A stretch of DNA of 64,000 nucleotides from Streptomyces umbrinus (GTDB lineage Bacteria > Actinomycetota > Actinomycetes > Streptomycetales > Streptomycetaceae): NCBI RefSeq assembly GCF_030817415.1, contig NZ_JAUSZI010000002.1, forward strand, positions 3,286,001-3,350,000, written 5' to 3'. Below, one piece after another: positions 1 through 64,000 of this stretch. Position numbers and translations under genes: made by a program. How positions within the stretch are numbered: the stretch's first letter is position 1; each line of letters opens with the position of its first letter. The notes beneath the pieces are model-generated. The model searched no databases and had not been told where the DNA came from. It was given only the letters and a program-made list of their open reading frames with translations.

Positions 1-138
1 ACGCAATGCGGTCTGTTCCATGGATCGCCTCCGGCCAGAGCTCTACCCTCCGCAGCGGCCCACCATGGTCCTCGAACGGGTGATGCGATTCGTTCCCGCT
101 CGACCGGTCCGTCCATCAGCTTTTCCGGCGACGCGACC

Positions 139-187
139 AGCCGGAGATCGACCCCGTCGACCGGGGCGTCGGGGTCGATCTCCGGCT
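139..187 (-). terminator. terminator hairpin of the geosmin synthase gene
   Basis: A perfect 17-bp inverted repeat (139-155 pairs with 171-187, 15-nt loop) begins 18 bases beyond the stop codon of the geosmin synthase. There is no T-run, as is usual for Streptomyces hairpin terminators. The remaining bases 1-138 show no gene that I can support. Confidence 0.7.
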
Positions 188-205
188 GGGAGAGGCCTCG
201 TACCG

Positions 206-2401
<2,196 letters not shown>

Positions 2402-2540
2402 CTACCCGCGGCCTCCGGCCGGCATCCGTACGGCGGCACATGATCGCACCATCGCGTGAACGGATGAGTGTCGGGAGGCGGTTCGGGGAAAGGTGTGCTG
2501 TCCTGCGGGTCGGCGGTGTGCGAATGCCTCTCATGTCGGG

Positions 2541-2750
2541 AAGCCCGCGTACGACACGGCGGACTTCGGTGACACCGCGCCCGGCAATCTCCGGGTCGAC
2601 CATGTCATCCCGTCCCGTGGTCTGATCTCTGCCGACAACGGCGTCTTCTGGCCCACGTCCGACGACCCGCTCTACCGCCTGGTCGGCAACGGGACGGTGG
2701 TCCCGACGTCGGACCACCGGATGGTGTGGCAGGACGTACGGCTGGGGTGA
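2541..2750 (+). pseudogene. C-terminal fragment of an endonuclease/exonuclease/phosphatase family protein
   Basis: The frame ending at 2750 encodes about 70 residues with the segments PGNLRVDHVIPSRGL, GVFWPTSDDPLYRLVG and TSDHRMVWQDV. These match the end of secreted Streptomyces endonuclease/exonuclease/phosphatase proteins, where the SDH motif forms part of the active site. No matching N-terminal portion (normally several hundred residues) is present upstream, where the geosmin synthase starts divergently. It is therefore read as a truncated remnant. An ATG at 2493 exists but the residues before about 2541 do not look like the family. Confidence 0.6.
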
Positions 2751-2763
2751 GGGGGTCTTTTCT

Positions 2764-2993
2764 CGCCCCCGCCGCCCCTACCCATTCCCGTCACTATTCG
2801 GGGGCCGGCCCCCGAACCCCCGCTCCTCAAACGCCGGAGAGGCTAAAAGACTGCGCAGTTCCCCGCGCCCCCAGGTTTTTAGGGGCGCGGGGAACTGCGC
2901 AACAAGCCACACCCAACCCGCACCCGACAACACACCCCAGGGGGCCTGGGGCGGAGCCCCAGAAGGATGGGACGGGTAGGGGCGGCGGGGGCG
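2764..2993. repeat. Streptomyces intergenic hairpin repeat, copy 1
   Basis: The outer arms CGCCCCCGCCGCCCCTACCC (2764-2783) and its exact reverse complement (2974-2993) enclose an inner hairpin with the GCGCAGTTCCCCGCGCCCC core (about 2856-2904). The element lies between a dead gene fragment and the stop codon of the ABC ATPase. It shares arms and core with the copy at 6288-6569 and is probably used as a transcription terminator. Confidence 0.75.
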
Positions 2994-3009
2994 AAGAAAA
3001 GCCCGCCCC

Positions 3010-3756
3010 TCACCCCCGTACCGCCCTCCCCACCTCCGCCCGCAACGCCACGAACTCCGGCAAGCCCCTCGTCGCGATCTGGTCGCGCTTGCCGGGCAGG
3101 GTGACCGGGAGGTCGAGGACGATCCGGGAACCGGGGCCGGAGGACAGGACGACGACGCGGTCTCCCACGTACACGCTCTCGTCGATGTCGTGCGTGACGA
3201 ACACGATCGTCGGCCCCTCGGTCTGGTGGACTTCGAGGAGGAGGTCCTCGAGGTCCTCGCGGGTCTGGGCGTCGAGGGAGCCGAAGGGCTCGTCCATGAG
3301 GAGGAGGGAGGGGCGGCAGACCAGGGCGCGGGCGATCGCGACGCGTTGTTGCATACCGCCGGAGAGCTGCCAAGGGTGGCGGCGACCCGCCCCGGGGAGC
3401 CCCACCCGTTCCAGCATCCGCTCGGCCTCGTCCCGCCGCTCGGCCCGTCCGAGGCCCCGCCGTCGCAGGGGAAGGGCGACGTTCTCCCGGACGGACAGCC
3501 AGGGGAAGAGCGACCGACCGTAGTCCTGGAAGACGACGGCGAGCCGGTCGGGCACACCGGTGACGGGCTCCCCGTCGACGCTGACGGTTCCCTCCCGCGC
3601 GGGCTGCAACCCCGCGATCGTGCGGAGCAGCGTCGACTTGCCGCACCCGGACGGCCCGACGACGCACAGGAGTTGGCCGTCAGGGACGGTGAGTGTGATG
3701 TCGTGCAGGACGGGATGATCGCCGTACCGCTGGCCGAGCGAGTCGAGACGGAGCAT
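3010..3756 (-). CDS. ABC transporter ATP-binding protein, NitT/TauT type
   Basis: ATPase subunit (248 aa) of an importer of the nitrate/sulfonate/taurine class. The Walker A GPSGCGKST is at 34-42, the Q-loop VFQDYG at about 75-80, the signature LSGGMQQR at 131-138 and Walker B LLLMDEPFGSLD at 151-162. This is the full length of SsuB/TauB proteins. It is the last gene of the minus-strand operon, 9 bp after the decarboxylase gene, and would power the permeases encoded at 5472-6263 and 6590-7396. The family is certain; the substrate is not. Confidence 0.9.
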   Translation of the reverse strand: MLRLDSLGQRYGDHPVLHDITLTVPDGQLLCVVGPSGCGKSTLLRTIAGLQPAREGTVSVDGEPVTGVPDRLAVVFQDYGRSLFPWLSVRENVALPLRRRGLGRAERRDEAERMLERVGLPGAGRRHPWQLSGGMQQRVAIARALVCRPSLLLMDEPFGSLDAQTREDLEDLLLEVHQTEGPTIVFVTHDIDESVYVGDRVVVLSSGPGSRIVLDLPVTLPGKRDQIATRGLPEFVALRAEVGRAVRG

Positions 3757-3765
3757 GCGGGGCGG

Positions 3766-5471
<1,706 letters not shown>

Positions 5472-5475
<4 letters not shown>

Positions 5476-6263
5476 GCAGGCCTCCCTTTGCCCAGCAGTC
5501 GCTTCTCGACCGCCAACAGGCCGGTGTTGAGTACGTATCCGAGTGCGCCGAGCAGCACCAGCGCGGCCCACACGGTGAGCAGGTCGGAGCGCGACTGGGC
5601 GTCGGTGAGGGTGAAGCCGATGCCGTTCGCCGTGCCGGGCAGCAGCTCCGAGAAGACCATCAGGATGAGGGAGAGCGAGAGGCTCAGACGCAGGCCCGCG
5701 AAGATGCGGGGCAGGGCCGAGGGCAGGAACAGGAGCCAGAGTCGTTGCGCCGTGGTCAGGCGCAGCACGGCCGCCACGTCGATGCGTAGGGGGTCGGTGT
5801 TGCGGGCGCCCTCCGCCGTGTTGATCAGTACGGGCCAGACGGCGCTGAAGACGATCGACGCGAGTTGCATCTGGGTGCCGAAGTCGAAGATCACGACGAA
5901 GACGGGGACCAGGGCCGGGGGTGGGATGGCCCGGGCGAACTGGAGGGCCGGGTTGCAGAGGGCGTAGGCGCGGTGGGAGCGGCCCAGGGCTGTGCCCAGG
6001 GTGATTCCCGCGGCTGCGGCGAGGGCGAAGCCTGTGGTCATGCGGGCGAGGCTGGGGAGGATGTTTTCCGTGGCCTCCGGGGTGAGGAAGGCGTGGGTGG
6101 GTGGGCCCGAGAACCACAGGTTGTGGGTGTGGCGGGCGATTTCTGAGGGTGGCGGGAAATAGACGCTGGTGTGTGTGCGGGTGGCGAGTTGCCAGGCGCC
6201 GATCGCCACGGCCAGCACGCCCCACCGGAGCAGTGCGCTGCGCGCCGCCTTACCGCCCCTCAT
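5472..6263 (-). CDS. ABC transporter permease, NitT/TauT type (second permease)
   Basis: 263-residue integral membrane protein of the binding-protein-dependent permease family, with about six hydrophobic segments. The N-terminal region GVLAVAIGAWQLATRTHTSVYFPPP and the cytoplasmic coupling loop around LRIDVAAVLRLTTAQRL...PSALPRIFAGLR are typical of SsuC/TauC. It is separated from the first permease gene by a 326-bp intergenic hairpin repeat, but lies in the same orientation. Its stop codon overlaps the start of the decarboxylase gene by 4 bp. Confidence 0.88.
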
Positions 6264-6287
6264 GGACCGACCTCACCGTCCTGGTTC

Positions 6288-6569
6288 TTCGCCCCCGCCG
6301 CCCCTACCCTCCCCCACTCTCGGCTTCGCTCGAGCGGGGGGACCCCCATCGTCCCTGACTCAGGGGCTCCGCCCCCGAACCCCCGCCAAAAGATTGCGCA
6401 GTTCCCCGCGCCCCTTTAAGGGGCGCGGGGAACTGCGCGACCAGCCACACCCAACCCGCACCCGACAACACACCCCACGGGGCCTGGGGCGGAGCCCCAG
6501 AAGGACGATGGGGGTCCCCCCGCTCGAGCGAAGCCGAGAGTGGGGGAGGGTAGGGGCGGCGGGGGCGAA
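6288..6569. repeat. large hairpin repeat inserted between two permease genes (copy 2)
   Basis: Arms 6288-6354 and 6503-6569 form a perfect 67-bp inverted repeat. Inside it, 6396-6438 forms a second perfect hairpin (21-bp stems, one-base loop) carrying GCGCAGTTCCCCGCGCCCC. The element occupies nearly the whole gap between the two permease genes of one operon. Its arms and core match the element at 2764-2993, and arm segments recur at 60490-60535. A terminator or mRNA-processing role is inferred. Confidence 0.85.
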
Positions 6570-6589
6570 AAGCGAACCCCGCAGCCACC

Positions 6590-7396
6590 TCACCGCATCC
6601 CCCGATGCTCCGGCGTCCAAGGGAACAGCCTCCGCTCCCCCCACACCAGCACGCTGTTGATGACCAACCCCAGGGCCCCGGCCCACACCACCCCCGCCAA
6701 TACGTCCCGCGTGCCGTCCGTGGCCAGGCCGGACTGGGCGATGAAGATGCCGAGGCCCTCCCCGAAGCCCGCGAGGATCTCGGTGGCGACGGCCAGGACG
6801 AGGGCGATGGCGGCGGAGATGCGAAGACCGGCGGCGATGAAGGGCGCGGTCGCGGGAAGTTCGACCCGCAGCAGCACCGAGAGACGCCCGAAGCCGAAGG
6901 CCCGCAGCGTGTCCTTGGCCAGGGGATCGGTCTCACCGAGGCCGTAGACGGTGTTGAAGAGGATGGGCCAGACGGAGGCGTACGTGATGAGGGCGACCTT
7001 CGTCTCCGTACCGGAACCGAGCAGCAGGGACACCAGCGGGATCAGCGCGACGGACGGCATGGGCCGCAGGAACTCGACGATCGCGCGCACGGCTTCGTCG
7101 ACCACGGGCACACTGCCGAGCAGCAGACCCAGCGGGACGGCTATCGCGCAGGCGAGGCCGAGACCGTAAGCCCAGGCCCGGACCGTGGCTCCGACCCCGT
7201 CCAGGAAGACCGGATCGCCCGCCAACTCCACGGCGCGCGCGAGGACTTCGGAGGCGGGCGGCAGATAGCTGCGGCGCACAAGACCGGCCCGGCCGACCGC
7301 CTCGCACACTCCGAAGGCGAGCAGCACACCGAGCGCGCCGAGCAGCAGTTCCTGACGACGTCTCCTCACGTGACTCACTCGGCTCACTCGGCTCAT
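6590..7396 (-). CDS. ABC transporter permease, NitT/TauT type (first permease)
   Basis: 268-residue permease with about six membrane segments. The coupling-loop region runs through DPLAKDTLRAFGFGRL and LPATAPFIAAGLRIS, as in SsuC-like proteins. Its ATG (7396) overlaps the stop of the binding-protein gene (7393-7395) as ATGA, so the two are translationally coupled. Together with the permease at 5472-6263 it could form a heterodimeric channel, as in importers with two different membrane subunits. Confidence 0.88.
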   Translation of the reverse strand: MSRVSRVSHVRRRRQELLLGALGVLLAFGVCEAVGRAGLVRRSYLPPASEVLARAVELAGDPVFLDGVGATVRAWAYGLGLACAIAVPLGLLLGSVPVVDEAVRAIVEFLRPMPSVALIPLVSLLLGSGTETKVALITYASVWPILFNTVYGLGETDPLAKDTLRAFGFGRLSVLLRVELPATAPFIAAGLRISAAIALVLAVATEILAGFGEGLGIFIAQSGLATDGTRDVLAGVVWAGALGLVINSVLVWGERRLFPWTPEHRGMR

Positions 7397-8382
7397 TTGA
7401 CGAGCAACGTTCCCGGATCGATCGCCTTCTTCAACAGGCCCTGTTTCTTCATGAGTTCGGTGAGGCGGCGCAGCTGGGTGACGTCCGTGGTCGCCGGGTA
7501 GGCCGGCAGGCGGAGCGATTCGGCCTGGTCCGCGGTCACCTTGGCGTACTTGGGCAACTCCTCGCGTACGGCGCTCTGGTCCTGCGTGGCGATCTCCGCG
7601 GCCGCCGCGATGGCCCGTTTGAAGGCCGCCGCGGTCCTGGGGTTCTCGGAGGCGTAGCCGCGGGTCGTGACGTAGCCGCTGATCGGTATGGACTCCACGG
7701 GGGCGGAGCCGCCGTCGACGAGGACGCGGGCGTTCAGGTCGTTCTGGATGGCGCTGTTGAAGGGCTCGGCCGCGTGGACGGCGTCGACCTGTCCCTTCTC
7801 CAGGGCGGGCCCCATCTGGGGGAAGGCGATCTGCCGGTACTCGGGGCGGCCGGCGCCCTGTTGGTCGAGGATCGCGTTCAGCGTCAGTGACTGGATGTTG
7901 TTGAGGATGTTGACGGCGACCTTCTTGCCCTTGAGGTCGGCGACGCTCCTGATGTCCGAGTCCTGGGGCACGAGGACGTCCATCATGTGCGGCGCGCCCC
8001 GTGCTCCCTCGGCGAGGATGCGGAGGTCGAGGGTGCCCTTCTCGTGGGCCTGGAGGAAGGTGACGTAGTTCGCGCTCGCGATGACGTCGACCTGCCCCTT
8101 CGACAGGGCGGGCAGTGCCTGGATGCTCTGCTGGACGGGCTGGATGCGCACGTCCAGGCCCTCCTTCTTGAACAGGCCGCGGTCCTGCGCGATGTAGAGG
8201 GGTGCGTCGTCGGCCAACGGGAGGGCGGCGACGGTGATGCTCGACCTCTCCAGCCCGTTGCCCCCGGCGTTACTGGAATCGGAGTCGTCGGAGTCGCCGC
8301 CGCAGGCCGCCAGAGTCATCACCAGGGCGATCGCGGCGACGGTCGGTTTTCCCGTACGGAAGCGGGCTCGGCGCGTCGGCAT
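7393..8382 (-). CDS. ABC transporter substrate-binding lipoprotein, NitT/TauT (SsuA/THI5-like) family
   Basis: 329-residue lipoprotein. It has a signal peptide ending in the lipobox LAACGG (Cys at about 25) and a Ser/Asp/Asn-rich spacer. The mature part opens with ITVAALPLADDAPLYIAQDRGLFKKEGLDV, the hallmark of the NMT1/SsuA family. Later conserved segments are LKGKKVAVN and a binding-site lid around AAEPFNSAI. I placed the start at the ATG at 8382, because the longer frame adds 61 residues with no signal peptide character. A GGAGGG lies upstream. It is the first gene of the importer-decarboxylase operon. Confidence 0.88.
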   Translation of the reverse strand: MPTRRARFRTGKPTVAAIALVMTLAACGGDSDDSDSSNAGGNGLERSSITVAALPLADDAPLYIAQDRGLFKKEGLDVRIQPVQQSIQALPALSKGQVDVIASANYVTFLQAHEKGTLDLRILAEGARGAPHMMDVLVPQDSDIRSVADLKGKKVAVNILNNIQSLTLNAILDQQGAGRPEYRQIAFPQMGPALEKGQVDAVHAAEPFNSAIQNDLNARVLVDGGSAPVESIPISGYVTTRGYASENPRTAAAFKRAIAAAAEIATQDQSAVREELPKYAKVTADQAESLRLPAYPATTDVTQLRRLTELMKKQGLLKKAIDPGTLLVK

Positions 8383-8537
8383 GCGCGCATGATGCCCTCC
8401 ACTTGACGTGATCACCACACACTTATGCGCCGTTCCCGCGGCCTTCGGGAAAATGCGAAAGCACATTCGCGCCGCCGGTCGCCGGAGCCCGCGCACACGC
8501 CCTTGCCGCCCCGCCGCGGCCGGGTCACCGTGGTGGC

Positions 8538-9837
8538 GTGACCTCACGAGCGACGCCCACGCCACCCGCCGGGGGACCCGGTCCGGACGCCGGCCCGGAC
8601 GCCGTCCCCGACGTCTTCGACCCCCGGCAGTACGCCGCCGGTGTCCCCCACGCCGCCTACCGCGTCCTGCGCGACCACCACCCCGTGGCCTGGCAGCAGG
8701 AGCACGAGGTTCTCGGCCGGCCGGCCGGGCCCCGCTTCTGGGCGGTCACCCGGCACGCCGATGTGGTCCGGGTCCTGAAGGACTCGGAGACGTACTCCTC
8801 GTATCTCGGGGCGACCCAGATCAGGGATCCGGACCCGGACGACCTGCCGTTCGTCCGGCGGATGATGCCCAATCAGGATCTGCCGGGGCACGGGAGGTTG
8901 AGGCGTCTCGTCAGCCGGGCGTTCACGCGTCGACCACTTCGCGTCGGTCGCACGCACCCGGGCCCGCTCGCTGTTCGAGCAGGCGGTGGCGACCGCACAT
9001 AGGAACGACGGCACGTGCGACCTCGCCACCGATGTCACCGACGACTACGCGCTGCTCAACCTCGCGGATCTGCTCGGTGTACCGGAGAGCGACCGCGGGC
9101 TGCTGCTGCACTGGACCCAGCGGGTCATCGGCTACCAGGACCCGGACGAGGCGGGCCCGCCCGTGCTCGACGCCGTGGGCAGACCGGTCAACCCGCGCTC
9201 CCCGGCGGCACTGCGGGACATGTTCGCGTACGCCCGGGAGCTGGCCGGACACAAGCGGCGGCATCCCGGCGACGACGTGATGACCGTGCTCGCGGCCGAC
9301 GGTGAACTCGCCGCCGCGGAACTGGAGATGTTCTTCTTCCTGCTGACGGTCGCGGGCAACGACACGGTACGCGGCGCTGCTCCCGGCGGGCTGCTGGCGC
9401 TGGCCGAGCACCCGGAGGCGTACGCCCAACTGCACTCCGGTGTCGTCGACTTGGAGTCGGCCGTCGACGAACTCCTGCGGTGGCACCCGCCGGTGCTCAC
9501 CTTCCGCCGCACGGCCGTGCGCGACACCGAGCCGGCCGGGACGCCGGTCCGCGCCGGGGACAAGGTGGTGGTCTTCCACGCCTCCGCCAACCACGACGAG
9601 CGGGTGTTCGCCGAGCCGCACCGGCTCGACCTGGCGCGTACGCCGAATCCGCGCGTCTCCTTCGGGGACGGACCGCACGTCTGCCTGGGCGCGCACTTCG
9701 CCCGGCTGCAGCTGCGGGTGCTGTACGAGGAGGCGCTGCGCGCCCTGCCCGTGCCGCCGCGCGTCGCCGGGCCGCCCCGGCGGCTCGTCTCCAACTTCAT
9801 CAACGGCCTGAAGTCGCTGCCGCTGCACGTGGCCTGA
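8538..9837 (+). pseudogene. cytochrome P450 disrupted by a +1 frameshift
   Basis: Two adjacent frames together make one bacterial P450 of about 430 residues. The first (from 8538) holds the N-terminal half through LRRLVSRAFT. The second continues with HFASVARTRARSLFEQA, the I-helix AGNDT, the ExxR motif ELLRWHPP, and the heme motif FGDGPHVCLG, and stops at 9837. Continuity is restored by dropping one base near 8931. All catalytic motifs are intact, so the damage is recent or is a sequencing error. The I-helix (AGNDTVRGA, like AGNETTRNA) resembles P450s of the CYP124/CYP125/linalool-hydroxylase type; the substrate is unknown. It is divergent from the importer operon. Confidence 0.85.
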
Positions 9838-9895
9838 GCCGGCCGGTCCGGCTGGGCCCCCTGAGGTACGGGTTGACGATCCATTGACCTGCAAC

Positions 9896-9914
9896 TTAGG
9901 TTTGCCTTACCTAA
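9896..9914 (+). promoter_or_regulatory. iron box (DmdR/IdeR-type operator)
   Basis: TTAGGTTTGCCTTACCTAA is an inverted repeat close to the actinobacterial iron-box consensus TTAGGTTAGGCTAACCTAA. It overlaps the expected -10 region downstream of TTGACC (9884-9889), so an iron-loaded repressor would block transcription of the following secreted-protein genes. Confidence 0.85.
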
Positions 9915-9945
9915 GTGGTTTTCGCCTCCGAAAGGCCAACTGCCC

Positions 9946-10503
9946 ATGAGATCCGCCGTGTTCGCCCGTGCCACCCGAATCGCCGCCGTCGGTGCCACCG
10001 CCGCCGCGCTGACGGTCGGGCTCGCCACCTCCGCCTCGGCCGCCACCGCCACGCGGTCCGTGACGGTGAGCGGAACGACGTACAACCTGTCGCTGACGGC
10101 CCCCGACGCCCTGTCGGCCGCCGGGCAGAACATCACCGTCTCCGGCAGCGGCTACAACACCCTCCAGGGCGTCTACGTCGGCCTGTGCGTGATACCCGAC
10201 GGCGTCGTGCCCGGGGACCCGTCGACGTACACCTCCCGGCCGACCCCCTGCCTGGGCGGCGCGGACCAGTCCGGCACCACGGGCGCCTCGCACTGGGTGT
10301 CGAACTTCGGCGGCGGCACGGTCGCGAACAGCTCCACCTACGGCTCCGGCGGCTCCTTCGACGTCAGCGTGCACGTGAACCCGAACATCGCCTCCGGCCA
10401 GGTCTGCGGCACGGACGTCGACTGCGCCATCGTGACGCGCGCCGACCACACGGCGAGCGGCACCCGCTCGTACGACGTCTACATCCCGGTCACCTTCTCG
10501 TGA
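9946..10503 (+). CDS. iron-regulated secreted protein with an immunoglobulin-like (neocarzinostatin-like) fold
   Basis: 185 residues with a clear signal peptide (cleavage after about 32, ATSASA). The mature domain of about 150 residues is rich in Thr, Ser and Gly. It contains NITVSGSGYNTLQGVYVGLC and the tail CAIVTRADHTASGTRSYDVY. The four cysteines can make two disulfides. The pattern resembles secreted beta-sandwich proteins related to neocarzinostatin apoprotein and to domains found with HtaA haem-binding proteins; that assignment is tentative. The iron box 31 bp upstream of the ATG implies expression under iron limitation. The next gene starts inside its stop codon. Confidence 0.75.
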   Translation: MRSAVFARATRIAAVGATAAALTVGLATSASAATATRSVTVSGTTYNLSLTAPDALSAAGQNITVSGSGYNTLQGVYVGLCVIPDGVVPGDPSTYTSRPTPCLGGADQSGTTGASHWVSNFGGGTVANSSTYGSGGSFDVSVHVNPNIASGQVCGTDVDCAIVTRADHTASGTRSYDVYIPVTFS

Positions 10504-12008
10504 CCGCGCCTCTCAGAACCCGGGGGCGGAGCGATGTGCTCCGCCCCCGGGCGGCGGGCGCCCTCGTGGGGATCACGGCGGTGGTCCTCACCGCCGTCGT
10601 CGTCAGCACGCCCGCCGTCGGCGCCGACGACCAGCCGGGGACGAAGGGGTATGAGCAGACGGCCCGCCTCACGACCGTCGGCAAGCCGCTCGACCTGCTG
10701 GTGCACCCCGAGTCGGGGAAGCTGTACGTCGGTTCCGACGCCGTCGCCGGTACGACGGGCGGGAGCCTCGCCGGGGTCTATGTCGTCGACCCGGCCTCCG
10801 GGAACGTACTGAACTGGGTGAAGACCTCGCCCGGCAGCACGGGCGCACCCGCCCAGCTTCCGGGCAAACGGCTCGTCGGGCCGCTGCCGGGCGACGGGGT
10901 GCACTACCTGGTCGGGCTGCGCGGGATCGCCGCCGTGAAGGACGGCGACGCGGCGGGGCGCGGGGGCTGGCTCACCGGCACGACGATCACGCAGGCCAAG
11001 GCCGGTGCGAAAGCCGGCACGGTCGTGGTCGTACGCGGGACGAAACTGGAGGAGGTCACCGTCGGCGAGACCTCGGTGACCGTGGAGCGCTCCCTGACCC
11101 TGCCGGCCGCCGGCGGTCCGCTCGCCGTGGACACCGCCGCCGGGCAGATCTGGGTCACCGACAACACCGACAGCCTGCTGCTCAGGGTCGGTTCGGCCGA
11201 CTTCACGCCGGACGGCAAGGAGATCCCGCTGGCCGCGGGAGCCGCGGTGTCCTTCCTGGAGTGGGACACCGAGCACGGAGTGCTGTGGGCCGGGCGCGGC
11301 ACCGTACTGGAGGCGTACGACATCGCCACCGGCAAACTGGCCGCCTCCTTCGACGCGAAGCCCGGCGACACCATCGCGGATGTCGCCGTGGACCCGCACT
11401 CCGACCGGGCGTTCGCCGTGTGGCAGGACTGGGGCAACCCGCCGGAGGAGGGGGACGGCGTGGGGCAGCTCGCGGTGTACGACACGGCGACGCTCAAGGA
11501 CCTCGACATGGGCGCCGAACTGCCGGGCGTCAACGGCCAGTTGGGCAGCTCGTCCGTCGCGGTGACACCGGGCGGCGATTCGGTGTTCGTCGCGAGCCCG
11601 TCCGAGGCCTCGCTCACCGTGTTCCGGGCGCCGGTGCCGCCGCCGCCCTCGGAGTCGCCGTCACCGTCCGACCCGGGGTCGCCTTCGCCCTCGGACCCGG
11701 CCTCGCCCAGCCCCTCGGACGGAACGTCCGAGCCGTCGCCCGGCGACTCGGGACCGGACGCCGACCCGACCGGCTCCGGCACCATCGTTCCCGTCGACGG
11801 TCCGACCGCCGACGGAGACAGCGCGGGCGGCACGGGAAGCGGTGGCGCGCGGACCACCACCGGTGGCGGCTCGCTCGACACCACCGGCGACGGCTCGCTC
11901 GCCTCGACCGGCACCGACGTGCTCCTGCCCGCCGCGGCCGGCACCGCGGCGCTGCTCGCCGCCGGCACCGCCGCGGTGCTGTGGCGCCGCCGACGGGCCA
12001 CGACGTAG
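10500..12008 (+). CDS. sortase-anchored cell-surface beta-propeller protein
   Basis: 502-residue secreted protein. The signal peptide (hydrophobic core about 20-40) is followed by a propeller-like domain of about 320 residues with YVTN/NHL-like repeats (KLYVGSDAV, GQIWVTDNTD, GVLWAGRGT, DSVFVASPSE). A Pro/Ser/Asp-rich cell-wall spacer (about 380-420) follows, then LASTG, a hydrophobic segment and RRRRA. The last three features are a class E sortase signal. The GTG start overlaps the previous stop (GTGA). An in-frame GTG at 10536 with GGAG upstream is an alternative giving 490 aa. Shared control by the iron box suggests a role in iron or haem capture at the cell wall. Confidence 0.8.
   Translation: MTAPLRTRGRSDVLRPRAAGALVGITAVVLTAVVVSTPAVGADDQPGTKGYEQTARLTTVGKPLDLLVHPESGKLYVGSDAVAGTTGGSLAGVYVVDPASGNVLNWVKTSPGSTGAPAQLPGKRLVGPLPGDGVHYLVGLRGIAAVKDGDAAGRGGWLTGTTITQAKAGAKAGTVVVVRGTKLEEVTVGETSVTVERSLTLPAAGGPLAVDTAAGQIWVTDNTDSLLLRVGSADFTPDGKEIPLAAGAAVSFLEWDTEHGVLWAGRGTVLEAYDIATGKLAASFDAKPGDTIADVAVDPHSDRAFAVWQDWGNPPEEGDGVGQLAVYDTATLKDLDMGAELPGVNGQLGSSSVAVTPGGDSVFVASPSEASLTVFRAPVPPPPSESPSPSDPGSPSPSDPASPSPSDGTSEPSPGDSGPDADPTGSGTIVPVDGPTADGDSAGGTGSGGARTTTGGGSLDTTGDGSLASTGTDVLLPAAAGTAALLAAGTAAVLWRRRRATT
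10519..10551 (+). terminator. strong hairpin inside the 5' end of the sortase-substrate gene
   Basis: A perfect 14-bp stem (10519-10532 with 10538-10551, loop GATGT) starts 15 bases after the stop of the upstream gene. It lies within the first codons of the following reading frame and covers the alternative GTG start at 10536 with its GGAG. It could attenuate transcription between the two genes or mask that start. Confidence 0.6.
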
Positions 12009-12097
12009 GCCCGTCGGCGGATCGCGAAGGAGACAGGCGGACACCAGCACCCCCGGAAAGGTCCAAGAGCCGTGAACAGGCCCGACAAGGGCCCGTG

Positions 12098-12775
12098 TCA
12101 GTGCTGTTGGACCTTCTGCGGTGTCGCCTCAGTCGGCCGTACGACGACGTATCCCTCGCCCTGGAGCATCAACTGCACGGCCTCGCCGGAGCCACCGCGG
12201 ATCATCGAGCCTATGGACTGCGAACGGTGCAGTGAGGTCTGGAGGTTGGCCGTCCAGCCGACGATCGCGTCCGTGTCGACGTACACCGGCCACTGCGGCG
12301 AGACGGGGATGACCAGCGGGTTGCCCTCGCAGACGAGACCGAGCCTGCCGTGTCCGGTGAAGACGCTGTTGAACAGCCCGCCACCCGTGATGCCCGCGCC
12401 CTTCACCGTCTTGATCTCGTACTTCAGTGAGGCGTCGAAGCACAGTACGTTGCGGCCGTTGACGGTGAAGACGTCACCGGGGTCGATGTCGACGATGAAG
12501 CAGTTCTGCGCCTCGTGCGCGAACCAGGCCTCCCCCTGCCCGCGCACCGCCATGAGCGCCAACCCCTCGCCCGTGACCGCCCGTTTGAGCATGCCGCCGA
12601 CGCCCTGGCCCTTGCGCTCGAACTGCAGACTGCCCCGGTAGGCGATCATCGCGCCCTGCCGGGCGAGCATCTCGCCGTTGACGGCGTACTTGATCGACTT
12701 GGCGTTCTCGACACTCATGCCCGCCGCAGTGGCCGGCTGCACCATGTACTCGCTGGAAAACAGATCACCCTTCAT
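12098..12775 (-). CDS. AIM24 family protein
   Basis: 225-residue cytosolic protein of the AIM24 family, a double-psi/jelly-roll fold named after a yeast mitochondrial protein and of unknown biochemical function in bacteria. Diagnostic segments are VNGEMLARQGAMIAYRG, GQGEAWFAHEAQ and GAGITGGGLFNSVFTG, followed by a Gly-rich GSMIRGGSGEAVQL end. I chose the ATG at 12775 (MKGDLFSSEYM), which fits the family N-terminus; the frame extends 12 codons further. It converges with the sortase-substrate gene. It has no obvious functional tie to its neighbours. Confidence 0.85.
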   Translation of the reverse strand: MKGDLFSSEYMVQPATAAGMSVENAKSIKYAVNGEMLARQGAMIAYRGSLQFERKGQGVGGMLKRAVTGEGLALMAVRGQGEAWFAHEAQNCFIVDIDPGDVFTVNGRNVLCFDASLKYEIKTVKGAGITGGGLFNSVFTGHGRLGLVCEGNPLVIPVSPQWPVYVDTDAIVGWTANLQTSLHRSQSIGSMIRGGSGEAVQLMLQGEGYVVVRPTEATPQKVQQH

Positions 12776-12865
12776 GCGGGCATCCTGTCCCGGAGGCGCG
12801 GGTTCCACCATCCAGCGACGGGATGAAAGGCGACAACGAAGGTATATGTCCGCGGAACGAAAGGC

Positions 12866-12919
12866 GGGGCGGCCGACGCCCGCTCGCGTCGGCCGCCCCT
12901 GCGGGGGCCTTTCGGCCCC
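12866..12919 (-). terminator. double hairpin terminator of the subtilase gene
   Basis: A perfect 14-bp stem (12866-12879 with 12886-12899) is followed by a second 6-bp hairpin (GGGGCC at 12904-12909 with 12914-12919). Both lie between the stop of the subtilase gene and the AIM24 gene. Confidence 0.75.
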
Positions 12920-12999
12920 ACCCTGTGGGGGGTGGTTCGTCAGTCGTCGATCAGCCGCCGTCCGCCTGGGTCAGCAGTCGTCCGACGGCCGCTCGACGG

Positions 13000-14802
13000 T
13001 CAGAAGGTCAGCTTCCAGCTGTTGATCGTGCCGGTGTCCGCCGAGGCCACGTCCTGCACGCGCAGCTTCCAGGTGCCGTTGGCGGTCTCGCTGGACGCGT
13101 CCACGGTGTAGGTCGTGTTGACGTTGTCGGCCGAGTCCGAGCCCGAGGACTTCAGCCGGTACGCCGTGCCGTCCGGGGCGACCAGGTCGATCACCAGGTC
13201 ACCGCGGTAGGTGTGGGTGATGTCGACGCCGACCTGGAGGGCCGAGGGCGCGTTGCCGGTGCGGCCGGTCACCGCGATCGAGGACTCGACGGCCGAGCCG
13301 GCGTCCGGGATGGAGACGGCCGTGGTGCTGGTGAAGGTGGTGCCCCCCGTGGAGCCTCCGGACCCGCTTACCGCCTGCACCGTCTTGGCCGCGTCCGCGA
13401 GACCCGCTCCACAGCCGCCCGAGCAGGCACCGGGCAGAGCACGCGAGTTGGTCTTGATCGCGGACTCGATCTGGGCCGGGGTCAGCGTGGAGTTCGCCGA
13501 CTTGGCGAGCGCGGCGAGACCCGCGATGTGCGGGGCGGCCATGCTGGTGCCCTGGTAGTAGGCGTACGACTCCGAACCGGGGCCCTGCGTACCGGAGTTC
13601 AGCGTGGACAGGATGCCGTTGGCGGTGCCGGTGCTGGTCTGGCCGCCGGGTGCCGCGATGTCGACGACCGAGCCGTAGTTGGAGTAACTCGCCTTGGCAC
13701 CCGCGCGGTTGAGGGCGGCGACCGAGATCACGTTGCCGCAGCTGGCCGGCGAGTAGTTGGCCGCGTTGGCGTTGCTGTTGCCCGCCGCGACGACGACCGT
13801 GGTGCCCCGGCCGACCGCGTTGTTGATGGCGGTCTGGGTGGCCGTGGTGCAGGCACCGCCGCCGCCCAGGCTCATGTTGATGACCTTGGCGACGTTGGTG
13901 TTGGCCGGGACGCCGGAGACCGTACCGCCGGACGCCCAGGTGATGGCGTCGATGATGTCGGAGTCGTAGCCGCCGCACTTGCCGAGGACGCGCAGCGGGG
14001 AGATCTTCGCGTTGTACGCGATGCCCGCGACGCCCTTGCTGTTGTTGGTGACGGCCGCGATGGTGCCCGCCACGTGGGTGCCGTGCCAGGAGGAGGAGCT
14101 GCCCGTGGTCTGCTCGCACTCGCCGGCGGCGTACCAGTCGCCCGGGTCGGCCGGGTTGCTGTCGCGCCCGTTGCCGTCGACCGAGACCGCGGTGTCGGAG
14201 ATGAAGTCGTAGCCCGCGACGATGTTGGCGGCGAGGTCGGAGTGGGTGACGTAACCGGTGTCGATGACGGCGACGGTCACGCCACTGCCGGTCGCGGTGT
14301 CCCAGGCGCCGGGCACGCGCATGCCCGCGGTGGTCTCGAAGAGGTCCCACTGCTTGCTGTACTCGGTGTCGTTCGGGTCGGCCTGCGGCTTGTTGAGGCG
14401 GTCCGGCACGACGTACGCGACCTGCGGGTCGGCCTGGTACTCGGCGACGACGTCGGCGACATCGGCCTTGCTCAGCTGCTCGCCGAGGTCGACCAGCGCG
14501 GCACCGGTGCCGAGGCGGCGCTGGAAGTCCAGGCTCTCGCCGGCCTCCTTGCCCTTGGCCTCGGCGTCGGCGGAGGCGGCCTTGTTCGACCTGGCCTCGG
14601 TGGCGCCCGACTTGTAGCCGACGATCAGTCGCTCGGCGGGGGCGGCCACGGCAGCGGCGGCGGTCTTCGCGGCCTGCTCGGCGGGGACCTTGGCGGTGGC
14701 GGGACCGGCCAGCGCGAGGGACGTGGCGGTCCCGGCCAGGAGTGTCGCGGAGATCGCGGCGACGGATATCAGCTTCCGTCTCGCGGGTCGAGGAGTACGC
14801 AA
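13000..14802 (-). CDS. secreted S8 family serine protease (subtilase) with C-terminal P domain
   Basis: 600-residue exported protease. Order of parts: signal peptide (1-37), I9-type inhibitory propeptide (about 60-140), subtilase catalytic domain, Ser/Gly linker, and a proprotein-convertase P domain (about 500-600, ending NSWKLTF). The triad is visible: Asp181 in VAVIDTGY, His240 in HGTHVAG, and Ser420 in GTSMAAPH. Cysteines in the CGG, CSGG and CGAG segments suggest disulfides. The start is a TTG at 14802 preceded by GAAAGG with seven-base spacing; the frame upstream lacks signal peptide features. It probably serves extracellular protein degradation. Two hairpins terminate it. Confidence 0.92.
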   Translation of the reverse strand: MRTPRPARRKLISVAAISATLLAGTATSLALAGPATAKVPAEQAAKTAAAAVAAPAERLIVGYKSGATEARSNKAASADAEAKGKEAGESLDFQRRLGTGAALVDLGEQLSKADVADVVAEYQADPQVAYVVPDRLNKPQADPNDTEYSKQWDLFETTAGMRVPGAWDTATGSGVTVAVIDTGYVTHSDLAANIVAGYDFISDTAVSVDGNGRDSNPADPGDWYAAGECEQTTGSSSSWHGTHVAGTIAAVTNNSKGVAGIAYNAKISPLRVLGKCGGYDSDIIDAITWASGGTVSGVPANTNVAKVINMSLGGGGACTTATQTAINNAVGRGTTVVVAAGNSNANAANYSPASCGNVISVAALNRAGAKASYSNYGSVVDIAAPGGQTSTGTANGILSTLNSGTQGPGSESYAYYQGTSMAAPHIAGLAALAKSANSTLTPAQIESAIKTNSRALPGACSGGCGAGLADAAKTVQAVSGSGGSTGGTTFTSTTAVSIPDAGSAVESSIAVTGRTGNAPSALQVGVDITHTYRGDLVIDLVAPDGTAYRLKSSGSDSADNVNTTYTVDASSETANGTWKLRVQDVASADTGTINSWKLTF

Positions 14803-15169
14803 GTGAGTGCCTTTCGTGGCCGGCTCCGGGCAGCGCGGAACAGGCGGTGCGATGCGGTGCATGCGGTGCCGTGCGGTGCGGAGCAGCGGTTCGATTCGCT
14901 TCGTCGTCGAAGCGGCGGGGGGTGCAATCGAGAAGGCGCGAGGCCGGCCGTGCGCGAGCCTCCAGTCAGGGGTTACCTGTGGTTCGGCTGTGGTCGAACA
15001 ATAGGCGGAGCCCTTATCCCGCGGATACGGGGAAAACCCTCGATCCATGGCCGAGAACCCCCTACGGGGACCGCCCAGTTGGCGAGAAAGCACCCTTTCC
15101 GGACGTTCAGTCCTGTCTCGCCGGCAAGGGATGCGGGCGAGGCGGGAGGGGCTGCCGCCGGGCAAGAAG
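14803..15169. other. divergent promoter region between the subtilase and siderophore-binding genes
   Basis: There is no gene in this stretch that I can support; frames across it are open only because of the GC bias. It must hold the subtilase promoter and, near its right end, the iron-controlled promoter of the binding-protein gene. Confidence 0.5.
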
Positions 15170-15188
15170 TTAGGTTAGCCTTACTTTC
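15170..15188 (+). promoter_or_regulatory. iron box upstream of the siderophore-binding protein gene
   Basis: TTAGGTTAGCCTTACTTTC matches the left half of the iron-box consensus fully and the right half partly. It lies 48 bp before the ATG of a siderophore-type binding protein, as expected for DmdR1 repression. Confidence 0.75.
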
Positions 15189-15235
15189 CTCTCCCTGGTC
15201 TCCCGTTGCGATGTCTCCCGCCGAAGGAGTCGCCC

Positions 15236-16321
15236 ATGCATGCCCCGCGCCCCGCCGCCCCTGCGCCCGCGCCCGTCCGCGCGCTCTCCCGTCGCGGGGC
15301 CCTCACCGCGGTGGGAGCCCTCGGCCTGGGCGGTCTGCTCACGGCGTGCGGCAGCGACGGAGACAAGGACAGTGACGGCGGCAACGCCACCAACCCGTCC
15401 ACCGGCGGGGGAACATGGCGTTTCAAGGACGACCGCGGGACGACGGCCGAAGCGGACCGGACGCCGAAGCGCCTGGTCGCCTTCGTCGGCGCGGCCGCCG
15501 CGCTGCACGACCTCGGCATCGAGTGCACGGGCGTCTTCGGCCCGACGAAGCTGGCGAACGGCAAGCCCGACCCCCGGGCCGGCGGCATCGACGTGGACAA
15601 GGTGACGATCCTCGGCAACACCTATCCCCAGTTCAACGTCGAGCGGTACGCCGGACTGCGGCCCGACCTGCTGATCGCCCAGATGACCGAGCCGCCGGCG
15701 CTCTGGTACGTCCCCGAGGAGTCGGCCGAGAAGATCGAGTCGCTCGCCCCCAGCGTCGGCATCCTCACCGCGAAGAGCTCGCTCACCCATGTGATCGGCC
15801 GCTTCGCCGACCTCGCGAAGTCACTCGGCGCGGACCTGACGGCCGATCCGGTCACCTCCGCGGAGGAGCACTTCAAGTCGGCCTCTGCCACCTTGCGCCG
15901 AGCGGCCGGAGAGGCCCGCGCGAAGGGCCGTGGTGGCCTGAAGGTCATGGTGGTCTCCGCCTCGGCCGACATCCTGTACGTCGCAGCCCCGGACGCCTTC
16001 ACGGACCTGCGCTACTACGAGTCGCTCGGTGTCGAGTTCGTGACGCCCTCGAAGACGGGCTCGGGCGGCTTCTGGCAGGAACTCGGCTGGGAGAACGCCG
16101 ACATGTACGAGGCCGACCTGATCCTCGTCGACAACCGCGTCGGCAACCTCCAGCCGGCCGACCTCAAGAAGACCAAGCCGACCTGGGCCCGACTGCCCGC
16201 CGTACGGGCGGACCGGACGTTCCCGTGGGCCGTCGAGGAGCGGTACAGCCACGCCGGGTACGCGCCACGCATCGAGCAACTGGCGGCGGCGCTACGGCAG
16301 TCGGAGCCCCTGACCCCGTAG
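15236..16321 (+). CDS. iron-siderophore ABC transporter substrate-binding lipoprotein
   Basis: 361-residue lipoprotein of the FecB/FhuD class (periplasmic-binding fold III). A twin-arginine-like SRRGALTAVGALGLGGLLTACG leader carries the lipobox LTAC. The mature part has the siderophore-family opening TPKRLVAFVGAAAALHDLGI and the central helix-containing region NVERYAGLRPDLLIAQ. AAGGAG (15224-15229) sits six bases before the ATG at 15236. No permease or ATPase is adjacent, so it must use a transporter encoded elsewhere. The iron box upstream supports siderophore uptake. Confidence 0.88.
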   Translation: MHAPRPAAPAPAPVRALSRRGALTAVGALGLGGLLTACGSDGDKDSDGGNATNPSTGGGTWRFKDDRGTTAEADRTPKRLVAFVGAAAALHDLGIECTGVFGPTKLANGKPDPRAGGIDVDKVTILGNTYPQFNVERYAGLRPDLLIAQMTEPPALWYVPEESAEKIESLAPSVGILTAKSSLTHVIGRFADLAKSLGADLTADPVTSAEEHFKSASATLRRAAGEARAKGRGGLKVMVVSASADILYVAAPDAFTDLRYYESLGVEFVTPSKTGSGGFWQELGWENADMYEADLILVDNRVGNLQPADLKKTKPTWARLPAVRADRTFPWAVEERYSHAGYAPRIEQLAAALRQSEPLTP

Positions 16322-16387
16322 CCGCCGCTCCACGGGCGGTGCTCCGCTGTCGCCGGGCTCAGCCGCCGTCAAGCCCGGTCGCCGGGC

Positions 16388-18181
16388 TCAGCTGTCGACC
16401 GTCTCGGGCACCGTCAGGCCGTCGTCCGTGGCCGCGAGGAACTGTGTGGCGGCGAGCTCGGCGTACAGCGGGTCGCCGGCCACGAGTTCGCGATGGGTGC
16501 CGACCGCCCGTACCTGCCCCGCGTCCATGACGACGATCCGGTCGGCCATGGTCACCGTGGACAGCCGGTGGGCGACGACCAGGACCGTGGTGGTGCGGGC
16601 GACATCGGCGACGGTGTCGCGCAGCGCCGCCTCGTTGACCGCGTCGAGCTGGCTGGTGGCCTCGTCGAGCAGCAGCAGCCGGGGCCGCCTGAGCAGGGCG
16701 CGGGCGATGGCCACGCGCTGGCGCTCACCGCCGGAGAGCTTGGTGCCGCGGTGGCCGACGAGGGTGTCGAGCCCCTTCGGCAGCCGGTCGACGAGGGAGT
16801 CGAGGCGGGTGGTCTTCAGCGCGCGGAGCACCTCGCCGTCGTCGGCGTCGGGATTGCCGAGCAGGAGGTTGTCGCGGAGGCTGCCGGAGAGGACGGGCGC
16901 GTCCTGCTCCACATAGCCGATGGCGGACCGGAGCGCGGAGACCTCCCAGTCGGTGAGGTCGCGGCCGTCCAGCGCGATGGTCCCCTGCTCCGGGTCGTAG
17001 AACCGCTCGATGAGCGAGAACACCGTGGTCTTCCCGGCGCCGGACGGTCCGACGAAGGCGGTCATGCCGCGCGGCGGGACGGCGAAGGTCACGCCGTGGT
17101 GCACGTACGGCAGGTCGTCGTCGTAGCGGAAGCGGACGTCCTCGAAGGCGATCGAGGCGGGTTCGGCGCCGGGCCGGGGCAGCGGCGAGGGCTCGGCGGC
17201 CGGTTCGGCGGGCAGCAGCCTGGCCTCCTCGATCCGGGCCAGGGCGGCCGAGCCGGTCTGGTACTGGGCGACGGCTCCGACGACCTGCTGGATCGGCGCC
17301 ATCAAGTAGAAGACGTACAGCAGGAACGCGACGAGGGTGCCGATGTCGATGGCTCCGGTCGCGACCCGTGCGCCGCCCACGGCGAGGACGGTGATGAAGG
17401 CGACCTGCATCGAGAGGCCGGCCGTGTTCCCCGCCAGCGCCGACCACTTGGCGGCGCGTACGCTCTGGCGCCACGACTCCTCGGCCGCCGCGTGCACGGC
17501 CCGCTCCTCGCGGTGCTCGGCGCCGGACGCCTTGATGGTCCTGAGCGCGCCGAGGGTCCGCTCCAGCGAGGCACCCATCGCTCCGACGGCGTCCTGCGCG
17601 CGCTTGCTGGCGCGGTTGATCCGCGGCACGATCACGCCGATCACCGTGCCCGCGGCCAGGACCACGCCCAGGGTGACGCCCGTCAGCACCGGGTCGACGA
17701 ACCCCATCATCGCGAGCGTGGCCACCAGGGTGAGCCCGCCCGTGCCGAGTCCGACCAGCGAGTCGGTGGTGACCTCCCTGAGCAGTGTGGTGTCCGAGGT
17801 GATCCGGGCCATCAGATCGCCGGGCTCGCTGCGGTCGACGGCGGATATGCGCAGCCGCAGCAGATGCGACACCAGGCCCCGCCGCGCGCCGAGCACGACG
17901 GACTCGGCGGTGTACCGCAGCACGTACCCGCCCAGCGCCCCGATCGCGGCGTTGGCGACCACCAGCGCCGACATGGCCAGCAGCGCGCCGGTGATCGCCC
18001 GGTCGTGCCCCAGGTCGTCGATGAGCGTTCGGGCGACCAGCGGCAGCGCGAGCCCGGCGGCGCCGGTCAGCAGCGACAGCACGGCCCCGAGCAGCAGCGT
18101 CCAGCGGTACGGGCGGACGTACCCGAGCAGGAGCCGCCACGGCGGCGTGGACGGTGCTTCGGACGGGTCGGGCTGTGACAC
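16388..18181 (-). CDS. ABC transporter, fused permease and ATPase (exporter half-transporter)
   Basis: 597-residue type IV exporter protein. The membrane domain (about 15-310) has six predicted helices, starting [16 protein letters not shown]. The nucleotide-binding domain has Walker [10 protein letters not shown], signature LSGGERQR and Walker [13 protein letters not shown]. It probably works as a homodimer that extrudes lipids or small hydrophobic compounds. The start is a GTG at 18181 with GGGGGAG just upstream; the longer frame adds residues without membrane character. It is transcribed divergently from a TetR regulator gene (178-bp gap), which is its likely repressor. Confidence 0.9.
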
Positions 18182-18359
18182 GGTGCTCCCCCTCGGTCGT
18201 CTCCCCTCCCGCTCTCGGCCGGAGTCCCGTCCGGAGTCCGGTCCGGGGCCTCGTCCGGAGCAAGGGGGATCGATGGAAGTATCGCCGATGCCACTGACAG
18301 TGCCGTAGGGGATTTCGACCGGCGGTAACCGAACAGGCCCGTCGAGTAACGTTCGATGA

Positions 18360-19010
18360 ATGACCGCTGCCCCCGAACAACCGGCGTGGCGCCGGCGTGC
18401 CGTCGAGCGATCCACCCGGGCCGCGAAGCTGCGCGCGGAGGAACGCGTACAGAGGTTTCTGGACTCGGCCTACGAGCTCATCGCCGAGAAGGGCACGACG
18501 GACTTCACCGTCCAGGAGGTCGTCAACCGCTCGAAGCAGTCGCTGCGCAGCTTCTACCAGTACTTCGACGGGAAGCACGAGCTGCTGCTCGCCCTGTTCG
18601 AGGACACGCTCGCCAAGTCGGCGAACGAGATCAGGGAAGCGGCCGCGTCGAAGAGTGATCCGCTCCGGGCGCTCCGCCTGGCCGTGGAGATGCTCCACGA
18701 TCGGGCTCGGCCGGGCCCCGACGTACCGCGGCAGCTGTTCGGCGGCTTCGCCCTGCAACTGCTGGTGAAGCACCCCTCGCAGGTGGCGGCCGCCCACCGG
18801 CCGCTGCTCACGGTGTTCGCGGAGCTCATCGAGCGGGCCGCCGACGCGGGCGCCATCGCGGCCGGGCGGCCCCGCCGCCAGGCCGCGCTCGTCCTGCAGA
18901 CCGTCATGTTCGCCGTCCAGGCCCATGGTTCGGCCGCCGACGGTCACGCCGAGCCGGTCAGCTCGGAGGAGGTCTGGCGGTTCTGCCTGGGGGGCATCTC
19001 CGGCACGTAG
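18360..19010 (+). CDS. TetR family transcriptional regulator
   Basis: 216 residues. The N-terminal helix-turn-helix (about 28-80) contains [24 protein letters not shown] and [16 protein letters not shown], the classic TetR pattern, followed by a ligand-binding helical domain. It is divergent from the exporter gene and converges on the P450/Baeyer-Villiger cassette. It could control either; divergence favours the exporter. TetR regulators with this wording occur beside catabolic P450 and monooxygenase genes, but the effector cannot be read from the sequence. Confidence 0.9.
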
Positions 19011-19057
19011 CGCTCCGCTGGAAGGGCCGTGCTTCATCTGCGGGTGCGTTGTGGCTG

Positions 19058-19118
19058 GGCGCGCAGTTCCCCGCGCCCCTGAAGGGGCACCGGCCCCTCA
19101 ACAAGGGGCGCCGGGCCC
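19058..19118. terminator. hairpin cluster between convergent genes
   Basis: This stretch holds the streptomycete core CGCGCAGTTCCCCGCGCCCC followed by overlapping hairpins, for example GGCCCCT with AGGGGC near 19090-19110. It lies between the ends of the TetR and SMP-30 genes and should stop transcription from both sides. Confidence 0.55.
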
Positions 19119-19119
19119 C

Positions 19120-20748
19120 TCAATTCTCCGAAGGCCCGCGGGCCGACAGGCGAAGGATGCTTCCCTCGCCGTTTGCCGAGAGGAGGAGTGTGCCGTCCGG
19201 GGCCACTGCGAGGCCCGCGAACGAGTGCGGAGAGCCGGGCATGCCCGCGGTGAACAGGGTGGGTTCGGTGCGGGTGATGCCCGGGGGCAGGCCGACCGCG
19301 AGGTCCTCGGCGTCGATCCGGGTCTCCCCCGTCGTGAGGGACAACGCCCGCAGACACCGGTGCTCGACGTCCACCATGAACAGTTCGTCCCCGCGGACGG
19401 CCAGCCCCTGCGGCGCGCCGAGGCCCTCCGCGACGGCCACCGCCTCCCCGTCGTCGATCCGTAGCACGGCCCCGAGTTCGTCGTCGCTGACGTAGCAGTG
19501 CCCCTCGGCGTCGAAGGCGACATCGACAGGGTGCCGAAGCCCTTCCGCGAGGACGGTGACGGTGTCCGTCCCGTCGATCCGCCCGTCGATCCGTACGACG
19601 CGGCCGGCGCCCGACTCGGCCACGACGAGGGCTCCGTCGGGCGAGCGCTCGATCCCGGTGGGCTCGTTCAGCCCTTGCACCCGTACCCGCGTGGTCCTGC
19701 GGACGGGATCGTACGTACGGACGTCGCCGTACTCGGAGGCGAAGTGGAGAAGTCCGTCGTCCGCGGTGATGCCGTGGACGAAGGGCTGCAGTTCGTGGGT
19801 GATCACGCCGCTGGAGTCGTGCTCCCCGGAGTCGCCGGGGCTCGCCAGGCGGTAGTGGTCCGCCGCGTAGACCGTGCCGCCGACGTCGACGGTCACCCCG
19901 AAGGGGCCGCTGAGTCCTCGGGGAACGATCTCCCAGGTGCGGCCGTCCTCGCGCATCTCGGTGACCCCGCCGCTGCCGAAGCTGGAGACGAACATGCGGT
20001 TCTCCGCGTCGAAGGCCGCGTTGTCCAGCCCGAGGACGCCGCTCACGACCACCGACCGCGCCCCGGTGGCGAGATCGATGCGCGTCACGATGCCGGCCGG
20101 GCCCCGCGACAGGACGACCAGGACGCCGCCCTTGTCGAACCGGACCGCGACCGGGTCGTCCACCTCCTCGGCGAACAGTTCGGGTGTGCCGCCGTCCGGC
20201 GGGATCCGCCAGACCTGGTTGCCGATCATGTGCGGGTAGTACAGACAGCCGTCCGGGCCGAGCTGCATCGCGTTGCCGAGGGCCAGCCCGTCGGTCAGCA
20301 CCACCGGGTCGCCGCCGTCCGGGAACAGCTCCAGCAGGCGGCCGTTCATCTTCATCTCGTTGACGAAGAGCCGGTCTCCGACACAGGTGATGCCGTTGGG
20401 CACCTGCACCTGGTCGGAGACGAGGCTGTACGCGCCATGGGGGCTGCGCCGCCAGACCCGCCCCGGTGTCAGGTCGGCGATGTACATGGAACCGTCCGCC
20501 CCGAAGGCGAGGTCGTCGGGCGCCTGCACCGGACCGTCCAGCGGCACCACCACGTCGACGTCCCCCGTGGCCGTGTCGACGGCGCTGATCTGCCCGGCGA
20601 GGAACTGTGCCACGTACAGCCGCCCGTCGGGTCCGAAGGTGACGCCGTTCGAACCCCACAGGCGGTTCGGGGGGTTGAGTCTCCTCAGGTCCCAACGGCC
20701 GCTCGTGGAAGGCGTGTTGCCGGTGACGTCGAATCGGTTGGGCCGCAT
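19120..20748 (-). CDS. SMP-30/NHL-type beta-propeller protein, candidate lactone hydrolase
   Basis: 542 residues, about twice the length of ordinary SMP-30/gluconolactonases. I count about twelve repeats of the form x-P-x-G/D-hydrophobic-x-F-x-x-D/G-G-x-hydrophobic-Y/F-V (for example NGVTFGPDGRLYVAQF, DDLAFGADGSMYIADL, VDVAFDAEGHCYVSDD), enough for two six-bladed propellers. Candidate metal ligands of the SMP-30 type are the Asn in VPNGIT and the Asp in LGLDNAAFD. There is no signal peptide, so it is cytosolic. It is the last gene of the P450/Baeyer-Villiger cassette, 84 bp after the monooxygenase, where a lactonase would be useful. That role is inferred. Confidence 0.7.
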   Translation of the reverse strand: MRPNRFDVTGNTPSTSGRWDLRRLNPPNRLWGSNGVTFGPDGRLYVAQFLAGQISAVDTATGDVDVVVPLDGPVQAPDDLAFGADGSMYIADLTPGRVWRRSPHGAYSLVSDQVQVPNGITCVGDRLFVNEMKMNGRLLELFPDGGDPVVLTDGLALGNAMQLGPDGCLYYPHMIGNQVWRIPPDGGTPELFAEEVDDPVAVRFDKGGVLVVLSRGPAGIVTRIDLATGARSVVVSGVLGLDNAAFDAENRMFVSSFGSGGVTEMREDGRTWEIVPRGLSGPFGVTVDVGGTVYAADHYRLASPGDSGEHDSSGVITHELQPFVHGITADDGLLHFASEYGDVRTYDPVRRTTRVRVQGLNEPTGIERSPDGALVVAESGAGRVVRIDGRIDGTDTVTVLAEGLRHPVDVAFDAEGHCYVSDDELGAVLRIDDGEAVAVAEGLGAPQGLAVRGDELFMVDVEHRCLRALSLTTGETRIDAEDLAVGLPPGITRTEPTLFTAGMPGSPHSFAGLAVAPDGTLLLSANGEGSILRLSARGPSEN

Positions 20749-20832
20749 CGTCGTTCCCCGTCCCTGGGTTCGGTGATGGTCACTCGTACGGTCGGGGCGC
20801 CCACACCCCCGTGGTCGGGCGCCCCGGGCGGA

Positions 20833-22662
20833 TCACTCGACGATGACGTCGTTCATGCCGCCGTCCGCCCGCCAGCGCCTGAGCAGTCCGTGGAACGCGA
20901 CGGGGCCGTCGCCGTACGACTCGCTGCGCTTTCGGGGCCTGCCCTCGTTGTTGTAGTAGCCGGGGGTGCACTCGGCCTGGAACTTGTAGAGGTCCGCGGC
21001 CTTCTGACGGATCGTCGCGACCCAGGCGTCCTGGGCCTCGGGGGACGGCTCCACGTACCGGGCCCGGCGCTCTCGTGCCTCGGCGACCACTTCGGCGACG
21101 TGGCCGGCCTGTTCGTCGAGGATGTGGACGTAGTTCACGGCGCTGGCGTTCTGCAGCGGGCCTAGCTGGAAGAGGTTCGGGAAGCCGTGGCTGTAGAAGC
21201 CGTGGAGCGTCTTCGGCCCGCCCTGCATCCAGGCCCCGGGCAGCGTGGCGCCCTCCCTTCCGTGCACGGGGAGCCGGCCGGACAGGATGCCCGAGACGCC
21301 CACCTCGAATCCGGTGGCGAAGATGACGCAGTCGACCTCGTACTCGGCCCCGCCGACCACGACGGCGTCCTCGGTGATGCGCTCGACGCCCCCGTGGTCG
21401 GCCGTGTCGACGAGCGTCACATTGGGCCGGTTGAACGTGTCCAGGTAGTGGTCGCTGAACGTGGGCCGCTTGCACATGTAGCGGTACCAGGGCTTGAGAG
21501 CCTCGGCCGTGGAGGGGTCCTCGACGACGGTGTGCACGCGGTCGCGGATCTCGTTCATCTTCTGGAAGTCGGCGAGTTCGTTCACACGGTCGCGTTCCTC
21601 GGGCAGGAGGTCCGCGTAGTTGTTGGTCGGGATCAAGTTCTGCAGCAGCCGGGCGCTGCTGGTCCAGCCGTCGTTCACCAGGTCCTCGTCCGCCTGGGTC
21701 CCGGTGACGGTCCTGAGGAAGTTGTCCCTGCGACGCCGCTGCCAGCCCGGTTCCAGCGACTCGGCCCACCCGGGGTCCGTGGGGCGCTGGCCGCGTACGT
21801 CGACCGAGGAGGGCGTGCGCTGGAACACGTACAGCCGCTCGGCGTCGCGGCCGAGGTGCGGCACGACCTGGATGGCGGTCGCTCCGGTGCCGATCACGGC
21901 CACGTGCTTGTCGGCGAGCCGGTCCAGGTTTCCGTTCGCGTCGCCCCCGGTGTACGCGTAGTCCCAGCGGCTGGTGTGGAAGGTGTGGCCCTTGAAGTTC
22001 TCGATGCCGGGGATGCCGGGGAGTTTCGCCTGGCTGAGCGTGCCGCTGGAGACCACCACATAGCGCGCCCGCATTCGGTCGCCGCGGTCGGTGGTGACGA
22101 TCCACTCCAAATCGGTGTCGTCCCACCGGAGTTCGGTGGCCCGGGTCCGGAAGCAGGCGTCCTCGTACAGGCCGAAGTGGCGCCCGATCGCCCGCGCGTG
22201 CTGCCGGATCTCCTCGCCGGGCGCGTACTTCCACTGAGGGACGTAGCCGATCTCTTCGAGGAGCGGCATGTAGACGTACGACTCGATGTCGCAGTGGATT
22301 CCCGGGTACCGGTTCCAGTACCAGGTCCCGCCGAAGTCCCCGGCCTGCTCGATGACCCGGATGCCCCGAACCCCCGCCTGCCGCAGACGCGCTCCCGCCA
22401 GCAGCCCGCCGAACCCGCCGCCTACGACGACCACTTCCACCCGGTCGGTCAGCGGCTCCCTGCTGAACTCCGGTTGCTCCACGTACGGATCGTCGGCGTA
22501 GTAGCCGAACTCACCGGCGGCGCGGTGGTATTGGGCGTTGCCGTCGGGGCGGATCCGCCGGTCGCGCTCGGCCCGGTAGCGCGCACGCAGGGCCTCCGGG
22601 TCGAACCCGAGTTGCTGAGGGTCGAAGTCGGGCGCGGCGGGCGGGGTGTGGGGGGTGGTCAT
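20833..22662 (-). CDS. flavin-dependent Baeyer-Villiger monooxygenase
   Basis: 609-residue type I Baeyer-Villiger monooxygenase, which uses NADPH, FAD and O2 to turn a ketone into an ester or lactone. It carries the FAD motif GGGFGG (81-86), the GTWYWNRYPG segment (112-121), the family fingerprint FKGHTFHTSRWD (223-234, pattern FxGxxxHxxxW), and the NADPH motif GTGATA (258-263). The N-terminal extension of about 70 residues is that of the longer cyclopentadecanone/steroid-type enzymes. It lies 45 bp after the dehydrogenase gene that would supply its ketone, in one orientation with the P450 system. Confidence 0.92.
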   Translation of the reverse strand: MTTPHTPPAAPDFDPQQLGFDPEALRARYRAERDRRIRPDGNAQYHRAAGEFGYYADDPYVEQPEFSREPLTDRVEVVVVGGGFGGLLAGARLRQAGVRGIRVIEQAGDFGGTWYWNRYPGIHCDIESYVYMPLLEEIGYVPQWKYAPGEEIRQHARAIGRHFGLYEDACFRTRATELRWDDTDLEWIVTTDRGDRMRARYVVVSSGTLSQAKLPGIPGIENFKGHTFHTSRWDYAYTGGDANGNLDRLADKHVAVIGTGATAIQVVPHLGRDAERLYVFQRTPSSVDVRGQRPTDPGWAESLEPGWQRRRRDNFLRTVTGTQADEDLVNDGWTSSARLLQNLIPTNNYADLLPEERDRVNELADFQKMNEIRDRVHTVVEDPSTAEALKPWYRYMCKRPTFSDHYLDTFNRPNVTLVDTADHGGVERITEDAVVVGGAEYEVDCVIFATGFEVGVSGILSGRLPVHGREGATLPGAWMQGGPKTLHGFYSHGFPNLFQLGPLQNASAVNYVHILDEQAGHVAEVVAEARERRARYVEPSPEAQDAWVATIRQKAADLYKFQAECTPGYYNNEGRPRKRSESYGDGPVAFHGLLRRWRADGGMNDVIVE

Positions 22663-22707
22663 GCGTGTCCCTTCTGTTGTGGAGGGGGTGCGGTCGTCGC
22701 CCGGTCG

Positions 22708-23550
22708 CTACCGCGGGCGGAAGTGGAGGCGGAGCCAGGCGGCCTGTCCGCCGTCGACGAGAAGGTCGGTCCCGGTGATGTACGACGATTCGGGGCCGGT
22801 CAGGAACGCCACGGCGTCGGCGATCTCCCCGGGCGTCCCGACGCGGCCCGATCCGCTCGCGTCCAGCATGTCCATCATGTGCGCCCCGGACGGCGACGCG
22901 GCCTCCGCCCGGGACATCGCGGTGGCGATGACGCCCGGGCTGACGCTGTTGACCCGGGCGCCCCGCAGGTTCCAGGCGAGCGCGGCGGCCTGCACCCGTA
23001 GGTGGTTGGCCCGCTTGGTCACGATGTACGCGGTCTGCGCGTCGTCGCCGATGGCGGTGACGACGTCGAGGCCGAGGAGGTCCTCGGTGGCGGCCGTCGC
23101 GAGGGCGGCCTCCTCCTCGCGGCTCAGGGACGCGACATGACCGGCCATGCTGGAGATCACCACGAGGGACGTACCGCGGGTGGCGACCGTCTCGAACGCG
23201 TCGATGACATGGGCGGTACCGAGCAGGTTGACGTCGATGATCGTCTTCGCCCGCCCGGTCGCGGGCGAGACTCCCGCGGTGTGCACGATCGCGGCAACCC
23301 GGCCCTCGGCGGCCGCCGCCTCCGCGAGCTTGTGCACCGCCCCGCGGTCGGACACGTCGGTCACCATGCCGCGCACCGCGTAGCCCTCGTCGGTGAGCGC
23401 GGTGACGGCCCGGTCGAGCCCCTGGCTCGACGCGTCGGCGAGGAGCACGTTCCGCCCGTTGCCCAGCCGGCGCGCGACCGCGACGCCCATCCCTCCCGCC
23501 CCCGTGACCACGACCACGTCACGACGCTCCTCGTTCGGACGGTCGACCAT
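22708..23550 (-). CDS. short-chain dehydrogenase/reductase
   Basis: 280-residue classical SDR. The nucleotide motif TGAGGMG is at 16-22, an NNAG-like HTAG at 90-93, the catalytic Ser in ISSMAG (about 133-134), and YxxxK at Tyr175-Lys179. The C-terminal SPGVIATAMS and ITGTDLLVDGG are typical. An insertion of about 25 residues (EEEAALATAATEDLLG) precedes the catalytic Tyr. The start is the ATG at 23550 with GGGAGG six bases upstream. Within the cassette it would oxidise the alcohol made by the P450 to the ketone used by the Baeyer-Villiger enzyme. Confidence 0.9.
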   Translation of the reverse strand: MVDRPNEERRDVVVVTGAGGMGVAVARRLGNGRNVLLADASSQGLDRAVTALTDEGYAVRGMVTDVSDRGAVHKLAEAAAAEGRVAAIVHTAGVSPATGRAKTIIDVNLLGTAHVIDAFETVATRGTSLVVISSMAGHVASLSREEEAALATAATEDLLGLDVVTAIGDDAQTAYIVTKRANHLRVQAAALAWNLRGARVNSVSPGVIATAMSRAEAASPSGAHMMDMLDASGSGRVGTPGEIADAVAFLTGPESSYITGTDLLVDGGQAAWLRLHFRPR

Positions 23551-23608
23551 GAACAACCTCCCTGATCGTTCGAACTACCTTTTACCGACGCCCGGTTGAG
23601 CGCGAGGG

Positions 23609-24829
23609 CTACAACACGCCAGTGGCCGGTACGGCGTCGTGCCACGTGGAGCGCACGGCGACGGCCTGCCGCCAGCCGCGGATCGCCTTCGGCGGCATAC
23701 CGACCGCGAGAACCCCGGTCAGGTGGTCGCCCCTGCGATAGGCGACCAGGAACCGGCGCTCGGCCAAGTCCCCCTCCACCACAGTGACTTCGTCGTGACC
23801 GCGCAGAAAGCCGAACGCCTGGACCTTCATGCCGTACTGGTCCGACCAGAAGTACGGCACGGGCGCGAACGGCTTGCGCGCCTGCGGGTGCAGGAGGTTC
23901 CGGGCGGCGGCCATGCCCTGTTCGGCGGCGTTCGTACGGTGCTCGATGCGCATCGACGCCCCGAACAGCGGGTTGTGCCAGCGGGCTACGTCACCGGCCG
24001 CGTACACGCCCCCGGTGGTCGGCCCAGGGGACTTCGTCGGCCCGGTGGCCTCCCGGACCGCCTCGCAGTACTCGTCGCAGACCAGGCCGTCGCCCACCGT
24101 GAGGCCGCTGTCCGCCAGCCACTCAGTGTTCGGAAGGGAGCCGACAGCCACCAACACCTCGTCGCCCACGACCAGTTCACCGTCGGCCAGCCGCACTCCG
24201 TCCTCGGTCACCTCGCGGACGGTGACCCCGGTGCGCAGGTCCACCCCGTGCTCCAGGTGCGCGGCCGACAGCACCCGCCCGACCTCGTCGCCGACGGCGT
24301 GGCCGAGCGGTACGGGCGCCGGTTCCAGAAGGGTGACCTCGGCGCCGAGACCCCGGGCCACGGCGGCGGCCTCGGCGCCCAGGAACCCGGCGCCGACGAC
24401 CACGAGCCGCCGCCCCTCCCCCAGCCGGTCCCGCAGCGCGAGTGCGTCGTCCAGGGTGCGAAGCACATGCGCGTGCCCGTCACCGGGCAGCCGCCGCGGG
24501 CGCACCCCGGTGGCCACGACCAGTCCGTCGTACGCGACCCGCGTCCCGTCCGAGAGCAGCACCTCACGCCCGTCGAGGTCGAGGCCCGTAGCCGCGCTTC
24601 CGAGTCTCAAGTCAAGCTTCAGGGCGTCGAGTTCGCCGGTCGAGCGCAGCGTCAGCCGGTCGTGCTCCCACTCGGACGCCAGGATCTGCTTGGACAACGG
24701 CGGCCGGTCGTACGGCGGGTGCGGCTCGTCACCGACCAGGGTGAGCGTGCCGTCGTACCCCTCCCGGCGCAGCGTCTCGGCGGCCGAGAGTCCGGCCGCC
24801 GAGGCACCCACGACGAGAATCCGCCTCAC
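23609..24829 (-). CDS. NAD(P)H-dependent ferredoxin reductase
   Basis: 406-residue FAD oxidoreductase of the putidaredoxin-reductase type. The N-terminal FAD motif GASAAGLSAAETLRREG, the TLVGDEPHPPYDRPPLSK segment and the second Rossmann motif VVVGAGFLGAEAAAVARGLG identify the family. The C-terminal domain includes WSDQYGMKVQAFG. It transfers electrons from NAD(P)H to the ferredoxin whose gene overlaps it by 4 bp (ATGA at 24826-24829), so both are made together for the P450 encoded upstream. Confidence 0.93.
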   Translation of the reverse strand: MRRILVVGASAAGLSAAETLRREGYDGTLTLVGDEPHPPYDRPPLSKQILASEWEHDRLTLRSTGELDALKLDLRLGSAATGLDLDGREVLLSDGTRVAYDGLVVATGVRPRRLPGDGHAHVLRTLDDALALRDRLGEGRRLVVVGAGFLGAEAAAVARGLGAEVTLLEPAPVPLGHAVGDEVGRVLSAAHLEHGVDLRTGVTVREVTEDGVRLADGELVVGDEVLVAVGSLPNTEWLADSGLTVGDGLVCDEYCEAVREATGPTKSPGPTTGGVYAAGDVARWHNPLFGASMRIEHRTNAAEQGMAAARNLLHPQARKPFAPVPYFWSDQYGMKVQAFGFLRGHDEVTVVEGDLAERRFLVAYRRGDHLTGVLAVGMPPKAIRGWRQAVAVRSTWHDAVPATGVL

Positions 24830-25023
24830 TGGTCGACCAGCCGGATCGCCGCCGCCGGGCAGATCGCCACGGCTTCGCGCACCCCGTCGAGGAGTTCGTC
24901 GGCGGGCTGCTCCTCCAGCAGGATCGCCACCCCGTCGTCGTCACGCTGGTCGAAGACCTCCGGGGAGGCCATCACACACTGACCCGCCGCCACACACTTC
25001 GGTTCGTCCAGTTCCACACGCAT
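24826..25023 (-). CDS. 3Fe-4S ferredoxin for the P450
   Basis: 65-residue ferredoxin with Cys10, Cys16 and Cys55-Pro (C-x5-C-x38-CP), the three-cysteine pattern of the small ferredoxins that serve Streptomyces CYP105-type P450s. Acidic residues dominate. I chose the ATG at 25023 (MRVELDEPKC), which gives the family length; the open frame runs 15 codons further upstream. It lies 58 bp after the P450 gene. Confidence 0.93.
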   Translation of the reverse strand: MRVELDEPKCVAAGQCVMASPEVFDQRDDDGVAILLEEQPADELLDGVREAVAICPAAAIRLVDQ

Positions 25024-25081
25024 GGTCTTCTTCCTTGCTCCTTCGGTACGTTCACCCACTGCGTTCATCGGTGCGGGCCGG

Positions 25082-26326
25082 TCACCAGGTGACGGGCAGG
25101 GAGGCGACGCCGTACGTGGTGCCGCTGTGGTCGAACTCGAGGTCCTCGACCTTGGCCGCCAGGCGCAGCGTGGGGACGCGCCGGTAGAGGGTGCCGTAGA
25201 CGACCTGGAGTTCCAGGCGGGCGAGGGACTGGCCCAGGCACTGGTGGGGGCCGTAGCCGAACGCGTTGTGCTGGCGCGCGGGGCGGGTGACGTCCACCTG
25301 GTCGGCGCCGGGGAAGGTCTCGGGGTCCCAGTTGGCGGCGTGCAGGTCCACGATCAGGCCGTCGCCCGCGCGGATGACCTGGCCGCCGATCTCGATGTCC
25401 TCGGTGGCGACGCGGCGCAGACCGACCTGGACGATGCTCAGGTAGCGCAGCAGTTCCTCCACCGCGCCGGCGACGATCTTGGGGTCCTCGGAGTCGCGCA
25501 CCAGGGCGAGTTGCTCCGGGTTCTCCAGCAGGACCAGCGTGCCGAGGCTGATCATCGTCGCGGTGGTCTCGTGGCCGGCGATGAGCATCGCCACGCCCAT
25601 GTGGACGGCCTCGCTCCGGCTCATCTCGCCGGCCTGGACGCGCCCCGCCATCTCGGACAGCACGTCGTCACCGGGGTCGGTGAGCTTCTTGCCGAGCAGG
25701 TCGTCGAGGTATGTGGAGAGCGCGGTGCTCGCCGCCCTGGAGTCCTCGGGTGCGGCGGCACGGTCGAGCGCGAGGCTGCTGTTCTCCTGGAAGAACTCGT
25801 GGTCCGCGTACGGCACTCCGAGCAGTTCGCTGATCACCAGCGAGGGCACGGGCAGCGCGAGCGCCGTCAGGAGGTCGGCAGGGTTCGGCCCGGCCAGCAT
25901 GTCGTCGATCAGACCGTCGACGATCTTCTGGATCGGGGCCCGCATGGCCTCGATCCGCTTGATGATGAACGGCCCGTTGACCATCCGGCGCAGCCGGGTG
26001 TGCTCGGGGGCGTCCGTGTTGACGATGAGCTCCGGGGTGTACTCGGCGATCTGCTGCCGGTACGCCGTCACGAACGGGAAGTTGCCGGGGCTCTTGTCGT
26101 TGGCGCTGACGCGGGGGTCGGTCAGCAGGGCCCGCTGCAGGGCGTGCCCGGTGACGATCCAGGGCGTGCTGCCGTCCCAGATCCGGACCTTGCTGATCGG
26201 GTTCTGCTCTCGCAGCTCCTCCACGGCCGGCGGCGGGGCGAACGGACAGCCGGCCGCCCTCGGCATCGGGAACTCGGGCATCGCCTCGGCTGCGTCGGAC
26301 GCGGCTCCGGCCAGTGTCTCGGCCAT
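25082..26326 (-). CDS. cytochrome P450 (CYP105-like)
   Basis: 414-residue soluble P450 with the I-helix AGHETT (250-255), ExxR (Glu291-Arg294), and heme-ligand loop FGYGPHQCLG (Cys363). The C-terminal wording (LARLELQVVYGTLYRRVPTLRLA) and the adjacent 3Fe-4S ferredoxin resemble the CYP105 family, known for hydroxylating diverse xenobiotics and terpenoid or macrolide substrates. The start is the ATG at 26326 with GAGGAG upstream; the longer frame is not P450-like. It is the first gene of the six-gene cassette and the probable entry point of the pathway. Confidence 0.93.
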   Translation of the reverse strand: MAETLAGAASDAAEAMPEFPMPRAAGCPFAPPPAVEELREQNPISKVRIWDGSTPWIVTGHALQRALLTDPRVSANDKSPGNFPFVTAYRQQIAEYTPELIVNTDAPEHTRLRRMVNGPFIIKRIEAMRAPIQKIVDGLIDDMLAGPNPADLLTALALPVPSLVISELLGVPYADHEFFQENSSLALDRAAAPEDSRAASTALSTYLDDLLGKKLTDPGDDVLSEMAGRVQAGEMSRSEAVHMGVAMLIAGHETTATMISLGTLVLLENPEQLALVRDSEDPKIVAGAVEELLRYLSIVQVGLRRVATEDIEIGGQVIRAGDGLIVDLHAANWDPETFPGADQVDVTRPARQHNAFGYGPHQCLGQSLARLELQVVYGTLYRRVPTLRLAAKVEDLEFDHSGTTYGVASLPVTW

Positions 26327-26445
26327 CTGACTCCTCGGTGGGGGCTCCGCCGGGGCGGAGAACGGGGAAGGGTTGGAGACCTCTGGGACCACATGCAAGC
26401 GGAGCGGACTGACGGCTTCCGGCCAGGTGCCTGACATTGGGCTGA

Positions 26446-26461
26446 CGTGACCCAGATCACA
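26446..26461. promoter_or_regulatory. CRP/FNR-like inverted repeat upstream of the P450 cassette
   Basis: CGTGACCCAGATCACA reads TGTGA-N6-TCACG on the minus strand, nine of ten positions of the classical CRP half-sites. It sits 120 bp before the P450 start codon, where a promoter would be. Streptomyces Crp prefers a slightly different spacing, so this is only a candidate. Confidence 0.4.
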
Positions 26462-26647
26462 GCTTTGACCCGTAGGAGGTCGGCCACCTGCGCACACTTT
26501 CGCGCCACCTCGCGTCGCACCGTGGCCCACGGACACGACGAAGCGGCCGGGTACGAGAGACGCACGGCCGCCGAGGTGGAAGGCTAAAAGGGTGTGGGGG
26601 TAAGGGAGTTGGAGGTGCGGGTGGTCGAGAGCCGCGGGATTTGAGAG

Positions 26648-26742
26648 ACGCCGGGCGTCGGGACTTGAAGGGCGCCGGGCGTGGGGAGTTGAGGGCGCCG
26701 GGCGTCGAGACTTGAAGGGCGTGGGGAGTTGGGGGCGCCGGG
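26648..26742. repeat. degenerate tandem repeat, unit about 23 bp
   Basis: Four to five copies of a unit like GGCGCCGGGCGTGGGGAGTT plus GAG follow each other just beyond the stop of the response-regulator gene, alternating between CGGGACTTGAAG and GGGGAGTTGAG variants. The rest of the gap 26327-26753 shows no gene. Confidence 0.7.
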
Positions 26743-26753
26743 CGATGTCGGGT

Positions 26754-27534
26754 TCAGCGTCCGAGTCGGTAGCCGAAGCCCCGGCGCGTGTGGATCAGTG
26801 GCGGCTGCTCCTGGTCCACCTTGTGGCGGAGTCGGGAGACGAGTTTCTCGATCGCGTTGCCGGCCCGGGTCTCGCCCCAGACGTGCCGACAGATCTGTTC
26901 CTTCGACAGCACCCGCTCGGCGTTGACGAGCAGATGACGCAGCAGCCGGTACTCCGCCGGGGTGAGGTCGAGGGCCCGTCGGCCGCGCCGGGGCCTGACA
27001 GGTGGCGTCGTCGAGGACGAGGTCGCCGTAGCACGGCCCTTGGCGCACCGAACCGCGGCCGCGCAGTAACACGTGGGCCCTGGTGAGGACTTCGGAGATC
27101 CGGAACGGCACGGTGACGTAGTCCGATTCACCCAGGCCGAGTTCGGGGACGAGGAGCCCCAACTTCTCGTACTCGGCGAGGAAGAGCACCGGAGGCCGGT
27201 CGGCCGGGCGGAAGCGGCGCCCCTCCCCCAGCTCCTCGATGTCCGGGACCGACACATCCATGACCACGAGGTCGAAGCGGTGCTCGGCGAGCCGCGCCAT
27301 CCCCTGAGCGCCGGTGCGGGCGGCGGTCACCCGGTAGTCCGCCAACTCCAGTGTGGTGGTGAGCAGTTCGACGATCGCCGAGTCGTGGACGATGACCAGG
27401 ACACGCTGCCCGTTACCACGTGCGGGCGCGGACACCTCCGCGTCACTCCCGCGCACCCCGCCGACGCCGACGCCGACCATTCCGAGCACCCGGTCCACCC
27501 CGTCCGTCCCGTCCATCGCATGCACCTCGTTCAT
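26754..27534 (-). pseudogene. OmpR-family response regulator interrupted by a frameshift
   Basis: One frame (from about 27534) encodes a receiver domain with the phospho-acceptor in FDLVVMDVSVPD. Another frame encodes the DNA-binding winged helix (LDLTPAEYRLLRHLLVNAE, SKEQICRHVWGE, GFGYRLGR) and stops at 26754. They join smoothly (TCQA to RRGRRALDLT) if one base is removed from the G4 run at 26990-26993. The receiver is atypical: the conserved Lys before Pro-Phe is Val (VTVPF) and the N-terminal acidic pair is His-Asp, so it may not be phosphorylated normally. No histidine kinase gene is adjacent. The N-terminus is unusually long and the start uncertain. Confidence 0.8.
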
Positions 27535-27696
27535 GAGTAGGAGGCGGGCGGCGGCGACACCACCTCGTGCCGGACTCACACGTCGCGTACGAACGGCGGG
27601 CGCGCCGAACGACACCGAGAAAACCCTCGCACCCCGGGACTCCGGCGACGAGGGCGCGCGCCGACCGTGCCGTCGACCGGAGGCGGCCGGATCCGG

Positions 27697-28239
27697 TCAG
27701 GCCTGGCGCGGCGAGGAATCCTCGCCCTCCAGCGTGCCCTCGGTGTGCAGGAAGTCGTCGACCATCCGATGGAACAGCGTGGACAGTTGCCGCAGCTCCT
27801 CCGGCGACCAGTGGGAGAGCGCGAGTTCCATGCCCCGGCAACTCGCCATGCGGATACGGTCGATCGCCTCCTGGCCGACGGGGGTGAGCTGGATGCGCTG
27901 GGCGCGGCGGTCGTCCGGATCCGGCACCCGGGTCACGTAACCGCCCTTCTCCAGCTGCTGCACCTGCCGGGTGACGTGCGACGCCTCCACGGCCAACCGT
28001 GCCGCCAGCTCGCCGGGGCGCAGGGGCTCCGAGTCGGCGATCTGCCGCAGCAGCGCCACCGCGGCCCGGTCCAGCGACACCCCGGCCAGGGCCATGAGGC
28101 GGTCGTGCTGCCTGACCCGACCGGTCAGATAGACGATGCGGTTGAGGGCTCGCTCGATCTCGATCACCTCGCTGGAGACGGGGGCGGCTCCGGCTCCGGA
28201 GAGAGGGTCAGGGGTGCGCGCGGGCGACGATGTGGACAT
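27697..28239 (-). CDS. MarR family transcriptional regulator
   Basis: 180-residue winged-helix repressor. The DNA-binding core (about 60-120) includes LRPGELAARLAVEASHVTRQVQQLEKGGYVTRVPDPDDRRAQRIQLT, with the MarR wing signature DxRRxxxxLT. The ATG at 28239 has AAGGTGG five bases upstream. The inverted repeat at 28259-28275 lies immediately before the gene and probably mediates autoregulation. The target may be itself plus a transporter elsewhere; the MMPL exporter 1 kb away has its own linked MarR gene. Confidence 0.9.
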   Translation of the reverse strand: MSTSSPARTPDPLSGAGAAPVSSEVIEIERALNRIVYLTGRVRQHDRLMALAGVSLDRAAVALLRQIADSEPLRPGELAARLAVEASHVTRQVQQLEKGGYVTRVPDPDDRRAQRIQLTPVGQEAIDRIRMASCRGMELALSHWSPEELRQLSTLFHRMVDDFLHTEGTLEGEDSSPRQA

Positions 28240-28258
28240 GGGATCCACCTTAGCAGCT

Positions 28259-28275
28259 ACTTGCCTAACTCAAGT
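28259..28275. promoter_or_regulatory. candidate MarR operator
   Basis: ACTTGCCTAACTCAAGT is an inverted repeat (ACTTG, seven bases, CAAGT) 20 bp upstream of the MarR start codon. AT content is locally raised, as expected for a promoter-operator. Confidence 0.6.
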
Positions 28276-28290
28276 AAATCCAGAGCCTCG

Positions 28291-28398
28291 CAGTGCTGCC
28301 GCGCCGAGATCTTCGAGGCCACCCCGGAACCGGTCGAACACCGCGGGCGCTTCGCGAAACTCATCGGCATCGCCGCCACCTTCGACGACCAGGATTGA
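28291..28398 (+). pseudogene. possible C-terminal gene remnant
   Basis: The frame ending with TGA at 28398 encodes IFEATPEPVEHRGRFAKLIG and IAATFDDQD. This looks protein-like and has natural codon bias, but it has no start or N-terminal part because the MarR promoter occupies that space. I do not recognise the family. It may equally be chance. Confidence 0.25.
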
Positions 28399-28415
28399 GT
28401 GGCGGACCTGGGGAT

Positions 28416-28430
28416 ATGTACCGTACACAT
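28416..28430. promoter_or_regulatory. candidate operator of the second MarR gene
   Basis: ATGTACCGTACACAT is a near-perfect palindrome in an AT-rich stretch 100 bp upstream of the second MarR start codon, suitable for a dimeric regulator. Confidence 0.5.
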
Positions 28431-28530
28431 TAGGTGCGTGGTGCATATTTGATGTCATGGCTCCTGCTCTGACCTCAGGCCCAGGCTCAGGTTCGGGGCG
28501 AGAGTCCAGATCTGGGGAAGGACCGGCCGC

Positions 28531-28983
28531 ATGGACAAGCCCACGCACTTGATCGAGTTCGAGGCGATGCTGCTCGGGCGGCACCTCTACCTCAACTCGC
28601 CCCGGGCCCGGACCGGCGGCCGCCTTGAGCGCAGCGCGTACATCCTGCTGAGCCGCATCCGTATGGAGGGCCCGATGTCCATCGGGCAGCTCAGCGACGC
28701 CTTCGGTCTTGACGCCTCCACGCTCAACCGACAGACCGCCGCGATGCTGCGCGGCGGTCTCGTCGAGCGCATTCCGGACCCCGACGGGGGCATGGCCCGC
28801 AAGTTCCGCATCACCGACGAGGGCGAGCACCGCCTCGACACACATCGCGCGGAGGCCATCCAGGGACTGGAGAAGGTGATGGCCGACTGGGGCCCCGAGG
28901 AGGTCGCCACCTTCGCCGGGTACCTCAAGCGGTTCAACACGGACATCGAGAACCTCGACGAGCGGCCCTGGCCCCGCCCCTGA
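28531..28983 (+). CDS. MarR family transcriptional regulator
   Basis: 150 residues with a winged helix (about 45-110): GPMSIGQLSDAFGLDASTLNRQTAAMLRGGLVERIPDPDG, then the shortened wing MARKFRITDEGEHRL. It lies directly upstream of, and in the same orientation as, the MMPL transporter gene (210-bp gap with a perfect inverted repeat), so it probably represses that transporter. The ATG at 28531 has GGAAGGA about ten bases upstream. Confidence 0.9.
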   Translation: MDKPTHLIEFEAMLLGRHLYLNSPRARTGGRLERSAYILLSRIRMEGPMSIGQLSDAFGLDASTLNRQTAAMLRGGLVERIPDPDGGMARKFRITDEGEHRLDTHRAEAIQGLEKVMADWGPEEVATFAGYLKRFNTDIENLDERPWPRP

Positions 28984-29084
28984 GCACGGGAACCTCTGAG
29001 ACCGCGAGGCCCCTCTCCCCGTACGCCTCGATGCTGACCGCGGCGTGCCCCGTAGTGCCCTCGGAGGACGTCCCGGGCACCGGC

Positions 29085-29102
29085 GTACTGCGCTCTCAGT
29101 AC
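29085..29102. promoter_or_regulatory. perfect inverted repeat upstream of the MMPL transporter
   Basis: GTACTG, six bases, CAGTAC. This is a perfect 18-bp dyad in the gap between the MarR and MMPL genes, placed to act as an operator for the transporter. Confidence 0.6.
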
Positions 29103-29193
29103 GGGAGAGTGTCGGCAGGCGCACGACGACGTGGCGGCCGCTGCCCGGGAGTCTTGGGAGGTACCCGAGACCAGATGTGGAGACCTCCGTTCC

Positions 29194-31404
29194 GTGGCTA
29201 CTTTTCTCTATCGACTGGGCCGTCTGACCTTCCGACGGCGTTGGCTCGTGACGTTCCTGTGGGTGGCGGTGCTGGCCGCGGTCGGCTTCGCCGCCGTCAA
29301 GGCGCCCGAGGCACCCGACACGGGGTTGTCCATGCCCGGTATCGAGTCCCAGAAGGCGTTCGACCTGATGGACCAGCGCTTCCCCGGGGCCACGGCCGAC
29401 GGGGCGAACGCGCGGGTCGTCTTCATCGCGGACGGCGGGCAGAAGATCACGGCCGCCGACAACCGGAAGACCATCGACGCGTTCGTCGAGCGGGCCGGCG
29501 ACGGTTCGCAGGTCGCCAGTGCCGTGAACCCCTTCCAGGCCGAGGCGGTCAGCAAGGACGCGACGACCGCGTACGCCACCGTCACCTACAAGGTGAAGGC
29601 CGAGGACCTCACCGACGCCGGCAAGAACCACCTCGAGAAAGCCGTCGAACAGGCCCGTGACGCGGGGCTGACCGTCGAGGTGGGCGGCACCGCGCTGGCC
29701 ACCCAGCCGTCGGCAGGCGCTACGGCGGAGATCATCGGCGTCTCGATCGCGGCCGTCGTGCTGATGATGACCTTCGGATCGCTGGCTGCCGCCGGTCTTC
29801 CGCTGCTCATCGCCGTCCTCGGCGTCGGCGTCAGCATGGCGTCGATCATGGCGCTGTCCGACGCGTTCGGACTGTCCTCGTCGACCGGGACGCTGGCCAC
29901 GATGCTCGGCCTCGCGGTGGGCATCGACTACGCGATGTTCGTCGTCTCCCGCTACCGCGAGGAGCGGGCCAACGGACACCACCCCCAGGAGGCGGCGGGC
30001 CTGGCCGCCGGCACTGCCGGATCCGCCGTCGTCTTCGCCGGGCTCACCGTCGTCATCGCGCTGGCCGGGCTCTCGGTGGTCGGTGTCCCGATGCTGACCA
30101 AGATGGGTCTTGCCGCCGCGGGCGCGGTCGTCGTCGGTGTGCTGATCGCGCTGACACTCGTCCCGGCCGTGCTCGGTTTCTGGCCCAACGCCGTTCTCTC
30201 GCGCAGGGCCCGCAGGAGCGGACGTGTCAAGGAGGGCGGCGAGAACAACGGCGGCAGCCGCTGGGCCCGCTTCGTCCTGCGCCGCCCCGTGCCCGTCCTG
30301 CTGGCCTCCGTCGCCGGACTCGGCGCACTCGCGATACCCGTGATGGACCTGCAGCTGGGCATGCCCGGGGACGAGGCCAAACCGACCTCCACCACCGAAC
30401 GCCGTGCCTACGACGACCTCGCCGACGGATTCGGCCCCGGCTTCAACGGGCCGCTGACCATCGTCGTGGACGCCAAGGGCGCCCGGGACGCGAAGACCGC
30501 CGTGGCCAAGATCTCCAAGGAGATCGGCGCCACGGAGGGAGTCGTGTCCGTCTCGCCGGCCCGGTTCAACCCGGCCGGGGACACCGCGGTCTTCTCCGCG
30601 GTCCCGGCCGACTCGCCCACCAGCGAGCGTACGAAGGGCCTCGTCCACACCATCCGTGACGAGCGGCCCGCGACCGAGGCCTCGACCGGCGCGGAGTTCG
30701 AGGTCACCGGCACCACCGCACTGAACATCGATGTCGCCCAGAAGATGCAGGACGCGCTGATCCCGTACCTGATCGTCGTGGTGGGTCTGGCGATCCTGCT
30801 CCTGCTGCTCGTGTTCCGGTCCGTCCTGGTGCCGATCAAGGCGGCGCTCGGGTTCCTGCTGTCGGTGCTCGCGGCCCTGGGTACCGTCGTCGCCGTCTTC
30901 CAGTGGGGCTGGGGTGCGGACCTGCTCGGCCTGGAGACGACCGGCCCGATCATGAGCATGACGCCGATCTTCCTGATCGGTATCGTCTTCGGGCTCGCCA
31001 TGGACTACCAGGTCTTCCTCGTGACCCGTATGCGGGAGGCGTACGTGCACGGCGACCGGCCCGGCCAGGCCGTGGTCACCGGCTTCCGGTACAGCGCCCG
31101 GGTCGTGGTCGCCGCCGCACTGATCATGATGGCGGTGTTCTCCGGATTCATCGGGGCCGGTGAATCCATGATCAAGATGATCGGCTTCGGGCTGGCCGTG
31201 GCCGTACTGTTCGACGCGTTCGTCGTCCGTATGGCGTTCGTTCCGGCGGTCCTCGCCCTGCTGGGCAAGGCTGCCTGGTGGATGCCCCGTTGGCTGGACC
31301 GGCTGCTGCCCGACATCGACGTGGAGGGCGCGGCCCTCCACCGGAAGCCCGCCGTGCCCCTCACCGTGGCCGGCACGCACGACCGGGAGTCGGCTCACGT
31401 CTGA
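29194..31404 (+). CDS. MMPL/RND family membrane transporter
   Basis: 736-residue transporter with two homologous halves. Each half has one N-terminal helix, a large external domain, and five clustered helices (about 175-345 and 525-700). Signature stretches are LGLAVGIDYAMFVVSRYREE in the first half and IVFGLAMDYQVFLVTRMRE in the second, the proton-relay GxxxDY motifs of MMPL proteins. Such transporters export lipids, antibiotics or detergents. The GTG at 29194 is preceded by GGAG. A terminator hairpin follows at 31424. Control by the linked MarR regulator is likely. Confidence 0.93.
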   Translation: MATFLYRLGRLTFRRRWLVTFLWVAVLAAVGFAAVKAPEAPDTGLSMPGIESQKAFDLMDQRFPGATADGANARVVFIADGGQKITAADNRKTIDAFVERAGDGSQVASAVNPFQAEAVSKDATTAYATVTYKVKAEDLTDAGKNHLEKAVEQARDAGLTVEVGGTALATQPSAGATAEIIGVSIAAVVLMMTFGSLAAAGLPLLIAVLGVGVSMASIMALSDAFGLSSSTGTLATMLGLAVGIDYAMFVVSRYREERANGHHPQEAAGLAAGTAGSAVVFAGLTVVIALAGLSVVGVPMLTKMGLAAAGAVVVGVLIALTLVPAVLGFWPNAVLSRRARRSGRVKEGGENNGGSRWARFVLRRPVPVLLASVAGLGALAIPVMDLQLGMPGDEAKPTSTTERRAYDDLADGFGPGFNGPLTIVVDAKGARDAKTAVAKISKEIGATEGVVSVSPARFNPAGDTAVFSAVPADSPTSERTKGLVHTIRDERPATEASTGAEFEVTGTTALNIDVAQKMQDALIPYLIVVVGLAILLLLLVFRSVLVPIKAALGFLLSVLAALGTVVAVFQWGWGADLLGLETTGPIMSMTPIFLIGIVFGLAMDYQVFLVTRMREAYVHGDRPGQAVVTGFRYSARVVVAAALIMMAVFSGFIGAGESMIKMIGFGLAVAVLFDAFVVRMAFVPAVLALLGKAAWWMPRWLDRLLPDIDVEGAALHRKPAVPLTVAGTHDRESAHV

Positions 31405-31423
31405 CCCGCATCCCGTACGCGCC

Positions 31424-31458
31424 CGAGGGCCGCCCGTGCTCGTCACGGACGGCCCTCG
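31424..31458 (+). terminator. terminator of the MMPL gene
   Basis: Two 15-base arms (31424-31438 and 31444-31458) with a single mismatch and a five-base loop, starting 19 bases after the MMPL stop codon. Confidence 0.7.
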
Positions 31459-31521
31459 TCGGCCGGTACGCACGGGCCGTCACCCACCATGGCCCCAGCT
31501 CACTTCCCACCGGAGAGTCCG

Positions 31522-32703
31522 ATGATCACCAGCTGGCAGCGGTACGCCAAGGACCATCCCCGCGTCGTCGACGTGGTGGTGATCGTGCAGCTCCACGCCG
31601 CCGTCGTCCTGGGAAGCGCGTTCACCACGGCAGCAGACTCCCGGACGAAGGGATCGCTCGGTCTCGGCGTGCTGCTGGGCGGCATCGCCTGCGTCGCCCT
31701 GCTGTGGCACCGGAGCCACCCCCGTACCGTCGTCGCGGTGACCGCGATCTGCGGCAACACCGCCGGGGCGGTCGGCTATCTGCTCACCCCGCTGCTGCTG
31801 GCACCGGTCATGGCCGCGCTGTACTGGCTGGCCGTCCACACCGACCGCAGGACCGCACGCGTCCACTGCCTCGCCGTCACCGCCCTGCTGGTGGCCACGG
31901 CGATGCTCTTCGACCAGTACGGCCATCCGCTGGCCCTCAAGACGATCGGCCCCGCCGCCTGGGTGGTGCTGCCGATCGCCTGGGGTACGGCTTCCCGGCT
32001 GCGGAGCGCCTATCTGGAGGCCGTGCAGGCCCGCGCCGAACACGCGGAGCGCACCCGTGAGGAGGAGGCGCGCCACCGGGTCGCCGAGGAGCGCATGCGC
32101 ATCGCCCGCGAACTGCACGACGTGGTCGCCCACCACATGGCGCTGGCCAACGCACTGGCCGGCACCGCCGCACACCTCGCGGCCAGCCGCCCCGAGCAGA
32201 CGGAGCGGATCCTCGCCGACCTGGTCGGCACCACCTCCACCGCGCTGCGCGAACTGAAGGCCACCGTCGGCCTGTTGCGCCGGCCCGACGACTCGGAGGC
32301 ACCCCTGGAACCCGCCCCCGGACTCGGGCGGCTGACCGAGCTGGCCACCGCGTTCGCCTCCGCCGGGCTGACGGTCGACATAGTCACCGAGGGCGACTGG
32401 CGGCCGCTCTCACCGGGCGTGGATCTGACAGCGTTCCGGATCGTGCAGGAAGCACTCACCAACGTCACCAAGCACGCGTCCGCGCGGGCCGCGCAGGTGA
32501 CACTGGCGTACACGCACGACCGGCTGACCGTCACGGTCACCGACGACGGATCCGGGGACACTCCCGTGGCACCCTCCCCGAGCGGCGGCTTCGGCCTCAT
32601 CGGCATGCGAGAACGTGCCCACTCCGTCGGCGGCCGCGTCCGGACGGGACCCCGCCCCGAGGGCGGCTTCAGCGTCACCGGCGAACTGCCGATCCATCTC
32701 TGA
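31522..32703 (+). CDS. sensor histidine kinase, NarL-partner (HisKA_3) type
   Basis: 393 residues. Four to five N-terminal membrane helices (to about 160) act as the sensor. A short coiled coil (RAEHAERTREEEARHRVAEE) follows, then the dimerisation/phosphoacceptor motif ARELHDVVAHHM with His199, and an HATPase domain with the N-box ALTNVTKHA and G-box GFGLIGMRERA. GGAG sits six bases before the ATG at 31522. It is encoded 53 bp upstream of its response regulator. The signal is unknown. Confidence 0.92.
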   Translation: MITSWQRYAKDHPRVVDVVVIVQLHAAVVLGSAFTTAADSRTKGSLGLGVLLGGIACVALLWHRSHPRTVVAVTAICGNTAGAVGYLLTPLLLAPVMAALYWLAVHTDRRTARVHCLAVTALLVATAMLFDQYGHPLALKTIGPAAWVVLPIAWGTASRLRSAYLEAVQARAEHAERTREEEARHRVAEERMRIARELHDVVAHHMALANALAGTAAHLAASRPEQTERILADLVGTTSTALRELKATVGLLRRPDDSEAPLEPAPGLGRLTELATAFASAGLTVDIVTEGDWRPLSPGVDLTAFRIVQEALTNVTKHASARAAQVTLAYTHDRLTVTVTDDGSGDTPVAPSPSGGFGLIGMRERAHSVGGRVRTGPRPEGGFSVTGELPIHL

Positions 32704-32756
32704 CCCCGACCCCGACCCCCGGCCGCAACTACGACCCCGGAAGCGAACCGAATCAG

Positions 32757-33437
32757 ATGACCATCCGCGTCCTGCTCGCCGACGACCAAGCCCTGTTGAG
32801 AGCGACCTTCCGGATCCTGATCGACTCCTGCGACGACATGGAGGTGGTCGGCGAGGCGACGGACGGCAAGGAGGCCGTCGGGCTCACCCACACCCTCCGC
32901 CCCGACGTCGTCCTCATGGACATCCGGATGCCCGGCTCCGACGGTCTGGGCGCCACCACCGCGATCTGCGCCGACCCGGACCTCTCGGGCACCCGGGTCC
33001 TCATCCTCACGACCTTCGAGACCGACGAGTACGTGGCCCGGGCCCTGCGCGCCGGCGCGAGCGGCTTCCTCGGCAAGGACGTCACCGCCGACGTGCTCCT
33101 CGACGGCATCCGGACGGTGTCCGTCGGCGAGTCCCTGCTCTCCCCGCTCGCCACGCGCTCCCTCATCACCCGCTTCCTCGCCGCCCCCACGCCCGCCGAC
33201 CGGCTGGCGGCGCCCGAACTCCTCGCCACCCTGACGGCCCGCGAACGGCAGGTCATGGCGCTGGCCGCCGAGGGAAGGTCCAACGACGAGATCGCCGAGA
33301 GCCTCTTCGTCAGCCCTCTGACCGTACGTACGCACGTGCATCGCGCGATGACGAAGCTGGGCGCCCGCGACCGGGCCCAACTGGTCGTCATCGCCTACCA
33401 GTCCGGGCTCGTGCAGGCCCCGCCGCCCGCGTCCTGA
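32757..33437 (+). CDS. NarL/FixJ family response regulator
   Basis: 226 residues. The receiver domain carries acidic residues DD at 9-10, phospho-acceptor Asp55 in VVLMDIRMP, and Lys in GFLGKDV. The LuxR-type HTH (about 158-215) contains LTARERQVMALAAEGRSNDEIAESLFVSPLTVRTHV. It is the partner of the preceding kinase; the pair forms a two-gene operon closed by a hairpin at 33440-33473. Confidence 0.94.
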   Translation: MTIRVLLADDQALLRATFRILIDSCDDMEVVGEATDGKEAVGLTHTLRPDVVLMDIRMPGSDGLGATTAICADPDLSGTRVLILTTFETDEYVARALRAGASGFLGKDVTADVLLDGIRTVSVGESLLSPLATRSLITRFLAAPTPADRLAAPELLATLTARERQVMALAAEGRSNDEIAESLFVSPLTVRTHVHRAMTKLGARDRAQLVVIAYQSGLVQAPPPAS

Positions 33438-33439
33438 TC

Positions 33440-33473
33440 CGGCCCGTGGGACGTGCGCGTCCCACGGGCCGGT
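33440..33473. terminator. bidirectional terminator between convergent genes
   Basis: A perfect 14-bp stem (33440-33453 with 33460-33473) and six-base loop lie in the 40 bp between the response regulator and the YcnI-like gene. Confidence 0.8.
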
Positions 33474-33477
33474 GGGA

Positions 33478-34200
33478 TCAGCTCCCCGCTGCGGAGGCGC
33501 GGCGGTTCGTCAGCCACCACGCTCCGGCACCGAGGACCAGCACCGCCACGACCACTCCGCCGACGACGAGGCTCATGGGCGTTCCGTCGTCGTCCTTCTT
33601 CGTGTCGGCCGCGGCCGCCGTGGCCCCGGACTCGGAAGGCGTCGCGGTGACCGACGGGGTCGGGCTGGGCGTCGGGCTCGCGGTCGGGCTGGGACTGATC
33701 GGCTTCGCGCCCGGTGCGGCCGCCTTCAACTTGAGGAGCGGGGCGGGCTGTTCGGGCTCCTCACCGCCCTTGGGCAGCTCGATCCAGCGCGAGACCTTCC
33801 CGTCGCTGTAGGTGTCGATGGTCTTGAACGCCACTTCCTCGACGTCCGGGAGCTGGCGGATCCTGACCTTGTACTCGGCGTCGACGCCGGTCTTGAGCGG
33901 GGTGCCGCCCACGACGTAACCGTCGTCGGTGGTCTTCAACTGCCAGCCCTTGGGGGCCTCTTCGAGCGTCACGTCGGCCGGTGCGATCCCCTCGGGCAGC
34001 ACGACGCGCACCTCGCGGAAGCCCGCGGAGGAGGACTCCGCCTCGCAGACGACCGTGAGGGTGACGTTCTCGGCAAGGGCCTCCGCCTTGTCGGCCTCGA
34101 CCTCCGTGTGCGCCGAGGCGGGACCGGCCAGCGCGAGGACGGCCGTGAGCGCGGCGGCGCCGGTCAGTGCGACACGACGCCCGTTGAGGGACAGGGACAT
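33478..34200 (-). CDS. YcnI-like (DUF1775) secreted copper-binding protein
   Basis: 240 residues. The signal peptide is cleaved after GPASA, leaving an N-terminal His (HTEVEADKAEA). YcnI proteins bind Cu(II) through this His with a nearby Glu and a conserved Trp, here probably the Trp in APKGWQ. The domain ends near 150 and is followed by a Pro/Ser/Thr linker, a membrane helix (SLVVGGVVVAVLVLGAGAWW) and a basic tail, so the protein is anchored outside the membrane. It overlaps the upstream membrane-protein gene by 37 bp. Role inferred: copper trafficking. Confidence 0.88.
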   Translation of the reverse strand: MSLSLNGRRVALTGAAALTAVLALAGPASAHTEVEADKAEALAENVTLTVVCEAESSSAGFREVRVVLPEGIAPADVTLEEAPKGWQLKTTDDGYVVGGTPLKTGVDAEYKVRIRQLPDVEEVAFKTIDTYSDGKVSRWIELPKGGEEPEQPAPLLKLKAAAPGAKPISPSPTASPTPSPTPSVTATPSESGATAAAADTKKDDDGTPMSLVVGGVVVAVLVLGAGAWWLTNRRASAAGS

Positions 34201-34931
34201 GGTGGAACTCCTTGGCTGTGGAACCGGGCGGGCCGAGGCCGGGCCCGGGTGAGGGGGACGACGGGGACGGGTGTCCGTCCCGGGGGTCCCCTGCGCACCA
34301 GCGCGTGTTCCAGGGTCCAGGTCCGTGCTCCTGCCGGGAGTTCGAAGGAGCCGGCGAGCGGTACGGGCGGCGGCCGGTGGGCGGTGGCGACGGCCGCGCC
34401 CGGCAGGAACCGGGCCATGACCGCCGCCGCGGCCGCGCGCAGCGTCCGGCCGGTGGCCAGGGCCGCCGCGACCGCGGTGTCGGCCCGGTGGAGCAGCCAG
34501 GCGACGACGAGGGCGGCGACGACGTGCGCGGTCGTCATGGCCGTTTCGGAGGCGTGCTGCCAGGGGTGTCCGCCGGAGCCCGTCGTCATGGCGTCGTGCC
34601 GGGCGTGGGCCATGTGTCCCATGCCGGCGCGGTGGCCACCCGCCGTCGTGAGCGCGAGATGCATCGCGGCCTGTGCCGCCAGGGTGCATCCGACGACCGC
34701 GAGCAGTCCGGGGCGGCGGCGGGCGAAGGGCCGTACGACGACGAACTGCGCGACGGCGAAGGCGGTCACTAGCAGCCACGGCACCTGCCCGCCCTCGACC
34801 GCGTGATGGCCGACGGCGGCGAGCACACTGCCGACGAGGGCGAACGTCACGGCCCGGACCCGGGCGCCCGCGCGACTCGGCCGGGAGCCCTGGCTCCGGC
34901 CGTCGCACTGCGTCACATGGTCACCTGGCAC
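34164..34931 (-). CDS. His/Met-rich integral membrane protein linked to the YcnI-like protein
   Basis: 255 residues with about four hydrophobic segments (around 28-48, 53-70, 75-95 and 130-150). The third is followed by a loop rich in His and Met: GGHRAGMGHMAHARHDAMTT. Such clusters often coordinate copper. The C-terminal part is Arg/Pro-rich. The gene overlaps the YcnI-like gene by 37 bp in the same orientation, a common arrangement for copper-handling operons in actinobacteria. I do not recognise a named family. The GTG at 34931 is the first possible start; the GTG at 34916 is also possible. Confidence 0.7.
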   Translation of the reverse strand: MPGDHVTQCDGRSQGSRPSRAGARVRAVTFALVGSVLAAVGHHAVEGGQVPWLLVTAFAVAQFVVVRPFARRRPGLLAVVGCTLAAQAAMHLALTTAGGHRAGMGHMAHARHDAMTTGSGGHPWQHASETAMTTAHVVAALVVAWLLHRADTAVAAALATGRTLRAAAAAVMARFLPGAAVATAHRPPPVPLAGSFELPAGARTWTLEHALVRRGPPGRTPVPVVPLTRARPRPARFHSQGVPPCPCPSTGVVSH

Positions 34932-35053
34932 GGTCGCCCATCATCCTCCGCCGCGTTCACCTTGTCGCATACGTCTACGTCAGAGGTGATGGGGCCGTTC
35001 ACCCGGGTCGGACCGGGCGGAACCCGCCGGTGTTCGGGCGGGGCGGGAGCGGT

Positions 35054-35533
35054 TCAGTCCGCCGTGCCGAGGGACCAGCTCGGGACGCTCCCCGCGAGGC
35101 GGCACGTGAGGAAGTACAGGGGTATCGGCGGGGTGTAGGGCGAGCCTCCCGCAGGGCTGTGGATCAGCCGGGGCCGGTCCGCCCAGGGGCCGCGGCGGGC
35201 GCGTGTCCAGGACGGGTCGGCCAGGTGCGCGCCGACGGTGTACGTCGTGGAGGGCGGCCAGCTGACGCCGATGTGGGACCCGGAGGGGACGATCCACCAC
35301 CAGCGCTCCTCGCCCTCGAAGTCGTCGGCGAAGACACAGCCCACGCGGGGCAGGGAGTTCATGATGCGTTCGCCGTGCTCGCGGGACGTGGTCACGGCGT
35401 CGCAGCCCAGCCCGGCGCGCAGCTGGGCGGGGATGACCAGACGGCCGGGATTCCCGGACGGGAAGGTGGCGGAGGGGCGCAGCCGCGAGCCGTAGGTGCG
35501 AGGCCGCGGTTCAGGGGCGTGCTGCAGTTCCAT
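35054..35533 (-). CDS. conserved hypothetical protein
   Basis: 159 residues with no membrane segment. The core GRLVIPAQLRAGLGCDAVTTSREHGERIMNSLPRVGCVFADDFEGEERWWWIVPSGSHIGVSW has a striking WWWIVPSGS stretch. I do not recognise the family with confidence. It begins inside the 3' end of the anti-sigma-type ATPase gene (23-bp overlap), so the two are likely co-expressed and the product may act in the same regulatory circuit. Confidence 0.7.
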   Translation of the reverse strand: MELQHAPEPRPRTYGSRLRPSATFPSGNPGRLVIPAQLRAGLGCDAVTTSREHGERIMNSLPRVGCVFADDFEGEERWWWIVPSGSHIGVSWPPSTTYTVGAHLADPSWTRARRGPWADRPRLIHSPAGGSPYTPPIPLYFLTCRLAGSVPSWSLGTAD

Positions 35534-36173
35534 GAGGCAGGTGTCCTTCGGCCGAGTGGGGGTTGGGCCGGGTGAGGTGCGTGGTGGGCGCGCGCCCGGT
35601 CGAGGCGGGTTCGTGCGTGAGGGGTGCGCGCCCGGTGGAGGGGGGTTCTCGTGACTCCGACGACGTCGGCTGCGGCGGCACCGACCGCAGCGACACCGGC
35701 GGGGAGGACGCCGGCGGTGACGGCACCGGCTGGGAGGGCAGGACGGCCCAGACGACGCGTCCGGAACCGTTCACGCTGTCCTTGACGCCCCAGTCGCTGC
35801 TGACCACGCCGACGAGCATCAGTCCGCGGCCGCCCTGGTCGTCGGGCCCCGCACTGCGCTGTGCGGGGAGCGTCAGGCCGCGGTTCTGGTCCTCGATCTC
35901 GATGTGGAGCCGTCCGCCCGCGGTGCGCAGTCTGCAGACGATCCACTCGCTCGCCGTGTGCGTCAGCGCGTTGGTGACCAGCTCGGAGGTCACCAGGACA
36001 GCGTTGTCGCAAGTTTCGGGGCTCACGCCCCATTCGCTCAGCAGTTCGCGCACGTTCCTGCGGGCCACTCCCACCGAGGCGGGTGTCGGGGAGAGTCCGA
36101 ACACGCCCGCTCTGTGGGGGTGTTCGCTCGCGGGCAGTCGGCCCAATGGCTTGGGGAGGGAGGGCGGAGCCAT
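35511..36173 (-). CDS. RsbW/SpoIIAB-like ATP-binding protein
   Basis: 220 residues. An HATPase_c fold (about 25-145) has the N-box ELVTNALTH, G1-like IEDQNRG and GGRGLMLV, as in the small anti-sigma-factor kinases abundant in Streptomyces. A disordered Pro/Ser/Thr tail of about 70 residues follows. It is transcribed divergently from the XRE regulator gene at 36481, the arrangement of WhiJ/AbaA-like loci in which such ATPases accompany a DNA-binding protein and a DUF397 protein. The ATG at 36173 has GAAAGGCG upstream. Confidence 0.88.
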   Translation of the reverse strand: MAPPSLPKPLGRLPASEHPHRAGVFGLSPTPASVGVARRNVRELLSEWGVSPETCDNAVLVTSELVTNALTHTASEWIVCRLRTAGGRLHIEIEDQNRGLTLPAQRSAGPDDQGGRGLMLVGVVSSDWGVKDSVNGSGRVVWAVLPSQPVPSPPASSPPVSLRSVPPQPTSSESREPPSTGRAPLTHEPASTGRAPTTHLTRPNPHSAEGHLPHGTAARP

Positions 36174-36480
36174 CGCCGTTCGCCTTTCTTCTGCCTTCGC
36201 ACCGGGGGTCGGGCCAGTGCCGGTACCGCTTGATCCGGTTCCGCCGCGAGGCGCGTACAACCCGTTGCGCACGGTGACGAATCGCAGCCTGTTCTCCCCC
36301 AACTGGGCCGCGTCGTCTCGCCGTTCACCGGACCGGGACGGTACGCCCCACTGTGACACCTGCCAACAACACCCCGCAACCGACAAGTTGAAAATTGCAA
36401 TTCGACAGGTGCATGCTTCCCCCGTCGAACGGATGATCGTGACAGACTGCGACCTCGAACCCGCTGTGAGGGGGTAAGCC

Positions 36481-37356
36481 GTGACCGCTGAAACCGACTG
36501 GGGCGGCGCGCCCTCCGTCCTTCGCATGATCCTCGGCAGGCAACTGGAGGAGCTGCGCACCCGCGCCGGACTGACGTTCGAGGAGGCGGGTACGGCGATC
36601 GGGGTCAGCCACTCCACGATCCGCCGGATGGAAGCCGCGAAGGTGGCCCGGCTCAGGCTCCCGGACGCCGAGAAACTGCTCCAGGTGTATGGCGTCACCG
36701 ACCAGCAGGAGATCGACACCTTCCTCAAATCGGTCCGCGAGGCCAACAAGCGCGGCTGGTGGCACACCTACCGTGACGTGCTGCCGGACTGGTTCGCGGC
36801 CTATCTGAGCCTGGAGCAGGCGGCGCTGCAGATCCGCGCGTACGAGGCCCAGTTCGTGCACGGCCTGCTCCAGACCGAGGAGTACGCCCGGGCCCTGCTG
36901 GGCGCCGGGAATCCGCACGCCGCGACCGAGGCGACGGAGCGCAGGGTCGCGCTGCGGATGCGGCGCCAGGAGCTGCTGTCGCGTCCCTCGCCGCCGCGCG
37001 TGTGGATCGTGATGGACGAGACCGTGCTGCGCTGGCCGGTCGGCGGAGCCGAGGTGATGCGCGCCCAGATCGACCATCTGATCGCGGTCAACTCGCTACC
37101 CCAAGTGACATTGCAGATCATGCCGTTCAAGAACGGGCCGCATCCGGCGATGCGGGCGGGGGCTTTCCATCTCTTCCGGTTCCGGGCGCGCGAACTGCCG
37201 GACATCGTCTACCTGAACGGTTTGGTGGGCGCTGTCTATCTGGACAAGGACGACGACGTCCTGGTCTATCGCGAGGCTCTGGACCGGCTGGGCGCGCAGG
37301 CGACGCCCGCCAGAAAGACCGAGGCTCTCCTCGGTGCGATTCGCAAGGAGCTCTGA
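36481..37356 (+). CDS. XRE-type regulator with DUF5753 domain (WhiJ/AbaA-like)
   Basis: 291 residues. The N-terminal helix-turn-helix (about 18-70) contains LEELRTRAGLTFEEAGTAIGVSHSTIRRMEAAK. The DUF5753 domain (about 100-280) contains FVHGLLQTEEYARALLGAG and VMDETVLRW. This is the standard architecture of the large Streptomyces family that includes WhiJ, involved in the timing of development. The start is a GTG at 36481. The DUF397 gene begins two bases after its stop, making a two-gene operon. Confidence 0.93.
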   Translation: MTAETDWGGAPSVLRMILGRQLEELRTRAGLTFEEAGTAIGVSHSTIRRMEAAKVARLRLPDAEKLLQVYGVTDQQEIDTFLKSVREANKRGWWHTYRDVLPDWFAAYLSLEQAALQIRAYEAQFVHGLLQTEEYARALLGAGNPHAATEATERRVALRMRRQELLSRPSPPRVWIVMDETVLRWPVGGAEVMRAQIDHLIAVNSLPQVTLQIMPFKNGPHPAMRAGAFHLFRFRARELPDIVYLNGLVGAVYLDKDDDVLVYREALDRLGAQATPARKTEALLGAIRKEL

Positions 37357-37357
37357 C

Positions 37358-37609
37358 GTGCACCACCACATACGCGACGGACACATACGCAACGGCATGC
37401 CGTCCCGGGACCTCGGCACACGCGGCTGGTACAAGCCGTGGAGCGACGACGCGGGCGGCGCCTGCGTCGAGGCGAAGAAGCTCGGCGACGGCCGGGTCGC
37501 CCTGCGCCAGTCGACCGATCCCGACGGCCCCGCGCTGGTCTTCACGCCCCGCGAGATGACGAGTTTCCTGTCGGGCGTGAAGGCGGGTGCCGCCGACTTC
37601 CTGCTCTGA
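37358..37609 (+). CDS. DUF397 protein
   Basis: 83-residue small protein with the DUF397 pattern: a W-K-S-like opening (here WYKPWSDDAGGACVEAKKL), the central VALRQSTDPDGPALVFTPREM and a C-terminal FLSGVKAGAADFLL. These proteins are partners of XRE/DUF5753 regulators. The GTG at 37358 follows AAGGAG with seven-base spacing. The first DUF397 serine motif is partly degenerate, suggesting a divergent copy. Confidence 0.9.
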   Translation: MHHHIRDGHIRNGMPSRDLGTRGWYKPWSDDAGGACVEAKKLGDGRVALRQSTDPDGPALVFTPREMTSFLSGVKAGAADFLL

Positions 37610-37730
37610 GGCACCCCCTGGTTCCCGCACACAGACTTCCCTGGTTTCCTGAACACTTCTGCTTTGATCAACACCCTTGATTTTCCTGAGCGTTGACTTC
37701 GAACCCGACGACCTGACAGGAGGGGCGGCT

Positions 37731-38546
37731 TTGCCCGAGAACGGATGGCCGGCCGACCGGATCGACACCGAGAACGCCCACTCGGCGCGCATCTACGACT
37801 ACATCCTCGGCGGTAAGGACTACTACCCGGCCGACAAGGAGGCGGGCGACGCCATGGCACGGGAGTGGCCCGCCCTGCCGATCCACATGAAGGCCAACCG
37901 CGACTGGATGAACCGCGCGGTGGCCTGGCTGGCGAAGGATGCCGGGATACGCCAGTTCCTGGACATCGGCACCGGCATCCCCACCTCGCCGAACCTCCAC
38001 GAGATCGCCCAGTCGGTGGCCCCCGAGTCACGGGTCGTCTACGTCGACAACGACCCGATCGTCCTCACCCTCTCCCAGGGGCTGCTGGCCAGCAGCCCCG
38101 AGGGCAGGACGGCGTACATCGAGGCCGACTTCCAGCACCCGGAGGCCGTGCTCGACTCCCCCGAGTTCCGCGAGACGCTCGACCTGGACAAGCCGGTCGC
38201 GCTGACCGTGATCGCGATCGTCCACTTCGTCCTGGACGAGGACGACGCGGTCGGCATCGTGCGCCGCCTCCTGGAGCCCCTCCCCTCCGGCAGCTACCTC
38301 GCGATGTCCATCGGCACCGCCGAGTTCGCGCCCGAGGACGTGGGGCGGGTCGCCCGCGAGTACGCGGCCCGCAACATGCCCATGCGGCTGCGCACGATCG
38401 ATGAGGCCGACGAGTTCTTCGAGGGCCTCGAACTCGTCGAACCCGGGATCGTCCAGGTCCACAAGTGGCACCCGGACGCCACGAGCGGTGAGGGGATTCG
38501 GGACGAGGACATCGCGATGTACGGAGCGGTGGCCCGTAAGCCGTAG
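37731..38546 (+). CDS. DUF574 SAM-dependent methyltransferase
   Basis: 271 residues. Conserved features are IDTENAHSARIYDYILGGKDYYPADKEAG near the N-terminus, the SAM-binding FLDIGTGIPT (77-85 region), and VVYVDNDPIV for the ribose contacts. The family is almost confined to actinomycetes and is often found beside XRE/DUF397 pairs; the substrate is unknown. I chose the TTG at 37731 because AGGAGGGG precedes it with good spacing; an upstream TTG at 37677 lacks a binding site. Confidence 0.9.
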   Translation: MPENGWPADRIDTENAHSARIYDYILGGKDYYPADKEAGDAMAREWPALPIHMKANRDWMNRAVAWLAKDAGIRQFLDIGTGIPTSPNLHEIAQSVAPESRVVYVDNDPIVLTLSQGLLASSPEGRTAYIEADFQHPEAVLDSPEFRETLDLDKPVALTVIAIVHFVLDEDDAVGIVRRLLEPLPSGSYLAMSIGTAEFAPEDVGRVAREYAARNMPMRLRTIDEADEFFEGLELVEPGIVQVHKWHPDATSGEGIRDEDIAMYGAVARKP

Positions 38547-38604
38547 CGCTCCGCCGGCCGCCAGTTTTTGATCCGCGGCCCGGTGGGAGCTCGTCGCGCA
38601 GTTC

Positions 38605-38628
38605 CCCGCGCCCCTGAAGGGGCGCGGG
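38605..38628. terminator. bidirectional hairpin with the streptomycete repeat core
   Basis: CCCGCGCCCC, loop TGAA, then GGGGCGCGGG (38605-38614 with 38619-38628), preceded by GCGCAGTTCC. It lies exactly between the ends of the methyltransferase gene and the M81 peptidase gene, touching the stop codon of the latter. Confidence 0.75.
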
Positions 38629-40158
38629 TTACTCGTCGTGCGCGCCCAGCTGTTCGGTCGACGCGGGGATGATTCTGGCCGTCAGGTCCGGGGCCGGCAT
38701 CTCTCTGTCGAACGGGTACATCGGGCGGTTGATGCGGTGGTGGCCCAGGCGGAGAAGGTTCTGGTCGACGCCGCCCGGGGTGAGGGCCATCTTCCAGTCG
38801 GCGGCCATGGTGAAGAGTTCGGGTTCCAGGTAGCCGATCTTGACGAGGACGATGTCGGCCTTGCGGGGTGACAACTCCAGCTCGGTGAAGTCGTGTTCGT
38901 GGTGGTAGGGCTTGCGCAGCGCGGTGAGGATCACGTGCACACTGCCGACGCGCAGCACCACCTCCACCTGGGCATGCGGGTCGCCGTGGCGGATCGCGTG
39001 GACCACGCCGGTCATGGTGAGCGGGCCGGCGTGCCGGTCGTCGACCTCGGCGCCCGCCGTGACGGTGACGGTCGCTCCGACGCCGGCCCGGACCGCCGTC
39101 TCCACGGCGGCGGGGCCGGGGAGCGAGGCGTAGATGACCGTCGGCCCCGACGGGTCCTTGAACTCCGGCCGGGACAGCACCCGTTCGAGCCCCCAGGTGA
39201 CGTCACCCGCGCCGCCCGCCGTCGGGTTGTCGCCGGTGTCGCTGATGAAGTAGGGCCGGTTCGCCTCGGAGGCGGCCAGTGCCTCGTCCAGGCAGTCGTC
39301 CAGCGTGCCCGTCGGGGCGACGAAGGCGAAGTCGTGCCGTGCCTCCCAGAAGCCCCGCGCCAGGCGTTCGGCGCCCGCCGTGACGGCCTCTCGCGACGAG
39401 CCCGTGACCACGACCGCCGCCCGGTTGCGCGGCTCGTCCGCCCAGGCGTAACCGACCCAGATCGCGGCGTCCGTGACGCCCTCCGTGGCCTCCACCTCGT
39501 CGACGGCCGCGTACACGCTCTTCGCGGGTTCGATACGGGTCGAGGTCTGCTCGCCCGCCAGCAGCACGGGAACCGGGATCCAGGCCTTGACCGGGCGGGG
39601 CGCGCCGGTCGTCAGGAGGTCCACGAGGTTGCGGGCCGCCCGCTCCTTCGTGTCCATGGCGTCCTCGTGCGGGGCCATGCGGTAGCAGGTGATCAGGTCG
39701 CTCAGGTGGGCGAGTTCGCGCGAGACGTTGCCGTGCAGGTCCATGGAGGTGGACACGATCACGTCCGGGCCGACCGTCTCCCGGACGCGGGCGAGCAGGT
39801 CTGCCTCGGCGTCGTCGAGGCCCTCCACCGTCATCGCGCCGTGGATGTCGAACCAGAGGCCGTCGAGATCGCCCGACTCCCCGAGTCTCGCGATGAGTTC
39901 GTCGGAGAGTTCGGCGTACGCGGCCGCCGTCACCGTACCGCCCGGCAGCGCCTTGCCGACCAGGGCGCCGCGCCAGTCGGCGGCGTCCCTCAGCGGTGAT
40001 CCGGGCACGAGGAACGGGTAGCGCGTCAGGACGTCCGTACCGCGCTGCGGGTGGAAGGCGGGGGCCTCGGTCCGGGCCGGCGAGAACGTCGACGACTCGA
40101 TGCCGAGTCCGGCGATCGCGATGACGGGACGGGCGACGGGGGTACGCGGTTGTGGCAT
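38629..40158 (-). CDS. M81 family metallopeptidase (MlrC/microcystinase C-like)
   Basis: 509 residues, the usual MlrC length. Candidate zinc-binding segments are FDIHGAM and STSMDLHGNVS, followed by CYRMAPHEDAMDTKERA. The C-terminal domain contains YFISDTGDNPTAGGAGD. MlrC cleaves linear peptides in microcystin degradation in Sphingomonas; streptomycete homologues have unknown substrates. It lies downstream of the ROK repressor (85-bp gap, same strand), and both are divergent from a dipeptide-type importer, so a role in peptide use is reasonable. The ATG at 40158 has GAGGAG very close; the GTG at 40170 is possible. Confidence 0.88.
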   Translation of the reverse strand: MPQPRTPVARPVIAIAGLGIESSTFSPARTEAPAFHPQRGTDVLTRYPFLVPGSPLRDAADWRGALVGKALPGGTVTAAAYAELSDELIARLGESGDLDGLWFDIHGAMTVEGLDDAEADLLARVRETVGPDVIVSTSMDLHGNVSRELAHLSDLITCYRMAPHEDAMDTKERAARNLVDLLTTGAPRPVKAWIPVPVLLAGEQTSTRIEPAKSVYAAVDEVEATEGVTDAAIWVGYAWADEPRNRAAVVVTGSSREAVTAGAERLARGFWEARHDFAFVAPTGTLDDCLDEALAASEANRPYFISDTGDNPTAGGAGDVTWGLERVLSRPEFKDPSGPTVIYASLPGPAAVETAVRAGVGATVTVTAGAEVDDRHAGPLTMTGVVHAIRHGDPHAQVEVVLRVGSVHVILTALRKPYHHEHDFTELELSPRKADIVLVKIGYLEPELFTMAADWKMALTPGGVDQNLLRLGHHRINRPMYPFDREMPAPDLTARIIPASTEQLGAHDE

Positions 40159-40242
40159 GGCTCCTCGCACGGTGGTGGGTGTCGTCAGTGGCTCGCGCGG
40201 TGGTGGGGGTCAGCGACTCGCACGGGGGGTGGGTGTCGGTGG

Positions 40243-41448
40243 TCAGTGATGGGCGGGGGCGACGGCGCCCGTGACGGCCTGGAGGGCGTTCGCCAGGGCC
40301 CGTTGGAGCGCGAACTGGCCCGCGCCGACGAGTCCCGCGTCCGCGCCGAGGCCGGCCCGCTCGATCACCAGGTGCTTGGTCACCAGCGGATGGCATCCCT
40401 CGTACAGCTGGCTGCGGACGGCGGCGACGAACGGTTCGAGCGTCGAGAGGAGGCCGCCGAGGTACACGGCGTCGGGGTTGAAGAAGTTGACGTTCGCGGA
40501 CAGGACCATGCCGAGGTAGCGGCCGGCCTGGCGCACGGCGCGGGTGGCCTCCGGGTCGGCGTCGGAGGCGAGGCGTACGACGTCCTCGATGGACGCGACG
40601 TCCAGGCCCCGCTCGCGCAGGATCCGGACGAGCGCGGCGCCCGAGGCGACGGTCTCGAGGCACCCCGTGTTGCCGCAGGAGCAGGGGATGTCGTGGCCCG
40701 CCTCGACCCGTACGTGGGTGATCTCGCCGGCGGCGCCGGTCGCGCCGCGGTACAGCTTCCCGTCGGCGATGACCCCCGCGCCGATCGCCGAGCCCATCTT
40801 CACCATGATCGACTGGCGGCGCTCGGCGGGCTGGACGCTGTGCTCGCCCACGGCCATGCAGTTGGCGTCGTTCTCGATCGCGGCCGGTACGCCGAACCGC
40901 TCCTCCAGCCAGTCCCGGACGGGGAAGCGGTTCCAGCCGGGCATGCGCGAGGGGAGGGTGACGACGCCCGGTACGACGTCGACCGGGCCCGGGAGACAGA
41001 GGCCGACGCCGCGCAGCAGCTCCCGGCCGCGTCGCCCGGCGAGGGTCTCCAGGGTCTCGGCGAGTGCCGGCAGCGCGGTCTCGGGCCCCTCGGCCGTCGC
41101 GAACGGCACGGTGGAGACCTCGGTGAACCCGCCGCCCGGCAGGACGACCCCGACGCGCGCGTGCCGTCCGCCGAGGTCGGCCGCGACGGCGAACCCCTCG
41201 CTCCCGCCGAGGCGCAGCACCTTGCGCGGGCGCCCGCCGGTCGAGGACCGCGTGCCCTGCTCGGCGACCAGTCCGTGCGCCACGAGCTGGCCGACCGTGA
41301 GCGAGATCGTCGAGGGTGCGGCACCGAGCAGAGCGGCGAGTTCCGTGCGGGTCGACGCCTGCCCTGAGGCGAGGAGTTCGAGGACGCGCTCAGCCAGCGA
41401 GGAGACGCCCGTGACGCCCCTCCGGTGTCCCGCACTTTTTTCAGACAT
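40243..41448 (-). CDS. ROK family transcriptional repressor
   Basis: 401 residues. An N-terminal winged helix (about 15-75: RVLELLASGQASTRTELAALLG) is followed by an ROK domain with GVGLCLPGPVD and the zinc motif CSCGNTGCLE preceded by ITHVRVEAGHD. Regulators of this build (NagC/XylR type) bind sugars or sugar phosphates. It faces the importer operon across a 241-bp gap with two ACTTTTT motifs (41534 and 41559), a plausible operator region, and lies upstream of the MlrC-like gene. Confidence 0.92.
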   Translation of the reverse strand: MSEKSAGHRRGVTGVSSLAERVLELLASGQASTRTELAALLGAAPSTISLTVGQLVAHGLVAEQGTRSSTGGRPRKVLRLGGSEGFAVAADLGGRHARVGVVLPGGGFTEVSTVPFATAEGPETALPALAETLETLAGRRGRELLRGVGLCLPGPVDVVPGVVTLPSRMPGWNRFPVRDWLEERFGVPAAIENDANCMAVGEHSVQPAERRQSIMVKMGSAIGAGVIADGKLYRGATGAAGEITHVRVEAGHDIPCSCGNTGCLETVASGAALVRILRERGLDVASIEDVVRLASDADPEATRAVRQAGRYLGMVLSANVNFFNPDAVYLGGLLSTLEPFVAAVRSQLYEGCHPLVTKHLVIERAGLGADAGLVGAGQFALQRALANALQAVTGAVAPAHH

Positions 41449-41689
41449 GGACGAAGTAACTCCCAGGGTTGGGGAAAGTCGGGGAAATCCGGAGGTCGAG
41501 GCGACGAGCGTATGCCCGTATGTCCCTCGCGCGACTTTTTCCAGAACAGCAGTAACAGACTTTTTACAGCGGTCCGCCTGTTTCTTCGAACCTTCCGGTC
41601 GTTGACTGGCTCCGCCGAACGCCGCCGTTCATCTCCGGCCCCGCGTCCGGCCTCGCGCACCCTGAGCCCTTGTTCACCTGAGGAGAGCC

Positions 41690-43483
41690 ATGTCCCCTGC
41701 TCGCACGACGCTCGTCGCCTGTGCCGTCGTCTCGGCGGGCACACTGCTGCTCGCGGGCTGCTCCGGGACGAACGACACGTCGTCCGCGTCCCCCGACTCC
41801 ATCGACTACGCGCTGCCCGCGAACTTCACGCCGAACTGGATCCTGCCGATCGGTACGGCCGCGCACCTCAACACCAACAACCGGTCCATCGCCGACAGTC
41901 TGTGGGAGCGGCTCGTCGCCTACGACGGTTCCACCGGCAAGATCGCCTGGAACAAGAAGGCGTCCATCGCCACGGCCGCCGACTTCGCGTCCGACGGCAG
42001 GAGCGTCAAGGTCACACTGGGCGACCGCAGTTGGAGCGACGGCAAGCCGATCACCTCGCGGGACGTCGAGTTCTGGTTCAACCTCATCAAGGCGAACAAG
42101 GCGGAGTGGGCGGGCTACAACCCGGGCAAGGCGCCGGACAACTGGACCTCGTTCAAGACCGTCGACGACCGGCACTTCACGATCACCTTCGACAAGGCCT
42201 ACAACTCCCAGTGGATGCTGGCCAACGAGTTCAGCGAGATCACTCCGCTGCCGCAGCACGTATGGGACAAGACCGACGCGTCCGCCCAGGTGTCCGACGC
42301 CGACCGGACCGCCGCCGGCGCGAAGAAAGTCTGGACGTATCTGAACTCGGCCGCCAAGAACATCTCCCGCTACGACAAGGACGCGCTGTGGAAGACCCTC
42401 AGCGGCCCGTATTCGGTCAAGTCGTTCTCCACGTCCGGCAAGGTCGTGCTCGCTGCCAACAAGAAGTACGACGGCGGTGAGAAGGCGAACATCGCGACGG
42501 TGAACCTGCTCCCCTTCACGACGGCGGACGCCGAGAAGAACGCGCTGCGCTCCGGGAGCGTCGACTACGGCTACATCGAGGCGACCGACCTCGACCAGAA
42601 GGACCGGTTCACCGCGCAGGGCTACACGGTCAAGCCGTGGTCCGGCTGGGCGATCACCTACATGCCGTACAACTTCAACAACCCCGCCATGGGCGCTGTG
42701 TTCAAGCAGTTGTACGCGCGTCAGGCGGTCCAGCGGTCGATCGACCAGACGAGCCTGGCGAAGGTCATCTTCAACGGCACGGCCGTGCCCGGCTACGGCC
42801 CGGTCCCGCAGGCGCAGGCGTCCGACTTCGTCTCGCAGGTGCAGAAGGACAACCCCTACCCGTTCTCGACGTCGGAGGCCAAGTCCCTGCTGACCGGCCA
42901 TGGTTGGCAGGAGAAAGGCGGGGTCATGGTCTGTACGGACCCGGGGACCGGGGACGCGCAGTGCGGTGAAGGCGTCGCCGAGGGAACGAAGTTCGAGATG
43001 CAGGTGCTGTCGCAGTCCGGCTCGGCCGTGACCGACAACATGATGAGCTCGATCCAGTCCTCGCTGGAGAAGACCGGCATCAAGTTCTCGATCAAGACCG
43101 CGCCCGTCAACTCGGTGCTCTCGCAGACCCCGCAGTGCACCTCGGGCCAGCCGATCTGCAAGTGGCAGCTGTCGTTCTTCGGCACCGCGGGCAGCTGGTA
43201 CTTCAACGCCTTCCCGACCGGCGACTCGCTGTTCCAGACCAAGGGCGGCTCCAACTTCGGCAACTACTCGAACCCCGACGTCGACAAGCTGATCACCGCG
43301 TCCACGACGTCGAGTTCGTCGCAGGCGGTCCAGGACTACAGCGCGGCCCTCGCGAAGGACCTGCCGGTCATCTGGCTCCCGGCGCCGGACTACCAGATCT
43401 CCGTCGTCAAGAACGGCCTCGGCGGCTTCTCGCAGGACTCGCTCGCCAACTTCCACCCGGCGCAGTGGAAGTGGACCAGGTGA
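41690..43483 (+). CDS. ABC transporter substrate-binding lipoprotein, family 5 (peptide/nickel type)
   Basis: 597-residue lipoprotein with lipobox LLAGC (Cys24). The SBP_bac_5 domain shows SIADSLWERLVAYDGSTGKIAW, RSVKVTLGDRSWSDGKPITSRDVEFWFNLI and YFNAFPTGDSLFQTKGGSNFGNYSNPDVDKLI. Family members bind di/oligopeptides, oligosaccharides or nickel. GGAGAG directly precedes the ATG. It is the first gene of the operon 41690-48619. The linked ROK genes favour a sugar-containing ligand; the linked MlrC gene favours a peptide, and a glycopeptide would satisfy both. Confidence 0.9.
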   Translation: MSPARTTLVACAVVSAGTLLLAGCSGTNDTSSASPDSIDYALPANFTPNWILPIGTAAHLNTNNRSIADSLWERLVAYDGSTGKIAWNKKASIATAADFASDGRSVKVTLGDRSWSDGKPITSRDVEFWFNLIKANKAEWAGYNPGKAPDNWTSFKTVDDRHFTITFDKAYNSQWMLANEFSEITPLPQHVWDKTDASAQVSDADRTAAGAKKVWTYLNSAAKNISRYDKDALWKTLSGPYSVKSFSTSGKVVLAANKKYDGGEKANIATVNLLPFTTADAEKNALRSGSVDYGYIEATDLDQKDRFTAQGYTVKPWSGWAITYMPYNFNNPAMGAVFKQLYARQAVQRSIDQTSLAKVIFNGTAVPGYGPVPQAQASDFVSQVQKDNPYPFSTSEAKSLLTGHGWQEKGGVMVCTDPGTGDAQCGEGVAEGTKFEMQVLSQSGSAVTDNMMSSIQSSLEKTGIKFSIKTAPVNSVLSQTPQCTSGQPICKWQLSFFGTAGSWYFNAFPTGDSLFQTKGGSNFGNYSNPDVDKLITASTTSSSSQAVQDYSAALAKDLPVIWLPAPDYQISVVKNGLGGFSQDSLANFHPAQWKWTR

Positions 43484-43504
43484 GGACCGGCTGAGATCCA
43501 ACTC

Positions 43505-44464
43505 ATGGACACCTTCCTCTACTTGACCCGGCGGGTCCTCCAGGCCCTCGTGGTGATCCTCATCGTCACGGTCGTGGTCTTCTGCCTGCTGCACGCGCTG
43601 CCCGGGGGTCCCGCACGCGGGATCCTCGGCCCGCAGGCGACGGCCCAGCAGATCGCGGCCTTCAACCACGAGCAGGGCCTGGACCGTTCACTCCCCGTCC
43701 AGTACCTCTACTACCTGCGCACGCTGGCCCAGGGCGACCTCGGCACCTCGTACACGCTCAACGAGGGGGTCCTCCAACTCATCGAGCAGCGGCTGCCCAA
43801 GACGCTCGTCCTGACCGTGCTTTCCGCGCTCGTCGGGCTGCTGCTGGCGATCCCGCTCGGCATGTGGCAGGCCGTGCGGCGCAACAAGCCGGTGGACTAC
43901 GTCATCACCACGCTGAGCTTCGTGGCGTACGCGACTCCCGTGTACTTCCTGGGACTTGTGCTCGTGCTCGTCTTCACCCAGTGGCTGAACTGGTTCCCCT
44001 CACAGGCACCCCAGGGCGAGACGCTCGCGGACGTGTTCGCGCAGCCGGGCGCCCTGGTGCTGCCGGTGGTCGCGGGGGCCGCGTCGATGGTCGCGGTGTT
44101 CAGCCGGTACATGCGGGCGGCGACGCTGGAGAACCTCCAGGAGGACTACGTAAGGACCGCGCGGGCCGGTGGTTCGCGGCCGCGCGCGATCCTGTGGCGG
44201 CACGTCTTCCGCAACTCCCTCACGCCAGTCGTCGCGATGCTCGGCTACTACGTGCCCGTGCTCTTCGGTGGTGCGCTCGTCGTCGAGCAGCTCTTCAACT
44301 ACCCGGGGATGGGGCTGCTGTTCTGGAGCGCCGCGCAGTCCTCCGACTATCCGGTGCTGCTCGGCTGTGTGCTCGTCATCTCCGTCGCGACCGTCGTCGG
44401 CACCCTGCTCGCCGATGTCGTCCAGCGGATCATCGACCCTCGTGTGAAGGCGGGCCGGACATGA
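43505..44464 (+). CDS. ABC transporter permease, DppB type
   Basis: 319 residues with about six membrane helices. The N-terminal YLTRRVLQALVVILIVTVVVF, the periplasmic domain with LGPQATAQQIAAFNHEQGLDRSLPVQYLYYLRTLAQGDLGTSY, and the coupling loop YVRTARAGGSRPRAILWRHVFRNSL are classical DppB features. It begins 21 bp after the binding-protein gene; its stop overlaps the next start (ATGA). Confidence 0.94.
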   Translation: MDTFLYLTRRVLQALVVILIVTVVVFCLLHALPGGPARGILGPQATAQQIAAFNHEQGLDRSLPVQYLYYLRTLAQGDLGTSYTLNEGVLQLIEQRLPKTLVLTVLSALVGLLLAIPLGMWQAVRRNKPVDYVITTLSFVAYATPVYFLGLVLVLVFTQWLNWFPSQAPQGETLADVFAQPGALVLPVVAGAASMVAVFSRYMRAATLENLQEDYVRTARAGGSRPRAILWRHVFRNSLTPVVAMLGYYVPVLFGGALVVEQLFNYPGMGLLFWSAAQSSDYPVLLGCVLVISVATVVGTLLADVVQRIIDPRVKAGRT

Positions 44465-45345
44465 GTGCCGTACTTCAAACTGAGGCGGCCACACGGGAGT
44501 TGGCCACCGGATACCGCCTCTCCGTGCGGCGGTTCGCGCGCAACAGGCTCGCGGTGACAGGGCTGTTGGTGGTCGTCCTCTTCCTGCTCTTCTGCTTCGT
44601 GGGCCCGTTGGCGTACTCCACCGACCAGACCCACACCGACCTCACCCAGGTGAACCTCGCGCCGAGCGGTGCGCACTGGCTCGGCACCGACGCGGTCGGG
44701 CACGACGAGCTGGGGCGGCTGATGTTCGGCGGGAAGGTGTCGCTGCTCGTCGGGCTCGCGGCCGGTCTCCTCGCGACGGTCATCGGGACGCTGTGGGGCG
44801 CGGTCGCCGGGTACGCGGGCGGCTGGGTCGACGCGGTCATGATGCGGGTCGTGGACGCCGGGATCGCCATCCCGGCGCTCTTCATCCTGCTCGTCGTCTC
44901 GGCGATCACGACCCCGGACTCGCTCGGGCTGATCCTCATCCTGGGATTCGTGTCCTGGCTCGTCCCGTCCCGGCTCGTACGGGCGGAGACGCTCACCCTG
45001 AAGAGCCGCGACTACGTCCTTACGCTCCGCGCGATCGGCGGGACGCACGGCCGGGCGATCTTCCGGCACATCCTGCCGAACTCGGTCTCGACCATCGTGG
45101 TCGCGGCGACGTTCCAGGTCGCCGACGCGATCCTGCTCGTCGCGTACGTCTCGTACCTCGGACTCGGTGTCCAGCCGCCCTCGACCGACTGGGGCGGAAT
45201 GCTGTCGGCCGGGCTGACGGCCGCGTACTCCGGGCGCTGGTGGCTGATCGTGCCGCCGGGCCTCGCGATCATCCTCGTCGTGTGCGCGTTCAACGCGGTC
45301 GGGGACGGGCTGCGGGACGCGTTCGACGTGAAGGGGCGGGCATGA
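44461..45345 (+). CDS. ABC transporter permease, DppC type
   Basis: 294 residues with about six helices. It has the N-terminal RRFARNRLAVTGLLVVVLF, the periplasmic HWLGTDAVGHDELGRLMFGGKVSL motif and the coupling segment SRDYVLTLRAIGGTHGRAIFRHILPN, as in DppC. Start ATG at 44461 and end at 45345 both overlap neighbours by 4 bp, so the operon is tightly translationally coupled. The ATG is well inside a longer open frame that is a shadow of DppB. Confidence 0.94.
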   Translation: MSAVLQTEAATRELATGYRLSVRRFARNRLAVTGLLVVVLFLLFCFVGPLAYSTDQTHTDLTQVNLAPSGAHWLGTDAVGHDELGRLMFGGKVSLLVGLAAGLLATVIGTLWGAVAGYAGGWVDAVMMRVVDAGIAIPALFILLVVSAITTPDSLGLILILGFVSWLVPSRLVRAETLTLKSRDYVLTLRAIGGTHGRAIFRHILPNSVSTIVVAATFQVADAILLVAYVSYLGLGVQPPSTDWGGMLSAGLTAAYSGRWWLIVPPGLAIILVVCAFNAVGDGLRDAFDVKGRA

Positions 45346-47591
45346 AGGGCACGACGAGCGGTGTGGGCAGTAGGGGCGGCATCCTGGAGGTCGAGGACCT
45401 CGGGGTGACCTTCTCCACGGAGACGGGTGACGTGCCCGCCGTGCGCGGGGTGTCGCTGTACGTACGGCCCGGGGAGACGCTGGCGCTGGTCGGCGAGTCC
45501 GGGTCCGGCAAGTCGACGGTCGCGCTCGCCGCGATGGGGCTGCTGCCGGGGAACGCGCGGGCGTCGGGCCGGGCCTCGGTCGACGGCACGGACGTCGTCG
45601 GCGCCGCCGAGACCGACCTCGTGGGTTTGCGGGGGCGCACGGTGTCGATGGTGTTCCAGGAGCCCGCGACCGCCCTCGATCCGCTGACCCGGATCGGGGC
45701 ACAGATCGCGGAGGTCGTACGGAACCATCGGACGGTCTCCGCCCGCGAAGCCGCCGGAGAGGCGGTCGGACTGCTGCGCCGGGTCGGTATCCCGGATCCG
45801 GAGAAGCGGGCGTCCGCGTACCCCTTCCAACTTTCCGGCGGACAGCGGCAGCGGGTCGTCATCGCCATGGCGATCGCGAACTCCCCGAGCCTCCTGATCG
45901 CCGACGAGCCGACCACCGCGCTCGACGTCACCGTCCAGGCCGAGATCCTCGACCTGCTCCGGGCACTCGCGGCGGACTCCGGCACCGGCGTCCTGCTCGT
46001 CACCCACAACATGGGCGTCGTCGCGGACTTCGCGGACCGGGTCGCGGTGATGCTGGACGGGGAGATCGTGGAGACCGGCCCGGTGGAGGAGGTCCTGCTG
46101 CGGCCGACGCACGAGTACACGAAGCGGTTGCTGGCGGCTGTGCCTCGGTTGACTGTCGCGGGGGTGGGCGGCGCGGGCGTGCCGCAGCCGCCCGGCGGCA
46201 TGGCGGCGGACGGTCGAGCGGCGCCCAGCGGGGCTGTGGCCGGCAGCGCGGGGCCTGGCGGGACAGCGGGCGACGGGACGGCGGGCAGCGGGACGGCGGG
46301 CGGGGGCACCTCCGGCGGCGGGACGGCACCCGACACCGCGGCCGTCAGGCGCACATCGGGCGGCACCGCGGCGCCCGGCGGGACGGCGCCTGGCATCGCA
46401 GCGGTCAGTGAGGCGGCGGTCGGCAGGGCCGCACCGCAACCGGCCTCCGCCGAACCGGGGATCGGCGCGGCGCGGGAGGCTGCCGCCGCTGTGCGCGGCA
46501 GCGAGGCCGAGCCGCCGCTCGCCGACGCCCGAGGCGTCACCGCGGTCGGCGACGGCGCGGCAGGTGCCAAAGCGGTCAGCAGCGGCGCGGTGCCCCGGCC
46601 CGCGCACGCTCGGCCCGCAGTCCCCCAGGTCACAGTTTCCCGGCCCTCGGCCTCCCGGCCTGCAGTCACCCGGCCCGTAGCCCCCGCGTCCGCCCACCGC
46701 ACCCCAGAAACCGACGCCGACCCCGACACCCTCGCCGGAACCCCCGCCGACGCCCCGGTCGTCGAACTGCACGGCGTCTCCGTACGGTTCGGGCGTGGGC
46801 CGCGGGCCGTGCAGGCGCTGCACGACGTATCGCTGACCGTGCGGCCCGGGGAAACCCTCGGGCTCGTCGGGGAGTCCGGGTCCGGCAAGTCGACGGCGGC
46901 CCGGGTCGCGCTCGGACTGGTGGCGCCCTCCTCCGGGTCGGTGTCGCTGTTCGGTGCCGATCTTCGAAGGGCCCGGGGACGCGCGCGCCGGGCCCTGCTC
47001 TCCGGGGTCGGTGTGGTGCTGCAGGACCCGGTGGCCTCGCTGGACGCGCGGATGAGCGTGGCGGAGTGTGTCGCCGAGCCGTTGCGGGTGCACCGCCGCG
47101 GGATGGCGGCGGCCGAGCGCCGGGAGCGGGTCGCGGAGGTGCTCGAACGCGTGCGGCTGCCCAGGGAGTTGGCGGGCCGCGGGCCGCGCGAGCTGTCCGG
47201 CGGGCAGCGACAGCGGGTGAGTCTCGCCCGGGCGCTGGTCCTCGACCCCCGGCTGCTGGTCGCCGACGAGCCGACCAGCGCGCTCGACGTCAGCGTGCAG
47301 CAGACCGTCCTCGACGTGATCGCCGAACTCCAGGACGAGCTCGGCTTCGCCTGCCTCTTCGTCTCCCACGACCTCGCGGTCGTCCAGCAGTTCGCGCGGC
47401 GCGTCGTCGTCATGCGGGCGGGCCGGGTCGAGGAGGAGGGCGCCACCGCGACCACCCTCACCCACCCGGAGACCGACTACACCCGCCGGCTCATCGCCGC
47501 CGTGCCCGTACCCGACCCGGTGCTCCAACGTGTGCGCCGTACCGAACGACAGGCCGCGCTCGCCGCCGCCGGAACGGAGGGCGGGGCGTGA
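45342..47591 (+). CDS. fused dipeptide-type ABC ATPases (DppD-DppF) with long low-complexity linker
   Basis: 749 residues. ABC domain 1 (about 14-270) has Walker A GESGSGKST at 51-59 and ends with the oligopeptide-type RPTHEYTKRLLAAVP. A linker of about 200 residues (about 270-470) is almost only Gly, Ala, Thr, Ser, Pro and Val with imperfect GTAGxGTAG repeats. ABC domain 2 (about 471-735) has a second Walker A at 510-518, LSGGQRQR, and LLVADEPTSALDVS. Separate DppD and DppF genes are normal, and fusions usually have short joints. Both ATPases look intact. It overlaps genes on both sides by 4 bp. Confidence 0.92.
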   Translation: MKGTTSGVGSRGGILEVEDLGVTFSTETGDVPAVRGVSLYVRPGETLALVGESGSGKSTVALAAMGLLPGNARASGRASVDGTDVVGAAETDLVGLRGRTVSMVFQEPATALDPLTRIGAQIAEVVRNHRTVSAREAAGEAVGLLRRVGIPDPEKRASAYPFQLSGGQRQRVVIAMAIANSPSLLIADEPTTALDVTVQAEILDLLRALAADSGTGVLLVTHNMGVVADFADRVAVMLDGEIVETGPVEEVLLRPTHEYTKRLLAAVPRLTVAGVGGAGVPQPPGGMAADGRAAPSGAVAGSAGPGGTAGDGTAGSGTAGGGTSGGGTAPDTAAVRRTSGGTAAPGGTAPGIAAVSEAAVGRAAPQPASAEPGIGAAREAAAAVRGSEAEPPLADARGVTAVGDGAAGAKAVSSGAVPRPAHARPAVPQVTVSRPSASRPAVTRPVAPASAHRTPETDADPDTLAGTPADAPVVELHGVSVRFGRGPRAVQALHDVSLTVRPGETLGLVGESGSGKSTAARVALGLVAPSSGSVSLFGADLRRARGRARRALLSGVGVVLQDPVASLDARMSVAECVAEPLRVHRRGMAAAERRERVAEVLERVRLPRELAGRGPRELSGGQRQRVSLARALVLDPRLLVADEPTSALDVSVQQTVLDVIAELQDELGFACLFVSHDLAVVQQFARRVVVMRAGRVEEEGATATTLTHPETDYTRRLIAAVPVPDPVLQRVRRTERQAALAAAGTEGGA

Positions 47592-48619
47592 CCGCACCCC
47601 AGCCGCGTCCACCCCGACCGCGTCCACCCGCCCCCGGCTCTCCCCCCGCCCCCGAGGTGTTCGCCGGTGTCGACATCGGCGGCACGACCACGCAGGTCGT
47701 GCTCTGCACACCCGAACTCGACGTCGTGGACAGCCACGAGGTGCCCACCCCGGCCGCGGAGGGCGGCACGGCGATGGTCGGCGCCGCGCTCGACGCCCTG
47801 GGCCTGCTCCTGGCGCGCGCACCGGCCCGGCTGCGCGCCGTCGGGGTGGGCGCGGCGGGTCTGGTCGACGCCCGCGCCGGACGCGTCCTCGTGGCCAGCG
47901 ACTCCTTCCACGCCTGGGCCGGCTTCGAGGTGACGGCGACCATGGAGGCCGCGCTCGGCGTTCCGGTCTTCCTCGACAACGACGTCAACGCGTTCCTGCG
48001 CGGCGAGGTGGCCCGGGGCGCCGTCGCGGGCGAGCGGCACGTCCTCGGCATGACGCTCGGCACGGGGGTCGGCGGCGCGCTGTGGCTGGACGGGGCGCTG
48101 TACGAGGGACCGAACGGCGCGGCGGGCGAGACGGGCCACATCCCGGGCTTCGGGGACCTCCCGTGCACCTGCGGCGGCCGCGGCCATCTGGAGACCCTGG
48201 CCTCCGGCCGGTCCATCGCCGCGCGGTACGGCGAACGGACCGGGCTCGACCGCAGCGCCCGCGCCGTCGCCGAGGCGGCGGGCCGCGGCGACCCGGACGC
48301 GCTCGCCGTGTACGAGGCCGCCGGCGCCGCGGTCGCCCGAGCGATCCTGATCACCGCGGGCATGCTGGACGTCACGACCTTCGTGATCGGCGGCGGGGTC
48401 GGCGGCGCCTGGACGCTCCTGGAGCCGTCGATCCGGGCCGCGCTCACCGCCGAACCTCCCGTCAGCGGCCATCCGCTCCGGGTCGTACGGGCCGGGCTCG
48501 GCACCGCGGCCGTGGCGGTCGGGGCCGCCTCCCGCGCCCGTACGGAATCCAGGGAACCGCTCACTCCGCTCCGGCCCCTCTCCGAAGGCACCAACTCGGC
48601 CACTTTCAAGAGTGGTTGA
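47588..48619 (+). CDS. ROK family protein (sugar kinase-like)
   Basis: 343 residues without a DNA-binding domain. The phosphate-binding motif DIGGTTTQVVL opens the fold, the catalytic Asp lies in FLDNDVNAF, and the ROK zinc loop reads GHIPGFGDLPCTCGGRGHLE, where the usual third Cys (GCxE) is His. Likely a glucokinase or N-acyl-hexosamine kinase-type enzyme. The GTG overlaps the ATPase stop by 4 bp (GTGA), so it is the last gene of the importer operon and may phosphorylate a sugar released from the imported compound. The first 25 residues are Pro/Arg-rich. Confidence 0.88.
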   Translation: MTAPQPRPPRPRPPAPGSPPAPEVFAGVDIGGTTTQVVLCTPELDVVDSHEVPTPAAEGGTAMVGAALDALGLLLARAPARLRAVGVGAAGLVDARAGRVLVASDSFHAWAGFEVTATMEAALGVPVFLDNDVNAFLRGEVARGAVAGERHVLGMTLGTGVGGALWLDGALYEGPNGAAGETGHIPGFGDLPCTCGGRGHLETLASGRSIAARYGERTGLDRSARAVAEAAGRGDPDALAVYEAAGAAVARAILITAGMLDVTTFVIGGGVGGAWTLLEPSIRAALTAEPPVSGHPLRVVRAGLGTAAVAVGAASRARTESREPLTPLRPLSEGTNSATFKSG

Positions 48620-48815
48620 CCGCTTCTCACTCCACCTCAAGATCAAAAAAGACAACTCCGGCCATCTGGGCGCTCACTTGACTACCAGGCGTCACACACG
48701 ATTGGCTCCGGCCAGCAAAAGTCCGACAGTCGGCACACCTGATCCGCCGACGGTCACACCGACTTCACGCTCCCCTTCCGCTTGCCCGGCCGCACAGCGA
48801 GGTGCCATACCCCCC

Positions 48816-49838
48816 ATGAACACGACTCCCTCAGGTCCCGTCCCCGCAGGATCCGCACGCGGCACCGCTGTGGCCGCCGCCGTCGCGGCCGTCTGTCTGC
48901 TCGCGTCCGGCTGTTCCGGTTCCGGAGGTTCGGACGCGGGCTCGGACGCCGACGCGGCGGGCAAGGCGAGCGCAGGCGGGATCAAGGTCGCCCTGATCAC
49001 CCACGGCGCCCCCGACGACGCCTTCTGGGAGCTGGTGAAAAAGGGCGCGCAGGCGGCCGCCGCCAAGGACGGCATCGACCTGACGTACGAGAGCAACCCC
49101 GACTCCAAGGGCCAGGCCGACCTGGTGCGGGACGCGGTCGCCGACCGGGTCGACGGCATAGCCCTGACCCTGGCCAAGCCGGAGGCCATGAGGAGCGCGG
49201 TCGCCGCGGCCAGGGCGGCCGGCATCCCCGTGGTCGGCCTCAACTCCGGTATCGACGCCTGGAAGTCCGGCGGCCTGCTGCAGTACTTCGGCCAGAACGA
49301 GAGCGTCGCGGGCCAGGCGGTCGGCGACAAGCTGGACGCCCTGCGCGCCAAACACGCCCTGTGCGTCATCCACGAGCGGGGCAACGTCGCCGTGGAGGCC
49401 CGCTGCGCCGGGGTGAAGAAGACGTTCGCCGGCCGGACCGAGATGCACTACGTGGACGGCACCGACATGGACGCGGTGACCGACTCCGTCGCGGCCGCCC
49501 TGCGACAGGACCGGACCATCGACGAAGTCGTCATGAACGGCGCGGAATTCGCGCTCGCGGCGGTGAAGTCGGTGAAGGAGGCGGGCAGCAAGGCCGAGGT
49601 CGCCACCTTCGACCTCAACAAGGACCTGGTGAAGGCCGTGCAGAGCGGGGACGTGCAGTTCGCCGTGGACCAACAGCCCTATCTGCAGGGCTACCTCGCC
49701 GTGGACGCGTTCTGGCTGTACAGGACCAACGGCAACTTCAGCGGCGGCGGCGAGGAGCCCGTGCTCACCGGACCGGCCTTCGTCACCAAGCAGAACGTCG
49801 CCGCGGTCTCGAAGTTCGCGACCAACGGAACGCGGTGA
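48816..49838 (+). CDS. sugar-type (RbsB-like) ABC substrate-binding lipoprotein
   Basis: 340-residue lipoprotein with lipobox LLASGC (Cys33), an acidic Gly/Ser/Asp spacer, and the periplasmic-binding-protein type 1 domain: IKVALITHGAPDDAFWELVKKGAQAAAA, VDGIALTLAKPEAMRSAVAAARAAGIPVVGLNSG and VQFAVDQQPYLQGYLAVD. No permease or ATPase gene is adjacent; it may feed an orphan transporter or act as a sensor partner. The 196-bp gap before it is relatively AT-rich and probably contains its own promoter. Confidence 0.9.
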   Translation: MNTTPSGPVPAGSARGTAVAAAVAAVCLLASGCSGSGGSDAGSDADAAGKASAGGIKVALITHGAPDDAFWELVKKGAQAAAAKDGIDLTYESNPDSKGQADLVRDAVADRVDGIALTLAKPEAMRSAVAAARAAGIPVVGLNSGIDAWKSGGLLQYFGQNESVAGQAVGDKLDALRAKHALCVIHERGNVAVEARCAGVKKTFAGRTEMHYVDGTDMDAVTDSVAAALRQDRTIDEVVMNGAEFALAAVKSVKEAGSKAEVATFDLNKDLVKAVQSGDVQFAVDQQPYLQGYLAVDAFWLYRTNGNFSGGGEEPVLTGPAFVTKQNVAAVSKFATNGTR

Positions 49839-50132
49839 AACACCCCGTGGCCGACCGGCCGAACGGCGGTGCCGGACCCGTCGAACCGCCGTGCGGGACC
49901 GGCTGATCCGGTGTGCGGGACCGGCCGATCCCGCGTCGTCAGGTAACAGCGTCGCCAAGGTTTGGGGTACTCACCGTGCGTACGGTCACTGGTACGGATA
50001 GCATCCTGCGCATCCCCTGTGCTGTTCCGGACACGCGGTCACCCGCCGCCCTTGTCCCCTCTCTCACCCCTGCTGACCACCCGGCTTCCGCCAAGACCCC
50101 TTCCGCTCACCGCTGATCGCTCTAGGACGACG
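49839..50132. other. intergenic region before the conservon
   Basis: There is no supported gene here. It contains a direct repeat of GTGCGGGACCGGC followed by TGATCC or CGATCC (about 49901 and 49915) and presumably the conservon promoter. Confidence 0.4.
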
Positions 50133-52586
50133 ATGTCTCCACGGACAGGCTCCCGCCGCCGTCTCGGCTCCATACGTCTCTCACTGATCCTGCTGGCTCT
50201 GGTTCCCAGCGTCACCCTCGCCGCCATGTGGGGCGTGACGACGATCCAGATGTTCTCGGAGGGGCTGCGGCTGCGGGACCAGACGGAGCTCAGCAAGTCG
50301 ACCGGGGCCATGGGCACCGAGGCGACGCTCGCGCTGCAGCGGGAGCGCAGTCTGTCGGCCGTACTGCTGGCCAGGCCCGGCAGTTCGCGTACCGCCCTGG
50401 ACGAGCAGCGGGCCCGTACCGACAAGGCGGTCGCGACCCTCGTCGGCCAGTCCGACGCGATCCAGAAGGCCCCCGAGCGGATCAGCGACCGGATGTACTC
50501 GGTCATCGCGTCGGTGGGCAGCCTGGAGTACTACCGGGGCCAGGTGGACAACCCCACCGACATCACTCCCGACCAGGCGCTGGACCAGTACACCTCGATC
50601 ATCGACGACCAGATCCACGCCTTCCAGGAGCTCTCCCAGGTCGACGACGGCGAACTCACCTCGCAGGCCGGCCCGCTCGTCGCCCTGGAGCACTCGGCCG
50701 AGCTGGTCTCCCAGGAGGACGCCCAGCTGCACCTGGCCTGGCCGTCCGGGAAGCTCGACGAGAAGGCGTGGAACCACTACGTCCAGCTGGTCAACACCAA
50801 GCGCTGGCTCGTCGAGGACCAGTTGGTGCCCTCGCTGCGCGGCTCGGTGAAGGCGCAGACCGAGCGGATCCTCCAGGGCCCGGAGTGGAAGGCCCTGGAG
50901 GGTGTCGAGGACCAGGTCGTCGCGGCCCGGGCGAAGGGCCTCACGGACGGCCGGAAGATCACCCTGCCGGACGCGCAGAAGCGGTGGAGCCCCGCGTTCG
51001 ACAAACTCGGGGACCAGTACACCGCCCTGATCCGCCAGGAGACGGCGGCGCTGCTGGAACGCAGTGACGACAGGGCCGAGGACCTGCTGATCAAGGCGGC
51101 CGCGCTGAGCACCGGCGGCTTCGTCGCCCTGCTGGTGTGCGTCCTGATGTCCTGGCGGATCACCCGCTCCCTCTCCCGGCGGCTGCGCGGACTGCGTATC
51201 GCCACCCTCAGCCTGGCCGAGGAGCGGCTGCCCGACGTGGTGGCACGGCTCAACCGCGGCGAGAAGGTCGACGTGGAGTCGGCCACGCCCCCGCTGGACT
51301 ACGGCCGGGACGAACTCGGGCAGGTGGCCCAGGCGTTCAACGCCGCGCAGCGCACGGCGGTCCACACGGCGGTCGAACTCGCCGACACCAGGCGCGGCTT
51401 CCAGAAGGTCATCCTGGGCATCGCCCGGCAGAGCCAGAACCTGGTCAACCTCCAGCTCACCAAGCTCGACGCGCTGGAGCGGCAGCACCAGGACCCGGAC
51501 ATCCTCAAGGGCCTGTACGAACTGGACTCCACCGCGAGCCAGTTGCGCCGCTACGAGGAGAACCTCGTCATCATCAGCGGCGAGCAGCCGCGGCGCAGCT
51601 GGACCGAACCGGTCGCGCTGATCGACATCCTGCGCAGCGCCGTCGGTGAGGTCGCCGAGTACCAGCGGGTGGAGGTGAACACCGACGAGGAGGTGTTCCT
51701 GACCCCTCCGGCGGTGGCGGACGTCATCCACCTGCTGGCCGAACTCATCGACAACGCGACCGCGTACTCCCCCGCGCCCAGCCCGGTCGGGGTGCGGGCC
51801 GGAATGGTCGCCAAGGGGCTGGCCGTCGAGATCGAGGACCGCGGTCTCGGCATGTCCGACGAGGACTACGCCTCGTTCAACACCCAGTTGGCGGTGTCCC
51901 CGCAGTTCGACGTGGTGGCGCTCGCCGACGACCTGCGGCTCGGCATGTTCGTGATCGCCCGGCTCGCCACCCGGCACGGCATCACCGTCACACTGCGGTC
52001 CTCGCCGTACGGGGGCACCACCGCGATCGTGCTGATCCCGCACGAGATCGTGGTGCGCGAGCCCCTCGAATTCGAACCACCCTCCGCGGACGCGGAGAAC
52101 GCGAACGGGGCCCTGCCGGCCGCCCGGGAGCAGGGCGGGGAACCGGCCGGTGAGCCGGTCGCGGAGCCGGTGGGCGTCGCCGCGAAGGGTTCGGCGGACC
52201 GGCAGACCCACGAGCGCTCGCGGGAGGCGCAGCCCGTCGCCCGGACGCGGACGCCCCAGGCGGCCGAGACACGGGTCGCCGCCGGTGCGGCCCGCTCCGG
52301 TTCGGCCGCGGCGGGTTCCGGCGGCATCGCCCCGCTGCCGCGCCGGGTGCCGCAGACCAGCCTGGCCGCCGAGTTGCGGGAGGACGCGCCGCCGGTCGCG
52401 TCCGCCGAGGCCGACGACCCCTTCGCCGACTTCACCGCGGAGCGCGCGGCCTCCTCCCTCTCCGGTTTCCAGCGCGGAACGCTCCAGGCGCGTGACAACG
52501 ACACGGATACGGCGTACGACCAAGGGGAAGAACCAGCACCCGAAGGCGCATCCGTCACCTCGACTCCGCCCGCAGACCGCTCATGA
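50133..52586 (+). CDS. cvnA: conservon sensor kinase-like protein with nitrate-sensor-type domain (CvnA)
   Basis: 817 residues: a membrane helix (about 14-34), a NIT (nitrate/nitrite-sensing type) extracellular domain to about 310, a second helix (about 320-345), HAMP, a dimerisation region and an HATPase with the N-box ELIDNATAYSP and GLGMSDEDY, then a disordered tail of about 180 residues. In the dimerisation region the position that is His in many relatives (LDHLATRxRR) is Ser466 (LDSTASQLRRYEENLVIISG), so classical His phosphorylation is doubtful. First gene of a four-gene conservon. AGGA precedes the ATG at 50133. Confidence 0.9.
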   Translation: MSPRTGSRRRLGSIRLSLILLALVPSVTLAAMWGVTTIQMFSEGLRLRDQTELSKSTGAMGTEATLALQRERSLSAVLLARPGSSRTALDEQRARTDKAVATLVGQSDAIQKAPERISDRMYSVIASVGSLEYYRGQVDNPTDITPDQALDQYTSIIDDQIHAFQELSQVDDGELTSQAGPLVALEHSAELVSQEDAQLHLAWPSGKLDEKAWNHYVQLVNTKRWLVEDQLVPSLRGSVKAQTERILQGPEWKALEGVEDQVVAARAKGLTDGRKITLPDAQKRWSPAFDKLGDQYTALIRQETAALLERSDDRAEDLLIKAAALSTGGFVALLVCVLMSWRITRSLSRRLRGLRIATLSLAEERLPDVVARLNRGEKVDVESATPPLDYGRDELGQVAQAFNAAQRTAVHTAVELADTRRGFQKVILGIARQSQNLVNLQLTKLDALERQHQDPDILKGLYELDSTASQLRRYEENLVIISGEQPRRSWTEPVALIDILRSAVGEVAEYQRVEVNTDEEVFLTPPAVADVIHLLAELIDNATAYSPAPSPVGVRAGMVAKGLAVEIEDRGLGMSDEDYASFNTQLAVSPQFDVVALADDLRLGMFVIARLATRHGITVTLRSSPYGGTTAIVLIPHEIVVREPLEFEPPSADAENANGALPAAREQGGEPAGEPVAEPVGVAAKGSADRQTHERSREAQPVARTRTPQAAETRVAAGAARSGSAAAGSGGIAPLPRRVPQTSLAAELREDAPPVASAEADDPFADFTAERAASSLSGFQRGTLQARDNDTDTAYDQGEEPAPEGASVTSTPPADRS

Positions 52587-52597
52587 AGGACAGAGAA

Positions 52598-53026
52598 ATG
52601 ACACGCCCCATCCCCGCCACGCACAGCCAGCTCGACCAGCTGCTCACCGGACTGGTGGACCGGGTCGCCGAGGTGAACCACGCCGTCGTGCTCTCCGAGG
52701 ACGGACTGGTCGTCAGCAGGTCCACGGGGTTCCTACGTGATGACGCCGAGCGTCTTGCGGCGACCGCGTCCGGGCTGATGAGCCTCAGCAAGGGCGTCAG
52801 CATGGACTTCCGCGGCGGACCCGTGCGGCAGGCGCTCATCGAGATGGCCAACAGTTACCTGATACTCAGCACGGCCGGGCCGGGCGCCCATCTGGCCGTG
52901 CTCACCAGCCAGGGTGCGGATGTGGGAGTGGTCGCGTACCAGATGAACATGCTGGTGAAGAAGATCGGCGAGCACCTCAGCGCGGCACCGCGGGCGGGCG
53001 TCGCCGTCATCGACAACGGCGAGTGA
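52598..53026 (+). CDS. cvnB: roadblock/LC7 domain protein (CvnB)
   Basis: 142 residues with the roadblock fold: LDQLLTGLVDRVAEVNHAVVLSEDGLVVSRS through GAHLAVLTSQGADVGVVAYQMNMLVKKIG. These proteins regulate the small GTPase of the same operon, in the manner of MglB with MglA. AAGGA lies seven bases before the ATG at 52598; the ATG at 52583 overlapping the cvnA stop is an alternative. Confidence 0.93.
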   Translation: MTRPIPATHSQLDQLLTGLVDRVAEVNHAVVLSEDGLVVSRSTGFLRDDAERLAATASGLMSLSKGVSMDFRGGPVRQALIEMANSYLILSTAGPGAHLAVLTSQGADVGVVAYQMNMLVKKIGEHLSAAPRAGVAVIDNGE

Positions 53027-53027
53027 A

Positions 53028-53384
53028 GTGAACGGAGGCGACGCGGGCGGCCGTCTGGTGCGGCCGTTCACGCTGACCGGCGGCCGTACCCGGCCCAGCC
53101 GCACCGACTTCACCCTCATCACGTCGGTCACCACGGTGGACCCGCCGCCCGACCGGGCCGCGCGGCCGCAGCCCGAGCACGCCCGGATCCTGCGACTGTG
53201 CGCGAAGCCGGTCGTGGTCGCGGAGCTCGCCGCCCAGCTCGACCTGCCGGTCAGCGTGGTGTGCATCATGCTCTGCGACCTGCTGGAGGCGGGCCGGATC
53301 GTCGCCCACGCCCCACGCCAGATCTCCCGAACCTCGGACATGGACCTGCTGCAGAAAGTGAGGGACGGCCTTGGCCGGCTCTGA
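53028..53384 (+). CDS. cvnC: DUF742 protein (CvnC)
   Basis: 118-residue winged-helix-like DUF742 protein: RLVRPFTLTGGRTRPSRTDFTLITSV, then the helix-turn-helix-like AELAAQLDLPVSVVCIMLCDLLEAGRI. Third member of the conservon. The GTG start is two bases after the cvnB stop. Its end overlaps the start of the GTPase gene by 14 bp. Confidence 0.93.
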   Translation: MNGGDAGGRLVRPFTLTGGRTRPSRTDFTLITSVTTVDPPPDRAARPQPEHARILRLCAKPVVVAELAAQLDLPVSVVCIMLCDLLEAGRIVAHAPRQISRTSDMDLLQKVRDGLGRL

Positions 53385-53985
53385 CCCCGTCATCCAGGGG
53401 ACCTCAGCACCCGACACGGTCAAGATCCTGATCGCCGGGGGATTCGGCGTCGGCAAGACCACCATGGTCGGCGCGGTCAGCGAGATCGTGCCGCTGCGCA
53501 CCGAGGAACCGCTGACCTCGGCCGGCCTGGGCGTCGACGACCTCAACGGCATCCCGGAGAAGCACGCCACGACGGTGGCCCTGGACTTCGGCCGGATCAC
53601 GCTCAGCCAGGAACTCGTGCTGTATCTCTTCGGCACGCCGGGGCAGCAGCGGTTCTGGTTCATGTGGAACGACCTGGCCATCGGTGCCCTGGGCGCCGTC
53701 GTCCTCGTCGACGTCCGCCGCCCGGAGTCCAGCTTCGCCGCCATCGACTTCTTCGAGCGGCGCGACATCCCGTTCGTCGTCGGCGTCAACGGCTTCCACG
53801 GCGAGCATCCGTACGCCGCGGACGAGATCCGGGACGCCCTGGCCCTGCCGGAACACACCCACGTACTGCTCTGCGACGCCCGCGACCGGGAGTCGTGCCG
53901 GGACGTATTGATAGCGCTGATAGACCAGTTGATAGCCACGTCGGCGCAGAGCAACGGAAGCGGACGGCCCAGCGGGCGGGTGTGA
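53371..53985 (+). CDS. cvnD: conservon small GTPase (CvnD)
   Basis: 204 residues, Ras-like. The P-loop GGFGVGKTT is at 23-31, the switch region contains TTVALDFGRIT, and switch II reads LFGTPGQQRFWFMWND. The NKxD-equivalent is GVNGFHGEH, as in other Cvn GTPases. The start is a TTG with GAGGGA upstream, inside the end of cvnC. CvnA-D are thought to form a membrane-associated complex resembling eukaryotic G-protein coupling. Confidence 0.94.
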   Translation: MAGSDPVIQGTSAPDTVKILIAGGFGVGKTTMVGAVSEIVPLRTEEPLTSAGLGVDDLNGIPEKHATTVALDFGRITLSQELVLYLFGTPGQQRFWFMWNDLAIGALGAVVLVDVRRPESSFAAIDFFERRDIPFVVGVNGFHGEHPYAADEIRDALALPEHTHVLLCDARDRESCRDVLIALIDQLIATSAQSNGSGRPSGRV

Positions 53986-54655
53986 GCGCCTTCGAAGGGA
54001 CCGGCCGGGTCCTGGCTCGGCGGGGCTGACTGGTGGCGGGGCTGACTGGGGTGGCTGGTCCGGCGGGAACGGCCGGTCCGGCAGGGATGGCTGATCCGGC
54101 AGGAACGGCCGGTCCGGCAGGGATGGCTGATCCGGCAGGAACGGCCGGTCCGGCAGGGATGGCTGATCCCGCTGGGATCGCTGATCGGCTGGGCCGAGTT
54201 GACTAGGGCGACCGGGCTGAAGTGGACTGAGTGGCGCCGCACCGGGGCCGCACCGGAACCCGGTCGCCGCCCCGCCCGGCCTGATGCCCCCTCAGGATGC
54301 CCCGCCACGCCGGCGCGGAGCGCGTGATGCGCGAACACGTGCGCCGCAGCCACCAGGCCGTCACGGCGGGAATGGACGAGCGCCGGAACCAGTGACCGGG
54401 CCGCACTCCCCAGGCCGCCCCCGCCCACTCCGCACGGCGCACCTTCCGCACGGTCCGTACTCCGCACTCCGCACTCCGCACACCCCGTACTCCGTGCGGG
54501 GTGACCCGCGTCGCCCGCCCGCCCGCGCCCCTTCCGCTCCCGGACACCGTCGCGTCACACCGAGCGGGCACGTTTCGGTCGTCCCCTCCTGCCTCGCCTT
54601 GTATCCGTCCGCCCCGCTCCCCGCGCGGGCGTGACGCGGAAGGACGACGTGCGCC
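53986..54655. other. 670-bp intergenic region
   Basis: Apart from the 36-bp tandem repeats at 54060-54167 and a short CCGCACT/CCGTACT repeat patch (about 54455-54500), this stretch contains no gene I can support. A 57-codon frame (GTG 54033 to TAG 54206) spans the tandem repeats and would encode a collagen-like G-P-A-G-T-A series; there is no clear ribosome binding site. Confidence 0.5.
54060..54167 (+). repeat. three tandem copies of a 36-bp unit
   Basis: The copies at 54060-54095, 54096-54131 and 54132-54167 differ by one base (GGCGGGAAC against GGCAGGAAC at the start of copy 1). Each unit itself contains two diverged 18-base halves (CCGGCAGGAACGGCCGGT and CCGGCAGGGATGGCTGAT). No spacers are present, so it is not a CRISPR array. 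Confidence 0.9.
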
Positions 54656-55690
54656 GTGTCCCTGCTGCCGCTCGACACCACCGTCCCCCGGGCGCTCCCC
54701 ACGCCCTCCCCGTCCCCGTCCGCTGCACCTTCCCCTTCCCGTTCCCGCTTCTCCGTCGCCGCGCGCCTGACCCGCTGGACGCTGAGCCTGCTCCCGCTCC
54801 TCCTCATCGGGGCGTGGGCGGTGCTCGACCGGCATGCCGTCCGTGACGGCGCCGCCCGGCTGGCCTCCGCCGATCCCTGGTGGCTGCTGGCAGCGGCCCT
54901 GTTCACCTGCCTGGGCTGGGTGGCCGCCGCGTGTGTGCGGCAGGGCGCCATACCTGACCGGCTGCCGCCGGGACTCCTGCTGGCCTCCCAGGTCGCCGCG
55001 GGTACCGCGAACCACGTACTCCCGGCGAGCATCGGCGCCCACGCCGTCACCCTGCGCTTCCTGCAGGGCCGCGGCATCCCCCTGGCCAGGGCCACCGCCT
55101 CGCTCGCCCTGTACTCACTGGTCAAGCCGATCGCGAAGACGCTGGTGCTGCTGGTCTTCATGGTGGCCTTCCCGGAGTTGCTGCACCTCGGTGAACTCGT
55201 CCCGGACGAACGGACCATGCTCCTGGTCGCCGGTGCCGTGACCCTCGGGTTCGGCTCGGCCGCGCTGCTGGTGACCACCGTACGTCCGCTGCGCCGCCCG
55301 GCCCTCGACTGCGTACGCACCGCGCTGACCGACGTCCGGGTGCTGCACACCAGGCCGGCCCGGATCCTCGCCCTCTGGGGCGGTTCGGCCGCGACCCCGC
55401 TGCTCCAGGGGAGCGTGATCGCCACGGTCGGGTTCTCGCTCGGGCTGCCGCTGTCCTGGGCGCAGGTGATCCTCGCGCTGCTCCTCGCCAGCACGGCCGT
55501 CGGAGCCGTGCCCGCGCCGGGCGGCATCGGGCCGGTCGACGCGGCACTGGTGTTCACGATGGTCGCGTTCGGCGCACCGGTCGGCATCGCCGCGGCGACC
55601 GTCATCGGCTACCGCGTCCTGACGGTCTGGGTACCCCTGCTGCCGGGCGCGCTGGTCCTGTCGATCCTGGTCCACCGCAAGGTGCTGTGA
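54656..55690 (+). CDS. lysylphosphatidylglycerol-synthase-like (flippase-type) membrane protein
   Basis: 344 residues with about eight membrane helices after a Pro/Ser-rich N-terminus of about 35 residues. It has the UPF0104/AglD-like segments ASQVAAGTANHVLPASIGAHAVTLRFL, STAVGAVPAPGGIGPVDAALV and GYRVLTVWVPLLPGALVL. The proteins are related to the flippase half of MprF and are thought to move lipids or lipid-linked molecules. The N-terminal aminoacyl-transferase half is absent, as is normal for the stand-alone family. GTG start with AAGGACG upstream. Confidence 0.87.
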   Translation: MSLLPLDTTVPRALPTPSPSPSAAPSPSRSRFSVAARLTRWTLSLLPLLLIGAWAVLDRHAVRDGAARLASADPWWLLAAALFTCLGWVAAACVRQGAIPDRLPPGLLLASQVAAGTANHVLPASIGAHAVTLRFLQGRGIPLARATASLALYSLVKPIAKTLVLLVFMVAFPELLHLGELVPDERTMLLVAGAVTLGFGSAALLVTTVRPLRRPALDCVRTALTDVRVLHTRPARILALWGGSAATPLLQGSVIATVGFSLGLPLSWAQVILALLLASTAVGAVPAPGGIGPVDAALVFTMVAFGAPVGIAAATVIGYRVLTVWVPLLPGALVLSILVHRKVL

Positions 55691-55738
55691 GCCACACCCT
55701 AGGACGGGCCCCGCCAAGGGCTACTGGACCACAGGAGG

Positions 55739-56194
55739 TTACGACTCGCCTCTTCCGAGATCGAGCCGCCCGACGTGGGCCACGTTCCCCCGGTCCTCGG
55801 CGTCCTCACTGGCCTCCGCGGCGAACCACGCGTCGAGGATCTCCTTGAGCAGCGGCTCGGACGTCAGGCGCAGACTGAGCGCCAGCACATTGGCGTCGTT
55901 CCACCGCCGTGCGCCCTGGGCGGTGTACGCGTCCGTGCACAGCGCGGCCCGCACCCCGGGCACCTTGTTCGCGGCGATCGACGCGCCGGTACCGGTCCAG
56001 CAGCACACGACCGCCTGGTCCGCGTCCCCGGCGGCGACCTGACGGGCCGCCGTCTCCGAACACACCGCCCACTGCGGATCGTCCCCGGGACTCAACGCCC
56101 CGTACGCCAGCACCTCGTGACCACGCCCGCGCAACTCTTCGAGCAGGGCACGGGCGACGGGTTCGTCCATGTCGGAGGAGACGGAGATCCGCAT
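55739..56194 (-). CDS. RpiB/LacA/LacB family sugar-phosphate isomerase
   Basis: 151 residues. The active-site loop CWTGTGASIAANKVPGVRAALC aligns with CGTGIGMSIAANK of ribose-5-phosphate isomerase B and keeps the catalytic Cys, the anion-binding loop and the following DAYTAQGARRWNDANVLALS. The N-terminal SDMDEP replaces the usual SDHAG, so the substrate may differ from ribose 5-phosphate. It is converging with the flippase-like gene and lies just downstream of the disrupted sigma-factor gene. Confidence 0.87.
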   Translation of the reverse strand: MRISVSSDMDEPVARALLEELRGRGHEVLAYGALSPGDDPQWAVCSETAARQVAAGDADQAVVCCWTGTGASIAANKVPGVRAALCTDAYTAQGARRWNDANVLALSLRLTSEPLLKEILDAWFAAEASEDAEDRGNVAHVGRLDLGRGES

Positions 56195-56207
56195 GTCCGA
56201 AGCCTAC

Positions 56208-56604
56208 TCAGCGGCCGGGCGGCAGGGGGCTTCGACGACGCACACGAACAAGCGGAAGAGTGCGCCGGATCCCCTCCCGATCCAAGACCGAGCCACCCGG
56301 TTCCGGCACGACGTGCACGAGCCGGTGCACTTCCGGGTCGAAGCCCACCGGCTCTGCCTTTCGTTTCAGCCGCAGCACTTCATGCACCGTCGTGGTCCGC
56401 AGCCATGCCGGCCAGTTGCGAACGGGCTCGAGATGGATGGCGTGCATCAGTTCCCGGCACAACAGGAACGCTTCTTGGACCGGCGTCGTCAGCCGGCGCC
56501 CTCGGTCCGCCGGAGACCATGAGTGCCTGGGCCAACAGCCGTCGATGCCACACGCGGAACAGCTCGTCGAACAGTGCCTCGGCGTCAAGTGGGACACCTG
56601 TCAC
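56208..56604 (-). pseudogene. frameshifted and truncated ECF-type sigma factor
   Basis: The GTG frame from 56604 encodes LDAEALFDELFRVWHRRLLAQAL up to APADDA, resembling sigma region 2.1. A second frame continues with VQEAFLLCRELMHAIHLEPVRNWPAWLRTTTVHEVLRLKRKAEPV and stops at 56208. The two join as DDA-VQEAF if one base near 56482 is removed. No region 4 follows, so the gene also lacks its C-terminus. It could be a sigma-like relic from a mobile element. Confidence 0.65.
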
Positions 56605-56708
56605 TCCGGCTCCTCACCCTGCCGTCGGACCGCCCACACGGTGCCGTCCTCGTCGCCGACCTCGACACAGCCGCCGTGTCGCACCGGTTCCCGCAGCACT
56701 GTCGTCAT
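56601..56708 (-). CDS. small protein encoded upstream of the sigma-like gene
   Basis: A 35-codon frame, MTTVLREPVRHGGCVEVGDE and onward to RRQGEEPE, whose stop overlaps the GTG of the sigma-like gene (GTGA). Composition looks protein-like (the VRHGG-VEV-DEDGTVW pattern). The overlap suggests it once formed an operon with the sigma factor. Family unknown. Confidence 0.4.
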   Translation of the reverse strand: MTTVLREPVRHGGCVEVGDEDGTVWAVRRQGEEPE

Positions 56709-56762
56709 GGTCCGGGTGCGTGTACACGCGACGTCACGCAGGACCTGCCGAGCTGAGTCCTG

Positions 56763-56900
56763 GTGTCCGAACCCCGTTCGGTGGCCGATAGCGGCACGGA
56801 ACCGGCCCGCGCCGTCCACGCGGCAATCCGGCGCCTCCGAGACACCAAAAAGGGCTACCAGCCCCACGACTGGGCCTCCCACATCCACACCGGCCCCTGA
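56763..56900 (+). pseudogene. possible small gene remnant
   Basis: A 45-codon frame ends with HAAIRRLRDTKKGYQPHDWA and SHIHTGP. The Lys-rich stretch and aromatic residues stand out from the surrounding GC-driven noise. I do not recognise a family, and there is no clear ribosome binding site, so this is recorded only as a candidate. Confidence 0.25.
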
Positions 56901-56982
56901 CTCCTCGTCCGACCCGCGCAGACACGACCGGGGGCGCCTCCTCAGGCGCCCCCGGTCGTCAGCAGTCGGCGGGCCTGCCGCC

Positions 56983-57390
56983 TCAGCCCTCGTCCGGCGT
57001 CAGCCGCAACGAGACGCTGTTGATGCAGTACCGCTGGTCGGTCGGGGTCGGATACCCCTCACCCTCGAACACGTGCCCGAGGTGCGAGCCGCAGCGGGCG
57101 CACCGTACCTCCGTGCGCACCATGCCGTGCGACCGGTCCGCGATCAGCTCGACCGCGTCGGACTCCTTCGGGTCGTAGAAGGAGGGCCAGCCGCAGTGCG
57201 ACTCGAACTTCTCGGTGGAGGTGAAGAGTTCGGCGCCGCAGGCGCGACAGGAGTACACGCCCTTCGTCTTGGTGTCGGTGTACTCGCCGGTGAACGCCGG
57301 CTCGGTGCCGGCCTTGCGCAGGACCGCGTACTCGGCCGGGTTCAGCTCCGCGCGCCACTGCTCGTCCGGCTTTTCGATGTCGTACGACAT
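56983..57390 (-). CDS. msrB: peptide-methionine (R)-S-oxide reductase
   Basis: 135 residues. Zinc cysteines appear as CRAC and CARC pairs, substrate-binding residues lie in HCGWPSFYDP and the catalytic Cys is in QRYCINSVSL. This is a complete, cytosolic MsrB that repairs methionine-R-sulfoxide. The ATG at 57390 (MSYDIEKP) has GAGGGG nine bases upstream; the in-frame TTG at 57399 is less likely. It follows murC by 20 bp on the same strand and may share its transcript. Confidence 0.95.
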   Translation of the reverse strand: MSYDIEKPDEQWRAELNPAEYAVLRKAGTEPAFTGEYTDTKTKGVYSCRACGAELFTSTEKFESHCGWPSFYDPKESDAVELIADRSHGMVRTEVRCARCGSHLGHVFEGEGYPTPTDQRYCINSVSLRLTPDEG

Positions 57391-57418
57391 GAAGCTCAAC
57401 CCCTCACTACAGGTACGG

Positions 57419-58807
57419 CTACTTCGACAGGCGGGTCAGGATCTCGGGTCCGAGGTCCGTCACGTCACCCGCGCCCATGGTGAGAACGAGATCACCGGGC
57501 TTCGCCATTCCCGCCACGACCGCGGGCACGTCCGCCTTGTCCTTCGCCGGCGTCACGTCCGCGCCCGCCGCCCGGGCCGCCTCGATGATCAGCTCGCTCG
57601 TGACGCCCGGGATCGGGTCCTCGCGGGCCGGGTAGATGTCCAGCACGACCGAGGCGTCCGCCAGGGCCAGGGACTCGCCCATCTCCTTCCCCAGCTCCTG
57701 GGTGCGGGAGAACAGGTGCGGCTGGAAGACGACCAGGATGCGCGCGTCGCCGGCGGCCGCCCGCATCGCCTCCAGGTCCGCGGTCATCTCCGTCGGGTGG
57801 TGCGCGTACGAGTCGATGACCTGCACGCCCGCCGCCTCGCCCTTCAGCTGGAGCCGCCGCTTCACGCCCGTGTACGAGGCGATGGCCGGGGCCAGCTCCG
57901 CCGCCGGGATGCCAAGGGCCGCGCCCGCCGCCAGCGCCGCCACCGCGTTGTGCGCGTAGTGGCGGCCCGGGACCGAGACCGTGAAGGTGAGCGGCGAGCC
58001 GTCCAGCTCGACGGTCACCTCGCTCTTCAGTCCCTGGGCGACCACGGACAGGACACGTACGTCCGCGTCCTCGGACTCGCCGTACGTCACCACCCTGACG
58101 TCGTCCGACAGCCGCCGGATCAGTTCGCGCGCGCCCTCGTGGTCCGCGGTGATCACCAGGGTGCCGCCGGGCACGATCTTGTCGGCGAACGTCTCGAAGG
58201 ACTCGTAGATCTCGTCCATCGACGCGTAGTTGGCGTGGTGGTCCAGCTCCACGTTCAGCACGATCGCCACCTCGGGCGCGTACTTGTGGAAGCTGCGGTC
58301 CGACTCGTCGGCCTCGGCGACGAAGATCTCGCCCTCGCCGTGCAGGGCGTTGGAGCCGGGGGCGTCGAGGTCGCCGCCGATCGCGTACGACGGGTTCAGG
58401 CCCAGCGTCGCCAGGGACACCGCCAGCATCGACGTCGTGGTCGTCTTGCCGTGGGTGCCCGCGACCGCGATCGGCCGCAGGCCGTCCATCAGACGGGCGA
58501 GGGCGTCCGAGCGGTGGACGACCGGGATGCCCAGCTCGGCCGCGCGGGCCAGCTCCGGGTTGTCGGCGCGGATCGCGGACGACACGACCACGCAGGTCGC
58601 GTCGTCGGCGAGGTGCCCGGCCGCGTGGCCGATGTGCACCGTCGCCCCCAGCGCGCGCAGGGCCTCCGCGGTCGCGGACTCCTTCGCGTCACTGCCCGCG
58701 ACCTTCGCCCCGCGCTGCGCGAGAATCTTCGCGATCCCCGACATCCCGGCACCGCCGATGCCGATGAAGTGCGGTCGGTCCATGGCGGTGGGAAGACCGG
58801 GTGCCAT
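57419..58807 (-). CDS. murC: UDP-N-acetylmuramate--L-alanine ligase
   Basis: 462 residues. It catalyses ATP-dependent addition of L-Ala to UDP-MurNAc in peptidoglycan synthesis. The Rossmann motif HFIGIGGAGMSGIA, the ATP loop AGTHGKTTTTSM (about 115-126), and the central LNVELDHHANY and SYAHHPTEM motifs are all present. GGGAG lies eight bases before the ATG at 58807. It is outside the usual division/cell-wall cluster, so it may be an additional or relocated copy; the sequence is full length and looks functional. Confidence 0.95.
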   Translation of the reverse strand: MAPGLPTAMDRPHFIGIGGAGMSGIAKILAQRGAKVAGSDAKESATAEALRALGATVHIGHAAGHLADDATCVVVSSAIRADNPELARAAELGIPVVHRSDALARLMDGLRPIAVAGTHGKTTTTSMLAVSLATLGLNPSYAIGGDLDAPGSNALHGEGEIFVAEADESDRSFHKYAPEVAIVLNVELDHHANYASMDEIYESFETFADKIVPGGTLVITADHEGARELIRRLSDDVRVVTYGESEDADVRVLSVVAQGLKSEVTVELDGSPLTFTVSVPGRHYAHNAVAALAAGAALGIPAAELAPAIASYTGVKRRLQLKGEAAGVQVIDSYAHHPTEMTADLEAMRAAAGDARILVVFQPHLFSRTQELGKEMGESLALADASVVLDIYPAREDPIPGVTSELIIEAARAAGADVTPAKDKADVPAVVAGMAKPGDLVLTMGAGDVTDLGPEILTRLSK

Positions 58808-58868
58808 ACGTGTTACTCCCAGGACTCGGGTAGGACGGTGAGCGCGCCCAGCCTATTAGCTGCGGCGA

Positions 58869-58892
58869 CCCGCGCCCCCTCAGGGGCGCGGG
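58869..58892 (-). terminator. repeat-core hairpin terminator
   Basis: CCCGCGCCCC, a four-base loop, then GGGGCGCGGG (58869-58878 with 58883-58892), followed by GAACTGCGCG, the streptomycete repeat core. It sits between the conserved small gene and murC. Confidence 0.7.
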
Positions 58893-58951
58893 GAACTGCG
58901 CGACCAGCCCCCACGCACCCGCAGCCGAAACTCAGACCCCCACAGCCCCAC

Positions 58952-59425
58952 TCACGACTTACTGTGCGAGAACAGCTTCAGCACCGGCACCCCCACCTTG
59001 TGCCGAGCCCGCGAGGCCCAGTCCCGGTGGAAGAACTCCTCCACGTAATGGGGATCGGTCAGCACGATGACCTCGTCCGCGTCGATCTCGTCCACGAGGC
59101 CCTTCAGCGCATCCAGCGGGTGGTCCTCGATCAGCCGCCCCTCCGCCGCGCTCCCCGCCGCCCGCAGCGCCACCAGCGACACCTCCAGGGCCTTCTGCCC
59201 CTGGCCGACGGCCTCCTCGCCCTCGGGCGTCTCGTTCTCGCGCGCCGCTTCGTCCAGCTCGCCGAGCGCCACGTCGTCGATGGCCCGCAGCAACCGGTCG
59301 GCCTGGTCGCCGCGGGGCTGGAGCAGCACATGGAAGGCGACGTCCTCGTCACCGTGCAAACTGGTGACGAACTCCACGTCCGCGGACGTCAGGGCCTTCT
59401 CGATCATCAGTACGCTTGTGAACAC
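58952..59425 (-). CDS. conserved hypothetical actinobacterial protein
   Basis: 157 residues with alternating strands and helices: VLMIEKALTSADVEFVTSLH, VAFHVLLQPRG, a long acidic helix region, then DEIDADEVIVLTDPHYVEEFFHRDWASRARHKVGVPVLKLF. This resembles a universal-stress/HUP-like alpha-beta fold. Database entries for it are often labelled indole-3-glycerol phosphate synthase, which the sequence does not support (no TIM barrel, far too short). I chose the GTG at 59425 because AAGGGC precedes it; an ATG at 59443 lacks a binding site. Confidence 0.7.
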   Translation of the reverse strand: MFTSVLMIEKALTSADVEFVTSLHGDEDVAFHVLLQPRGDQADRLLRAIDDVALGELDEAARENETPEGEEAVGQGQKALEVSLVALRAAGSAAEGRLIEDHPLDALKGLVDEIDADEVIVLTDPHYVEEFFHRDWASRARHKVGVPVLKLFSHSKS

Positions 59426-59559
59426 GACAGGCGCCCTTCTCATCCGTGGGCCGTCCGTAGGCCCCTGCGGAAACCATCCTGCCCCGTAACCGCACGGGTA
59501 CTGCGAGATTTAGTGTGCCCAGCGAAAGTCAAACGGAACGGATGATTCCGTCTATTTGG

Positions 59560-60387
59560 TCAGGTCCGACGGTAACGGCTGAACAGGAACCCGGCCTCCT
59601 CCAGCAGAGACGTCAGCTCGAACCGCCTCGGCACGGCCACCGGAGGGCCGCCGGCGATGCGTTGGGCGTCGCCCGCGGTGAGCATCGGGGACACCGTCAG
59701 ACAGAGCTCGTCGAGTACCCCGGCCGCGACCAGCTGGCCGAGCAGCCGGGGCCCGCCCTCGGTCAGGAGCCGGTACAGGCCCAGGTCGGCGAGCGCGCGT
59801 ACAGCCCGGGCGGGGTCCACGCCCATGCCGTCCCCGGCGATCACGACCTGCGCGCCGGCCTTCTCGGCGGCGGCGATCCGGTCGGGGGCGGCCGCGGCGC
59901 CCGTGAGCACGAGCGTGGGGACCAGGGGCGAGGTGAAGAGCGGCAGCGAGAAGTCCAGGTCCAGGCTCGCGCTGACCACCGCGATCGCCGGGGCCGGGCC
60001 CTGCCCCGCCGCCTCCCGGAGCGCCGCGAAGTCCTCCCGGGCGCGTGCCGGGCGGTAACCCTCCTGGCGGACCGTTTCCGCACCGACCACCACAACGTCC
60101 GCGAGCGCCCGCAACGTGCCGAAGATCCGCATGTCGGCGGCGCTGGAAATGGGCTGCGAACGCCCGTCGTGCTGGGCGGCCCCGTCGAGCGTGGACACCA
60201 TGTTGGCCCGCAGCCACGGCTCCGGCCCCGCGGGACCGGAGCCGGACGGATAGGCGTACGCCGCCGCCAGCTCCTCCAGCCCCCACTCCCGGTCGGTCCC
60301 CTCCGCACCGGCCCGACCGGCCGTACCGGGGCCCCCACCCGAGTCCCGGGCTGCTGTCTCGTCGGTCACAGGGAACAGGCGTCGCAT
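59560..60387 (-). CDS. RibD C-terminal-type (pyrimidine reductase-like) oxidoreductase
   Basis: 275 residues of the dihydrofolate-reductase-like RibD_C fold: ANMVSTLDGAAQHDGRSQPISSAADMRIFGTLRALADVVVVGAETVRQEGY, then LTEGGPRLLGQLVAAGVLDELCLTVSP. The N-terminal deaminase domain of RibD is absent, so it is a stand-alone reductase; a riboflavin or modified-nucleotide role is possible but unproven. The ATG at 60387 fits an AGGAC site. Its promoter region is occupied by the MITE-like element. Confidence 0.85.
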   Translation of the reverse strand: MRRLFPVTDETAARDSGGGPGTAGRAGAEGTDREWGLEELAAAYAYPSGSGPAGPEPWLRANMVSTLDGAAQHDGRSQPISSAADMRIFGTLRALADVVVVGAETVRQEGYRPARAREDFAALREAAGQGPAPAIAVVSASLDLDFSLPLFTSPLVPTLVLTGAAAAPDRIAAAEKAGAQVVIAGDGMGVDPARAVRALADLGLYRLLTEGGPRLLGQLVAAGVLDELCLTVSPMLTAGDAQRIAGGPPVAVPRRFELTSLLEEAGFLFSRYRRT

Positions 60388-60411
60388 GTCCTGCAGTCTG
60401 GCACGGCCCTC

Positions 60412-60626
60412 AGGGCCTGTCGTCAAAGGTGGCGTCTGCCTCGCGGCGCATGGCACGCACGCTCGCCGCGTTGCCGAAATGCCCTAGTAGCTCCTCCCCC
60501 ACTCTCGACTTCGCTCGACCGGGGGGGACCCCCATCGAGGACACTCCGGCGCCTTGCGATCGCACGCACCGGGTGCCGCGAGGCCCGCCCTCCGGGCGGA
60601 CGACGCCACCTTTGACGACAGGCCCT
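60412..60626. mobile_element. MITE-like element with perfect 25-bp terminal inverted repeats
   Basis: The ends (AGGGCCTGTCGTCAAAGGTG at 60412, continuing to 60436) recur as a perfect 25-bp reverse complement at 60602-60626. Further in, CTCGCGGC and neighbouring bases also pair, so the whole 215 bp folds as one imperfect hairpin. It encodes no protein. The interior carries an arm segment of the streptomycete repeat (CCCCCACTCTCG and GGGGGACCCCCATCG). No clear target duplication was found. Confidence 0.75.
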
Positions 60627-60639
60627 ACAGTGGGGAACC

Positions 60640-61752
60640 GTGTCAACCTCCACCAGCGCCTCCGGTCTCGGTTCCATAGCCGACGCGGCCCCGTCGTCCC
60701 TCTGCGCCCGTGAGCCGCGCGTTCCCGCGGATCGGCTGGTCGCCGAGATGGTGCCGCCGCCCCGGTTCGACTCGGTCCGCTTCGATACGTACATTCCGGA
60801 CCCGAACCAGCCCAGCCAGACCGAGGCCGTCCACGTGCTGGACGCCTTCGCGGCGGGGCTCGGCGGGGCGCAGGCCACCGGCTCCGGCAAGCGGGGCTTC
60901 CTCGGCTTCGGCAAGAAAGCCGCGAAGACGCCGGCGGGCCCCCGCGGTGTCTACCTCGACGGTGGTTACGGCGTCGGCAAGACACACCTGCTCGCCTCCC
61001 TCTGGCACGCGACCCCCGCCGAGCCCTCCCTGAAGGCCTTCGGCACGTTCGTGGAGCTGACGAACCTGGTCGGCGCCCTCGGCTTCCAGCAGACCGTGCA
61101 GACGCTGAGCGGCCACCGGCTGCTCTGCATCGACGAGTTCGAGCTCGACGACCCCGGCGACACCGTCCTCGTGTCCAGCCTGCTCGCCCGGCTGGTCGAG
61201 GCGGGGGTGGCGCTCGCCGCGACCTCCAACACGCTGCCGGGCAAGCTCGGCGAGGGCCGGTTCGCCTCGGTCGACTTCCTGCGCGAGATCCAGGGCCTGT
61301 CGGCACACTTCCGGTCGCTGCGCATCGACGGCGAGGACTACCGCCACCGCGGGCTGCCCGAGGCCCCGGACCCGTACTCCGACGAGCAGGTCACGAAGGC
61401 CGCGTACGCCACGCCGGGGGCCTCGCTCGACGACTTCCCGCATCTGCTCGACCACCTGGCCCGGGTCCACCCCAGCCGGTACGGCGCGCTGACCGACGGG
61501 ATCACGGCGGTCTGCCTCACGGACGTCCAGCCGGTCCCGGACCAGTCGACCGCGCTGCGGCTCGTCGTCCTCGCCGACCGCCTGTACGACCGCGAGGTGC
61601 CGGTACTCGCCTCGGGGATGCCCTTCGACCGGCTGTTCAGCGAGGAGATGCTGAACGGCGGCTACCGCAAGAAGTACTTCCGCGCGATCTCCCGGCTCAC
61701 GGCGCTGGCACGGGACGCGAAGGACCTGGTCGGAACACGAAAGGCTTCGTGA
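60640..61752 (+). CDS. zapE: AFG1/ZapE family ATPase
   Basis: 370 residues. The P-loop GGYGVGKTHL (about 108-117), Walker B LLCIDEFELDD (about 160-170), the sensor stretch AATSNTLPGKLGEGRF, and the C-terminal FDRLFSEEMLNGGYRKKYFRAISRL are typical. In proteobacteria ZapE modulates FtsZ; in Streptomyces the function is not settled. The GTG start (60640) lies only 13 bp beyond the MITE-like element, so the promoter is within or upstream of that element. Confidence 0.9.
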   Translation: MSTSTSASGLGSIADAAPSSLCAREPRVPADRLVAEMVPPPRFDSVRFDTYIPDPNQPSQTEAVHVLDAFAAGLGGAQATGSGKRGFLGFGKKAAKTPAGPRGVYLDGGYGVGKTHLLASLWHATPAEPSLKAFGTFVELTNLVGALGFQQTVQTLSGHRLLCIDEFELDDPGDTVLVSSLLARLVEAGVALAATSNTLPGKLGEGRFASVDFLREIQGLSAHFRSLRIDGEDYRHRGLPEAPDPYSDEQVTKAAYATPGASLDDFPHLLDHLARVHPSRYGALTDGITAVCLTDVQPVPDQSTALRLVVLADRLYDREVPVLASGMPFDRLFSEEMLNGGYRKKYFRAISRLTALARDAKDLVGTRKAS

Positions 61753-61802
61753 AGGGCTGACCGACCGCCCTTCATCAGCCGGTTTCCGGCCTGCTTCCGG
61801 CA

Positions 61803-61882
61803 CTCTTCAGCCCTCTTCAGGCTCTCTTCAGGGTGAAACGTTAAGTTAACCCTGCAAACAACTTCACCCGTTAACGTTCATG
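61803..61882 (+). promoter_or_regulatory. direct repeats upstream of the small secreted protein
   Basis: CTCTTCAG occurs at 61803, 61813 and 61824 (10-11 bp spacing). It is followed by GTTAACC (61845), CTTCACC (61862) and GTTCATG (61876), which loosely recall PhoP half-sites but are not spaced at 11 bp. The region is AT-richer than its surroundings and probably contains a promoter. Confidence 0.35.
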
Positions 61883-61926
61883 TTGACGTGAGAGCACTTG
61901 ACCTGAAGCCGGCCGGGAGGGGGCGC

Positions 61927-62301
61927 ATGTTACGAGGTACGACGGCCCGGACCCTGTTCACCGTTCTCGCCGCCGTCCTGCTCGCCCTGCAACTCTCCGC
62001 GCCGGCTTCGGCGTTCGCTTCCGCGCACGCGGTACCTGTCACGGGCCCCAAGAGCAAGGCCGAGTTCGTCACCTGTGGCGAGGCCCTGCACCCGGGCAGC
62101 CCGACGGGCCCCCTGCGGACCCGTGACCGGATCCGCGTCGCGGACCACGTCCCCCAGTCGCCCGCGCGTCCGCTGCTCTGCAAGGACCCCGCGACCTACC
62201 ACGACGACCCGTCGCACATCGCCGCTCCCGCGGCGCACCACCGTACGACGAGATCGTCGACAGCCCATTCCGCGGCGGCACTTCAAGTGTTCCGCTGCTG
62301 A
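61927..62301 (+). CDS. small secreted protein of unknown function
   Basis: 124 residues. A signal peptide (MLRGTTARTLFTVLAAVLLALQLSAPASAFA) is followed by an approximately 90-residue mature part with three cysteines (FVTCGEALH, LLCKDP and the terminal FRC) and a His-rich region (YHDDPSHIAAPAAHHRTTR) that might bind metal. Family unknown. The ATG at 61927 follows GGGAGG; the GTG at 61888 would spoil the signal peptide. Confidence 0.65.
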   Translation: MLRGTTARTLFTVLAAVLLALQLSAPASAFASAHAVPVTGPKSKAEFVTCGEALHPGSPTGPLRTRDRIRVADHVPQSPARPLLCKDPATYHDDPSHIAAPAAHHRTTRSSTAHSAAALQVFRC

Positions 62302-62456
62302 ACCCGACCCCCACCGGGCACGAAGCGACTCCGACCTGACCCACCCTCACACGCCACGTCCGCCGAGCGCGTCGACGTGGGGTCATGTCGCCGTACCCGC
62401 ATGCGCTCCGTTTTGTACACCGACGCGCTCTGTGGCGCGCCAGGAGGAACTGACAC

Positions 62457-63047
62457 ATGCAGCCCCTCATCGATCACGCACGCTCCTTCCGCAAGCAGTC
62501 CGAGGACCGCCCGGAGGAGTTCGCCCGTCTCGCCGAAGGCCAGTCCCCGCAGGTCCTGTTCATCACCTGCTCCGACTCCCGGGTCGTCCCGGCCCTGATC
62601 ACCGGAGCCCGGCCCGGTGAACTCTTCGAACTGCGCACGGCGGGCAACATCGTCCCCCCGCACACCTCCTCGCAGCCCACCAGCGAGGCGGCCACCATCG
62701 AGTACGCCGTCGAGGTGCTCGGCGTCGCGGACATCGTCGTCTGCGGCCACTCCCACTGCGGTGCCGTCGGCGCGCTGGTACGCGGCGACGACCTGACCGC
62801 CGTACCCGCCGTACGCGACTGGCTCGCGCACTCGACTCCCCGACCCGAAGGCGCCGTCGAGGACCCGACCGTCACCGAGGCCGTGCAGAGCCACATACTC
62901 ACCCAGCTCCTGCGACTGCGCTCCTACCCGTGCGTGGCACGGCGTCTGACGAGTGGTCAACTCCGGCTGCACGGCTGGTTCTACGAGGTGCACACCGGCT
63001 CCGTCCTGGCGCACGACGTGCACGCCGACTCCTTCGAGGAGCTGTGA
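62457..63047 (+). CDS. beta-class carbonic anhydrase
   Basis: 196 residues. Zinc ligands Cys38, His98 and Cys101 (CSDSR and CGHSHCG), with the Asp40-Arg42 dyad, are all present. It interconverts CO2 and bicarbonate in the cytosol. AGGAGG is present upstream of the ATG. The next gene, a SulP transporter, starts at or within its stop codon, suggesting bicarbonate transport coupled to hydration. Confidence 0.94.
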   Translation: MQPLIDHARSFRKQSEDRPEEFARLAEGQSPQVLFITCSDSRVVPALITGARPGELFELRTAGNIVPPHTSSQPTSEAATIEYAVEVLGVADIVVCGHSHCGAVGALVRGDDLTAVPAVRDWLAHSTPRPEGAVEDPTVTEAVQSHILTQLLRLRSYPCVARRLTSGQLRLHGWFYEVHTGSVLAHDVHADSFEEL

Positions 63048-63055
63048 GCAACGCG

Positions 63056-64000
63056 ATGGACACCCCCACAAGCAACCGAATGAGCACAAGCAACCGAATG
63101 AAGTTCCCTCATCTGCGGCAGGACTTCGCCGCCTCGCTCGTCGTCTTCCTCGTCGCCCTGCCGTTGTGCGTGGGCGTGGCGGTGGCGTCGGGCGTGCCCG
63201 CCGAAGTCGGCCTGGTCACCGGCATCGTGGGCGGCCTGGTCACCGGTCTGCTGCCCGGCAGCAGCCTGCAGGTCTCGGGTCCGGCCGCGGGTCTGACCGT
63301 GCTGGTCTTCGAGGCGGTGCAGGAGTACGGACTGCCCGTGCTCGGAGTCATCGTGCTGGCCACGGGTCTGATCCAAGTCGCCATGGGCGCCCTGAAGTTG
63401 GGGCGCTACTTCCGGGCCATCTCGGTGGCCGTCGTCGAGGGCATGCTGGCCGGGATCGGGCTCGTCCTGATCGCCGGGCAGCTCTACTCGGTGGCGGGCG
63501 CACAGGCACCCTCCTCGGGTCTGGGCAAGCTGGCCGGACTGCCGGGACTGATCGCCGACTCCGCCGGGTCCACCGAGGCACTGGCCTCGTTCGGACTCGG
63601 GGCCGGCACCATCGCCGTACTGGTGCTGTGGAAGCACCTGCCGAAGAAGGTGCGTACGGTGCCGGGGGCGCTCGGCGCGGTCGCGCTGGCCACGCTCGTG
63701 ACACTGGCGTTCAGCCTGCCCGTGGCGACCGTCGAGGTGAAGGGCCTGCTCGACTCGATCCAGCTGCCGGGCTTCGAGACCGTCGGCGAGCTGGCGAGTC
63801 TCGGCGTGCTCGGCACGGTGGTGGCCTTCGTGCTGATCGCCTCGGCGGAGTCGCTGTTCAGCGCCGCCGCCGTGGACCGGCTGCACGACGGACCGCGTAC
63901 CGAGTACGACAAGGAACTGATGGCGCAGGGCGCGGGCAACACGGTCTGCGGGCTGCTCGGCGCGCTGCCGATGACCGCGGTCATCGTGCGCAGCGCGGCG
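63056..64000 (+). CDS. SulP family anion transporter (partial, runs off the window)
   Basis: At least 315 residues, cut by the window end. The opening HLRQDFAASLVVFLVALPLC and GVAVASGVPAEVGLVTGIVGG, then the substrate-site VSGPAAGLTVLVFE, are diagnostic for SulP/SLC26 transporters of sulfate or bicarbonate. At least seven hydrophobic segments are visible. Four in-frame starts exist (GTG 63044 overlapping the carbonic anhydrase stop; ATG at 63056, 63080 and 63098), created in part by a direct repeat of ACAAGCAACCGAATG. The choice of 63056 is provisional. Confidence 0.88.
   Translation, partial: MDTPTSNRMSTSNRMKFPHLRQDFAASLVVFLVALPLCVGVAVASGVPAEVGLVTGIVGGLVTGLLPGSSLQVSGPAAGLTVLVFEAVQEYGLPVLGVIVLATGLIQVAMGALKLGRYFRAISVAVVEGMLAGIGLVLIAGQLYSVAGAQAPSSGLGKLAGLPGLIADSAGSTEALASFGLGAGTIAVLVLWKHLPKKVRTVPGALGAVALATLVTLAFSLPVATVEVKGLLDSIQLPGFETVGELASLGVLGTVVAFVLIASAESLFSAAAVDRLHDGPRTEYDKELMAQGAGNTVCGLLGALPMTAVIVRSAA

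What the first reader, a model, noticed from the sequence alone, without database searches (positions are those of the whole stretch)
19120..26326. Six-gene cassette with the parts of a complete C-H to hydroxy-acid degradation route
One strand carries, with gaps of 45-84 bp or overlaps, a P450, its 3Fe-4S ferredoxin, a ferredoxin reductase, an SDR, a Baeyer-Villiger monooxygenase and a double SMP-30-type propeller. Seen directly: order, spacing, intact catalytic motifs. Family knowledge: P450 gives an alcohol, SDR a ketone, Baeyer-Villiger enzyme a lactone or ester, SMP-30 relatives hydrolyse lactones. Inference: the cassette opens an alicyclic, terpenoid or macrocyclic ring; the long N-terminus of the monooxygenase fits larger ketones. 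It could equally tailor an antibiotic, though no biosynthetic core gene is nearby.
Basis: partly seen in the sequence, partly recalled or inferred. Interest (0 to 1): 0.75.

Follow-up and report, generated by a model that had tools for sequence, protein, structure and literature searches.

The report
Ring-opening operon with paired propeller lactonase
This Streptomyces operon joins two separately inherited gene modules, one that probably turns a C-H bond into a ketone and one that probably opens the resulting ring or chain through a lactone or ester, and the second module, a Baeyer-Villiger enzyme with a two-domain propeller protein, is a conserved pair whose substrate is still unknown.

Summary
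The six genes are real, on the minus strand, in the stated order, with the expected motifs. The string is longer: a MarR gene and an orphan OmpR-type regulator (frameshifted here) precede the P450. Comparison splits it into two modules. Module 1, P450-ferredoxin-reductase-SDR (C-H to ketone), also lies at a separate locus in 8 of 246 Streptomyces genomes. Module 2, Baeyer-Villiger monooxygenase (BVMO) plus double propeller, is the conserved core: the propeller abuts 29 of 30 close BVMO copies in those genomes (48 of 58 close rows in a second set) and 0 of 42 distant copies. Propeller homologues (36-39%) lie within 5 kb of BVMO homologues (46-52%) on one Rhodococcus and two Sphingobium plasmids; the two annotated ones also carry Rieske oxygenase, ThDP-enzyme and ligase genes, which favours catabolism. 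The propeller folds confidently as two six-bladed propellers; most deep conservation, including polar residues at blade starts, is in the first, as expected of a metal-dependent lactonase. Activity, metal and substrate are unshown. P450-SDR-BVMO-lactonase is a well-supported hypothesis, but the full gene set occurs in only 7 of 94 BVMO rows. A new variant of a known kind; the BVMO-propeller pair is the new part.

The parts
27697..28167 (-). MarR-family regulator, first gene of the string
   Evidence: Pfam MarR 54.3 bits; homologue heads the same string in L038, L039, L040, L043, L053
26760..27576 (-). Orphan OmpR-type response regulator with degenerate receiver; reading frame shifts between receiver and winged helix near 26.99 kb
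   Evidence: tblastn of the S. phaeochromogenes homologue L038: 90% over the N-terminal part, 100% over 77 residues of the C-terminal part in another frame; receiver domain Pfam 44.5 bits
25082..26326 (-). CYP105-like P450, 414 aa
   Evidence: Closest solved structures 5y1i (481 bits) and CYP105Q4 8swl (471 bits, residues 1-414); motifs
24826..25068 (-). Three-cysteine, single-cluster (3Fe-4S type) ferredoxin
   Evidence: Fer4_13 44.1 bits; CVAAGQC...CP; weak PDB matches to a ferredoxin-like part of a CYP51 chain and to a ferredoxin joined to CYP143
23609..24829 (-). NAD(P)H ferredoxin reductase
   Evidence: Pyr_redox_2 196 bits, Reductase_C 51.8 bits
22708..23556 (-). Short-chain dehydrogenase (PRK06940 subfamily), TTG start as called
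   Evidence: NCBIfam 299.5 bits over cut-off 280; TGAGGMG and YIVTK
20833..22662 (-). Type I Baeyer-Villiger monooxygenase with extended N-terminus, 609 aa
   Evidence: Best PDB match 5mq6, 446 bits over residues 24-582; NCBIfam PtlE/PenE model 738.6 bits, below its cut-off of 1100; both BVMO fingerprints
19120..20748 (-). Double six-bladed propeller, 542 aa; probable lactonase/esterase; most deep conservation in the first propeller (about residues 28-277)
   Evidence: AlphaFold2 mean pLDDT 91.4, pTM 0.91; SGL 58.1 and Vgb_lyase 61.7 bits, both above cut-off; 57 of 66 deeply invariant residues at or before residue 305
16388..18082 (-). ABC exporter (membrane domain plus ATPase), same strand downstream beyond a TetR gene on the other strand; possible accessory of the nearest clade
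   Evidence: Pfam ABC_membrane 139 bits, TetR at 18360-19010; cluster 11 follows BVMO/propeller in L038, L039, L041, L080 and also occurs in L058, and in L127

Best explanation
A modular oxidative ring- (or chain-) opening operon. The P450, fed by its own ferredoxin and reductase, hydroxylates a C-H bond; the SDR oxidises the alcohol to a ketone; the BVMO, of the long type that takes bulky or polycyclic ketones, inserts oxygen to give a lactone or ester; the first propeller of the two-propeller protein, using a metal held by polar residues at the blade starts, opens that lactone/ester to a hydroxy acid; the second propeller is structural or shapes the substrate site. MarR and an atypical orphan response regulator control it. 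BVMO+propeller is the old core and P450-Fd-FdR-SDR is a separate module that extends it upstream. Its use is most likely catabolism or detoxification of an alicyclic/terpenoid-type compound. Shown here: gene content, families, module structure, predicted fold, conservation. Inferred: every reaction, the metal, the substrate, the direction of use.
For: (1) The propeller abuts 29 of 30 BVMO copies of 68% identity or more in 246 Streptomyces genomes and 0 of 42 copies of 50-64%; 28 of 31 genomes with the propeller have it beside a BVMO (coordinates matched by hand). (2) The pair extends to Nonomuraea, Actinoalloteichus, Crossiella, Actinokineospora, Catenuloplanes and Marinitenerispora and, with propellers at 36-39% and BVMOs at 46-52% identity, to one Rhodococcus and two Sphingobium plasmids. 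(3) In a sister BVMO clade a different, single-domain propeller lies beside the BVMO in 6 of 6 loci, and another in Rhodococcus yunnanensis (SGL family confirmed for the two proteins scanned): repeated pairing of BVMO with propeller. (4) P450-Fd-FdR-SDR lies at a separate locus in 8 of the 246 genomes; all 8 hold a BVMO relative somewhere in the genome, against 68 of 246 in general (hypergeometric 2.5e-5; kinship and genome size not controlled). (5) Another SDR subfamily lies on the same strand within 3 genes of BVMO in 15 of 43 BVMO+propeller loci, against 1 of 394 genes further away. (6) The annotated Rhodococcus USK13 and Sphingobium RAC03 loci carry Rieske-type oxygenase, SDRs, ThDP enzyme and ligase genes. 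(7) First-propeller conservation and predicted fold.
Against: No enzyme activity or substrate is known. In the second set of loci 10 of 58 BVMO rows at 67% identity or more lack the propeller (L039, L044, L051, L058, L072, L073, L077, L081, L085, L133; L073 and L133 are the same sequence), and the 33 other distant rows there have none (36 rows, 3 with it). The window's string and the flanks scanned hold no CoA ligase or beta-oxidation gene, unlike the plasmids. The best NCBIfam models for BVMO and P450 are pentalenolactone biosynthetic enzymes, though far below cut-off. In the fold comparison the proven-type lactonases XC5397 and RPA3624 align over a range (12-538) that points to the second propeller, not the conserved first; only the putative lactonase 2p4o lies on 28-268. 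Metal-site geometry was not measured (no coordinates available). The sister-clade propeller looks by eye like a lipoprotein, so would act outside the cell. Double propellers at 39% (Mycobacterium branderi) and about 31% lie in stretches without a BVMO. One propeller copy has an internal stop (G136).
Confidence: 0.6

Rival explanations
1. Tailoring or stand-alone biosynthesis of a lactone-type metabolite (pentalenolactone-like logic): the BVMO makes a lactone that is kept, the propeller is a processing enzyme, and a terpene synthase or other core gene lies elsewhere in the genome.
For: BVMO's and P450's best NCBIfam models are PtlE/PenE and pentalenolactone synthase; the closest P450 structures include antibiotic-tailoring enzymes; the atypical response regulator resembles those of antibiotic clusters (recalled; one search gave listings only); an ABC exporter lies downstream in the nearest clade.
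Against: No biosynthetic core in the ten flanking ORFs scanned; scores far below equivalog cut-offs (738.6 of 1100; 275.4 of 700); the pair lies in many different genomic surroundings; the catabolic plasmid relatives.
Confidence: 0.22
2. Defence: oxidative and lactone-opening inactivation of a foreign antibiotic or signal (a virginiamycin B lyase-like or macrolide/butyrolactone-opening role), induced through MarR and the orphan regulator.
For: Propeller passes the Vgb_lyase Pfam cut-off (61.7 over 50) and matches Vgb structures weakly; MarR and degenerate-receiver regulators are typical of small-molecule sensing (recalled).
Against: Several enzymes ahead of the propeller are more than an inactivation needs; Vgb sequence matches in the PDB cover residues 20-190 only; the Rhodococcus/Sphingobium surroundings look like growth substrates.
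Confidence: 0.12
3. The propeller is not an enzyme but a binding or scaffold protein for the BVMO or its product.
For: NHL/Pizza-type propellers dominate the fold matches and most such proteins bind rather than catalyse (recalled); the lactonase matches of that call fall largely on the less conserved second propeller.
Against: Deep conservation of polar residues at the blade starts of the first propeller; other SGL-family propellers take a neighbouring place in related loci.
Confidence: 0.15

Closest known systems
PtlE/PenE/PntE (neopentalenolactone/pentalenolactone D synthases) and Sle_62070 of S. leeuwenhoekii
   Same: Long type I BVMO for bulky ketones; best NCBIfam model. PMC6058054 (passages read) reports that Sle_62070, 50% identical to PntE and 39% to PockeMO, turns cyclic ketones into lactones.
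   Different: Scores 738.6 against a cut-off of 1100, so not an equivalog; no terpene-synthase gene in the flanks scanned; partnered by a double propeller. Identity to Sle_62070 itself was not measured.
PockeMO (5mq6; name from PMC6058054 and recalled) and the CPDMO group
   Same: Best solved relative, 446 bits, alignment starts in the N-terminal extension at residue 24. CPDMO-group BVMOs are about 600 aa (PMC4052671, passages read).
   Different: PMC4052671 reports a CPDMO-group relative that does not act on cyclopentadecanone, so group membership does not fix the substrate; CPDMO itself was not aligned here.
Alicyclic/terpenoid P450-plus-BVMO catabolism (camphor; cineole recalled)
   Same: Same chemical logic: P450 hydroxylation, dehydrogenase, Baeyer-Villiger step (recalled).
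   Different: Camphor's diketocamphane monooxygenases are flavin-dependent two-component enzymes (title and abstract start of PMC6352141 in listing), not this FAD-type BVMO; a propeller hydrolase partner is not part of that scheme as I recall it.
Beta-propeller lactonases (XC5397 3dr2, RPA3624 8djf/7ris, SMP-30) and virginiamycin B lyase
   Different: Two fused propellers, 542 aa; the ligand set was not matched position by position, and the structural alignments to 3dr2 and 8djf fall on the second propeller's range.

Membership tests
Type I Baeyer-Villiger monooxygenase | Fingerprints [A/G]GxWxxxx[F/Y]P[G/M]xxxD and FxGxxxHxxxW[P/D] (as quoted in PMC6058054) with two Rossmann motifs | tested here: met
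   GGTWYWNRYPGIHCD at 111, FKGHTFHTSRWD at 223, GGGFGG at 81, GTGATA at 258
PtlE/PenE pentalenolactone D synthase (NF045818) | Score above curated cut-off of 1100 bits | tested here: not met
   738.6 bits
Pentalenolactone synthase P450 (NF045816) | Score above curated cut-off of 700 bits | tested here: not met
   275.4 bits
CYP105 family | At least about 40% identity to named CYP105 members (rule recalled) | tested here: inconclusive
   End-to-end 471-bit match to CYP105Q4; percent identity not computed
SMP-30/gluconolactonase/LRE-like (PF08450) | Score above gathering cut-off 26.3 | tested here: met
   58.1 bits for the protein; best stretch only 30-123. In the six-frame search the same family scored 23.9 bits here, under the cut-off
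SMP-30/PON-type lactonase | Metal ligands from several blades around the channel | tested here: inconclusive
   N34, D78, D79, N118, N159, D242, N243 invariant in 44 of 44 aligned propellers (seven cluster members and L136 left out); geometry and equivalence to known ligands not measured
Virginiamycin B lyase (PF24684) | Score above cut-off 50 | tested here: met
   61.7 bits
Virginiamycin B lyase (PF24684) | Catalytic residues of Vgb | not tested
   PDB sequence matches to Vgb cover residues 20-190; no residue-level alignment was obtained
Classical SDR (PRK06940 subfamily) | Cofactor motif TGxxxGxG-like, YxxxK, score over cut-off | tested here: met
   TGAGGMG, YIVTK (by eye); 299.5 over 280
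3Fe-4S P450 ferredoxin | Three-cysteine CxxAxxC...CP motif (recalled) | tested here: met
   CVAAGQC and CP in the translation (by eye); cluster type itself not measured

The most novel reading that the evidence does not exclude
BVMO plus a two-propeller hydrolase is a previously unrecognised, ancient ring-opening unit spanning Actinomycetota and Alphaproteobacteria, in which the first propeller is a metal-dependent lactonase dedicated to the BVMO product and different oxygenases (P450 module or Rieske enzyme) plus SDRs are plugged in upstream to choose the substrate.
Probability: 0.48. Interest if true: 0.65.

Novelty: new variant of a known kind. Interest (0 to 1): 0.5.

Why it matters
Physiological substrates of BVMOs are widely unknown (stated in PMC4498894, abstract passage seen). 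A fixed genomic partner gives a direct handle: the propeller should act on whatever the BVMO makes, so its substrate reports the BVMO's, and the upstream module reports the C-H bond attacked. It would also add two-domain propellers to the enzymes that finish Baeyer-Villiger pathways, and give biocatalysis a four-step C-H to hydroxy-acid set with its native redox partners.

Tried and rejected
Searches for print: (BVMO with SMP-30 or gluconolactonase and related terms) found 0 papers; the listed parts (20 of 29 papers; 3 of 3; 15 of 39; 12 of 27) show, in titles and abstract starts, no paper on a BVMO-propeller pair. These cover only the open-licence PMC library. Searches gave listings only.

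Rejected: 'one fixed six-gene cassette', because modules separate. Rejected: equivalence to PtlE or pentalenolactone synthase. Not decided: identity of metal ligands; the SGL alignment A2 shows an E/ND/NG/D(G or N) pattern only partly in register with N34/DD79/NG118/N159/DN243. The BVMO tree is a quick tree without the mixture model and warns of long branches; propeller presence needs 11 changes (shuffled mean 31.2, 0 of 500 as low), reductase presence 8; it cannot tell gain from loss. Foldseek's full-length ranking is filled by long multi-propeller proteins with TMq about 0.3-0.5 and says little. The gene calls come from my own simple caller and may have wrong starts or strands. One search kept the best 80 of 117 relatives, so the named set is cut at its distant end. 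score only the best 5 to 10 first-look candidates per genome and use strict E-value limits, so weaker relatives are not counted. Odds of the novel case were lowered from 0.50 to 0.48 on recheck, because the solved lactonases align over the second propeller's range.
Full report
OBSERVATION. The window lies in a 12.4-Mb genome; the nearest named match at this locus is Streptomyces phaeochromogenes (BVMO 97% identical). The six genes are as described: propeller 19120-20748, BVMO 20833-22662, SDR 22708-23556, ferredoxin reductase 23609-24829, ferredoxin 24826-25068, P450 25082-26326, all on the minus strand, gaps 84, 45, 52, -4 and 13 bp. Catalytic motifs are intact. Upstream on the same strand are an OmpR-type response regulator (about 26760-27576) and a MarR gene (27697-28167), which keep the same order in L038, L039, L040, L043 and L053. 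In the window the regulator's frame shifts between receiver and winged helix near 26.99 kb; an intact relative exists in L038. Whether that is biological or a sequencing error cannot be told here.

CONSERVATION. A scan of one-genome-per-species contigs found 117 BVMO relatives and kept the best 80, 79 distinct named loci. Mapping the six proteins on them and clustering neighbours showed that the most frequent neighbour is the propeller (43 of the 79 loci, besides the window). With loci fetched later, 94 BVMO rows were scored: 51 have a propeller within 8 kb, 12 have the reductase within 2.5 kb on the same strand, and 7 (window included) have propeller, reductase, P450 and this SDR together. 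Of the 58 rows at 67% identity or more, 48 have the propeller and 10 do not; of the 36 more distant rows, 3 do, all on plasmids that were found through the propeller.

In 246 Streptomyces genomes (own included) the propeller is found in 31 (E <= 1e-60) and BVMO relatives in 68 (E <= 1e-150). I matched coordinates of the two calls by hand: of 30 BVMO copies at 68% identity or more, 29 abut the propeller (the exception is G029); of 42 copies at 50-64%, none does. Of the 31 genomes with the propeller, 28 have the BVMO beside it; the others are G188 (BVMO remnant), G191 and G009 (propeller fragment). One copy, in G136, has an internal stop.

MODULES. The SDR has 10 copies at 65% identity or more in the 246 genomes; 2 are in BVMO loci (own, G266) and 8 lie elsewhere, each beside a reductase relative. 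The stretches around those 8 show P450-ferredoxin-reductase-SDR in every one; 6 of 8 also have the response regulator and 5 of 8 the MarR gene. Three of the 8 genomes (G147, G161, G258) hold a BVMO-propeller pair at another locus and the other five a more distant BVMO, so all 8 have some BVMO relative, against 68 of 246 in general (hypergeometric 2.5e-5; kinship and genome size not controlled). One kind of genomic site occurs in three states: module alone (L118), module+BVMO (L081), module+BVMO+propeller (L125; L126 lacks the SDR). Conversely BVMO+propeller occurs without P450: regulator-BVMO-propeller (L045-L048, L056, L059), TetR-BVMO-propeller-SDR (L052, L054, L069), SDR-BVMO-propeller (L050, L061, L067, L076, L079). 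That other SDR subfamily lies within 3 genes on the same strand in 15 of 43 loci, against 1 of 394 genes further off (a pattern test of mine that misses some SDRs, including the window's own kind). The window's kind of SDR adds 6 more of the 43. So C-H-to-ketone and ketone-to-acid halves combine and separate, as the proposed chemistry predicts.

BEYOND ACTINOMYCETE CHROMOSOMES. tblastn of the propeller against plasmid records found 14 records, 10 with at least 80% of the protein. I opened eight. In Rhodococcus sp. USK13 and Sphingobium spp. RAC03 and V4 a BVMO homologue (46-52%) lies within 5 kb of the propeller (36-39%; the RAC03 copy matches in two overlapping pieces and is not annotated); in the Nonomuraea gerenzanensis record, a chromosome-sized record, it abuts (70%/55%); in Mycobacterium branderi, Pseudonocardia, Rhodococcus DK17 and Rhizobium no BVMO match is in the stretch. 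USK13 and RAC03 are annotated with a ring-hydroxylating oxygenase (Rieske confirmed by Pfam for USK13), SDRs, a ThDP enzyme resembling acetolactate synthases below their cut-offs and an adenylate-forming or AMP-binding ligase; USK13 also acyl-CoA dehydrogenases, CoA transferase and transporters, RAC03 a MaoC-type gene. V4 has no annotation and I did not annotate it. This is a degradation context, with a ring-hydroxylating oxygenase where the window has a P450.

In the sister BVMO clade (L092, L095, L096, L098, L100, L105) a different, single-domain propeller lies divergently just upstream in 6 of 6, and in Rhodococcus yunnanensis L089 another lies just downstream on the other strand; one of the six (L105) and the L089 protein were scanned and both pass the SGL cut-off. 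The own genome has only seven SGL matches in all, so repeated adjacency is unlikely to be chance.

MECHANISM. Best reading: P450 -> SDR -> BVMO -> propeller hydrolysis. Shown: families, order, modularity, predicted fold. From family knowledge: reaction types; Sle_62070, a long BVMO that PMC6058054 places with PntE and PockeMO, makes lactones from cyclic ketones (passages). Inferred: substrate class, lactone versus ester, hydroxy acid, metal, catabolic use. The ABC exporter downstream in the nearest clade and the absence of CoA-activation genes in the window's string and scanned flanks leave room for detoxification or tailoring.

VERDICT. The new and testable part is the BVMO-double propeller pair.

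Noticed in passing
window 26760-27576 (-): The orphan OmpR-type regulator has a degenerate receiver (the conserved lysine position reads V in the window, V/L/M in its nearest relatives, K in several others) and is frameshifted here; it may bind a ligand instead of being phosphorylated.
   Followed up: partly
L090 and L099: Alphaproteobacterial MAGs with five and three tandem BVMO genes of this type on one contig.
   Followed up: no
L137, L138, L139: Double propellers at about 31% identity in other catabolic-looking loci (LLM or F420-type oxidoreductases, acyl-CoA dehydrogenases, amidohydrolases, alpha/beta hydrolase) without a BVMO match, so the double-propeller family is wider than BVMO pathways.
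   Followed up: partly
L092, L095, L096, L098, L100, L105: Single-domain propeller with a lipoprotein-like N-terminus (by eye in L100 and L105) divergent from a 60-63% identical BVMO; a possible extracellular lactonase partner.
   Followed up: partly
window 28531-33437 (+): MarR gene, MMPL transporter, histidine kinase and LuxR-type response regulator just upstream of the operon.
   Followed up: no
L040, L043, L074, L075, L089: An alpha/beta-hydrolase-like gene (cluster 27) lies on these loci; a second candidate for the ester-cleaving step (family judged by eye).
   Followed up: no
L091: A record titled as a Klebsiella pneumoniae MAG carries a 56% identical BVMO; probably a binning or naming error.
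   Followed up: no
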